In this document: piece by piece, positions 1 through 38,300 of the stretch
Layout of the letters: each line of letters begins with the position of its first letter
Position numbering within the stretch: position 1 is the first letter of the stretch
Origin: Xanthobacteraceae bacterium
GTDB taxonomy: Bacteria; Pseudomonadota; Alphaproteobacteria; Rhizobiales; Xanthobacteraceae
DNA: 38,300 nt
Assembly: GCA_024508855.1 (NCBI GenBank)
Contig: JANINJ010000006.1
Location: 1 to 38,300 of the forward strand
Direction of reading: 5' to 3'
The notes under the pieces: generated by a model
Told to the model about the DNA's origin: nothing
Database searches by the model: none
What the model saw: only the letters and a program-made list of their open reading frames with translations
Program-made: the position numbers and the translations under genes

Positions 1-251
1 CCGCCGCCGACAACGGCGCGCTGGCTATCGTGGTGACGCACGATCTCGGTCTCGCGGCGCGGTTCGCCGATATCGTGCTGGTGATGCAGGACGGCCGTCT
101 GGCCGCGCAGGGGCATCCCGCCGATGCGCTGTCGGAGACAACCCTCGCCGACGTCTTCCGCATCACGGCCTATCGCGCCGGCCATGAGAACCAGATGATC
201 ATCGTGCCCTGGACGGGATTGGGGCCGGAGTCCAAGCCGCCATGCGGCTAG
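1..251 (+). CDS. ABC transporter ATP-binding protein, C-terminal part (Fe3+-siderophore/B12 type)
   Basis: Only the last 82 or so codons are present; the reading frame is open from base 3 and ends with TAG at 249-251. The visible part carries the H-loop of an ABC ATPase (VVTHDLGLAARFAD), then the usual strand-turn-strand (VLVMQDGRLAAQG) and a tail (ADVFRITAY) typical of FecE/BtuD/HmuV-like ATPases. Walker A, signature and Walker B lie upstream of the window. The neighbouring cobalamin genes and the BtuF-like binding protein at 1247 suggest a corrinoid importer, but an iron-siderophore role cannot be excluded from this fragment. Its stop codon overlaps the stop of the convergent gene in the palindrome CTAG. 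Confidence 0.75.
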   Translation, partial: AADNGALAIVVTHDLGLAARFADIVLVMQDGRLAAQGHPADALSETTLADVFRITAYRAGHENQMIIVPWTGLGPESKPPCG

Positions 252-1237
252 TCATGCATCGCCAGCGCCGCCGCGAGACGCGCAAGCCCGGCATCGTCCG
301 CCGGCAGCCCGAAGCGCAGCAGATCGCCGGACCAGTTGAACTTGCGGCACCAGATGCGTTGCTTGGCAAGCGTCGCATGGAGCGCCTGCGCACTGGCATG
401 GCGCGCCAGCCGGAACAGCGCCGTTCCGCCGACGATGTCGAAACCAGCCGCGCCGAGAACGGCATCCAGCTTGCGCGCCTGCTTGCACAAATCCTCGCGC
501 GCGCATTCAGCCCAGGCGATATCGCGCAGCGCGACCGCGCCGATCGCGAGCGCCGGACTGGAGCATGCCCAAGGCCCGAGCGCTGCAGCGATGCGCGCAA
601 TGATGTCAGGCGCGCCGATCGCAAAGCCCAGCCGCAATCCGGCAAGGCCATAGAACTTTCCGAACGAGCGCAGCACGACAACCGGCAGATCGCCGCAAAG
701 TGCGCTAGCGCCGATCGCCGGATCGATGTCGGCAAAGGCTTCGTCGATCATGAGCCATCCACCGCGCGTTTGCAGTATACCGGCTATCCGCGCCAGCGCC
801 GCGTGATCGACGATACGACCATCCGGATTGTTCGGATTGACGACGACAGCGTGGCGGGCATGCGCAGGAAGCTCCTCCAGCGCACGGACGGCAACGACCT
901 CGCACCCCGCCAGACGCCACGCCGCGGCATGTTCGTTATAGGTCGGACTGACGATGGCCACAGGGCCAGCGGGCGCGAGCCGCGGCAGCCACTGGATCAG
1001 CGCCTGCGTGCCGGGCGCTGCGACGACCTCGACTCCGGCCGGCACATGGTAAGCGTCGCGTGCGGCGCCGAGCAACGCGGACTCGTCGGAATGCGACGGC
1101 AATCGCTGCCAGAGCGCATCCGGCAGCGCTGGAACAGGCCATGGACGCGGGTTGATTCCAGTGGACAGATCGAGCCACAGTTCAGGTGCGCCCCCATACT
1201 GCGCGATCGCGTCGGTCAAGTCACCGCCATGCTTCAT
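248..1237 (-). CDS. cobD: threonine-phosphate decarboxylase (cobalamin aminopropanol arm)
   Basis: A 329-residue PLP enzyme of the class I/II aminotransferase fold, called CobD in Salmonella and CobC in Pseudomonas denitrificans. It makes (R)-1-amino-2-propanol phosphate from L-threonine phosphate, the linker that CbiB attaches to cobyric acid. Visible features are the N-terminal HGGD and LSTGINP segments, the substrate/PLP motif NPNNPDG (134-140), the aspartate in WLMIDEAF (165) that contacts the PLP nitrogen, and the Schiff-base lysine in SFGKFYGLAG (Lys194). Length is normal for the family. The ATG at 1237 is divergent from, and nearly abuts, the binding-protein gene; the stop shares CTAG with the upstream ATPase gene. 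Confidence 0.93.
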   Translation of the reverse strand: MKHGGDLTDAIAQYGGAPELWLDLSTGINPRPWPVPALPDALWQRLPSHSDESALLGAARDAYHVPAGVEVVAAPGTQALIQWLPRLAPAGPVAIVSPTYNEHAAAWRLAGCEVVAVRALEELPAHARHAVVVNPNNPDGRIVDHAALARIAGILQTRGGWLMIDEAFADIDPAIGASALCGDLPVVVLRSFGKFYGLAGLRLGFAIGAPDIIARIAAALGPWACSSPALAIGAVALRDIAWAECAREDLCKQARKLDAVLGAAGFDIVGGTALFRLARHASAQALHATLAKQRIWCRKFNWSGDLLRFGLPADDAGLARLAAALAMHD

Positions 1238-1246
1238 GGGTCTGTC

Positions 1247-2146
1247 ATGCCATTGTCCGGATCAAAGTGCGAGAGCCTGTTTCGTGGGATCGCCACCCTT
1301 GCCGCGGTGATGCTGACGAGCGTGGCTGTGCCGGCGGACGCTGTGGAATTGCCGCGCATTGCATCGATCAATGCCTGCACCGATCAGCTGTTACTGGCGC
1401 TGGCCGATCCCGAGCAGATCCTCGGCCTCGGCCCGTATTCGCGCGATGCCGCGCGCTCATGGAGCGCGGCGGATGCGCATCGTTATCCGCGACTGTCCGG
1501 CGAAGCCGAGGATGTATTGGTGCTGAAGCCCGACGTCGTCGTGGCCGGCAGCTTCACCAAGCTTGCGACGCGCAACCTCCTGAAGGAGCAGGGGCAGCGG
1601 GTGGTGACATTCGACGTCGCGCATTCCGTCGACGACGTAAAAGCCCAGATCCGCCGGATGGGCGAGTTGACGCAGCATCCCGATCGCGCCGATGCCGCTA
1701 TCGCGCGCATCGATGCCGCGGTTGCGCGGACGCGGCAGTTCGTCGCCCGCAGACATTATCGTGTGCTGTCGGTGTCGCGCCGCGGCTGGATCGCCGGCAG
1801 CCGCAGCCTGATCAGTTCGCTGCTGGCGGAGGTGGGGCTTTCCAACGCCGCCGGCGACCTTGGTTTGAAGTATGGCGGCTTTGCCTCGCTGGAATCGATC
1901 ATCAGCCTGCGGCCGGATTTCATCCTGGTGTCGAACGACAGCGGCTTCGCCGAGGATGAAGGCCGCGCCTTCCTGCTGCATCCGGCGCTCGAACATTTCT
2001 ATCCACCGTCCAAACGGCTGGTGGTTCCGGAACGGCTGACGGTGTGCGGTGGCCCGATGGTGGTCGATGCGCTGGATCGGCTGGTTGCGGAGATCGCACG
2101 GGCCGAACGGGAATCGTCATCGAATACGGCGGCGACGGCACACTAG
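1247..2146 (+). CDS. btuF: periplasmic cobalamin/corrinoid-binding protein (BtuF-like)
   Basis: About 299 residues from ATG 1247. The start gives a Sec signal peptide (LFRGIATLAAVMLTSVAVPADA) followed by the mature region LPRIASINACTDQLLLALADPEQILGL, the classic opening of the COG0614 binding-protein fold used for corrinoids and siderophores. There is no lipobox cysteine, so it is predicted to be a soluble periplasmic protein. An in-frame ATG at 1229 would overlap the divergent decarboxylase start, so 1247 is preferred; the open frame continues upstream to 242 only as antisense to that gene. Together with the ATPase at the window start it probably belongs to a B12 uptake system. CbiB follows two bases after its stop. 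The btuF assignment rests on context plus fold. Confidence 0.8.
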   Translation: MPLSGSKCESLFRGIATLAAVMLTSVAVPADAVELPRIASINACTDQLLLALADPEQILGLGPYSRDAARSWSAADAHRYPRLSGEAEDVLVLKPDVVVAGSFTKLATRNLLKEQGQRVVTFDVAHSVDDVKAQIRRMGELTQHPDRADAAIARIDAAVARTRQFVARRHYRVLSVSRRGWIAGSRSLISSLLAEVGLSNAAGDLGLKYGGFASLESIISLRPDFILVSNDSGFAEDEGRAFLLHPALEHFYPPSKRLVVPERLTVCGGPMVVDALDRLVAEIARAERESSSNTAATAH

Positions 2147-2147
2147 C

Positions 2148-3119
2148 GTGGCGACGTGGGCCGATCATCTTGCCGTTGTCGTACTCGCGCTGATATTCGA
2201 CGCCGTCGTCGGCGATCCGGATTGCATATGGCGCCGCGCGCCGCATCCGTCCGCCTTGCTCGGCTGGGGCATCGGCCGGATCGACCGGCTGTTCAATCGG
2301 GAGACCTGGAGCGCCCACGGCCGCAAGATCGCCGGCGCTGCAGCCGTCGTGGTGTTCACCGGGATTGCGGCATTGCTCGGATGGGCCATCGAACGCGCGC
2401 TGCCGCGCGGGGTTGGCGGCGACATTCTGCTCGGACTGATAGCCTCCGTCTTCATTGCCCAGAACAGCCTTTATCGGCATGTGGCGCGGGTGCGTGATGC
2501 CTTCATGAACGGCGGCCTCGATGCGGCGCGCGGCGCCGTCGGCATGATCGTCGGGCGCGATCCGCAAAGCCTCGATGAGCACGGCGTCTGCCGTGCGGCG
2601 ATCGAATCCTGCGCCGAGAATTTTTCCGATGGCGTGGTGGCGCCGGTGTTCTGGCTGTCGCTGCTGGGGCTTCCGGGCCTGATCGCCTACAAGGCGATCA
2701 ACACGGCCGACTCGATGATCGGTCATCGCAGCACGCGGCATATCGACTTCGGCTGGGCCTCCGCACGGCTCGACGATCTGGTCAATCTGATCCCGGCCCG
2801 GCTCGCCGGCCTTCTGCTGACTCTCGCTGCGCCATTTGCCAGCGGTTCGCCGACAAATGCGGCGCGGACCGTGCTGCGCGATGCATCGAAGCACCGTTCG
2901 CCCAACGCCGGCTGGCCGGAAAGCGCCATGGCCGGCGCGCTCGGGCTGACGCTGGCGGGACCGCGGCGTTATGCCGAAGGCGTCGTCGACGATCCGTATC
3001 TGAACGCAGGCGGCCGAAAAAACGCGACGCCGGAAGACATCAGCCACGCGTTGCGGATGCTGATCGCTGCCTGCGGGATTGAATTAGCGGTCTACGCCGC
3101 GCTCGCGTTGTTGGCTTGA
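2148..3119 (+). CDS. cbiB: adenosylcobinamide-phosphate synthase CbiB
   Basis: An integral membrane enzyme (CbiB in Salmonella, CobD in P. denitrificans) that joins adenosylcobyric acid to aminopropanol phosphate, giving adenosylcobinamide phosphate. The GTG at 2148 is chosen because the protein then begins with the family opening [19 protein letters not shown], followed by the [19 protein letters not shown] segment; the frame upstream is only a shadow of the preceding gene. Roughly 323 residues is normal for the family. Other family segments seen include a [21 protein letters not shown] stretch and [14 protein letters not shown]. It starts two bases after the binding-protein stop, so the two are probably cotranscribed, and its 3' end overlaps the convergent cobQ by 28 bases. 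Confidence 0.92.
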
Positions 3120-4585
3120 CGTCGACGGGCAATCTCCAGCAGCGCGGCGATATCGAGATGAGCTTCGAGATGATCGGCCAGCGTATCCAGCGCGGCTTCG
3201 ACGCGCTGCTCATAGGCCAACGACGACGTCACGCCGAGGCTTTGCAGCCACGCGCAACGAAATGCATCATTGCTGAACAGCCCATGCAGATAGGTGCCCT
3301 GTACGCGGCCATCCGGTGAACTTGCGCCATCGAATCGCTTGCCGATCGCAACAAGGGCCCGTGCGCAATCAGGGCCGTCGCTACGGCCAATGTGAATCTC
3401 ATAGCCCTCGATCGGTGTGCCGCTGGCGCAATGGGTGCCGTGGATAAGCGTCGTCGATTTGTCGCCCTGCATTGTGGTTACGATGTCGAGCAGTCCCAGA
3501 CCCTCGGCGCTGCCGGCTGCGCCATCCAGTCCTTCCGGATCGTCGATGGTCCTGCCGAGCAGCTGGTAGCCGCCGCACAGGCCGAGCACATGACCGCCAC
3601 GGCGAACGTGCGCCTTGATATCGATGTCCCAGCCTTGCGCGCGGAGGAAGGCGAGATCGCCAAGAGTCGATTTGGTGCCGGGCAGGATGACGACATCGGC
3701 CTTCGCGGGGATCGGCTGGCTCGGCCGCACGAAGATCAGCTCGACGCCGGGCTCCATGCCGAGCGGGTCGAGATCATCGAAATTGGCGATGCGCGACAGC
3801 ATCGGCACAGCGATGACGCAGGTAGCGTCGCCGGTCGTTCCATTGTGCTCGAGATCGAGTGCGTCTTCCGCAGGCAGCCACGCCGCCTGCGGCAGCCAAG
3901 GCACGACACCCAATGACGGCCAGCCCGTCATGCGCGTCACCGCATCGAGACCCGCATCGAACAGCTTCACCTCGCCGCGAAACTTGTTGATCAGGAAGCC
4001 GTGGATGCGTGCCCGCTCATCCGGCTCCAGCACGGCATGGGTGCCGACCAGACTGGCGATGACACCGCCGCGATCGATGTCCCCCGTCAGCACCACCGGG
4101 ACATCGACAGCAGCGGCGAATCCCATATTGGCGATGTCGCCCTGCCGCAGATTGATCTCGGCAGGACTGCCGGCACCTTCGACCAGCACGATATCCGCCT
4201 CGCGCGCGAGCCGCGCAAAGCTGTCGAGCACGGCCGGCATCAACTCGGCCTTCTTGTCGAGATAGTTCTTCGCCCGCAGCGTACCGGCGCGACGCCCCTG
4301 CACGATGACCTGCGCGCCGGTGTCGCTCTCCGGCTTCAGCAGCACCGGATTCATGTGAATGCTCGGCGGCAGCCGCGCCGCGCGTGCCTGCACCGCCTGC
4401 GCGCGGCCAATCTCGCCGCCGTCGACGGCAATGGCCGCATTGTTCGACATGTTCTGCGGCTTGAACGGCGCGACCTTCATGCCACGCCGCACCAGCAACC
4501 GCGCCAATCCCGCAACCAGCGTCGACTTGCCGGCATTGGAGCCGGTTGCCTGGATCATCAGTGCGGGCGTATCGGGCAGATTCAA
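3092..4585 (-). CDS. cobQ: cobyric acid synthase CobQ
   Basis: A 497-residue glutamine-dependent amidotransferase that amidates side chains b, d, e and g of adenosylcobyrinic acid a,c-diamide. The N-terminal dethiobiotin-synthetase-like ATPase domain shows a P-loop ([10 protein letters not shown], 13-22) and KPQNMSNNA. The C-terminal class I (triad) glutaminase domain carries the nucleophile in LGLCGGYQ (Cys337) and the histidine in GTYLHG (His434). The start is a TTG at 4585 whose last bases lie in the TGA stop of cobO (TTGA overlap). The next in-frame ATG is at 4558, before IQATGS, and is the alternative start. It is the last gene of the riboswitch-headed unit cobU-cobO-cobQ. Confidence 0.95.
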
Positions 4586-5208
4586 AACTCAATGCCCTTC
4601 TGCGCCTTGATGCCCTCACGGAACGGGTGCTTCACCATCGTCATATCGGTGACGAGATCGGCCATCTCGATCAGCTTCTCGTGGGCGTTGCGCCCGGTGA
4701 TGACGACGTGCTTGTCCGCCGGTTTCTCGTCGCGCAGGAAGGTGAGCACATCGTCGAGCGGCAGATAATCGTAGCGCAGCACGATGTTGAGTTCGTCGAG
4801 CAAGACCAGTTGATGGCGGTCGTCGCGGATCAGTTGCTTGGCCTGCTCCCAGCCCGCAGCCGCGGCGGCAACATCGCGCGCGCGATCCTGCGTTTCCCAG
4901 GTGAAGCCCTCGCCCATGATGTGCAGCGTCACCAGATCGGGAAACCGATTGAGCAGCCGTGCCTCGCCGGTGTCCCATTTCGCGGATTTCGTGAACTGCA
5001 CGATGCCGACCGGCATCTCATGCCCGATGTGACGAAACACCATGCCGAGCGCCGCGGAGGTCTTGCCCTTGCCGTTGCCGGTATGGACGATCAGCAGACC
5101 CTTCTCGCCGGTCTTGCTTGCCATCATGCGATCGCGCGCCACTTTCACCTTGCGCATCTTGTCGTTATGCCGGGCGTTGACAGCGTCCTCATTGGCCGGA
5201 TCGGTCAT
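4582..5208 (-). CDS. cobO: corrinoid adenosyltransferase CobO (CobA/BtuR family)
   Basis: A 208-residue ATP:co(I)rrinoid adenosyltransferase that adds the 5'-deoxyadenosyl group to the cobalt of cob(I)yrinic acid a,c-diamide. The P-loop [10 protein letters not shown] lies at 44-53, the Walker B-like strand LVLLDELN at 134-141, and the N-terminal basic stretch and the C-terminal [15 protein letters not shown] are those of the family. ATG 5208 is taken because the frame upstream is antisense-like, and it overlaps the cobU stop by four bases (ATGA), implying translational coupling. Its own stop overlaps the TTG start of cobQ. It lies in the unit led by the cobalamin riboswitch. Confidence 0.95.
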
Positions 5209-5768
5209 GGGGTATTTCCTTTCTCGGTGTGATCGCGTTTGAGCCATAACGGCAGCCCGGCGGCGACGAACACGACAGTCGGAACGGCGACGGCGATGGC
5301 CTGATTGAGCCGGCCCTGCGCATCGCGAAAATCGCGACCCAAGGACGTTTCCGGCACCAGTCCGAGGCCGACTTCGTTCGACACCAGCAGAACCGGACGT
5401 GATGTCGCGCGCAGCCAGTCCGCCAGCTTTTGCGTTTCCTGCGCCGGATCGCGGCCGGCATGCATGAGATTCGATAGCCACAAGGTCAGACAATCGACCA
5501 GCACGACGCGTTCCACGCTGCTTTCGCGCGCCAGCGTGTCGGTCAGCGCCAGCGGCTCCTCGACGGTGCGCCATCCTTCGCCGCGCTGGCTGCGGTGATG
5601 CGCGATGCGCCTACGCATTTCATCATCGCCGGCGGTCGCGGTGGCGAGATAGATGCGTGTCAGGCCGCTGCCGTGCGCCAGTTTCTCCGCAAACTGCGAC
5701 TTGCCGGAGCGTGCGCCGCCCAGCACCAGCGTCGGAAGCAGGAGGGAAGTTGACGAATGGTGCAGCAT
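5205..5768 (-). CDS. cobU: adenosylcobinamide kinase / adenosylcobinamide-phosphate guanylyltransferase
   Basis: A 187-residue bifunctional enzyme (CobU in Salmonella, CobP in P. denitrificans) that phosphorylates adenosylcobinamide and then adds GMP from GTP. It shows the P-loop GGARSGKS (17-24), the TATAGDDEMRRRIAHHRSQR region with the histidine used for the guanylyl intermediate, the WRTVEEP segment, and VLVDCLTLWLSN. The ATG at 5768 is preferred because homologues start just before the P-loop strand. The open frame continues to 5954, but that part lies in the riboswitch leader. It is the first gene of the minus-strand unit and overlaps cobO by four bases. Confidence 0.93.
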   Translation of the reverse strand: MLHHSSTSLLLPTLVLGGARSGKSQFAEKLAHGSGLTRIYLATATAGDDEMRRRIAHHRSQRGEGWRTVEEPLALTDTLARESSVERVVLVDCLTLWLSNLMHAGRDPAQETQKLADWLRATSRPVLLVSNEVGLGLVPETSLGRDFRDAQGRLNQAIAVAVPTVVFVAAGLPLWLKRDHTEKGNTP

Positions 5769-5875
5769 CCGCGGCCCGGTATTGACGGCGAGCTTTGTCG
5801 GGTCGTGCCGATGGCCACACCATCCTGCGCGCGCCCGTCCGGTGCACCCCGCCCCGACGCCTCCAAAGCACAATT

Positions 5876-6062
5876 CACGATGGCAGGTCTCCTGGCTCGC
5901 GCGTTGTGGCCTCATCGCCGCCTTCCCGGGACGATCCCAGTGGCTTCGGCGCAAGACCCCTCGTTAAAGAGGATCGTCGCTCACAGTTGCGGGGGCAGCG
6001 CCGGACTTGAAAACCGGCTTCCCTTTTCACCTTCCATGTGGAAGGACCATCGGCGTGAACGC
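5876..6062 (-). promoter_or_regulatory. cobalamin (AdoCbl) riboswitch
   Basis: Read on the minus strand, the leader of cobU contains the defining core of the B12 aptamer in order. These are GGTGAAAAGGGAAGCCGG (around 6029-6012), GCTGCCCCCGCAACTGTGAG (about 5999-5980), the B12 box AGCCACTGGG (5945-5936), and the 3' closing segment GCCAGGAGACCTGCCATCG (about 5896-5878). The aptamer sits some 110 bases before the cobU start. By family knowledge, bound adenosylcobalamin lowers expression of the genes downstream, here cobU-cobO-cobQ. Exact ends are estimated. I did not identify the expression platform (terminator or RBS-sequestering helix) in the 5769-5875 segment. Confidence 0.93.
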
Positions 6063-6119
6063 TAGCCGTCGCGCCGGATCGGGTCAACCATAACCCGCGT
6101 GGCATGGCAGAGGAACAGC

Positions 6120-7178
6120 ATGACGTCTTCTCGCTCAGATGTGCATTGGCCGCATCCACCGGTCGCTCCCCTCGATCGTTCCCATGAGGCTGCCTTGCGC
6201 GCGCGCATCGACGGCAAGGCCAAGCCGCCGGGGTCGCTCGGGCGCATCGAGGACCTCGCCCTGCAACTCGGGATGATCTGGCAACCATCCGAACCGCGCG
6301 CAGAGAATGGCGTGTTGATGGTGTTCGCGGGTGATCACGGGCTGACGCAGGAAGGCGTCTCGCAGTATCCGTCCGACGTGACAGTAGCGATGGTGAAGAC
6401 GTTTCTCGCCGGCCGCGCCAGCGCCAACGCTTTTTCTGCAGCGACTGGTGTGAAAATTCGTGTCATCGATGCCGGCGTCGCGGCCGAACTGCTACCTCAT
6501 CCGAATCTCATCGCGGCGAAGATTCGGCTTGGTACAGCCAATGCCGCGCGCGAACCAGCGATGTCACACGACGAGGCCATCGGAGCGCTGACGCGCGGCT
6601 GCGAATTGGCTATCGCCGAAATCGAGGCAGGCGCGGATGTCCTTGCCATCGGCGAAATGGGTATCGGCAATACCGCGTCGGCAGCGCTGATCGCGCATCG
6701 GCTGACGCCTGCACCGCTCGACGATTGCATCGGCGCCGGCGCCGGACAAAGCAACGAGGGGTTGGCTCGAAAACGCGCCGCACTTGTCCGCGCCGGCGCA
6801 CGCAGCGACGCGACGGCACCACTCGATGTGCTGGCCGAATTCGGCGGGCTCGAAATCGCGATGATGGCCGGCGCGGTGATCGGCGCCGCCTCGCAACGCC
6901 GCCCGATGATCGTCGATGGCTTCATCTCCAGCGCGGCTGCCCTGGCGGCGATCCGGTTGTGTCCGGCAGCGCGGGATTTCTGCATCTTCGCCCATCGCTC
7001 CGCCGAGCGAGGCCACGGCATCGTGCTCGATGCGATGGGGGCTACACCGCTGCTCGATCTCGGGATGCGGCTCGGCGAAGGCACCGGCGCGCTGCTGGCG
7101 CTTCCGCTGCTGCGCGCTTCGGCGCGGCTTCTCACCGATGTCGCCAGCCTCGACGACGTTCTTTCCGGAGCGATCTGA
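6120..7178 (+). CDS. cobT: nicotinate-nucleotide--dimethylbenzimidazole phosphoribosyltransferase CobT
   Basis: A 352-residue enzyme (CobT in Salmonella, CobU in P. denitrificans) that makes alpha-ribazole phosphate from nicotinate mononucleotide and 5,6-dimethylbenzimidazole. Family features are KPPGSLGRIEDLALQL, VFAGDHGLTQEGVSQYP, IGEMGIGNTASAA and the C-terminal GEGTGA, which holds the catalytic glutamate (about Glu320, equivalent to Glu317 of Salmonella). ATG 6120 is chosen over the in-frame GTG at 6099 because AGAGGAA lies at the right distance before it. The gene diverges from the riboswitch-led unit and is not under that riboswitch. Its TGA is followed directly by the cobS ATG. Confidence 0.96.
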   Translation: MTSSRSDVHWPHPPVAPLDRSHEAALRARIDGKAKPPGSLGRIEDLALQLGMIWQPSEPRAENGVLMVFAGDHGLTQEGVSQYPSDVTVAMVKTFLAGRASANAFSAATGVKIRVIDAGVAAELLPHPNLIAAKIRLGTANAAREPAMSHDEAIGALTRGCELAIAEIEAGADVLAIGEMGIGNTASAALIAHRLTPAPLDDCIGAGAGQSNEGLARKRAALVRAGARSDATAPLDVLAEFGGLEIAMMAGAVIGAASQRRPMIVDGFISSAAALAAIRLCPAARDFCIFAHRSAERGHGIVLDAMGATPLLDLGMRLGEGTGALLALPLLRASARLLTDVASLDDVLSGAI

Positions 7179-7943
7179 ATGAGCGAACGGGAGGTGTTTC
7201 GCAACGCCGTACGGTTCTTCACCATCCTGCCGGTGCGCGCCGCGCCGGTCGAGATGGCGCCGGATTGGTTGACGCGCTGCCTCAAGTATTCGCCGCTGGT
7301 CGGCGCCGGCATTGGACTTGCTTCTTCGCTAGTGTGGCTGATTGCCAACGAGCTTTGGGACTCCACAATCGCGGCGCTCCTCGCCATCGCGGCCAGTATC
7401 GCACTCACCGGCGCACTGCATGAGGATGGCTTCGCCGATACGTTCGATGGCTTCGGCGGCGGCTGGAGCATCGAGAAGCGACTCACCATCATGAAAGACA
7501 GCCGCATCGGTACCTATGGCGCATTGGCGCTGGGGGTTGGTGTGGCGCTGCGGATCGCGGCACTTGCGGCATTGTCGCCCTGGGCTGGAGCGGCCGTCCT
7601 GATCGCCGCGCATGCAGCGGCGCGCGCCGCACCGTCGTTCGTGATGCTGAAATTATCCTATAGCGGCGACGTCGCGGCGATGAAGGTGCCGTACGTTCAA
7701 TCGCGCCCGCGCGCCGACGAACTCCTGTTCGTGCTGGTTGTAACCGCTGCCGCCGCGGTACCGCTGGCGTTGATCTCGGTCATATCCATTGCGGCCGGAT
7801 GGATCTGTGGCGCGGCACTCGCGGCAGCGCTTGCGGCATGGTCGCGACGATTGATCGGCGGCTATACCGGGGACGTGCTCGGCGCCATCGAGCAGATGTT
7901 CGAAATCGGCTTCCTGCTCGGCGCCGCGGCGGTACTCGGCTAA
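7179..7943 (+). CDS. cobS: adenosylcobinamide-GDP ribazoletransferase (cobalamin synthase) CobS
   Basis: A 254-residue membrane enzyme (CobS in Salmonella, CobV in P. denitrificans) that condenses adenosylcobinamide-GDP with alpha-ribazole to complete the nucleotide loop. The active-site region GALHEDGFADTFDGFGGG (78-95), with its acidic metal-binding residues, is intact and is followed by KDSRIGTYGALAL. Several hydrophobic helices run through the rest. The start ATG directly follows the cobT stop (TGAATG), so the two are coupled. Length is typical. Confidence 0.94.
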   Translation: MSEREVFRNAVRFFTILPVRAAPVEMAPDWLTRCLKYSPLVGAGIGLASSLVWLIANELWDSTIAALLAIAASIALTGALHEDGFADTFDGFGGGWSIEKRLTIMKDSRIGTYGALALGVGVALRIAALAALSPWAGAAVLIAAHAAARAAPSFVMLKLSYSGDVAAMKVPYVQSRPRADELLFVLVVTAAAAVPLALISVISIAAGWICGAALAAALAAWSRRLIGGYTGDVLGAIEQMFEIGFLLGAAAVLG

Positions 7944-8146
7944 CGACTTTCAGTGCCATCCGCGTCGCGGAATATCGGCGCCGCAATCTGCGCAGCGATG
8001 CAATGCTCCGCGCGCCTGACTGGCGATAAGTGCTGGACACTCAGCGCAAGCGTTCGCCAATATGATCCGATAATTTGCTTTCTATCGTCGATTGCGACGG
8101 CCCTTTCAACGAACGCAATCGGCAGGACTACGAGGAGACGTTCATC

Positions 8147-9646
8147 GTGCAACCCGAGCGCATTCCCGTCATCGTCGGTGCCGGCGAGATCACCCACCGC
8201 ACCAAGGATCCGGCCGAAGGTCTCGAGCCGATTGCGCTGATGGAGCGTGCGCTGCGCGAAGCAGAACAGGACGCCGGCGCGGCGCTGCTCGCGCAGGTGG
8301 ATTCCCTCGATGTCGTCTGCGAAGTATCGTGGCCCTATGTCGATGCAGCTTCCCTGCTGACCAAGCGCATCGGAGCAGTGCCAGCGCGCGCGGTGAACGG
8401 CCCGGTCGGCGGCGAGTCGCCGGTGCGCTATATTCACGAAGCCGCGCTACGCATCGCGCGCGGAGAGTCGCAGGTCGGCGCGATCGTCGGCGCGGAATCG
8501 AACTATTCCGTCGTCTCGGCCGAGAAGGCCGGTGTCGAATTGCCGTGGTCGCCGAAGGATCCAGACCCGAAGATCGAACGGGCCCGGCATTGGTCGCTGC
8601 CGGTGACGATGCAGCACGGCATCTTCATGCCGACCATGGTCTATCCGCTGTACGAAAATGCGACGCTGGCGGCATGGGGCCAGACGCCACGCGAGGCGCT
8701 GGCCGAATCCGGACTGATCTGGTCGCGCTTCTCCGAGGTCGCCGCAAGCAATCCCTATGCCTGGTCGCGTGAGCCGTTCACGCCTGAGCAGATCACCACA
8801 CCGGGCGACCGCAACCGGCTGATCGCGTGGCCCTACACGCTGCGCATGGTCGCCAATTCGCAGGTCAATCAGGGCGCGGCGATCATCGTCACCAGCCTGG
8901 CGCGCGCGCTCGAACTCGGTATCCCGCGAGAGCGGCTGATCTATCCGTGGTGTGGAGCAGCAGCCAAGGAGCCACGGCATTATCTCGAGCGCGACCAGTA
9001 TGCACGCTCCCATGCACAGGATGCGGTGTTCGAGTCGCTGCTCGATCAGGTCGGCGGCATCGAACGCTTCGCGCTGATCGAGCTCTACAGTTGCTTTCCT
9101 GTGGTGCCGAAACTGGCGCGTCGCACGCTTGGACTGCCGGCAACCGCCTCCCTCACCTGCACCGGCGGCCTGAGTTTCTTCGGCGCGCCGCTGAACAACT
9201 ATATGACCCATGCGGCTGCGGCTTTGGTTCGCGGCCTGCGCGAGCAGCCGGGAAAGCTCGCATTGCTCTATGGGCAAGGCGAGTTCGTCACCAAGCATCA
9301 TGCGATCGTGCTCGGCTCGCTGCCGCCCGAGCGCGACCTGCTGAATCCCGACTACAGCGTGCAGGGCATTGCCGACGCGCGGCGCGGACCGGTGCCTCCG
9401 CTCGTGCTCGAATATGCCGGCAAGGCGTCGCTCGAGACCTTCACCATCGTCTATCAACGCGACGGCCGACCGGAATTCGGCACCGTGCTTGGACGCACGC
9501 CCGAGGGTGGACGGTTGATGGCGCGCGTCGATGCCGACAATGTCGCAACGCTTGCGATGCTGACGGATCGGGACAAGAGCCCGGTCGGCAGCCTTGGCGA
9601 GGTAACCGCCGGGGGCGATGGCCTGCTGCGCTGGACGGCAGCATAG
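8147..9646 (+). CDS. thiolase-like protein (TLP1/SCP-x-like acetyl-CoA acetyltransferase family)
   Basis: About 499 residues from GTG 8147, which is preceded by GGAG at 8133-8136; no good ATG lies nearby and homologous sequence begins with RIPVIVGAGE. The protein has the thiolase fold layout (GAGEITHRTK, AIVGAESN, AAIIVTSLARA, ELYSCFP, CTGGLSFFGAP) plus an extra C-terminal domain of roughly 100 residues (after PPLVLEYAGKAS) like that of mycobacterial thiolase-like protein 1. The position of the nucleophilic cysteine reads NGPVGGESP (84-92), with no cysteine, and the GHPxG motif reads GAPLN. It is therefore unlikely to be a standard thiolase. It is followed by an acyl-CoA ligase gene, so a role with CoA esters is likely but unproven. 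Confidence 0.85.
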   Translation: MQPERIPVIVGAGEITHRTKDPAEGLEPIALMERALREAEQDAGAALLAQVDSLDVVCEVSWPYVDAASLLTKRIGAVPARAVNGPVGGESPVRYIHEAALRIARGESQVGAIVGAESNYSVVSAEKAGVELPWSPKDPDPKIERARHWSLPVTMQHGIFMPTMVYPLYENATLAAWGQTPREALAESGLIWSRFSEVAASNPYAWSREPFTPEQITTPGDRNRLIAWPYTLRMVANSQVNQGAAIIVTSLARALELGIPRERLIYPWCGAAAKEPRHYLERDQYARSHAQDAVFESLLDQVGGIERFALIELYSCFPVVPKLARRTLGLPATASLTCTGGLSFFGAPLNNYMTHAAAALVRGLREQPGKLALLYGQGEFVTKHHAIVLGSLPPERDLLNPDYSVQGIADARRGPVPPLVLEYAGKASLETFTIVYQRDGRPEFGTVLGRTPEGGRLMARVDADNVATLAMLTDRDKSPVGSLGEVTAGGDGLLRWTAA

Positions 9647-9706
9647 AGATTCCCAGCAACGAACAATCAGTATCGTCCCGATCCAAAAAGAAGAGGCCAA
9701 CACCCG

Positions 9707-11296
9707 ATGCAGACGCCCGACCCGAATCTCGCCGCGCTCGTTTCGCGACAGGCCGCGAACTACCCGGACTTCAAGGCTCTTACCTTCGTCAACGTGGCTA
9801 ATGGCGGCGTGCTGGAAGACGAGACACGAACGTTCGCCGAGCTGCGCGACAATGCAGGCGCGCTTGCGAACCAGCTTGCCGCGCTGGGCATCGGCAACGG
9901 CTCGCGATTCTCCATCATGATGGCGAACTATCCGGCATTCGTCGAAGCCATGCTCGCCGCGGCATGGCTCGGCGCCGTCTTCATTCCGATCGACCCACGC
10001 GTCGTCGGAGAGAAACTCCATTACATGCTGCAGTTCGCCGAATGCGAAGGCGTGATCTGCACGCCGGAATGCGCGGACGCGGTTTTGCAACTCGGCAACG
10101 CGCCCGACAAGCTCAAGTGGCTCATTGTGCTTGGCGGCGGCGATGCACCGGCGAAGAAACCGGCCGATTTGATCTGGCTGGACTATGACAACGTCGTCGC
10201 ACAAAAGGGAAAGGCACCGCCTCAAGCCATCACGGCGCCTGACGCACCGATGATGATGATGTTCACATCGGGCACGACGGGAAATCCCAAAGCGGTGGTG
10301 CAGCCGTTCAGCCAATACATGGCTGCGGCTTACCTCGGCGGCATCTTCGGCATTCAGGACGATGATATCCTCTATACCGGCCTTTCGCTGACCCATATCA
10401 ATGCACAGACGACGCTGCGCCGGGGGCTGGCCGGACCGCTTCAAGTCGTGATCAGCCGCAAGTTCACCAAGAGCCGGCTCTGGGACATTTGCCGCGCCTA
10501 CGACTGCACGGTGTTCAATCTGCTCGGCGGCATGATCCCCGAAGTGTTCAGCGTCCCCGAACATCCCGACGATATCGAGAATCCGGTGCGCCTCGTCATC
10601 AGCGCCGGCATGCCGCCCGACCTCTGGGTCGAGTACGAACGGCGTTTCGGACTCAAAATCTGCGAAATCTACGGATCGACAGAAGGCGGCGGCGCATTGG
10701 TCAATCGTCCCGGCGAGGGCCCGATCGGAAGCATGGGCAAGGTGCTGCCCGGCTCGGAAGCCGTATGCTTCAACGAGGCCGGTGAGCGCTGTGCCCCCTT
10801 CGAGCCCGGCGAACTCCGCTTCCGTCGAGCCGACGGTTCTCCGATCGTGGTCAACTATCTCAAGAACCCGAAGGCTAGCGCGGAAAAAGTTCAAGACGGT
10901 TGGTTTCACACCGGCGACATCGTACACCAGGACGACGAGGGCTGGTTCTTCTTCCACTTCCGTGTCGGCGGCGGCGTGCGCAAGAACGGGGATTTCGTCA
11001 GCACCGCGCTGGTGGAATCGGCCATCAGCAGATCCGGATTGGTGTCCGATGTGTTTGTCTACGGCGTCAACACGCCAAAGAATGTCGCGGGCGAGAAGAA
11101 CCTCGTGGCCGCCGTCGTTCCGCACGACCCCGGCTCTTTCACGAAGGAAGCACTGATCGCCTATTGCCGCGCGAATCTGGAACGAAACGACGTACCGGAC
11201 ATCATTCAGGTGCTTGCTGAAATTCCACGGACGATTTCCGAAAAGCCAATCGAGCGCGCCTGCATCGATCTCCTGGGAAATCTGCAGGACGCGTGA
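9707..11296 (+). CDS. AMP-binding acyl-CoA ligase (CaiC-like)
   Basis: A 529-residue member of the ANL superfamily that activates a carboxylic acid to its CoA thioester through an acyl-adenylate. The AMP/P-loop motif MMMFTSGTTGNPKAVV is at 182-198, the adenine-binding IYGSTEGG at 321-328, WFHTGDIV in the hinge-proximal region, and the C-terminal adenylation lysine lies in ISEKPIER. The hinge region reads FHFRVGGGVRKNGDFVS, which departs from the usual GRxKDxI sequence. Substrate cannot be told from the sequence; resemblance is to crotonobetaine/carnitine-type ligases. The purine-rich AAGAGG precedes ATG 9707. It lies 60 bases after the thiolase-like gene and is convergent with the crotonase-fold gene. 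Confidence 0.9.
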   Translation: MQTPDPNLAALVSRQAANYPDFKALTFVNVANGGVLEDETRTFAELRDNAGALANQLAALGIGNGSRFSIMMANYPAFVEAMLAAAWLGAVFIPIDPRVVGEKLHYMLQFAECEGVICTPECADAVLQLGNAPDKLKWLIVLGGGDAPAKKPADLIWLDYDNVVAQKGKAPPQAITAPDAPMMMMFTSGTTGNPKAVVQPFSQYMAAAYLGGIFGIQDDDILYTGLSLTHINAQTTLRRGLAGPLQVVISRKFTKSRLWDICRAYDCTVFNLLGGMIPEVFSVPEHPDDIENPVRLVISAGMPPDLWVEYERRFGLKICEIYGSTEGGGALVNRPGEGPIGSMGKVLPGSEAVCFNEAGERCAPFEPGELRFRRADGSPIVVNYLKNPKASAEKVQDGWFHTGDIVHQDDEGWFFFHFRVGGGVRKNGDFVSTALVESAISRSGLVSDVFVYGVNTPKNVAGEKNLVAAVVPHDPGSFTKEALIAYCRANLERNDVPDIIQVLAEIPRTISEKPIERACIDLLGNLQDA

Positions 11297-11355
11297 TCTG
11301 AAATATCGGGTTATGGGTCCACGCTATGGGCGGGCTTTCTGCAATCCAGCCGATT

Positions 11356-12096
11356 TCATTTCGCCTTGCGCGTGAACGCCGCGATGCGTTCCTCCATGTC
11401 GGGACCCCTCCCCGCGCCGTAATAAATTTCGTGCGCCAACCCGTCGCGTTGCGACAGACCATCGGTCTCGATCAGCAGGCGTTTGTTGGCGGCGTGGCTG
11501 AAGGATGAATTCGCGACGATCTCCGCAAGCAGCGCCTCGATCGCACTATCGAATGCGCTGTCCGCAACGCAGTCGTTGGCAAGACCCATTTCCAGCGCCT
11601 GACGGCCGGAATAAGTGCGGCACGTAAACATCATCTCGCGCGCCTTGTAGGTCCCGACCCGACGCGGCAACCGCTGGCTGAGACCCCAGACCGGCGTCAG
11701 CGCCCATTTGGCATGCGTATCGCCGAACTTGGCGGACTCCGCCGCCAGGATGATGTCGCCTGCGAGCGCCAGTTCGAGTGCGCCCGTGTAGCAATGCCCG
11801 TGCACCGCGCTGATCACCGGCAACGGCAGGTCGGCCAGCATCTGGATGACATGCGACTGGTAATTCGCACGCGGCGGCCTTTCGCCCGTCGCGATATCGC
11901 GCAGGTCATGCCCGGCCGAAAAACATCGCCCGGCACCGCGCAGCACCACCGCACGGACCGGGCGATTGGCGATGTCCTTCACGTAAGCTTCCAGCGCCTG
12001 GAATACTTCCATATTCAGCGCGTTGAGTTTATCCGGCCGATTCAGCGTCAAATGTGCAACGCCGTCGCGATCGTCACGCAGTACAGTTCTGGTCAT
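11356..12096 (-). CDS. enoyl-CoA hydratase/isomerase (crotonase) family protein
   Basis: A 246-residue crotonase-fold protein. The oxyanion-hole segments are visible (CFSAGHDL, 58-65, and GHCYTGALELAL, about 100-111) and the first catalytic glutamate of hydratases is kept (Glu108). At the position of the second hydratase glutamate the alignment reads GDTHAKWAL, placing His128 there. It may therefore be an isomerase, hydrolase or decarboxylase rather than a true 2-enoyl-CoA hydratase. Downstream QRLPRRVG matches the family. The gene lies between an acyl-CoA ligase and a CoA transferase, so the substrate is presumably a CoA ester made by those. Confidence 0.88.
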   Translation of the reverse strand: MTRTVLRDDRDGVAHLTLNRPDKLNALNMEVFQALEAYVKDIANRPVRAVVLRGAGRCFSAGHDLRDIATGERPPRANYQSHVIQMLADLPLPVISAVHGHCYTGALELALAGDIILAAESAKFGDTHAKWALTPVWGLSQRLPRRVGTYKAREMMFTCRTYSGRQALEMGLANDCVADSAFDSAIEALLAEIVANSSFSHAANKRLLIETDGLSQRDGLAHEIYYGAGRGPDMEERIAAFTRKAK

Positions 12097-12244
12097 GCAA
12101 CCTCACAGTGATGGAAGAAGTTTTCGACGGCCTGAAGCCGGCGCTCTCGTGATTATTTTGTCGTGCTGATTGCTACGGTGAGCGGAAGCGACACGGAGGG
12201 TTGATCGTGGAAATTGGAGCAGCGCTTGCGATCCGTTACGCGGC

Positions 12245-13408
12245 TTAGTCTTCGAGCCCCAGTTCACGATTGATCTCGGCAGTATGCTGGCCGATCGCCG
12301 CCGCGTGGCTGGGTTCGCGGTCTTCGACGCCGGCGAAACGGACCGGCGGCCTGACCTCAATGTAACCGCCCTCGGTCGGATGCTGGCGCTGCCGGAACAG
12401 GCCGGTAGCATTCAGATGCGGGTCGTCAAGCACCTCGCCAATCTCGTTGGTATGGATCGCCGGCACATGCGCCGCCTTCAGGATCTTCAGCCACTCCTCG
12501 GTTGTCTTCTCGGGCAGGATCGCCTCGGCCACCTCGTACATTTGCGACATGTTGGCGCGCCGGGTCGGCTTGTCGATGAAGCGCTCCTCCTGCAGGACTT
12601 CCGGATGCCCCGCCGCTTGGAAGAAACGTATCCAGCGATCATCGAGATATGGCGCGATGGAAATATAACCATCTTTGGTCCGCATTGGCTGCCGCACCGG
12701 ATCGAGTTGGCGTAAATAGCCCCAGTTTCCGGTCGGCGGCACAAAGGTAGCGTCGCATAGATGCTCCAGCAGATTGAAGCTGGCGATGGCCTCGAACATC
12801 GGGACCTCGACATGTTGCCCCTCGCCGTCCCGCGTCCGTGCGAACAGCGCAGCCATCGTCGCATAGACCGCGTGCAGCCCCGACACCTTGTCGGCAAACA
12901 GCATCGGCAGGTAGCGCGGGCGTGGATTGCCGTCGACGCGCGGCAGCAGCGACGCCGCTCCGGAAGCTGCCTGGATCACATCGTCGTAGGCTTGCAGTCC
13001 GGCATAGGGACCATCGAGCCCGAAGCCGGTACAATGAACGTAAATGATGTCGGGCCGAAGCTTGCGCACGGCGTCGTAGCCGAGCCCGAGCCGACCGATG
13101 GCATCCGGCCGGATGTTGTGGATGAACACGTCGCTAGTTTCGAGCAGGCGCCTGATCGCCTTCTTGCCCGCTTCGGTCTTCATGTCCCAGGATACCGATC
13201 GCTTGCCTCGATTAAGCCGCAGATGCACCGGGCCCATCAGGGGTGTCTTCGGCGGCACGCCGATGTTGCGGGCGGAGTCCCCCTCCATCGGCTCGACCTT
13301 GATGACGTCGGCGCCGAGATCGGCGAGGATTTGCGTGCAATACGGGCCGAACACCACGGTCGTCATGTCGGCGACGCGAATTCCGTCCAGCGGAAGCTTC
13401 CTGCTCAT
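12245..13408 (-). CDS. family III CoA transferase (CaiB/BaiF/Frc type)
   Basis: About 387 residues from ATG 13408. GGAGG lies six bases upstream of this ATG, whereas the ATG at 13414 directly abuts the GGAGG, and the longer open frame to 13522 has no family sequence. The N-terminal LDGIRVADMTTVVFGPYCTQILADLGADVIKVE is the hallmark Rossmann-like CoA-binding part. GFGLDGPYAGLQAYDDVIQA follows, and the catalytic aspartate is expected in FADKVSGLHA (Asp173). Such enzymes move CoA between an acyl-CoA and a free acid through an aspartyl-CoA thioester. Donor and acceptor are not evident. The gene diverges from the esterase gene at 13684. Confidence 0.92.
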   Translation of the reverse strand: MSRKLPLDGIRVADMTTVVFGPYCTQILADLGADVIKVEPMEGDSARNIGVPPKTPLMGPVHLRLNRGKRSVSWDMKTEAGKKAIRRLLETSDVFIHNIRPDAIGRLGLGYDAVRKLRPDIIYVHCTGFGLDGPYAGLQAYDDVIQAASGAASLLPRVDGNPRPRYLPMLFADKVSGLHAVYATMAALFARTRDGEGQHVEVPMFEAIASFNLLEHLCDATFVPPTGNWGYLRQLDPVRQPMRTKDGYISIAPYLDDRWIRFFQAAGHPEVLQEERFIDKPTRRANMSQMYEVAEAILPEKTTEEWLKILKAAHVPAIHTNEIGEVLDDPHLNATGLFRQRQHPTEGGYIEVRPPVRFAGVEDREPSHAAAIGQHTAEINRELGLED

Positions 13409-13683
13409 CCTCATCCTCCGGTTCAGTTTGCACCTGGCGTCTTTTCCGGCGTCTCGTGAGAGATGGCGGATGCACCCGACTCTTGGTTTGAATTCATCCG
13501 ACCTTTTGCAATCGAAATCCATCCCTCATCCATGTTGCCTGCCTGTGCGAAACCATGCACCATGTTCCGAAATGCGGACCGCACCGGCACTGGATTTGGT
13601 GGCGCGTTACCGTCGGCGGTTAATGGAAGTCTGTGGACGACGTGGAATAATCACGTTGCCAACCGATAAGCTGGGGGATGCCA
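13409..13683. other. divergent intergenic region between CoA transferase and esterase
   Basis: This 275-base stretch must hold the promoters of both divergent genes. GGAGG for the CoA transferase is at 13415-13419 (minus strand), and GGGGG just before the esterase ATG codons is at about 13673-13677. A short imperfect palindrome ACGTG-N7-CACGT sits at 13640-13656. I could not assign convincing -35/-10 boxes. Confidence 0.35.
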
Positions 13684-14997
13684 ATGAACGACGTTCAAGG
13701 AGTTCGCGTCCAGGCCACTCACGTCCAAGCCACGCCTACTCTTCCCAAGGAAGGCCCCGGCATGCCGATATCGTTGCGCTCCGACCGGCTGGACCGTGAA
13801 GCAAAACTATTTCTCCGCATCCTCAGTCCTTTCGTCGGCAAGGCCGTCGACCGGGACGAACTCGAATCGTCCCGATACAATTGGCGCCTGGCGGCAATGA
13901 CTTTCGGCCGGCGGGTCCCGATGGCTTCCATCGTCGAGCGCCGCATCGAAGGTCCCAATGGGCCGATCGATCTGCGCATCTATACGCCGGAAGGCGCACG
14001 AGGTCTTAAGCCGGGATTCCTGTGGTGTCACGGCGGAGGATTCGTGGTCGGCGACCTCGATACCAGCGAAGGCATTTGCCGCGGTATCGCTCGCGCGGCG
14101 AACGCTATCGTCGTGGCCGTACGCTACCGGCTGGCGCCCGAACACGACCTTTATGCCGGGCGGGAAGATTTTCTTGCCGCTCTGAACTGGGTCGCAGATC
14201 ACGGGGCTTCCGTGGGGATCGACCCGGCCCGTCTTGCGATCGGCGGCGACAGTGCAGGCGGCAATATTTCGGCGGCTGTTGCGCAGGAAACGTTGCGCCG
14301 CGGTGGCCCGAAGCTCTCGTCGCAAATCCTCGTTTACCCTGCGACCAACCTGACGGCCGAATTTCCGTCGAAGGCAGAGAACGGCCGTGGCTACCTTCTC
14401 ACCGCCGAGTTCATGGATTCGCTTGAATCTCTGATCGTGCAGGGGCGTGATTTGACCGATCCCTGGCTATCGCCCGCATTCAGTCCGGATTTGCGCGACC
14501 TGCCGCCGGCAGTGATTATTACCGCCGGATTCGACCCGATCCGCGACGATGGATTGAGTTACGCCGCGCAACTACGCGACGCAGGCGTGCCCGTCGAACT
14601 GCTGCACTATTCCGGGCAGTTTCACGGCTTCCTGAACTTCGATTCCGTCATCGGCGCCGCGCGCGATGCGCTGGGCCGGATCGGCGATTCATTGGCGCGC
14701 ATCTATCGTGGGGACGCCCCGGTCGATTGCACGGTGGAGATTTCGGATCAGGCGCCGTCGACCTTTCCTGGCAATGTATCGCGGGATCTACTCTCCGCAA
14801 CGTTCATGACGAACAGATCGATCCGGCAAATCAACAGCACGACCGCCCGCCTGCTGGCGCCGGAAGCGGCAAGGGCCCTAGGGCTATTGCTCGCGCCCTG
14901 GTGGGTGCCGATGGCCGTCGTCCGGCGCGCGGTGACGTCATCGCTCGATCTGCTTGCGGCCCGGCAAACCTATCGCAAGGCTGCGCTAACTCCATGA
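13684..14997 (+). CDS. alpha/beta hydrolase, hormone-sensitive lipase (family IV) esterase with long C-terminal tail
   Basis: About 437 residues from ATG 13684; the ATG at 13678 is an alternative, but it directly abuts the GGGGG ribosome-binding sequence. The HSL/family IV signature is complete: oxyanion motif CHGGGF (115-120), nucleophile elbow GDSAGG (Ser190), acidic residue in GFDPIRDDG (about Asp284) and histidine in GQFHGFLNF (His314). It should hydrolyse short-chain carboxylic esters or a similar bond. Family members usually end near residue 320-340. Here some 110 residues follow, with no recognised domain and a hydrophobic stretch (LGLLLAPWWVPMAVV). No signal peptide is seen. It may be monocistronic; a terminator-like hairpin lies downstream at 15043-15068. 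Confidence 0.88.
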   Translation: MNDVQGVRVQATHVQATPTLPKEGPGMPISLRSDRLDREAKLFLRILSPFVGKAVDRDELESSRYNWRLAAMTFGRRVPMASIVERRIEGPNGPIDLRIYTPEGARGLKPGFLWCHGGGFVVGDLDTSEGICRGIARAANAIVVAVRYRLAPEHDLYAGREDFLAALNWVADHGASVGIDPARLAIGGDSAGGNISAAVAQETLRRGGPKLSSQILVYPATNLTAEFPSKAENGRGYLLTAEFMDSLESLIVQGRDLTDPWLSPAFSPDLRDLPPAVIITAGFDPIRDDGLSYAAQLRDAGVPVELLHYSGQFHGFLNFDSVIGAARDALGRIGDSLARIYRGDAPVDCTVEISDQAPSTFPGNVSRDLLSATFMTNRSIRQINSTTARLLAPEAARALGLLLAPWWVPMAVVRRAVTSSLDLLAARQTYRKAALTP

Positions 14998-15034
14998 TGC
15001 TTCTGATTCGGTAATCTTAGTCGATTTGGAGATT

Positions 15035-15068
15035 CAAAATAAAAAGCCCCGGCGATGACCGGGGCTTT
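15035..15068 (-). terminator. rho-independent terminator after the Flp pilin gene
   Basis: A perfect 10-bp stem AAAGCCCCGG / CCGGGGCTTT (15043-15052 with 15059-15068) encloses a six-base loop. On the minus strand the stem is followed by a T-rich run (TTTTTATTTTG), so it ends transcription of the pilin gene whose stop lies at 15089. On the plus strand the trailing run is short (CTTTGCTCTC), so termination of the esterase transcript would be weaker. Confidence 0.9.
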
Positions 15069-15088
15069 GCTCTCTAAGTGGTGATCTC

Positions 15089-15271
15089 TTACTGCCCGGT
15101 GGCCTGGCCCGCCATCCCATTTCTTACGTTGGTAAAAGTGGTGCTGATCTGCGTGCCGAGCTGATTGACGGCGATGATGATAGCAAGCGCAATACCCGCT
15201 GCAATCAGGCCGTATTCGATCGCAGTAGCGCCGGACTCGTCATTCACGAAACGCGAAACAAGGTTCTTCAT
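15089..15271 (-). CDS. Flp-family type IVb pilin
   Basis: A 60-residue prepilin. The short positively charged leader MKNLVSRFVNDESG is followed by ATAIEYGLIAAGIALAIIIAV, where the glycine and the E-Y pair mark the type IVb processing site and hydrophobic N-terminal helix. This is the standard size for Flp pilins exported by Tad machinery. The ATG at 15271 has GGAGC eight bases upstream. No tad, cpa or prepilin peptidase gene is in the window, so it is a stand-alone pilin gene or an orphan paralogue. It has its own strong terminator. Confidence 0.93.
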   Translation of the reverse strand: MKNLVSRFVNDESGATAIEYGLIAAGIALAIIIAVNQLGTQISTTFTNVRNGMAGQATGQ

Positions 15272-15507
15272 GTGAAGTGCTCCAAGATGTTTGACTGATC
15301 CGTGATGGCCCGGACCATGTCCCCTACATAACGGGCGGGAATTTCAGCACAGTTAATTCGATCGCAGAAACATGGCCCTTCTGCATTGAAGTAAATTTTA
15401 GGCTAATGATGTCGATGAAAATCGGCCGCCTTATGTCGTTATCAACGCGCCCCAATACGCTTAATGAATCGTAAGAGCATTCGGTAAATTGCCGTGCAAT
15501 GATGCTT
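15272..15507. other. intergenic region upstream of the pilin gene
   Basis: 236 bases with lower GC than the surroundings, lying between the end of the DUF1801 gene and the pilin start. It should carry the pilin promoter on the minus strand. I see no convincing consensus boxes, repeats or small ORFs with a ribosome-binding site. Confidence 0.4.
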
Positions 15508-15912
15508 CTAGCGACCGCGCGTGCGAGACGTATTCAGAGCTACGGCCGCTCGGATGAGTGCTTTCATTGCCTTCTCGTCTATCTTCGCGTTTTCGTGAAA
15601 GTCGATGGCACGTCGGGTGTTACCATCGAGGCTTGAGTTGAACAGGCCTGAGGGATCATCCAACGATGCGCCCTTGGCAAAGGTCATCTTCACGGCGCTC
15701 TTGTAGGTCTCGCCGGTGCAGATGATGCCGGCATGCGACCACACCGGAACGCCTCTCCACTTCCATTCCTCGACCATTTCGGGGTCGGCTTCTTTGATCA
15801 ATGCGCGGAGTCGAGCAAGTATCTTTCCCCGCCAATCTCCCAACTCCTTGATCCTCCCGTCGATCAACTGGGATGGAGATTGTTCTTTCGGAGATGCGCT
15901 CTTGCTCATCAT
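15508..15912 (-). CDS. DUF1801 domain protein
   Basis: About 134 residues from ATG 15912, chosen because AAGGAC lies just upstream; an ATG at 15909 is equally possible. The region GDWRGKILARLRALIKEADPEMVEEWKWRGVPVW, with the following GIICTGETYKSAVKMTFAKGASL, matches DUF1801 (YdhG-like) proteins. These share a fold related to SCP2/frataxin-like small domains and have no established function. C-terminal segment DEKAMKALIRAAVALN is also typical. It is the last gene of a minus-strand set behind ArsR, SRPBCC and a small membrane protein, a frequent companion arrangement. Confidence 0.82.
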   Translation of the reverse strand: MMSKSASPKEQSPSQLIDGRIKELGDWRGKILARLRALIKEADPEMVEEWKWRGVPVWSHAGIICTGETYKSAVKMTFAKGASLDDPSGLFNSSLDGNTRRAIDFHENAKIDEKAMKALIRAAVALNTSRTRGR

Positions 15913-15979
15913 CTTCCGTCCTTTGCTGTTCGCTTCGGACACCATGGCGCAAGCGCTAGAGTCCGTTTTGTGAGGTCTG

Positions 15980-16207
15980 TCACGCAGACCTCACGGCGGA
16001 ACGTCCGTCGCGCGACTTCGTGACGTATGGCAGTACGAACAAATACAAGCCGGTCAGCAGCAGCAAGATGAGCGGGATCAAGGCCAGCAGACCCAGCCAC
16101 GCGTCGGGTTGCCTCTGTGTCATGGCGACGATGTAGATCATCACACCTGCCGTGAAGGCGATGGATAGCCAGCGATGAATTTGCCGAACCCATTTATTCC
16201 AGTTCAC
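15980..16207 (-). CDS. small two-helix membrane protein
   Basis: About 75 residues from GTG 16207; GGGAGG lies six bases before it, while the GTG at 16213 overlaps that site. Two hydrophobic helices (WLSIAFTAGVMIYIVAM and WLGLLALIPLILLLLTGLYLFVLPYV) are separated by a short polar loop. The N-terminal WVRQIHRWLS resembles the entry to PepSY-associated transmembrane helices, but the protein is too short to assign to that family. Function unknown. It sits between the SRPBCC and DUF1801 genes on the same strand. Confidence 0.75.
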   Translation of the reverse strand: MNWNKWVRQIHRWLSIAFTAGVMIYIVAMTQRQPDAWLGLLALIPLILLLLTGLYLFVLPYVTKSRDGRSAVRSA

Positions 16208-16237
16208 TAGCACCTCCCTTGATATCGAAGTGCGGAT

Positions 16238-16648
16238 TCAATCCGCGCGCGCCAACACCTGCTCCAGATTTTCAAGGAACCGCGCCCATCCGAATTTGGC
16301 GCCGGCATAGGCCTGCTTCTGATCGGGCCGGAAGCCCACTTGCTCCATGCGCAGATGGGTCCCCGCACCGGTAGGGCTGAGAGTCCAGGTGACGACACTC
16401 TCGAGGCCATGGGCGCCCCACGTATAGGACAGCGTCCTGTTCGGCTCGACCGTCACGACCTGGCAATCTACGGAGCCCCAGTCCGCCCGGAAATCGAAGC
16501 GATGGCCCACCTCGGGCTTGAAACTGGTTTTCATCAACCACTCCTCGATCAGATGCGGCTGCGTGAGCGCACGCCAGATCTTTTCGGGCGGATGAGGAAT
16601 CTCGCGTTCGACAACGACGGAGAGCCTTTCGCTCGATGTTTCGTTCAT
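16238..16648 (-). CDS. SRPBCC (AHSA1-like) domain protein
   Basis: A 136-residue START/Bet v1-fold protein of the AHSA1 type. VVVEREIPHPPEKIWRALTQPHLIEEWLM opens the fold, followed by FDFRADWGSVDCQVVTVEPNRTLSYTW and VTWTLSPTGAGTHLRMEQVGF. These proteins have a hydrophobic cavity; ligands are rarely known. Its ATG overlaps the stop of the ArsR gene (16645-16648, ATGA), the widespread ArsR-SRPBCC pair, so it is probably translated from the same message and controlled by that regulator. Confidence 0.92.
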   Translation of the reverse strand: MNETSSERLSVVVEREIPHPPEKIWRALTQPHLIEEWLMKTSFKPEVGHRFDFRADWGSVDCQVVTVEPNRTLSYTWGAHGLESVVTWTLSPTGAGTHLRMEQVGFRPDQKQAYAGAKFGWARFLENLEQVLARAD

Positions 16649-16977
16649 TGGTCCATCCTTTTCAGCAAGTCTTCGAGGCCGTCGAACCGGCTCTGCCAGA
16701 ATCCGGCCATCTGGCTTGTCCAGTCGATCAGCGGTGCCAGTGCGCTGCGCTGAGCGCTGTAATGGGTCTGACGACCCTCGTGCCGGTCGAGCACCAGCCC
16801 CGCCTGTTTCAGAATGCCGAGGTGTTTCGAGACGGCAGGTTGCGAAATCCTCGCCTGCGCGGTCAGAGCCCCGACAGTCAGCTCCCCGTCACGGCACAGC
16901 CGCTCGAAGATGGCGCGCCGGGTCGGATCGGCGAGCGTTTTAAAGATCAGATCGTGACTGTCAGGCATCTGATTCAT
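16645..16977 (-). CDS. ArsR-family transcriptional regulator (SRPBCC-associated)
   Basis: A 110-residue winged-helix repressor. LIFKTLADPTRRAIFERLCRDGELTVGAL is the ArsR N-terminal signature and ARISQPAVSKHLGILKQAGLVLDRHEGRQTHY the recognition helix and wing. No metal-binding cysteine pair (CVC type) is present, fitting the subgroup paired with SRPBCC proteins rather than metal sensors. The start ATG at 16977 lies inside a perfect 19-bp inverted repeat, and no good ribosome-binding site precedes it. An ATG at 16968 (MPDSHD) is an alternative. It is the first gene of the set running to 15508. Confidence 0.92.
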   Translation of the reverse strand: MNQMPDSHDLIFKTLADPTRRAIFERLCRDGELTVGALTAQARISQPAVSKHLGILKQAGLVLDRHEGRQTHYSAQRSALAPLIDWTSQMAGFWQSRFDGLEDLLKRMDQ

Positions 16978-17019
16978 AACTCATCGGTTATTGATAAAAC
17001 CAATAACCGATGAGTTATG
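16975..17019. promoter_or_regulatory. perfect 19-bp inverted repeat over the ArsR start codon (probable operator)
   Basis: The arms cataactcatcggttattg (16975-16993) and caataaccgatgagttatg (17001-17019) are exact reverse complements separated by seven A/T-rich bases (ataaaac). The left arm includes the initiation codon of the ArsR gene (CAT on the plus strand, 16975-16977). ArsR repressors of this class bind AT-rich dyads at their own promoter, so autorepression is the simplest reading. As RNA the sequence would form a strong hairpin that buries the start codon. Confidence 0.8.
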
Positions 17020-17151
17020 CGTTAGTCAACGGCAAATTTCGAAGACGGCCCAACGACTGCCTGACAGCATCTATTCGAAACGAAGGACCCCCTTCGACAA
17101 TGCCATCGACATCCGAAAAAGGCATTGGGATCGGAGTTTGGACGCGGCGGC

Positions 17152-19656
17152 TCATCCCATGCCCAGGAATTTAGTCTGCGTCTCCATATCGTTGCGCAGC
17201 TCACTGCTGTCACCGGCATAGGCGATCTGGCCGTTGACCATGATGTAGACGCGGTCGGCAAAATCCAGCACTAGGTCGACCTTGTGTTCGACCAGCAGGA
17301 TGCTGGTCTTGTGGCGGAGTTGCTCGATGGCGGCCAGCACCTCGGCGACAACGGATGGCGCGAGGCCTTCGAACGGTTCGTCGAGCAGGATCACGCGTTG
17401 AGGTGCACAGAGCGCACGACCGATAGCCAGCATCTGCCGTTCACCGCCACTGAGGTTTTCGCCGCGCGCGTCCTGCCGCATCTTCAGCTTGGGAAACAGG
17501 CGGTAGATTTCTTCCAGTGGCCAGCCGCCATCACGCTGCGCCAACGCCAGATTTTCGACCACGGTCAGGTTCGGGAAGATGCGCCGCCCCTCCGGCACGA
17601 TGGCGATGCCGTGCTTGTTGACCTGATCCGGCGGCAGTGAAGTGATATCCTGGCCTGCGAAAGTGATACTGCCGCGGCTCGGCTTCAGCAGCCCCATGAC
17701 GGTCATCAGCGTGGTGGTCTTGCCGACGCCGTTACGACCGAGCAACGCCACCACCTCGCCCTCGCGCACGTCGAGGTCGATGTTCTGCAGGACATCGCTG
17801 GTATTGTAGCCGGCGCCAACTCCTTTCAGCGTCAATAGCGGCGGGCGTTCGGCAGGCGCTGCGCCCTCGACCGGCGCAGGCTGCGCGCGGCGGGTGCCGT
17901 GGCGGCCGAGATAAGCTTCCAGCACGGCCGGATCGTTGGCGATCTTCGATGGCTCGCCCTCGGCGATGACGTGCCCCTGATGGAATACCGTGATGCTGTC
18001 GGACAACGACAGCACGCGGTCGATGTCATGCTCGATCAGAAGCACGGTGTGATGGCGCGAGAGATCGCGGATCAGCGTGCCGATGCGCTCGCGGTCGGCG
18101 TCGCCGAGGCCAGCGAGCGGTTCGTCGAGCAGCAGCAATTCGGGATTGGTCGCCAGTGCCACCGCAATCTCGAGGAGACGTTGTTCGCCATGCGCCAGGT
18201 TGGAGCACAGTTCGTGGGCGCGCTCGACGAGGCCGACGGTAGCCAGCAGCGCCCAGGCCTTTTCGCAAACGTCGGGCAATCGATATGCATCGCGCCACAA
18301 GGACGCGCGGTAGGGCGAGCGTGCCTGCGCCGCGACCCGCACCGTCTCGAACACCGTCAAATGGCTGAATACGCTGACGATCTGGAATGACCGTGCCAGT
18401 CCGCTGTCGATCCGCTTGTGCGCAGCCATATCGGTGATGTCGCGGCCAAGAAAACTCACGGTGCCACCCTGATGCGGCATCAGGCCGGTGAGGATATTGA
18501 AGAATGTGGTCTTGCCGGCGCCGTTGGGGCCGATCACGCTATGCAGCGTGCGCGCCTTCACGGTGAGATCGATCTTGTCGGCGACAACCAGCGAGCCGAA
18601 GCGCTTCGAGAGGCCGCGCACTTCGAGTACCGACGCGTCGGCTTGAACCGGAGCCGCCGATTCCACATCGAGAAGGCTTACGGATTTGCCCCGTGGAGGA
18701 ATCTCCTCGTCGGTCAGCGTCCAGCGATTGCCTTGCCCCCGCAGACGCATCCAGATTCCGGACACACCCTCCGGCGACAACAGGATGAAGGCAATCAGGA
18801 TCAGACCGAATACCAGCCACCAGTGTTCGGTAATCGAACTCAGTTTGTCGCTGAGCGTGAGGAAAATCAGCGCGCCCCAGGTCGAGCCCAGGAAGTGATG
18901 GATGCCGCCGAGGATCGTCATCATCACGGGATCACCGGCGTGCTGCCAGTTGAGATTATCCGCGTAGACGCTTTGGATCATAAATGTGAGCAGACTTCCG
19001 CCTAGGCCGATGAAAGCTGCCGACAGAACGAAGGCGATCAATTTGAAGCGCTTGGTGTCGAAGCCGAGGCAGCGGACGCGCTGCTCGTTGTCGCGGATCG
19101 CTTGCAGCACACGGCCGAACGGCGAATGGGCAATGCGCCAGATCGCATACATGCCGCACAGGACCACTGCGACGACGAAGTAGTGATAGGCTAACGGCGA
19201 GACCAGGCTGTTGCGGACGATGCCCTGCAGGCCGTTCTCGCCGCCGGTGACATCGGTCCACTTGAACGCGATTTCATAGAACAGTTGGGTGAAGGCAAGC
19301 GTCAGCAGTGAGAAGTAGATACCGCGCCGTCGCAGGATGAGAAGTCCGATGATCAGGCCGAGCACGGCAGCGGTCACGGTGCCGAAGATGATCGACAGAT
19401 AAATGTTGTTGAAGAAGTGCAGCATGGCGAGGCCGGCTGCATAGCTCGCGGCACCGAAGAAGGCGGACGCGCCGAACGAGACAAGCCCGGTGTAACCGAG
19501 CAACAAATTGAACCCGAGACTGTAAAGCGCATAGATCGCAATCTCGGTCGCCAGACTCGCTGACGATCCGATCAGCGGCAGAACAAAGGGCAGCACGGAG
19601 AAGACGACACCCGCCACCAGGACAGGGTGCAGCAGAATTTTACGCGCAGACGTCAT
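17152..19656 (-). CDS. fused HAAT ABC importer: LivM permease + LivG ATPase + LivF ATPase
   Basis: A single 834-residue protein holding three normally separate subunits. Residues 1-300 are a LivM-type permease (LGYTGLVSFGASAFFGAASY; DVTGGENGLQGI; SPFGRVLQAIRDNEQR). Residues 343-585 are a LivG-type ATPase: Walker A GPNGAGKTT (376-384), variant signature NLAHGEQRLLEIA (486-498), Walker B LLLLDEP (507-513), H-loop LLIEHDI. Residues 607-834 are a LivF-type ATPase: Walker A GRNGVGKTT (640-648), signature LSGGERQ, Walker B VILLDEP, H-loop LLVEHKV. Linkers (305-342, 586-606) are Pro/Ala/charged. The frame is open throughout. Its ATG overlaps the livH stop by four bases, and the binding protein is encoded upstream, so the importer needs only three genes. 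Substrate is unknown; HAAT systems take amino acids, amides, urea or small acids. Confidence 0.93.
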   Translation of the reverse strand: MTSARKILLHPVLVAGVVFSVLPFVLPLIGSSASLATEIAIYALYSLGFNLLLGYTGLVSFGASAFFGAASYAAGLAMLHFFNNIYLSIIFGTVTAAVLGLIIGLLILRRRGIYFSLLTLAFTQLFYEIAFKWTDVTGGENGLQGIVRNSLVSPLAYHYFVVAVVLCGMYAIWRIAHSPFGRVLQAIRDNEQRVRCLGFDTKRFKLIAFVLSAAFIGLGGSLLTFMIQSVYADNLNWQHAGDPVMMTILGGIHHFLGSTWGALIFLTLSDKLSSITEHWWLVFGLILIAFILLSPEGVSGIWMRLRGQGNRWTLTDEEIPPRGKSVSLLDVESAAPVQADASVLEVRGLSKRFGSLVVADKIDLTVKARTLHSVIGPNGAGKTTFFNILTGLMPHQGGTVSFLGRDITDMAAHKRIDSGLARSFQIVSVFSHLTVFETVRVAAQARSPYRASLWRDAYRLPDVCEKAWALLATVGLVERAHELCSNLAHGEQRLLEIAVALATNPELLLLDEPLAGLGDADRERIGTLIRDLSRHHTVLLIEHDIDRVLSLSDSITVFHQGHVIAEGEPSKIANDPAVLEAYLGRHGTRRAQPAPVEGAAPAERPPLLTLKGVGAGYNTSDVLQNIDLDVREGEVVALLGRNGVGKTTTLMTVMGLLKPSRGSITFAGQDITSLPPDQVNKHGIAIVPEGRRIFPNLTVVENLALAQRDGGWPLEEIYRLFPKLKMRQDARGENLSGGERQMLAIGRALCAPQRVILLDEPFEGLAPSVVAEVLAAIEQLRHKTSILLVEHKVDLVLDFADRVYIMVNGQIAYAGDSSELRNDMETQTKFLGMG

Positions 19657-20522
19657 TCGAACCGCTCCCAGCTCTCGCCGAGCAAGCCGCGCGGTCGAAC
19701 GAGAAGAATCAAAATCATCAGCGCATACATCACTGCAGTAGACGCCGCCGGCCAGAACTGGATAGACAGCGCGACGGAAACGCCGACGAGAAGACCGCTG
19801 ATGACGGCGCCGCCGAAGCTGCCGAGACCCCCAATGGTCACCACGACGAAGGCCGGCATGATCGCAGCCTCCGACATCGACGGCACCACGCTCCAGAGCG
19901 GCGCGGCAAGCACGCCGGCGATGCCAGCGACCGCGGTACCCAAGCCGAATACCGCAGTGAATACGCGCTTGAGATTGATGCCAAGCATGCTGACCATTTC
20001 AGGGTCGCGGCTGCCGGCGCGGATGATGCGGCCGTAGCGCGTGCCCTGCAGGAACAGCCACAGCGCGATCAGGATCAGAATGGTGACGACCAGCACGAAC
20101 AGGCGATATTTCGTCACCAGCACCGGACCCCAGACGATAAAGCCCGAGAGCCAGCCCGGCGGGTTGAACGGATGGCCGGCCGCACCCCAGATGGTGCGGA
20201 TCAGTTCTTCGATGAAGAGCGCAATACCGAAGGTCATGAACAAGCCGAGCAGCGGCTCCTTGCCGTAGAGCGGCCGCATCAAAGTCATCTCGATTACGAT
20301 TCCGACCACGCCGACCCCCAGCGGCGCAAAAACGATGGCCCATGGGCCGAGGCTGTCGCGCAGTGTCAGCGCAAAATAGGCACCGAGCGCGAAGTAGACA
20401 CCGTGGGCGAAATTGACGATGCCGAGCATTCCGAAAATGATCGAAAGCCCAATCGCGATCAGAACGTAAAGAAATCCAAGGACAAGTCCGTTGACGACCT
20501 GCGAGATGATCAGCTCGGTCAT
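19653..20522 (-). CDS. LivH-type ABC permease
   Basis: A 289-residue inner-membrane permease of the branched-chain amino acid (HAAT) family. ISQVVNGLVLGFLYVLIAIGLSIIFGMLGIVNFAHG is the diagnostic N-terminus, with NFAHG followed by FALGAYFAL. Later GSRDPEMVSMLGINLKRVFTAVFGLG and FVVVTIGGLGSFGGAVISGLLVG are the conserved cytoplasmic coupling and C-terminal helices. ATG 20522 is preferred to the upstream frame start at 20591 because the family begins here. It is followed with a four-base overlap by the fused LivM-LivG-LivF gene and preceded by the binding-protein gene. Confidence 0.93.
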   Translation of the reverse strand: MTELIISQVVNGLVLGFLYVLIAIGLSIIFGMLGIVNFAHGVYFALGAYFALTLRDSLGPWAIVFAPLGVGVVGIVIEMTLMRPLYGKEPLLGLFMTFGIALFIEELIRTIWGAAGHPFNPPGWLSGFIVWGPVLVTKYRLFVLVVTILILIALWLFLQGTRYGRIIRAGSRDPEMVSMLGINLKRVFTAVFGLGTAVAGIAGVLAAPLWSVVPSMSEAAIMPAFVVVTIGGLGSFGGAVISGLLVGVSVALSIQFWPAASTAVMYALMILILLVRPRGLLGESWERFE

Positions 20523-20603
20523 ATCGATTCCGCTTTTAAGGATGACGACGAGCGCGGCGACGTCAGTCGCCTCGCTCGCCAGAAAGGACAAAAGCGTGCT
20601 GCA

Positions 20604-21845
20604 TCAAGACTTGAAGGTGCAGCCGATCTCCGCCTGACTTCCATAAGCAGCATCAAGGGCCGACGGATCCTTCGGATACTCGCTCTTGATGTCGAAGTAG
20701 TCGTACTTGTCGGTAATCTTCTCCTTGACCTGCGCGACCAGCAACGGCTGCACCAGCTGGTGGTCGAAGTTGCGGAAGAAGATCGGAGCGTCCTTGTAGC
20801 CCTCGAACTTGTGTTCTTCGAGGAAGCTGACCAGCTTGGTCGAGTCGGTGGACTTGGTTTCCTTGATCGCGGTCAGGATCGAGGTCATGCCGAACCAGTC
20901 CTGCCACCCTTCTGCCTCTGGCGGCTGCCCGTACTTCTTCTTGAAGGCCTCGACAAAGTCAGTGCTGCGCTTGGTTATGTGCGCCCCGGTATAGTTCCAG
21001 ATCTTCGGATAAATACCGAACGCGGCGTCGGGACCCGCCGCCCACAGATCGGTGTCGTTTACGATCGGAGCCGACAGCGCCATCTGGTTCGTCAGGCCGA
21101 TTTCCTTCATCTGCTTCAGGAAATTGGTAAGATCGGTGCCGCCGAGACCGACATAGACGACGTCGGGTTTCGCCTGACGCACCTTGAGCAGATACGAGCT
21201 GAAATCGGTGGTACCGAGCGGCGCCTGGTCATAGCCGACCACGTTGCCGCCGTCTTTCACCACCACGTCCTTCATCTGGTTATAGGCGTCGATGCCCCAG
21301 GCATAGGATGCGACGACGAAATACCACTTCTTGCCTCGCTCCTTCAGCAGCGGATAGACGCTGTTGACGGTGACCTTGTTCGGCAGGTCGACACGGAACG
21401 TATATTTGCTGCAGTTCTTGCCGGTGATTTCGGTGGCGTTTGGGCCGGTCGCCATCAGCAGCCGCTGTGCGCGTTCCGCGACCGGCATGATGGCAAGCAC
21501 GTCGCCGCTGGACACACCGCCCTGTACGGCGACGACCTTCTCCTCTTCCACAAGCTTGCGCATGTTCTGCTGAGTCGTCTGCGGCGAAGACTCGTCCAGC
21601 CATATCAACTCGATCGGACGGTCGAGAACATGGCCGCCGAAATCATCGATGGCGACCTGCGCGCCGTGCTGGCCGATTTCGCCCTGCACTGCGTAGGGGC
21701 CGGACTTCGGCAACAACAGGCCCACTTTGACGGCTTCCGCCGCGCGCGCGGTGATGACGAAAGGCGACGCGAGTTGCGCTGCGCCGAAGGTCGCACCGGC
21801 CAATAGGGTGCGACGGCTGATGCCAAATCCGGTGGTCTTGGTCAT
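20604..21845 (-). CDS. HAAT-family substrate-binding protein, Tat-exported
   Basis: A 413-residue periplasmic binding protein of the LivK/amide-urea type (peripla_BP_6). A twin-arginine signal is present: SRRTLLAGATFGAAQLASPFV with Arg11-Arg12, and a likely cleavage after TARA near residue 35. The mature part starts EAVKVGLLLPKSGPYAVQGE, normal for the family. GVSSGDVLAIMPVAER and TYKFRV/YAWGID-type segments fit binders of short-chain amides, amino acids or organic acids. Ligand unknown. Its promoter lies in the region shared with the divergent GH88-like gene, which holds two LacI-type operator sequences. Confidence 0.92.
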   Translation of the reverse strand: MTKTTGFGISRRTLLAGATFGAAQLASPFVITARAAEAVKVGLLLPKSGPYAVQGEIGQHGAQVAIDDFGGHVLDRPIELIWLDESSPQTTQQNMRKLVEEEKVVAVQGGVSSGDVLAIMPVAERAQRLLMATGPNATEITGKNCSKYTFRVDLPNKVTVNSVYPLLKERGKKWYFVVASYAWGIDAYNQMKDVVVKDGGNVVGYDQAPLGTTDFSSYLLKVRQAKPDVVYVGLGGTDLTNFLKQMKEIGLTNQMALSAPIVNDTDLWAAGPDAAFGIYPKIWNYTGAHITKRSTDFVEAFKKKYGQPPEAEGWQDWFGMTSILTAIKETKSTDSTKLVSFLEEHKFEGYKDAPIFFRNFDHQLVQPLLVAQVKEKITDKYDYFDIKSEYPKDPSALDAAYGSQAEIGCTFKS

Positions 21846-21986
21846 GAATCCTCCCTGTTTCGTTTGACCGCTTGTATGCGGTCTTTGCCGTTGCCCTATG
21901 TGGAGGGCTCGGGTTCACCCCGCTTTCGTCGCTTCTTGTGAGGTGATGTGCCGATCGTCCGCAAATCCTCCCGCAGGCGCATGCTA

Positions 21987-22017
21987 TCTGAAATCGTTTA
22001 CATTGAAATCGTTTTCT
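21987..22017. promoter_or_regulatory. pair of LacI-type operator sequences between importer and GH88-like gene
   Basis: Two copies of TGAAATCGTTT occur as 21989-21999 and 22004-22014. Each is centred on a CG step with partial dyad symmetry (TGAAAT-CG-TTTACA; GAAAT-CG-TTTTC), and their centres lie 15 bases apart. The A-A-x-CG-x-T-T core is the standard LacI/GalR half-site arrangement. A third copy lies at 24593-24608 near the LacI gene. Placed between divergent genes, the pair could control both the importer (minus) and the glucuronyl hydrolase-like gene (plus). Confidence 0.7.
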
Positions 22018-22090
22018 GCGATAGGCGACGCTCAAGCAGAGGGTGTCACGGGCACGTGAAGCCGCCGGCCGGCGGTGGAGGATTAAGGTC

Positions 22091-23275
22091 TTGGCAGAGA
22101 AACTGTTTTTGGAAGCGCTGGACCTCAATGCGAAGAAGTTACTCGCCGATGAACCGACACTTGGCGTCAGCTTCCCGTACGTTACGCACCCGTCAGGGGC
22201 ATGGGATACGCTGCCGGCTTCGCTGTCGGCCGGATACCAGGGCGCGAACTGGAGTCACGGCAACTGGTTCTGCGGCTTCTGGGTCGGACTTCTGATTGCA
22301 GCCTATCTGCGCACGCGGGACGAGACTTACTTGAATCTCGCACGGGAGCGGATGCTGCTGGTCGCGCCGCGCGCCAGCGATGGGAATACCCACGACATCG
22401 GCTTTATCTTCTACCCCAGCGCCATCGCGCTGTTTCATGTTACCGGGGATCCGCACTATGCCGATCTGGCGGCACAAGCCGCAGACCACCTGCGGAGCCG
22501 GCTGATCATGACGCCGCGCGGCAGCTACATTTCCGCCTGGGGTCCCTTGAACGACGTACGCGGCCGCCGCTCCTCCGCAATCGATACGATGGCAAATCTG
22601 CCCCTGCTCTACTGGGCTACGCAATACCGTGGCGACGCCAGCTTCACGCTGGCAGGCGAAGCTCACGCGCTGATGACGCGCGAAGCCTTCATCCGTCCGG
22701 ACAACTCGACCTTTCATGCCGTCGAATACGATCTCGAGACCGGTCAGCGTGCGCGCGGTTTCACGTTCCAGGGGTATTCGGATTCGTCATGCTGGCCTCG
22801 GGGACAAGCGTGGGCGATCTACGGTTACACCCGCACAGCCGAAGCCACCGGCAAGCGCGTCTATCTCGATCTTGCCGAACAACTCGCCGATTACTTCCTC
22901 GCCCGGACTGGACCGTCGCTGGTGCCGCCCTGGGATTTTGACGATCCGGCGGTGCCCAATATGCTGATCGATACATCTGCCTCGGCAATCGTGGCATCGG
23001 CTTTCGCGGACATGGCCGCGTTGCATCCGGATGAAAACAAGGCAGCGATCTGGAGCCAGCGCGCCCGCGACATCCTCACCGCCCTTTGCGAAAAACACCT
23101 GGCGCGGGACGATGCCCATCGCGGCCTGCTGCGCCACGGTTGCTATTCGAAACCTCATAATCAGGGCGTAGACAGCGCCGTGATGTTCGGAGACTTCTTC
23201 TTCATCGAAGCGCTGTGCAGCGTGACGATGCCTGGCAAGCTGCGAGCAACGCCGAAGCGGCTCCCTGAGGCATGA
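22091..23275 (+). CDS. GH88-like unsaturated glucuronyl hydrolase family protein
   Basis: About 394 residues from TTG 22091, selected because GGAGG lies nine bases upstream and there is no in-frame ATG before the conserved region. It shows the (alpha/alpha)6-barrel markers of family GH88: HDIGFIFYPS (Asp102), AIDTMANLPLLYW (Asp165), SSCWPRGQAWAIYGY and IDTSASAIVASAF. The two aspartates are 63 residues apart, matching the catalytic pair of Bacillus UGL (Asp88/Asp149). Such enzymes hydrate the enol ether of 4,5-unsaturated uronic acids released by polysaccharide lyases. No signal peptide, so it acts in the cytoplasm. There is no lyase in the window. It is divergent from an ABC importer and convergent with a LacI regulator. 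Confidence 0.88.
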   Translation: MAEKLFLEALDLNAKKLLADEPTLGVSFPYVTHPSGAWDTLPASLSAGYQGANWSHGNWFCGFWVGLLIAAYLRTRDETYLNLARERMLLVAPRASDGNTHDIGFIFYPSAIALFHVTGDPHYADLAAQAADHLRSRLIMTPRGSYISAWGPLNDVRGRRSSAIDTMANLPLLYWATQYRGDASFTLAGEAHALMTREAFIRPDNSTFHAVEYDLETGQRARGFTFQGYSDSSCWPRGQAWAIYGYTRTAEATGKRVYLDLAEQLADYFLARTGPSLVPPWDFDDPAVPNMLIDTSASAIVASAFADMAALHPDENKAAIWSQRARDILTALCEKHLARDDAHRGLLRHGCYSKPHNQGVDSAVMFGDFFFIEALCSVTMPGKLRATPKRLPEA

Positions 23276-23352
23276 TCCGGTAAAGCAGATCGTCTCGAAC
23301 GATCGCGCTCCGGCGCGAAGCCAAAGCCCGCTCGTTTCATGCGGGCCGCGCT

Positions 23353-24450
23353 TTAGCGGCCTCTGATTGCTTTGCCTTTCGGAGTCTTGCGTGTCTGCGA
23401 CGGCGGCGCTGCAGCGGTCGAGCCGCGCATGATCAGCCGGTAAGGCAACTGGATGCTGCTCGGGATCGATAATCCCGAGATTGCATTGATGAGATAATCG
23501 GCCGCACCGCGCCCGATCTCAGCCGCGGGCACGCTGATAGTCGTCAGAGGCGGATCGATCTGCGCCGCGAGTTCGATGTCGTCGAAACCGGTGATCGACA
23601 GCGTTTGCGGCACCTTGAAACCGAGCTTGCGAGCTTCCGCCATGGCGCCGATCGCCAGCGTATCGGTGGTGCAGATCACCGCCGTGATCTCCGGATGATC
23701 CGTCATCAATTGACGGAATGCATTGCGACCTTGCGCCAGCGAATGATCCGCCTTGATGATCTGGCTTGGCTTCAGTTCGATCCCGGCCTGCGCCAGCGCC
23801 TTCTGCACACCTTCGAGCCGCGCTCGCGAGCGGTCGTTCGACGGAGGCACATTGGCGATGGTGCCGAAGGACACATGGCCGATGCTGAGCAGGTAACGCG
23901 TCAGTTCGCGAGTTGCAGCCTCGTTATCGATGCCGATCGCCGGCATGCCGCTGGATGCCTTCGAGACGTAGGTGGTTATCACAGGTACGCCGGCCTGCCT
24001 GATCAGCGTGCGCAGCTCCGGACTATGCGAGCCGCCGACCAGCACCACACCGTCGATGCCGCGTTCGAGCAGACTGCGCATCTCCTGTAGTTCGCGCTGC
24101 TGGTCATACTGCGCATTGGCAATGAGTAGCGTATAGCCGGCTTCGCTGAGACGGTTCTGCAGGGCCTCGACGCCTTCGGCAAAGATGCTGAGATTGAATG
24201 TCGGAACGATTGCGCCGATAGTCCGCATCCGGCCCGATTTCAACGCGCGTCCGGCACTGTCGCGGGTGTAGGACAGACTGGAGATGGCACGCGCCACCTT
24301 GTCGCGCAGCTCTGGCCGGACGATGGCCGGATGATTGAGAACGCGCGATACCGTGGCTGACGATACTCCCGCTTGCCGCGCGACGTCTTCGATCTTCACA
24401 CGCGCCTGAGGACGGCTCCAGGTAGTCGGGGGCGGAGGTTTGCGGGCCAT
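23353..24450 (-). CDS. LacI/GalR-family transcriptional regulator
   Basis: A 365-residue repressor. The helix-turn-helix VKIEDVARQAGVSSATVSRVLNH spans 18-40, with the hinge helix region SAGRALKSGRMRTIGAIVP after it. The rest is a periplasmic-binding-protein-like effector domain (IGIDNEAATRELTRYLLSIGH; CTTDTLAIGAMAEARKLG; SITGFDDIELAAQIDPPLTTI). A proline-rich N-terminal extension of about 17 residues precedes the HTH. Operators of the GAAA-x-CG-x-TTTC type occur 143 bases upstream of it and before the GH88-like gene, which makes it their natural ligand, with a sugar acid or other pathway intermediate as inducer. Start ATG 24450 lacks a strong ribosome-binding site. Confidence 0.94.
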   Translation of the reverse strand: MARKPPPPTTWSRPQARVKIEDVARQAGVSSATVSRVLNHPAIVRPELRDKVARAISSLSYTRDSAGRALKSGRMRTIGAIVPTFNLSIFAEGVEALQNRLSEAGYTLLIANAQYDQQRELQEMRSLLERGIDGVVLVGGSHSPELRTLIRQAGVPVITTYVSKASSGMPAIGIDNEAATRELTRYLLSIGHVSFGTIANVPPSNDRSRARLEGVQKALAQAGIELKPSQIIKADHSLAQGRNAFRQLMTDHPEITAVICTTDTLAIGAMAEARKLGFKVPQTLSITGFDDIELAAQIDPPLTTISVPAAEIGRGAADYLINAISGLSIPSSIQLPYRLIMRGSTAAAPPSQTRKTPKGKAIRGR

Positions 24451-24563
24451 GACTGCTCAAACGGCATCCGCGCGATCATCGCGGCGAACGCATCCTTGTC
24501 CATCGAAACCCGGCGAACTTGGTCCATTCCCTGTCCGTTGTACAGCCTGCGAATGAGCGCGAC

Positions 24564-24608
24564 TTGACACAGGGGACGAGGCGGATAGAACTCTGAAAAC
24601 GATTTCAG
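24564..24608 (+). promoter_or_regulatory. promoter with LacI-type operator for the CoA transferase gene
   Basis: TTGACA (24564-24569) and TAGAAC (24586-24591) are spaced by 16 bases. Immediately downstream, where transcription should start, lies ctgaaaacgatttcag (24593-24608), a near-perfect palindrome about a CG centre and the reverse complement form of the GAAATCGTTTTC site before the GH88-like gene. This layout is what a simple LacI-type repressor needs to block initiation. The leader to the ATG at 24658 is about 60 bases. The same site could also affect the LacI gene on the other strand. Confidence 0.65.
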
Positions 24609-24657
24609 ACTAGTGCGGCATGGTCCCGATTCAGCAAGGGACCGGCAAGGATACGGT

Positions 24658-25854
24658 ATGGTCGATCTTCTGAAGGGCGTCCGCGTCCTGAGCTTCAATC
24701 ACTTCCTGATGGGCCCGGTCGGTGTGCAGTTCCTCGCCGATCTCGGGGCCGACGTGATCGCGGTGGAGCCGCCGGGCGGCGCGTTCCAGCGGAATTGGAG
24801 CGGCGCCAACAACAAGCGGGTCGATGGTCAGAGCATGCTGCTGCTGGTCGGCAACCGCAACAAGCGGAGCCTGGTGCTCGATCTGAAAAAGCCGGAAGCA
24901 ATCGAGATCGCGCGCAAGCTGATTGCCACCGCCGACGTGCTCACCGAGAATTTCCGGCCCGGCGTCCTCGACAAGCTCGGCCTCGGCTATGAGGCAGCGC
25001 GTGCGATCAAGCCCGACATCATCTACGCCACCGCATCTGGATTCGGTGCCGACGGTCCCTATGTCAACCGGCCGGGGCAGGATCTTCTGGTGCAGGCACT
25101 CTCTGGCCTCGCCACGATCACCGGTACACGTAAGAATGGCCCGCGCGCCGTTGGCGTTTCCGCCGTCGATCATCACGGCGCAGCCTTGTTCGCGGCTGGA
25201 ATCCTCGCGGCGCTGGTAGGGCGGACGACGAGCGGCAAGGGGTGCCGCGTCGACGTCAATCTGCTGTCGGCAGCGCTCGATCTTCAGCAGGAATCCCTGA
25301 CCTGCTACATGAATGGCGAACCTCCGGAGGACACGCGTCAGCCCGAGCATGTCTCCGGCTGGTACTACAGCGCCCCCTATGGCCTCTATGCGACGCGCGA
25401 CGGTCACGTCGCGATCTCACTAAGTTCGCTCGATGTGCTGGGCGATGCGCTTAACCTGCCGGCCGAGCAACGCCTGCCCGACAGCGAGGCGTTCACGCTG
25501 CGGGATGAGATCACCACAGCCATCGCGGCCAATGTCGCGAAACGCACGACAGCGGAATGCGTGGAAATATTCACCGCACGTGGGATATGGCACGCGCCGG
25601 TCAACGATTATTCCAAGCTCGCCGACGATCCGCAGATCGTACACAACCGCAGTTTCCAGACCGTATCGGGCGCGACCGGCGCGCCGATCACCCTCGTCAG
25701 CCATCCGATCCAGTACGACGGGCAGGTCCCGGAGGTGCGGCTGCCACCGCAGCAGCTCGGCGCGCAATCGAATGAGATCCTGAGCGAACTCGGCTACGAC
25801 ACCGACACGATCCGTTCGCTCTACGACAGCCGTACCATCGGTTTGGCATCTTGA
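24658..25854 (+). CDS. family III CoA transferase (CaiB/BaiF/Frc type)
   Basis: About 398 residues from ATG 24658, which has AAGGA seven bases upstream; the frame extends to 24613 without family sequence. LLKGVRVLSFNHFLMGPVGVQFLADLGADVIAVEPP is the conserved N-terminus. VLTENFRPGVLDKLGLGYEA and GFGADGPY follow, and the catalytic aspartate is expected in AVDHHGAALFA (Asp171). It probably converts a free acid of the pathway to its CoA ester using another acyl-CoA. The MaoC-type hydratase gene follows 37 bases downstream, so the acyl-CoA formed may be hydrated next. Transcription appears to be under the LacI-type operator at 24593-24608. Confidence 0.92.
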   Translation: MVDLLKGVRVLSFNHFLMGPVGVQFLADLGADVIAVEPPGGAFQRNWSGANNKRVDGQSMLLLVGNRNKRSLVLDLKKPEAIEIARKLIATADVLTENFRPGVLDKLGLGYEAARAIKPDIIYATASGFGADGPYVNRPGQDLLVQALSGLATITGTRKNGPRAVGVSAVDHHGAALFAAGILAALVGRTTSGKGCRVDVNLLSAALDLQQESLTCYMNGEPPEDTRQPEHVSGWYYSAPYGLYATRDGHVAISLSSLDVLGDALNLPAEQRLPDSEAFTLRDEITTAIAANVAKRTTAECVEIFTARGIWHAPVNDYSKLADDPQIVHNRSFQTVSGATGAPITLVSHPIQYDGQVPEVRLPPQQLGAQSNEILSELGYDTDTIRSLYDSRTIGLAS

Positions 25855-25891
25855 CGTCTTTCCCGCAGCTACCCCGAAAAGGATAATTCCC

Positions 25892-26347
25892 ATGGCCGTC
25901 ATGCATGCCAAGATCGGCGACACCGTCACCTTCTCGAAAACCGTCGGTGAATCCGACGTCTACATGTTTGCGGGGCTGACGGGTGACCTGTCGCCGAACC
26001 ACGTCGACGAGCAGTTCATGAGCCACTCAATGTACGGCCATCGTATCGCGCACGGTGCGCTGCTGGTCGGCTTCATGTCGAATACATCGACCCGCATGAT
26101 CGAGGAGAGCCTGAAGAAGGGCATCGACTCGACGCCGGTATCGCTCGGTTACGATGGCATACGTTTCCTTAAGCCGGTGTTCTTCGGCGACACCATCACT
26201 GTCAGCTATACGATCAGCGAGATCGACGAGCCGCGGCGGCGCACTCTCGCCTCTATCGAGGTCAAGAATCAGCGCGGCGAACTGGTTGCGGTCGCCAAGC
26301 ACATCACGAAGTGGACCGAGAACGTCACCGTCCGCCCCGCGGCCTGA
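25892..26347 (+). CDS. MaoC-family (R)-specific acyl-CoA hydratase/dehydratase
   Basis: A 151-residue single hot-dog domain. The active-site segment FAGLTGDLSPNHVDEQF carries the catalytic Asp32 and His37 of the (R)-hydratase motif, followed by RIAHGALLVGFMS, the hot-dog helix. It should add water across a 2-enoyl-CoA or catalyse the reverse. AAGGA precedes the ATG. It is cotranscribed with the CoA transferase at 24658 and faces the convergent cyclase gene 14 bases away. Possible substrates are short branched or dicarboxylic enoyl-CoAs; nothing in the sequence decides this. Confidence 0.92.
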   Translation: MAVMHAKIGDTVTFSKTVGESDVYMFAGLTGDLSPNHVDEQFMSHSMYGHRIAHGALLVGFMSNTSTRMIEESLKKGIDSTPVSLGYDGIRFLKPVFFGDTITVSYTISEIDEPRRRTLASIEVKNQRGELVAVAKHITKWTENVTVRPAA

Positions 26348-26361
26348 AGCCGATCCGGCCG

Positions 26362-27186
26362 TCACGCGATGGCGACAGGCCGGATCGGTGAACCGGTCGC
26401 GCCGGTCAGCCGCAACGGCAGCGCCACAAATAAAATGCGCTGCGGACGTTTCCGCGCGATTTCCTCGAGATTGAGATTCTCGATGATGTGGATGCCGGCA
26501 TCCACTAGCAGAATGGCATGAACCGATACGCCGGGGGTAGGCAGGCACTCGAAACCGGGCGTATCCGATCCCATCAATGTCACGCCGCGCTCGATCAGCC
26601 AGCGCGTCGCTTTCTCGCCGGGACCTGGCATGCCGCCGCGACGACCGATGAACATTTCCGCATCCGTCCAATACTTCGACCAGCCGGTGCGGATCAGCAC
26701 CGCATCGCCCGCCTTGATCGCCGCCCCACTCAGCGCGAGCGCGGCCTCGACATCGGCGACGGTGATCTCCTGCGCGGGCGCGAGACAGTCGACGCCCTTG
26801 GCCGCGGCAACGTCCAGCACCACCGCGCCTTGCAGGATCGGCGGAATATCGGCGACCGAATGCTCACGATAGCCGTCCCGCGTCTCGACATCGGCGACAT
26901 GAATGCCGCCGTGCAGGCAGCCGTTCCGCGAGAAATGGCCGAGTGCATCGATATGCGTCCCGGAATGGCCGGACGTCACGATCACTTCGTTGGCGAAACT
27001 CGATCCGTCTTCACGCTTTGCTGGGTGCGGATCGCCATGTCGACGATGCAGCGCCAACGAGAAGGGAATGTGCTGGTGATATACCGGCATGGACGGCGCC
27101 ATCGCATGCGACAGTTCATAGAGCTGCGCACCCGCCGCAACCGAACTCAAAATGCCCGCATCGAAGCGCGGCAACTTGCTGTCCAT
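26362..27186 (-). CDS. cyclase-family metal hydrolase (kynurenine formamidase-like)
   Basis: About 274 residues from ATG 27186, which has GGAAGTGGA just upstream; the frame to 27288 runs antisense-like through the end of the dehydrogenase gene. The metal-binding signature of the cyclase/KynB family is intact (HSGTHIDALGHF, 74-85), with YELSHAMAPSMPVYHQH before it and AVLIRTGWSKYW after it. Family members hydrolyse amide, ester or lactone bonds; KynB cleaves N-formylkynurenine and isatin hydrolase opens isatin. Length exceeds KynB (about 210), fitting the longer cyclase subgroup. It is 22 bases after the aldehyde dehydrogenase gene and so likely part of its operon. Confidence 0.9.
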   Translation of the reverse strand: MDSKLPRFDAGILSSVAAGAQLYELSHAMAPSMPVYHQHIPFSLALHRRHGDPHPAKREDGSSFANEVIVTSGHSGTHIDALGHFSRNGCLHGGIHVADVETRDGYREHSVADIPPILQGAVVLDVAAAKGVDCLAPAQEITVADVEAALALSGAAIKAGDAVLIRTGWSKYWTDAEMFIGRRGGMPGPGEKATRWLIERGVTLMGSDTPGFECLPTPGVSVHAILLVDAGIHIIENLNLEEIARKRPQRILFVALPLRLTGATGSPIRPVAIA

Positions 27187-27208
27187 TTCCACTTCCTTCC
27201 GTATCGAA

Positions 27209-28747
27209 TCAGACGCCGATCTTCGGAGCCCGATGCTTGTCGAGACCGATGGCAATGTTCTTCTGCTCCATGTAGATCTCGAACGCATAGTCGCCGCCGT
27301 CGCGCCCGATGCCGCTGGATTTGACGCCGCCGAACGGGGTCGGCAGATGCCGCACGTTTTCCGAGTTCACCCACACCATACCGGCCTCGACGCTCTGCGC
27401 CACGCGGTGAGCGCGGCCGACATCGCCGGTCCAGATATAGGCTGCGAGACCATAGCGCACATCGTTGGCGATGCGCAGCGCATCCGCCTCGTCCTCGAAC
27501 GGGATCACGGTTAGAACCGGCCCGAAGATTTCTTCCTGCGCGATCTTCATCGCGTTCTTCGCATCGGTAAACAGCGTCGGGCAGACGAAATTGCCCTTGC
27601 CATCCATCGCGCGTTTGCCGCCAGTCGCGATGGTTGCGCCGTCCGCTTTGGCGTGCTCGGCGTAGCTCAGCACCTTCTCGGCATGGCGGGAATGAATCAG
27701 CGGCCCGATCTCGGTCGCGGGATCAAGCGGATGGCCGACCTTGATCTTCTCGACCCGAGCCTTCAGTTCGGCTGCGAACTTGTCGTAGATCGAGCGCTGC
27801 ACCAGCGCGCGGCTCGACGACGTGCAACGCTGGCCATTGAGACTGTAGATCATGAACAGCACGGCGTCGCGGGCGCGGTCGAGATCGGCGTCGTCGAACA
27901 CCACCACCGGATTCTTGCCACCCAGTTCGAAGTGCACGCGCTTCAGCGTTGGCGCGCCCTGCGCCATGATGTGGCTGCCAGTGATCGACTCGCCGACGAA
28001 GGCGATCGCCTTGATCGCCGGATGCTCGGTCAGCGCCTTGCCGGCGCTCTCGCCGAAACCGTGCACCAGATTGACGATGCCCTTGGGCAGGCCCGCACCC
28101 TCGAACACCTCGCTCATGATCTCCGACAGGATCACCGCGGTCAGCGGGCTCCACTCGGCCGGCTTGTGCACGATGGTGCAGCCAGCCGCGAGCGCCGGCG
28201 CAATCTTCCAGGTCGACAGCATGAACGGCGTATTCCACGGCGTGATCACGCCGACCGGCCCGATCGGCTGCCGGATGGTGTAATTGAGGTGCGTCTCGGT
28301 CGGCAGCGACAGACCGTCATTGGCTTCCGGTGCCTTGTCGGCATAGAAGCGGAAATTCTCGGCGCCGCGCAGCGCTGCCTTCGCCATGTAACGGATCGCC
28401 TGCCCGCTATCGGTGCTTTCCACCAGCGCGATCTCTTCGGCACGGGCCTCGATCTTGTCGGCAATATTGTGCAACAGCGCGCGACGCTTTTCGCCGGGCA
28501 CCGTGCGCCAGACCTTGAACGCTTCTTCCGCCGCGCGGGCCGCGCGATCGATCTCGGCCGCGCCGCCTGACGCCACGTTGCACAGCACCGAGTTATCGCT
28601 CGGGTCGTAGTTTTCGAACGTTTCCGCACCGGTTACCGCCTCCCCCGCAATACGGTGCGGCACGGGACCGCTCCTGAAGCGGGCCAGGAAGGTTTGCGCC
28701 TTGCGCAGATTGTCGGTCAGGGCGTCATTGGCGAGAGGCTTGTTCAT
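27209..28747 (-). CDS. aldehyde dehydrogenase (HpaE / 2-aminomuconate-semialdehyde dehydrogenase type)
   Basis: A 512-residue NAD(P)-dependent dehydrogenase from ATG 28747 (AGGAGA six bases upstream). ITPWNTPFMLSTWKIAPALAAGCTIVHKPAEWSP is the cofactor region, FELGGKNPVVVF holds the general base Glu274, and NGQRCTSSSR the nucleophile Cys308. The NGQRCT context and C-terminal GVKSSGIGRDGGDYAFEIYMEQKNIAI are typical of dehydrogenases acting on ring-cleavage semialdehydes such as 5-carboxymethyl-2-hydroxymuconate semialdehyde (HpaE) or 2-aminomuconate semialdehyde. With an extradiol dioxygenase in the same gene set, it probably oxidises that enzyme's product. A dyad lies in its upstream region at 28829-28840. 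Confidence 0.9.
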   Translation of the reverse strand: MNKPLANDALTDNLRKAQTFLARFRSGPVPHRIAGEAVTGAETFENYDPSDNSVLCNVASGGAAEIDRAARAAEEAFKVWRTVPGEKRRALLHNIADKIEARAEEIALVESTDSGQAIRYMAKAALRGAENFRFYADKAPEANDGLSLPTETHLNYTIRQPIGPVGVITPWNTPFMLSTWKIAPALAAGCTIVHKPAEWSPLTAVILSEIMSEVFEGAGLPKGIVNLVHGFGESAGKALTEHPAIKAIAFVGESITGSHIMAQGAPTLKRVHFELGGKNPVVVFDDADLDRARDAVLFMIYSLNGQRCTSSSRALVQRSIYDKFAAELKARVEKIKVGHPLDPATEIGPLIHSRHAEKVLSYAEHAKADGATIATGGKRAMDGKGNFVCPTLFTDAKNAMKIAQEEIFGPVLTVIPFEDEADALRIANDVRYGLAAYIWTGDVGRAHRVAQSVEAGMVWVNSENVRHLPTPFGGVKSSGIGRDGGDYAFEIYMEQKNIAIGLDKHRAPKIGV

Positions 28748-28821
28748 GTCGCTCTCCTGTCGGATCTGATGAAACGTTGGCACGATGACCATAAACAGCA
28801 ATGCCATTTCACGGTCGCTGG

Positions 28822-28840
28822 AATATATTTAACTTGTTAA
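28822..28840 (-). promoter_or_regulatory. TTAAC-TT-GTTAA dyad with TATATT box upstream of the aldehyde dehydrogenase gene
   Basis: The AT-rich palindrome TTAAC-TT-GTTAA (28829-28840) lies about 80 bases before the dehydrogenase start, in a 132-base gap. On the minus strand it is followed at once by TATATT (28827-28822), a plausible -10 box. The dyad would then fill the spacer of that promoter, a usual place for a MarR- or GntR-type repressor. I found no clear -35 box, and no such regulator gene is in the window. Confidence 0.45.
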
Positions 28841-28879
28841 GTATCTACTCGCAAGCCCTTTGATGCCGTCCGCTGTGGC

Positions 28880-30481
28880 TTATTTCACAGTCAACGTTCC
28901 GTCGGAAAAGACGACCTCACCGCCCACAAACGTCAGCCGCGCCCGCGTCACCTCGATCTCCTCGGGTGCCAGCCCCAGAATGTCACGATCAAGCACGGCG
29001 AGATCGGCAAACTGACCGACTGCAATACGCCCACGGCGCTGCTCGTGCCCCATCACGAAGGCACCGCCTTCGGAGTAGGCGGCGAGCGCCTCGTCTACAC
29101 TGAGCGCCTCCCCGGCGTTGAGCACCAGCCCGTTAGCCGCCTTGCGGTCGATCGCGGCGGCAATCCCGAGGTAAGGCGACAGCGGCCCGATCGGATGATC
29201 CGAACTTCCGGCTACGGCTATTCCCGCGTCGAGCAGCGTTCGTCCTGGATAGAGCCGCTGCGCACGCTCGCCCCCGACAGCGTCGGCGAATGACGCGCCG
29301 AGTCTGCGCAGGAAGCCGTATTGAGGAACGACCGCGGCGCCGAGCGCCCGCACCTGCGCAACGGCCTGGGGACCGCGGACCGCAAAATGCTCCACGCGAT
29401 GGCGTGCGTCCTCGCGGGGCCAGGCACGATGCGCTGCTGCCAGACAATCCAGCCAGTGCTCGATTCCACGATCGCCGATCACATGCGCAGCGAGTTGCCA
29501 TCCGCAGGCGTGACCGTCGATCACTTTGGCGCGCAGGTCGGGCGGGGGCTCCATCAGAAGGCCGGACGTGGCACGATCCGCATAGGGTTCGAAGAACGCG
29601 GCAGTCCGCGCCCCGATGATACCGTCGACAAAGAATTTCAGCGCCCGCACCTGCCAGCGATCATCGACGCCGGTCGGCGCCAGCCCATGCTCGCGCGCTT
29701 CGGCCGGATCGATGCGCAGCATGAATCCCATGCGCAACGGCAGGCCGCCCTCATCACGCAATGCGTTCCAGATGTCCCATTCGACCTTGAAACCGTTATT
29801 GAAGCCGACCGCCGCCTCGGTCACGGCGACGATGCCGTAGCTCAGGCATTCGTCGGCCACCGTTCGGATCGCGGCGATGGTTCGCGCCGTGGATGGCGGC
29901 GGGATCAATGCTGCGACGATATCCGCGGCATTCTCGGTCAGCACGCCGGTGAGGCTGTTGTTGTCACGCTCGATGGTGCCGCCGGTCGGATCGGGCGTTG
30001 TCGCGTCGAACTGCGCGCGTTGCAGTGCCGCCGAATTGGCGACCGAGAGGTGGCCGCCGGTGCGTCGCAGCAGCACCGGCCGCTCGCCGGATACGGAATC
30101 CAGCTCCTCACGGGTCGGATGGCGGCGTTCGTCGAGAAACTGTTCGCTGTAGTCGGCCGACATCACCCATTCACCCGGCGATGCAGCGTCGCATGCGGTG
30201 CGCAACCGCTTCAGCAGTTCGGGAATATTTTTGGCACCGGGGCCTAGTTGCAGATTTAACAACTCCTGCGCCCGCATGAACAGATGTGCGTGGGCATCGG
30301 TGAGACCCGGCACGACGCGACTATCCTGCAGATCGATGGTGCGATCAGCAAACGGCGCATCCTTCGCCCGCCCGATCCAGGCGATGCGCCCCGCTTCGAT
30401 CAGCAGGCTATCCACGCTATCCTGCGCGACGGTCGTGAGACGGCCGCCGCGCAAAAGCGTCCTTGTCGTCTCAGACGGCAT
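28880..30481 (-). CDS. amidohydrolase family protein (YtcJ/amidohydrolase_3 type)
   Basis: A 533-residue metal-dependent hydrolase. The first metal-binding motif is VVPGLTDAHAHLF (His64, His66). LVLRRTGGHLSVANSAAL and GWQLAAHVIGDRGIEHWLD carry later active-site residues, and SSDHPIGPLSPYLGIAAAI the catalytic aspartate. The C-terminal beta-sandwich (RRGRIAVGQFADLAVLDRDIL) is also complete. YtcJ-type proteins hydrolyse N-substituted formamides or other amides, but substrates are mostly unknown. It starts 11 bases inside the RidA gene, so the two are cotranscribed. The pairing with an imine deaminase suggests nitrogen removal from a pathway intermediate. Confidence 0.9.
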   Translation of the reverse strand: MPSETTRTLLRGGRLTTVAQDSVDSLLIEAGRIAWIGRAKDAPFADRTIDLQDSRVVPGLTDAHAHLFMRAQELLNLQLGPGAKNIPELLKRLRTACDAASPGEWVMSADYSEQFLDERRHPTREELDSVSGERPVLLRRTGGHLSVANSAALQRAQFDATTPDPTGGTIERDNNSLTGVLTENAADIVAALIPPPSTARTIAAIRTVADECLSYGIVAVTEAAVGFNNGFKVEWDIWNALRDEGGLPLRMGFMLRIDPAEAREHGLAPTGVDDRWQVRALKFFVDGIIGARTAAFFEPYADRATSGLLMEPPPDLRAKVIDGHACGWQLAAHVIGDRGIEHWLDCLAAAHRAWPREDARHRVEHFAVRGPQAVAQVRALGAAVVPQYGFLRRLGASFADAVGGERAQRLYPGRTLLDAGIAVAGSSDHPIGPLSPYLGIAAAIDRKAANGLVLNAGEALSVDEALAAYSEGGAFVMGHEQRRGRIAVGQFADLAVLDRDILGLAPEEIEVTRARLTFVGGEVVFSDGTLTVK

Positions 30482-30866
30482 CCTTCACCACGGCGATCAT
30501 GTCGATCTCGATCTTCAATCCGGCACGTGCGAGATGCGCCACCCCGACTGTCGTGCGCGACGGCGGGTCCTTCGGAAAGTATTCGCGGAACACTTCGTTC
30601 ATTGCGGCGAATTCATTCATCATGTCGGTCATGTGAATGGTCATCTTGAGCGCGGTGTCGAGCGAAGCGCCGCCGGCTTCCGCGAGCGCCTTGACGTTGT
30701 CGAGCGCGATACGGGTCTGCGCCTTGATATCCTCTGGGAATTCGCGGGTCACCGGATCGGAGCCCGTTTGACCGGAGATGAACAGCAACTTGTCCCAGCG
30801 GATCGCGGGCGAATACGGAATCCCTGCGCGGAGGCCGGTGGGCGGAACGACGACGGTACGTGACAT
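30471..30866 (-). CDS. RidA-family protein with catalytic arginine
   Basis: A 131-residue RidA/YjgF/UK114 fold protein. YSPAIRWDKLLFISGQTGSDP, KAQTRIALDNVKALAEAGGASLD and the C-terminal PPSRTTVGVAHLARAGLKIEIDMIAV are family hallmarks. Arg104 (SRTTVGV) occupies the position of Arg105 in E. coli RidA, needed for enamine/imine deaminase activity, so the protein can be catalytic. 2-Aminomuconate deaminases of aminophenol pathways also belong to this family. AAGGAA precedes the ATG. It is placed between the importer ATPase and the amidohydrolase, overlapping the latter by 11 bases. Confidence 0.92.
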   Translation of the reverse strand: MSRTVVVPPTGLRAGIPYSPAIRWDKLLFISGQTGSDPVTREFPEDIKAQTRIALDNVKALAEAGGASLDTALKMTIHMTDMMNEFAAMNEVFREYFPKDPPSRTTVGVAHLARAGLKIEIDMIAVVKDAV

Positions 30867-30896
30867 GTGCTTTCCTTCTTCAGTAAATGCGTCGAT

Positions 30897-31649
30897 TCAA
30901 GTGTCGGTCGCGATTTCGCGATAGCGATCACCCGCGCCGAGATAGGCCGCGAGTACGCGCGGATCTTGCCGGAGATTGTCGGCATCGCCCGAGGCGACGA
31001 CATTGCCGACCTCGAGAACGAAGCCGCGATCGGCTACCGACAGCGCCAGATGCGCATTCTGCTCGACCAGAATGCCGGTCATCCCCGCGGCCTTGAGCCG
31101 GTCGATGGCTTCGAAAATTTCCTCGGTGATGCGCGGTGCCAGCCCTGTAGAGGGCTCATCGAGCATCAGGAGCTGCGGCTCGGCCATCAGCGCGCGGCCG
31201 ACGGCGACCATCTGCTGCTCGCCACCCGACAACGTGCCCGCAAGCTGTCGCCGCCGCTCCTTCAGCTTCGGCAGCAGCGCATAGATGCGATCGAGCGCCG
31301 ACGCCATCCTGGCGCGCCCTTCTCGGCGTCGCAGGAACGCACCAAGCCGCAGATGGTCCTCGACGCTCAGTCCGGGAAACAATTCGCGCCGCTCCGGTAC
31401 GATGACGATGCCTCGCGCCACACGCGCTTCGGGCTTGAGCGTCTTGAGATCCTCGCCACCGAACGTCACGGTGCCCGACTTCTGCTGGAGAACACCCATC
31501 AGATTGTTGAGCAATGTCGTCTTGCCGGCTCCGTTCGGGCCGATGAAGGTGACGAACTCGCCGCGTGCGACTGAAAAGCTGATGCCGTCAAGGGCGATGG
31601 CCTCGCCGTAACCGACCGTGAGATTTGCAACGTCAAGCAGCTTTGTCAC
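30897..31649 (-). CDS. livF: LivF-type ABC transporter ATPase
   Basis: A 250-residue HAAT ATPase. Walker A is GPNGAGKTT (37-45), signature LSGGEQQ (140-146), Walker B LMLDEPSTGL, and the switch LVEQN with Gln-Asn, as usual for LivF. IVPERRELFPGLSVEDHLRLGA is the LivF hallmark stretch. The start is GTG 31649, with GGAGG five bases before it. It overlaps the end of the fused LivM-LivG gene by 17 bases and completes the second importer of the window. Confidence 0.93.
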   Translation of the reverse strand: MTKLLDVANLTVGYGEAIALDGISFSVARGEFVTFIGPNGAGKTTLLNNLMGVLQQKSGTVTFGGEDLKTLKPEARVARGIVIVPERRELFPGLSVEDHLRLGAFLRRREGRARMASALDRIYALLPKLKERRRQLAGTLSGGEQQMVAVGRALMAEPQLLMLDEPSTGLAPRITEEIFEAIDRLKAAGMTGILVEQNAHLALSVADRGFVLEVGNVVASGDADNLRQDPRVLAAYLGAGDRYREIATDT

Positions 31650-33396
31650 GGCTGCCTCCGAGATACGCTGAAATCACCGCCGGATTGGCCTGCACATCCT
31701 TCGGAGAACCTTCCGCGATGATCTTGCCGCGATCAAGCACCACCAGACGCTCCACGCATCCCATCACCAATTCCATGTCATGTTCGACCAGCAGGATGGT
31801 GACGTGCTCTGCCTGAAGCTGTCGCAGAATCTTGACGAGCGTCAGTTTCTCCGAGAAGCGCAGCCCCGCGGCCGGTTCGTCGAGCAGAAGGATCTGCGGA
31901 TCGGCAACCAGCGCACGCGCAATCTCGACGATGCGTTGCTTGCCGAGCGGCAGGCTGCCAGCCGCGAGATCGGCTTCCGCAGCAAGCCCCACGCGTTCCA
32001 GCGCGGCGCGCGCACAGGCAAGTGCCCTGCGGTTTTCCTCCGCGTCGAGCGCAAACAACCCACGAACGAAACCGGCCCTGGTCCGGCAATAGGCGCCGAG
32101 CGCGACATTCTCGATCACCGAGAGGTCGGACATCAGTTGCACATGCTGGAAAGTGCGCGCCATGCCGCGTTGGACGAGCGTATGCCCGGCGGACAACGGT
32201 TCACCGAATAGTGTGACACGGCCGGCAGTCTGACGCTGCAGGCCGGAAATGATGCTGAACAGCGTCGTTTTACCGGCACCATTCGGGCCGATCAGTCCGA
32301 CGAATTCACCGCGCTTCAACTCCATGCTGACGCCTTCGAGCGCCTGCAGGCCTCCGAAACGAATGCCGATGCCATCCAGCCGCAGCAGAACTTCACTGCG
32401 ATTCCCGGTCAATACCGAGCGCGGCAGCCCATGGCCCTCGCGGCTGCGCAACGACGGCTTGGGCAGGAATTTCTCCACCGCAGGCCACAGGCCTTGCGGC
32501 CATTTCAGCAGCATTACGACGAGGATGACACCGAACACGATAACTTCGAGATTACCCGATAAGCCCCAGCGCGCGAGCACGTCCTGCAACGTCCACTGCG
32601 CACTCTCCATAGCCAATGCGCCCACCACACCGCCCGCCGCACTCATCGGCCCGCCAACCACAGCCATGATCAGCAGTTTGAAGGATGTCAGCAAACCGAA
32701 CGGCGATGGACTGACAAACCGCAGCAGATGGACGTAAAGCGCACCGCCGAGTGCCGCCAGTACTGCCGAGAATACGAATACCTTGACGCGCAACACCGTC
32801 GTGTCGACGCCAAATGCCTGCGCCAGGCCATCGTGCGCTTCTAGCGTAGCGATGGCCCGCCCCGTCCGCGACGTGCGCAGCCGCGACAATCCCAGCACTG
32901 CAAGCAGTGTGACGATCCAGATCAACTGGGTATAGAGCCGATCATCGGTGATTTCGAAACCGAACAATCGAAGCGCCGGGATCTTGTCGAGGCCCGATGC
33001 ACCGCCGGTGACTTCGTGCCAAGCGGTGAACAGGCTTGCCAGCGCAATCCCATAAGCCAGAGTCGCCAGTGGCAGGTAGTGCCCGCGCAGCCGCAATGTG
33101 ATGAATCCGATCAGCGCCGCAACCAGTGCGGTCGCGCAGACACTCATGATCAGCGTGATCATTGTATCGATGCCGTAAGCCCGGGCCACCAGCGCCGAAC
33201 CGTAGGCCCCCAACCCCATGAAGGCGCCTTGCCCCAGCGAAATCTGTCCGGCCTGCAACAGCAGAACGAGACCGACCGCGACCAATGCATAGATTCCGGC
33301 ATACGCAAAAATGCCGACATAGAACGACGGCAACAACCACGGAACGACCAGAAGAACAGCGCTCACGGCGAGCGCGAGCTTGGCGCGGGCGCTCAT
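31633..33396 (-). CDS. livM: fused LivM permease + LivG ATPase
   Basis: A 587-residue fusion. Residues 1-305 form a LivM-type permease (LLLQAGQISLGQGAFMGLGAYGSAL; EVTGGASGLDKIP; FVFSAVLAALGGALYVH). Residues 335-585 form a LivG-type ATPase: Walker A GPNGAGKTT (370-378), FQHVQLMSDLSVIENVALG, variant signature SLPLGKQRIVEIARAL (481-496), Walker B ILLLDEP (502-508), H-loop LLVEHDMELVM, tail AVISAYLGG. Such two-part fusions are known in alphaproteobacteria. The ATG overlaps the livH stop by four bases. The importer has its binding protein, LivH and LivF on both sides, and lies within a ring-cleavage gene set, so it likely brings in the aromatic substrate or a related acid. Confidence 0.93.
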   Translation of the reverse strand: MSARAKLALAVSAVLLVVPWLLPSFYVGIFAYAGIYALVAVGLVLLLQAGQISLGQGAFMGLGAYGSALVARAYGIDTMITLIMSVCATALVAALIGFITLRLRGHYLPLATLAYGIALASLFTAWHEVTGGASGLDKIPALRLFGFEITDDRLYTQLIWIVTLLAVLGLSRLRTSRTGRAIATLEAHDGLAQAFGVDTTVLRVKVFVFSAVLAALGGALYVHLLRFVSPSPFGLLTSFKLLIMAVVGGPMSAAGGVVGALAMESAQWTLQDVLARWGLSGNLEVIVFGVILVVMLLKWPQGLWPAVEKFLPKPSLRSREGHGLPRSVLTGNRSEVLLRLDGIGIRFGGLQALEGVSMELKRGEFVGLIGPNGAGKTTLFSIISGLQRQTAGRVTLFGEPLSAGHTLVQRGMARTFQHVQLMSDLSVIENVALGAYCRTRAGFVRGLFALDAEENRRALACARAALERVGLAAEADLAAGSLPLGKQRIVEIARALVADPQILLLDEPAAGLRFSEKLTLVKILRQLQAEHVTILLVEHDMELVMGCVERLVVLDRGKIIAEGSPKDVQANPAVISAYLGGSRDKAA

Positions 33397-34418
33397 CGTC
33401 TCGCCTCCACGCGTGAACGCGTATTGCGCCAGAGCAGAATCGGGATGAGCAGGCTGAACACCAGTACGTCACGATAGGCGCTCGCAACGTAGGCCGAGGT
33501 CGATTCCAGGCCGCCGACGATCATCACACCTACGAGCGACAGCGGGTAATCGATCAGTCCGCCCATGGCGCCGCCGACAAAGCCCTTCAACCCGACCATG
33601 AAGCCCATCTCATAATTGGCCGTGATGAGCGGCGCGAGCAACATGCCGCTGACTGCGCTGAACGCAGCCGCCAACAGGAACGCCAGCGCGCCGGTCATGT
33701 TCACCGGGATGCCGCAGAATTGCGCGCCAAGCCGGTTCATCGCCGAAGCCTGCAAGGCCTTGCCGAGCAACGTGAACTCCGAAAACACATAAAGACCGCC
33801 CATCGCCAGCAGCGCGGTGATCAGGATCGCGAAGCTCTGATAGGGGATGAACACCGGACCCATCATCAGACCACCGGCCGCGATCGGATCTACCGGATAG
33901 GGATTGGCGCCCCAGATCAGCAACGCAACGCCCTGCAGGCTCATCGACACGCCGACCGAGATGATGACGAATACGATCGTCGTCGCATTTGGAATCGGAT
34001 GCACGGTGAAGCGATAAATAAGAGCGCCGAGCGGCGCGACCAGAATCAGCGCGACCAGCATCATGCCGATGACCGGCAAATGCAGCGCCAGTGCGCAACG
34101 CGTCAACGCCAGCGCGGCGACGCCCGCAACGATCAATCCCGTTGTGTAGAGCAAGGCCTGTCGCCAATCGCGCCGCCAGCGGCCGGCGTCCAGAACGATA
34201 CACAGCACAAGTCCACCGATCAGGAGATACAGCGTGCCGGGCATACGTCCCTGCAATAGATCGGCGAGCGTGAGCGCGCCGAGCATCACGTACTCGCCCT
34301 GTGCGATGTTCACCACACGCGTAACGGTGAACACCAACACAAGGCTGAGCGCGAGCAGCGCATAAACAAGGCCGTTGGTCAGACCATCGACCAGAAGAAA
34401 TAGAACGGTGTCGATCAT
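33393..34418 (-). CDS. livH: LivH-type ABC permease with extra internal segment
   Basis: A 341-residue HAAT permease. VDGLTNGLVYALLALSLVLVFTVTRVVNIAQGEYVMLGA is the conserved N-terminus. SAMNRLGAQFCGIPVNMTGALAF and VGLKGFVGGAMGGLIDYPLSLVGVMIVGGLE are the cytoplasmic loop and C-terminal region. It is about 50 residues longer than usual. The extra length lies around residues 60-125, where two more hydrophobic stretches flank a basic loop (DAGRWRRDWRQALLYTTG). It follows the binding-protein gene by three bases and overlaps the LivM-LivG fusion by four. Confidence 0.92.
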   Translation of the reverse strand: MIDTVLFLLVDGLTNGLVYALLALSLVLVFTVTRVVNIAQGEYVMLGALTLADLLQGRMPGTLYLLIGGLVLCIVLDAGRWRRDWRQALLYTTGLIVAGVAALALTRCALALHLPVIGMMLVALILVAPLGALIYRFTVHPIPNATTIVFVIISVGVSMSLQGVALLIWGANPYPVDPIAAGGLMMGPVFIPYQSFAILITALLAMGGLYVFSEFTLLGKALQASAMNRLGAQFCGIPVNMTGALAFLLAAAFSAVSGMLLAPLITANYEMGFMVGLKGFVGGAMGGLIDYPLSLVGVMIVGGLESTSAYVASAYRDVLVFSLLIPILLWRNTRSRVEARR

Positions 34419-34421
34419 ACC

Positions 34422-35603
34422 TTACTTGGATTCGTAGAGGCGAAATTCACCGTTCTTTACCACGGAGATGAACGTGCTCCGCTGATCAAGGCCGAGATGA
34501 TCGGTGGGGCTGTAGTTGAAGATACCACCAACGCCGACGAACTCCTTGATCCCTTCGATCTTGTCGCGGAGCGCCGCACGCGAAGCGTCGAGATCGTCGA
34601 GCTTCCCGCCAGCCTTCACGACCTCCTCGGCCGCCTTCAGCGCGATATTGCCGGCATCCCAGGACTGGCCGGGGAATATATCGACCTTCGGCACGTTGAA
34701 GCGCTTCTCATAGAGCGCGGCGAACTTGGCGATCACCGGCTTCAGCGGATTGCTGTCCGGCAGATCAGTGTAGACCAGCACCGGCGTGGTGCCCAGCAAC
34801 GCGCCCTCGACATCCTGCTTGCCGATCGAGATGAAAGCGTTGTTGGCGGAGCCGCCCGAGTGATAGATCGGTCCGGAATAGCCGACGCGCTTGAGCGCCT
34901 GATGTACCAGCGCCGAGGACGGCGGAATGGCGTGGATATAGACTGCACCCGGATTGGACTGACGCACCTTAAGGGCTTGCGGAGTGAAATTGGTGTCGGT
35001 ACGCGAGAAGCGTTCGGACGCTACGATCTCAACGCCCTTGGCCTTGGCGACGCTCTGTAGCGCGATCCAGCCGCCTTCGCCGAAGGAATCTTCAAGGCCG
35101 AGGAACGCGACCTTCTTGATGCCGCGTTTCACCATGTCGTCGACAAGGCCAGAAACTTGAAGCTGGTCGGTGCTCGGCGTCTTGAATATCCAGTGACGAT
35201 CCTTCACCGGCTCGATCACGCTCTGTCCCAGAGCGAGCGAAATGTTCGGCACCTTGGCCTGCGTCACCGTTTCGAGAATCGCCATCGAGGTCGGCGTGGT
35301 GCTGCAGCAAATCACCACATGAACCTGATCCTCGGTAATTAGCTTACGGACGTTATTGACGGCCTTCGTCGGATCGGATGCGTCGTCATAGGTGATGAAC
35401 TTGACGGTGAACGGCAGGTTCGTGTCTTTCGCGATCTGCTCCTGCAGCAATTCCAACGCATTCTTTTCCGGCAGGCCGAGCGCCGACGCCGGGCCGGTCA
35501 TCGCCACCACCGAACCGATACGCAATTCCGGTTTGTCGGTAGCAAATGCCGTAGCCGACATAGCCAATGCGGCCAGAGCAGAAACGACTGAAATAACTCT
35601 CAT
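34422..35603 (-). CDS. livK: HAAT-family periplasmic substrate-binding protein (LivK-like)
   Basis: A 393-residue binding protein with a Sec signal peptide (VISVVSALAALAMSATAFA, likely cut after residue 21) and mature start DKPELRIGSVVAMTGPASALG. VRKLITEDQVHVVICCSTTPTSMAI and SFGEGGWIALQSVAKAKGVEIV fit the peripla_BP_6 fold. GGGGAG lies upstream of the ATG. It differs in sequence and export route from the Tat-type binding protein at 20604, so the two importers are not recent duplicates. Ligand is unknown; position within the dioxygenase gene set suggests an aromatic or related acid. Confidence 0.92.
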   Translation of the reverse strand: MRVISVVSALAALAMSATAFATDKPELRIGSVVAMTGPASALGLPEKNALELLQEQIAKDTNLPFTVKFITYDDASDPTKAVNNVRKLITEDQVHVVICCSTTPTSMAILETVTQAKVPNISLALGQSVIEPVKDRHWIFKTPSTDQLQVSGLVDDMVKRGIKKVAFLGLEDSFGEGGWIALQSVAKAKGVEIVASERFSRTDTNFTPQALKVRQSNPGAVYIHAIPPSSALVHQALKRVGYSGPIYHSGGSANNAFISIGKQDVEGALLGTTPVLVYTDLPDSNPLKPVIAKFAALYEKRFNVPKVDIFPGQSWDAGNIALKAAEEVVKAGGKLDDLDASRAALRDKIEGIKEFVGVGGIFNYSPTDHLGLDQRSTFISVVKNGEFRLYESK

Positions 35604-35716
35604 ATTTCACTCCCCAATAAAATCGACGGAACGGAATCTGCGACGGAAGCGGAAGGTATTAGGCGATACAAACCGCTTTCATCCGATGATTGTTGATGGC
35701 GTCTTCTTTGTGCGTC

Positions 35717-36730
35717 TCAGTCGAGAACGTAGGTCGGTACCGCCGGCAACAGCGGCGGTTTGGTCTCCTGCATTGCTGTGCCATCGAACGTTTCCACGGC
35801 CATTGCCTCCTCGAACCATCGGCGCGGCGGCGGCGCTCCCCATAGCGTCTGCCGCACCGGATTGTTGAGATTCCAGCGGATCGGCTCGGCCGCGGTGTTT
35901 CCGGTGAGATAGTCGCCGGTATAGAGCTCGAAACGGTTGCCGTCGGGATCGCGCACATAAACGAATAGCGCGTTGGAGATACCGTGACGCGCGGGGCCGC
36001 GCTCAAGGCTGTCGGCATAACCAGCGCCCGCGAGCATATCGCAGGCGCGGATGATCGAGAGCGTATCGGGCAGCGAGAATCCGACGTGATGCGCGGCCGG
36101 TCCGGCTCCGGTCATCACCGCAATGTCATGCACTGTCGATTTGCGGAACAGCCAGCTTGCCCAAATCCGCTTCTCCGGCGGATCGGATTCGGTCAATTCA
36201 GCGCAACCGAAGCCCAGCTCCTGTGTGTACCACTCGTAACCCGCCTGCGCGTCCGGCGTCAGCACATTGGCATGATCGATGCGGGTCGGCGAAGCGCCCT
36301 TGTGCAGGTGATACTGCTGCACCAGCCATGGCACCGGGGCGATCTCGGCGTAGTAATCGATAATGAAGCCGAATGGGTCCTGCACGCGCAGCGTACGGCC
36401 CTGTCCCAGCATTTCGTTGCCGGCCCAGCGTGTCTGCAGACCCAGTTCCTCGAAGCGAAGCTTCATGCGGTCCAGATCGCCCTCCTCAGCCACCATGAAG
36501 CCGATATGGCCGACGCCGGCAGAGTCCGCCTTGCGCAGCACGAACGTGTGATGCTGCTTGTCCTCGGTGCAGCGCAGATAGACGCGATTGTCGTCGCGGG
36601 CGGTCTCGTGCAGGCCGATCAAATTGACGTAAAAATCACGCGCCCGCTCGAGATCGGTGGTGCGGAATTCGATATGTCCCAGCTTCTGGATGTTGGCGAT
36701 ATCCTTGATGCGGCCAGCGCTCACTGTCAT
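35717..36730 (-). CDS. extradiol ring-cleavage dioxygenase, VOC fold (HPCD-type)
   Basis: A 337-residue two-domain vicinal-oxygen-chelate dioxygenase. The pattern of active-site residues matches homoprotocatechuate 2,3-dioxygenase (HPCD, Brevibacterium): metal ligands in RIDHANVL (His153), AAHHVGFS (His214/215) and GNRFELY (Glu268), with second-sphere TVHDIA (His201), ARHGISN (His249) and FVYVRDPDG (Tyr258). The C-terminal tail EPIRWNLNNPVRQTLWG...WFEEA is also that of HPCD-type proteins. It should open a catechol-like ring next to one hydroxyl using Fe(II) or Mn(II) and O2. Substrate may be homoprotocatechuate or a relative. GTG 36724 is a possible alternative start. Confidence 0.92.
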   Translation of the reverse strand: MTVSAGRIKDIANIQKLGHIEFRTTDLERARDFYVNLIGLHETARDDNRVYLRCTEDKQHHTFVLRKADSAGVGHIGFMVAEEGDLDRMKLRFEELGLQTRWAGNEMLGQGRTLRVQDPFGFIIDYYAEIAPVPWLVQQYHLHKGASPTRIDHANVLTPDAQAGYEWYTQELGFGCAELTESDPPEKRIWASWLFRKSTVHDIAVMTGAGPAAHHVGFSLPDTLSIIRACDMLAGAGYADSLERGPARHGISNALFVYVRDPDGNRFELYTGDYLTGNTAAEPIRWNLNNPVRQTLWGAPPPRRWFEEAMAVETFDGTAMQETKPPLLPAVPTYVLD

Positions 36731-36881
36731 CCCCTTGCTCGTTGTGGCGGCAGGCTCCGGACCGGAACCCCGCCGCCAGGCGGCTCGATACGCCCCCGCA
36801 GGTTACCGGCCCGCCGGGAGCCGTCTGTATCACCTGCTACCAACCGCAGACATTCTTTGCCTCAATCGCCCGGCCGGAGCG

Positions 36882-37295
36882 CTATTTCGGCGTGTAGGCG
36901 ACCGCCTTGATCTCGATGACGAGGCCCGCCCGCGCCAGCCCGGCGATTTCAAGGATGGTCCAGGTCGGAAACGGCTCGCGGATATAGCGACTCTTGATCT
37001 CGACGAACTTGCCGAGATGGTTCTGCAGACCGACGTGGTAACTGACCAGTTCTACGATATCGTCGAGCGAGGCGCCGGCTTCCTCCAGCACGATCTTGAG
37101 CCGGTCGAAGGCATTGACGATCTGACCCTCGTCATTTTCCGGCATGGTGCCATCCGGATTGAGGCCGATCTGGCCCGCGACATAGAGAAACTCGCCCGCC
37201 CGCACCGCCGGTGAATAGCCGAACTTCTTGAAGATCGTCGAACCGTCCGGGGTCGCGAAGATCGGATTGGTGGAGTTGATGGCCTGCTTTTTCAT
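36882..37295 (-). CDS. RidA-family protein lacking the catalytic arginine
   Basis: A 137-residue RidA-fold protein: FGYSPAVRAGEFLYVAGQIGLNPDG, IVNAFDRLKIVLEEAGASLDDI and LARAGLVIEIKAVAYTPK are conserved. At the place of the RidA catalytic arginine the sequence reads FPTWTILEI, with Trp112. It is therefore not a canonical imine deaminase and belongs with the Rid4-7-like groups of unknown or other hydrolytic function. GGAG is eight bases before the ATG. It follows the flavin-dependent oxygenase gene by 21 bases, so the two are cotranscribed. Confidence 0.91.
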   Translation of the reverse strand: MKKQAINSTNPIFATPDGSTIFKKFGYSPAVRAGEFLYVAGQIGLNPDGTMPENDEGQIVNAFDRLKIVLEEAGASLDDIVELVSYHVGLQNHLGKFVEIKSRYIREPFPTWTILEIAGLARAGLVIEIKAVAYTPK

Positions 37296-37316
37296 TATTT
37301 GTCTCCGTGGTCAAAA

Positions 37317-38300
37317 TCAGATGCGCGCGGTTGGCGGCAGCGGCAGATCGAGCAGCAGGCGACCATATGGCTCGCCGATCGCATCGGGCTGCAACAGCAT
37401 GTGGCTGCTCATGGCATGGACGTCGCGAAACAGCCGCTCGATCCGCGTCCCGCTCGGCAGCACCGAGCCGCCGAGCGCCGCAAACAGACGCTGCGCCGTC
37501 TGCAGGGCGAGTCGAGACGCGACAGCAAAGCGCGTACGCATCGCGGCGCGCTCAATCAGGCTGACATGACCCGCGCGCGCGGCTTCAATGATCTCATCCG
37601 CATCGTCGAGCAGCGTCCGGCGCAGGATCGCCATCGTTGCCTCGCTGGTCGCGGCCTCGATCTGCGCGACACGGTCCTCCACCAGCGCCTTCTGCGCCGC
37701 CGGGCTGACCTTCGCCTTGACGATAGCGCGAAACTCTTCCGCCACCGCTGAAGCGACACCCAGCGTCGGCGCCAGTGTGGACATGGCGTTGATCGGATTG
37801 AGTGGCGCGGCGGTGATGGCACCATGTTGCGGGCAGGTCGGATGACACCCTCCGTCCTGCAGCACTTGCCAGCTCATCCAGCGATGCGCGGGCACGAACG
37901 TCTTGGTCAGCGCGATATCCTTGCTGCCGGTGCCGCGCATCCCGAGCACGTTCCAGCTTCCCTGATCGACCGCGAAAGCATCCGCCGGCACCAGCACCAC
38001 ATGCGGCACCATCTGCCCGTCGATCGGGATCGGCACCAGAAGGCCCGCCCAGGTGGCGACATCGATGCCGGAAGCATAGCGCCAGCGGCCGCTCAGCAGC
38101 ACACCGCCTTCCACCGGCTCGGCCAGGAGATCCTGCCCGACGCCACCGGTCAGAAGGGAAACGATCGTGGGCTTACCGGAAAGAAAGACATCGCGCTGCG
38201 CTTCCGCGGAGAACTTGCCGATCATGACCACGTTGGCGCTCGACAGACCGAGGATCCAGGCCGTGGACGAACAGCCGCGCGCAATCTCATAAGTCGCCTC
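37317..38300 (-). CDS. flavin-dependent oxygenase of the acyl-CoA dehydrogenase fold (HsaA / p-HPA hydroxylase C2-like), partial
   Basis: The frame is open to the window edge; the N-terminus lies beyond 38300, and the 327 or so visible codons are the C-terminal four-fifths. IARGCSSTAWILGL, VLLSGRWRYASGIDVATW and GMRGTGSKDIALTKTFVPAHR are the diagnostic stretches of group D two-component monooxygenases, which share the acyl-CoA dehydrogenase fold but use reduced flavin from a partner reductase to hydroxylate phenols. The C-terminal helical domain (AALGGSVLPSGTRIERLFRDVHAMSSH) is complete. Upstream of the HPCD-type dioxygenase gene, it could supply the catechol by ortho-hydroxylation. No reductase gene is visible; the first GTG/ATG codons inside the window are not the start. 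Confidence 0.85.
   Translation of the reverse strand, partial: EATYEIARGCSSTAWILGLSSANVVMIGKFSAEAQRDVFLSGKPTIVSLLTGGVGQDLLAEPVEGGVLLSGRWRYASGIDVATWAGLLVPIPIDGQMVPHVVLVPADAFAVDQGSWNVLGMRGTGSKDIALTKTFVPAHRWMSWQVLQDGGCHPTCPQHGAITAAPLNPINAMSTLAPTLGVASAVAEEFRAIVKAKVSPAAQKALVEDRVAQIEAATSEATMAILRRTLLDDADEIIEAARAGHVSLIERAAMRTRFAVASRLALQTAQRLFAALGGSVLPSGTRIERLFRDVHAMSSHMLLQPDAIGEPYGRLLLDLPLPPTARI

Follow-up and report, generated by a model that had tools for sequence, protein, structure and literature searches.

A gene cluster linking an HpaD-type dioxygenase with RidA-fold and amide-hydrolase genes in a Xanthobacteraceae bacterium: a probable variant of a known aromatic ring-cleavage route

A cluster of eleven minus-strand genes at positions 26362-38300 of the window, i.e., the whole 38,300-nucleotide stretch of Xanthobacteraceae DNA analyzed here, is intact and tightly packed, probably takes up an aromatic compound and cleaves its ring along a modified form of an established route, and carries additional enzymes that seem capable of nitrogen removal. 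The reading that we favor, and consider somewhat probable, is that it encodes the upper part of meta-cleavage via homoprotocatechuate (3,4-dihydroxyphenylacetate), modified to suit a relative of 4-hydroxyphenylacetate that contains nitrogen. How bacteria strip nitrogen from aromatic rings is relevant to drug, dye, and pesticide residues, and in this cluster, where RidA-fold genes accompany those for amide hydrolases, a dioxygenase, an importer, a hydroxylase, and regulators, the RidA-fold proteins gain a dedicated pathway context.

Open reading frames and family-profile matches agreed with the original prediction that the eleven genes are consecutive and on one strand, and domain matches bore out a complete HAAT importer belonging to the cluster. 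The importer consists of a periplasmic binding protein (34422..35603; 162 bits against Peripla_BP_6), a separate LivH-type permease (33393..34418), a LivM-LivG permease-ATPase fusion (31633..33396), and a LivF-type ATPase (30897..31649), with two matches each to BPD_transp_2 and ABC_tran. The oxygenase component of a group D flavin hydroxylase begins the cluster (37317..38300) and reaches C6:38549 on the same contig, 249 bases outside the window; a flavin reductase and two CRP-type regulators, of the kind that had been suggested as worth seeking past position 38300, lie just beyond it.

The dioxygenase (35717..36730) scored 370 bits against TIGR02295 (HpaD; cut-off 321) and the semialdehyde dehydrogenase (27209..28747) 784.6 bits against TIGR02299 (HpaE; cut-off 638) with unbroken GQRC and ELGGK motifs, which supports the enzyme types behind the proposal that hydroxylase, dioxygenase, and dehydrogenase carry out early homoprotocatechuate-type steps. 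Peptide patterns were used to gather 39 dioxygenase loci, a non-exhaustive collection in which 22 loci (L041-L061, L064) make up what we call clade A and 8 are canonical; a 69-residue fragment of the same kind (L071) and weak or partial matches (L072-L079) were left out before counting. The 23 clade A rows formed one side of a single branch in the dioxygenase tree (support 100/99), and judged by its sequence the window's dioxygenase is a member of a clade separate from canonical HpaD. Equivalents of HPCD residues H155, H214, E267, H200, Y257, N157, and W192, which we take to be the metal ligands and acid-base residues, were conserved in 23/23 clade A rows. Those of R243 and R292 were conserved in clade A and the canonical clade alike, and the sequence therefore gives no sign of an amino-compound substrate for the dioxygenase. 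R293Q was rejected as a mark of specificity, as canonical rows also carry Q (31/38) or A (7/38) at this position. Close plasmid-borne copies in known degraders were also considered and rejected: all 95 plasmid records matched fell below 60% identity, and among the 30 listed of these 95, 27 were annotated as 3,4-dihydroxyphenylacetate 2,3-dioxygenase and 3 were without annotation.

The hydroxylase matched HsaA best (192 bits, cut-off 450) and the p-hydroxyphenylacetate 3-hydroxylase model at 134 bits (cut-off 650); two HpaB-type hydroxylases are encoded elsewhere in the genome, so that of the cluster is not the genome's only candidate 4-hydroxyphenylacetate hydroxylase. The YtcJ-type amidohydrolase (28880..30481) scored 319 bits against Amidohydro_3 and has an intact DAHAH motif. 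The cyclase (26362..27186; PF04199, isatin-hydrolase or kynurenine-formamidase-like, motif HSGTHIDALGH) scored 113.5 bits against a cut-off of 23.1, reached 50.9 bits against arylformamidase (TIGR03035), short of the equivalog cut-off of 223, and matched isatin hydrolase B at 1.6e-9 in a PDB search. The longest open reading frames of the cyclase and dehydrogenase extend to 27288 and 28807, and comparison with clade A locus L047 placed their start codons nearer 27186 (274 aa) and 28747 (512 aa), respectively.

The original prediction had also linked this ring-cleavage set to RidA and amide-hydrolase genes, and the linkage recurs across loci. RidA2 (30471..30866; 99.8 bits against PF01042) carries the R105-equivalent arginine in every row reaching that position, and a RidA2 gene was present in 22/22 clade A loci, immediately after the dioxygenase gene in 12; with dioxygenase identities spanning 60-97% in these 22 loci, the pairing is more than chance. 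Gene calls in the loci came from a composition-based caller that missed some short genes, and the near-identical pairs L048/L050 and L058/L059 are not independent. Hydrolase genes were counted in 15 of the 22 loci, where YtcJ occurred in 6 (with its match in L054 split in two pieces), an amidase in 6, neither in 3, and both in 0. The cluster type was found in Bradyrhizobium relatives and, with the amidase, in Alcaligenaceae. The hydroxylase and RidA1 (36882..37295; 77.7 bits against PF01042) were both present in 12 of the 22 loci and both absent from the examined stretch in 9, the contig of L045, which begins within the dioxygenase and stops short of the dehydrogenase, being too short; L056 starts just upstream of the dioxygenase. 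This recurrence bears on whether the cluster is a second homoprotocatechuate operon of the usual kind within a region of mixed catabolic functions, where YtcJ, cyclase, and RidA would have unrelated roles. The annotated surroundings (C6:11356-48349) are indeed rich in importers, CoA-transferases, and hydrolases; however, RidA2 and the dioxygenase recur together across Alpha- and Betaproteobacteria, mostly accompanied by the importer, and a common repeat described below precedes the importer, hydroxylase, dioxygenase, and reductase genes, making this explanation very improbable.

A second explanation holds that a 4-hydroxyphenylacetate amide or amino-acid conjugate is hydrolyzed and passed to the ordinary homoprotocatechuate pathway, with RidA only clearing imines formed from ammonia or amines and the ring-cleavage aldehyde. 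The HpaD and HpaE cut-offs passed, the presence of lower hpa genes, and the exchange of amide-hydrolase families between lineages all suit it, but canonical pathways should presumably also meet ammonia, and no RidA was found beside canonical HpaD in 38 loci searched with tblastn (E <= 1e-6; 29 with flanks of at most 1.5 kb and 9, most with longer ones). Together with the presence of RidA2 in every clade A locus and its frequent position adjoining the dioxygenase, this leads us to regard the plain amide route as rather unlikely. None of five plasmid loci (L093-L097) had a RidA gene adjoining HpaD when read from annotation, the gene tables of these being incomplete. In L093, a RidA gene sits next to an alanine racemase gene approximately 7 kb from HpaD.

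The two RidA proteins themselves differ. In the PDB search, archetypal RidA was nearer to RidA2 than was 2-aminomuconate deaminase, an enzyme missing from the 39 matches of RidA2 at 1e-12; RidA2 may be a damage-control protein. RidA1 has Trp at the R105-equivalent position in all its rows and matched AmnE (6izh) at 3.5e-10 only. Nine other RidA1 relatives were found at 1e-22 in 398 genomes of the phylum (36-47% identity). That at 47%, which likewise has Trp at the arginine position, has as neighbors a BenC gene scoring above cut-off, a muconate cycloisomerase gene, and a gene resembling benzoate dioxygenase that narrowly misses its cut-off, and the region of that at 42% looks housekeeping by eye; as neither neighborhood names a substrate, these relatives were rejected as a guide to function.

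The proposal that deaminase- and amidase-type genes take the place of HpaF, HpaG, HpaH, and HpaI failed. The gene scan of C6:11356-48349 showed none of the four; HpaF, HpaD, HpaH, and an FAH-family HpaG-like protein are encoded on contig C8 of this genome, and contig C87 carries another HpaH along with an HpaI close to its cut-off. Genome-wide, HpaF occurred on C8 only (1e-25) and HpaI-like genes on C87 and C8 only (1e-40), with the HpaI candidate at 349.8 vs 368.8 bits and the HpaG candidate at 180.7 vs 276.4 bits, both below cut-off. The window's dehydrogenase is the only HpaE above cut-off in its genome, and the cluster's dehydrogenase is the sole such HpaE in 9/20 relatives as well (positions matched by hand). 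Of the 20 clade A genomes searched (L045 and L052 left out of the HpaF and HpaE counts), 19 had HpaF, compared with 19 of 150 genomes of the window's order, its own included, a background drawn from that order alone, clade A also spanning Betaproteobacteria; the genome of L061 was without HpaF and without an over-cut-off HpaE. In L054 and L060 the cluster has lower hpa genes in its vicinity, and in L055 HpaF only; in Parapusillimonas granuli, an HpaI-HpaH-HpaG-HpaG-HpaF-HpaR set adjoins it. HpaR stands beside the cluster in L060, the only locus in which it was looked for. The original prediction had named homologues characterized as a complete homoprotocatechuate operon as evidence against it, and part of that evidence exists: the lower genes do occur near the cluster in relatives, and no experimentally characterized homologue was found in the papers searched. 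With HpaF in nearly all clade A genomes, lower genes close to the cluster in three of the relatives, and copies in trans here, we read the cluster as the upper part of homoprotocatechuate meta-cleavage, to which amide-hydrolase and RidA genes have been added.

These lower genes also weigh on a route from an N-acyl-4-aminophenol to 4-aminocatechol by hydrolysis and hydroxylation, after which the HpaD-type enzyme would cleave the ring, HpaE oxidize the product, and RidA2 deaminate it. Excerpts of the reports on Pseudomonas capeferrum TDA1 describe a rise of hpaD, hpaE, a RidA-type aminomuconate deaminase, and hpcE with 2,4-diaminotoluene, significant with succinate also present and at adjusted p >0.05 with 2,4-diaminotoluene alone, the step order of the 4-aminocatechol route being the authors' proposal (PMC8854710, PMC7118221). 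Linuron degraders, according to an excerpted account, use YtcJ-like HylA or amidase-family LibA on the same aryl-urea herbicide, resembling the hydrolase swap seen here (PMC8406775). Against this, lower hpa genes near the cluster (L054, L055, L060) suit a C8 carboxymethyl intermediate and not the C6 product of 4-aminocatechol, and we consider the route improbable.

A conserved inverted repeat, GTAT-N6-ATAC, precedes the hydroxylase, importer, dioxygenase, and reductase genes. In the window it occupies 35656..35669, upstream of the gene for the binding protein at a distance of 59 bp, as a candidate CRP-family operator, and a second site lies past the window at C6:38599-38612, upstream of the hydroxylase; both are loose matches in which one half-site is imperfect, GTATC-N4-GATAC being the strict form. 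Across loci, 37 repeats were found vs a simulated mean of 0.5 and maximum of 2 in 20 runs, and 31/37 precede cluster genes; L046 was without it. A control of 43 loci (344,539 bases) gave 2 loose matches and 0 strict ones. The genome holds 15 sites vs 5 for the backwards pattern, and the 5 inspected of the 13 outside the cluster all fell within called ORFs. C8 and C87 are without the repeat, so the lower genes are not visibly co-regulated here and their membership of the same regulon was rejected. The cluster is probably under the control of a CRP-type regulator that recognizes GTAT-N6-ATAC, an operator of which no description appeared among the matches listed from the open-access literature.

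From the gene families, their linkage, the separate dioxygenase clade, the lower hpa genes on other contigs or, in relatives, close by, and the repeat, we infer a step order, a substrate, and RidA reactions for the favored upper module. An amide would be brought in by the HAAT importer and hydrolyzed by YtcJ and/or the cyclase (the amidase in other lineages), the two-component flavin hydroxylase would produce an ortho-hydroxylated ring, probably served at this step by RidA1, and the HpaD-type dioxygenase would open that ring before the HpaE-type dehydrogenase oxidizes the semialdehyde. RidA2 could then hydrolyze an enamine or imine next to the carboxylate to give ammonia and 5-carboxymethyl-2-hydroxymuconate, which HpaF, the HpaG-like enzyme, HpaH, and the HpaI-type aldolase, encoded elsewhere in the genome, would convert to pyruvate and succinate semialdehyde. 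The substrate had been predicted as an aromatic amide, amine, or N-heterocycle: the recurring RidA and amide-hydrolase linkage does suggest a nitrogen-containing aromatic, but the heterocycle is least supported and was dropped, no heterocycle-specific gene being recognized among the genes scanned. The best-fitting candidate substrate is an aminophenol analogue of 4-hydroxyphenylacetate in N-acylated form, or else a 4-hydroxyphenylacetate amide. More tentatively, and as less likely than not, we suggest that the VOC-type HpaD enzyme may cleave amino-hydroxyphenylacetate freed from its N-acyl form and RidA2 may deaminate 2-amino-5-carboxymethylmuconate into the lower pathway, under a CRP-family regulator acting on GTAT-N6-ATAC; neither the cluster nor amino-hydroxyphenylacetate cleavage was described among the open-access matches listed.

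The cluster resembles the homoprotocatechuate pathway (HpaD-HpaE-HpaF-HpaG-HpaH-HpaI) in the HpaD and HpaE models passed, the active-site residues kept, and the lower genes in the genome or near relatives' clusters, and differs in its separate dioxygenase clade, its RidA, YtcJ/cyclase or amidase, HAAT importer, and CRP-type regulators, and in the location of the lower genes outside the genes scanned around it. Its hydroxylase shares the oxygenase family of the HsaA/HpaH-type two-component flavin hydroxylases, and its reductase resembles HsaB and FerA, but the hydroxylase lies under the cut-offs of the models matched and is paired with RidA1. The 2-aminophenol and 3-hydroxyanthranilate pathways (amn, nba) use a dioxygenase of LigB or cupin type, a semialdehyde dehydrogenase, and then a RidA-fold deaminase. 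The cluster follows the same dioxygenase-dehydrogenase-RidA logic and RidA2 has the conserved arginine; in contrast, the window's dioxygenase is VOC-type (PF00903, TIGR02295). The RidA-type 2-aminomuconate deaminase AmnE (PDB 6izh), as excerpted in PMC6742747, also differs from RidA2, which is nearer archetypal RidA, and from RidA1, which is without the conserved arginine. A further parallel in step order is the 2,4-diaminotoluene route of TDA1, in which excerpts of both reports propose HpaD, HpaE, and a RidA deaminase in series (PMC8854710, PMC7118221), whereas the authors, in the excerpted text, did not find it encoded by one complete operon (PMC8854710), the deaminase gene (05035) does not adjoin hpaDE (05110-05115) by locus tag, and HpaD is there described as a LigB-superfamily enzyme (PMC7118221).

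The source genome comprises 5.16 Mb in 107 contigs, of which contig C6 holds the window at positions 1-38300. All eleven minus-strand genes proposed in the original prediction (26362..38300) were found, closely packed. The dioxygenase and the dehydrogenase (ALDH) scored above the NCBIfam cut-offs for HpaD and HpaE, respectively; the hydroxylase was closest to the HsaA and p-hydroxyphenylacetate 3-hydroxylase models, under both cut-offs; and Pfam matches were obtained for the cyclase, the Amidohydro_3 amidohydrolase (YtcJ), the two RidA-fold proteins, and the importer parts. By sequence, the closest solved structures were homoprotocatechuate 2,3-dioxygenases (HPCD) for the dioxygenase, HsaA-type hydroxylases for the hydroxylase, and an uncharacterised protein for the cyclase, followed there by weak matches to isatin hydrolase and kynurenine formamidase. 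Genes for a CoA-transferase family III protein and a MaoC dehydratase adjoin the cyclase end on the opposite strand (24613-26347), and another HAAT importer (16238-21845), in which one 834-residue ORF fuses a permease with two ATPase domains, adjoins an ArsR-type regulator and an AHSA1-domain protein.

The hydroxylase gene runs past the window to end at C6:38549. A reductase and a regulator, for which a search past 38300 had been proposed, are both present there. A CRP-type regulator on the plus strand stands between hydroxylase and reductase; because its longest ORF (C6:38525-39331) runs into the start of the hydroxylase gene, translation probably begins further inside that ORF. It is followed on the minus strand by a flavin reductase (PF01613, within ORF C6:39341-40024; most similar to FerA and HsaB) and a second CRP-type regulator (C6:39936-40634). 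Upstream lies a second unit (C6:40705-46707) with an alpha/beta hydrolase, another YtcJ-type amidohydrolase, and HAAT permease and ATPase genes, which is kept beside the cluster in the near relatives L041-L044 and L047 and was not seen in L049, L051, or L052.

When 297 genomes of the window's order were sampled, the best dioxygenase match outside the source genome was 49% identical, so this dioxygenase type looks rare. A pattern-based scan of 84,980 species genomes returned 39 loci, 22 of which encode dioxygenases of 60-97% identity, the next best being 49% or less. A 61-row tree sets the window and these 22 loci together on one side of a single branch (support 100/99). The hosts are Bradyrhizobium and relatives, a Nitratireductor MAG, Cupriavidus, the Alcaligenaceae Achromobacter, Castellaniella, Candidimonas, and Parapusillimonas, and MAGs named to family level or above only.

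The deaminase and amidase genes had been thought to take the place of the lower homoprotocatechuate genes, a reading that did not hold, as the lower genes were found in trans or, in relatives, near the cluster. Contig C8 of the source genome carries HpaH, HpaF, HpaD, and a FAH-family HpaG-like gene, with no HpaE over cut-off; contig C87 has a catabolic cluster (70001-88000) in which a 2-hydroxymuconic semialdehyde dehydrogenase (875 bits; cut-off 693) is accompanied by another HpaH, a near-cut-off HpaI, an Amidohydro_3 gene, and genes that on visual inspection look like HAAT components. HpaF (PF02962) occurs in 19 of 20 clade-carrying genomes (threshold 0.001; weakest best E 6.1e-35), against a background of 19/150 genomes of the window's order, its own included, at 1e-25. 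The Parapusillimonas granuli cluster runs importer, amidase, dioxygenase, RidA, RidA, ALDH and is followed on the opposite strand by CRP, HpaI, HpaH, HpaG, HpaG, HpaF, and HpaR. The Nitratireductor MAG has HpaF, HpaG-like, HpaH (352 bits; cut-off 351.5), and HpaI-like (347; cut-off 369) genes 4-7 kb from the dioxygenase, and in the Castellaniella MAG the cluster is followed by HpaF and a succinate-semialdehyde-dehydrogenase-like gene (553 bits, under the 646 cut-off). The window ALDH is the sole one of its genome over the HpaE cut-off, as is the cluster ALDH in 9/20 relatives (contig positions matched); a second over-cut-off ALDH occurs in nine others, and the genome of L057 (Candidimonas nitroreducens) has one only, elsewhere. 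The deaminase genes are thus additions, not replacements. At L061 (4659-15978), the dioxygenase and RidA2 stand with a CRP-type regulator and a hydantoinase A-type gene; because HpaF and an HpaE over cut-off are both missing from its genome, this locus may lead into a different route.

RidA2 (30471..30866 in the window) is present in all 22 clade loci, immediately after the dioxygenase in 12 and with importer genes intervening in 10. The ALDH is present in 19; the L045 stretch ends before it, and it was not found in the examined stretches of L057 and L061. The hydroxylase and RidA1 (36882..37295) occur together in 12 loci and are both missing from the examined stretch in nine, one being not assessable. 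Between RidA2 and RidA1, L057 carries a 4-hydroxyphenylpyruvate dioxygenase gene (11482-12513; 285.6, cut-off 277). Canonical HpaD loci, outside the clade, have an HpaE-like ALDH 65-78% identical to that of the window (29/29) and no RidA at E 1e-6 (0/29; flanks up to 1.5 kb, two shorter on one side), and nine additional canonical loci, most of them with longer flanks, gave no RidA either. Five annotated plasmid operons combine hpaF, hpaE, hpaD, a fumarylacetoacetate-hydrolase-family gene, hpaH, and an HpaI-type aldolase, with no adjacent RidA in their incomplete gene tables.

RidA1 goes with the hydroxylase and RidA2 with the dioxygenase, which suggests that they serve two distinct steps. An excerpt of PMC4433059 describes an arginine of RidA and TdcF that holds carboxylates and without which imines are not hydrolysed; RidA2 retains it, and RidA1 has tryptophan at this position in every row. 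RidA2 would hydrolyse 2-amino-5-carboxymethylmuconate to the HpaF substrate. The 4-aminocatechol route, as proposed in TDA1, is a distinctly improbable alternative; the clade-specific dioxygenase changes in the alignment (e.g., HPCD positions 205, 206, 246, 254, and 256) do not decide among candidate substrates.

Gene-by-gene inspection of 15 of the 22 loci found YtcJ in six (one in two pieces), an amidase in six (PF01425 matched in 6/6), both in none, and neither within the examined stretch in three. Linuron degraders, as excerpted from PMC8406775, use either the YtcJ-like HylA or the amidase-family LibA on one herbicide, and by this analogy we infer that YtcJ and amidase may alternate at a single common hydrolytic step. 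An amide of 4-hydroxyphenylacetate as substrate, with RidA clearing imines, is possible if rather doubtful. Our preferred reading remains hydrolysis of 2-amino-5-carboxymethylmuconate by RidA2.

On the window's contig and in ten relatives, the hydroxylase gene is preceded by a conserved inverted repeat, CGTAT-N6-ATAC. Its GTAT-N6-ATAC core was counted 37 times across the 76-kb region and 22 loci, near-identical and hence non-independent loci among them, versus a mean of 0.5 (maximum 2) in 20 first-order Markov simulations; it is present in 20/22 loci and was not found in L045 or L046. Thirty-one repeats lie upstream of hydroxylase, binding-protein, dioxygenase, reductase, or (L056) LivF-like genes, the nearest start 53-131 bp away; six do not, two of them in L054 near a TRAP binding-protein gene, ahead of HpaF. 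Restricting the repeat to its strict form, GTATC-N4-GATAC, leaves 25 occurrences in the clade loci and none in 43 canonical control loci, where the loose form has two matches. The source genome has 15 sites: two at the cluster (35656 and 38599; loose forms, one half-site imperfect), none on C8 or C87, and 13 elsewhere, of which the five examined all lie inside ORFs. The form and neighbourhood of the repeat point to a candidate operator that CRP-type proteins may bind.

The cluster is real and conserved, and represents the homoprotocatechuate meta-pathway in a variant form that includes nitrogen-related genes. Among the best-ranked matches of the open-access literature searched, covered in part, no description of the gene combination, dioxygenase clade, or operator was found, and the variant is apparently undescribed so far; the pathway class is already known.
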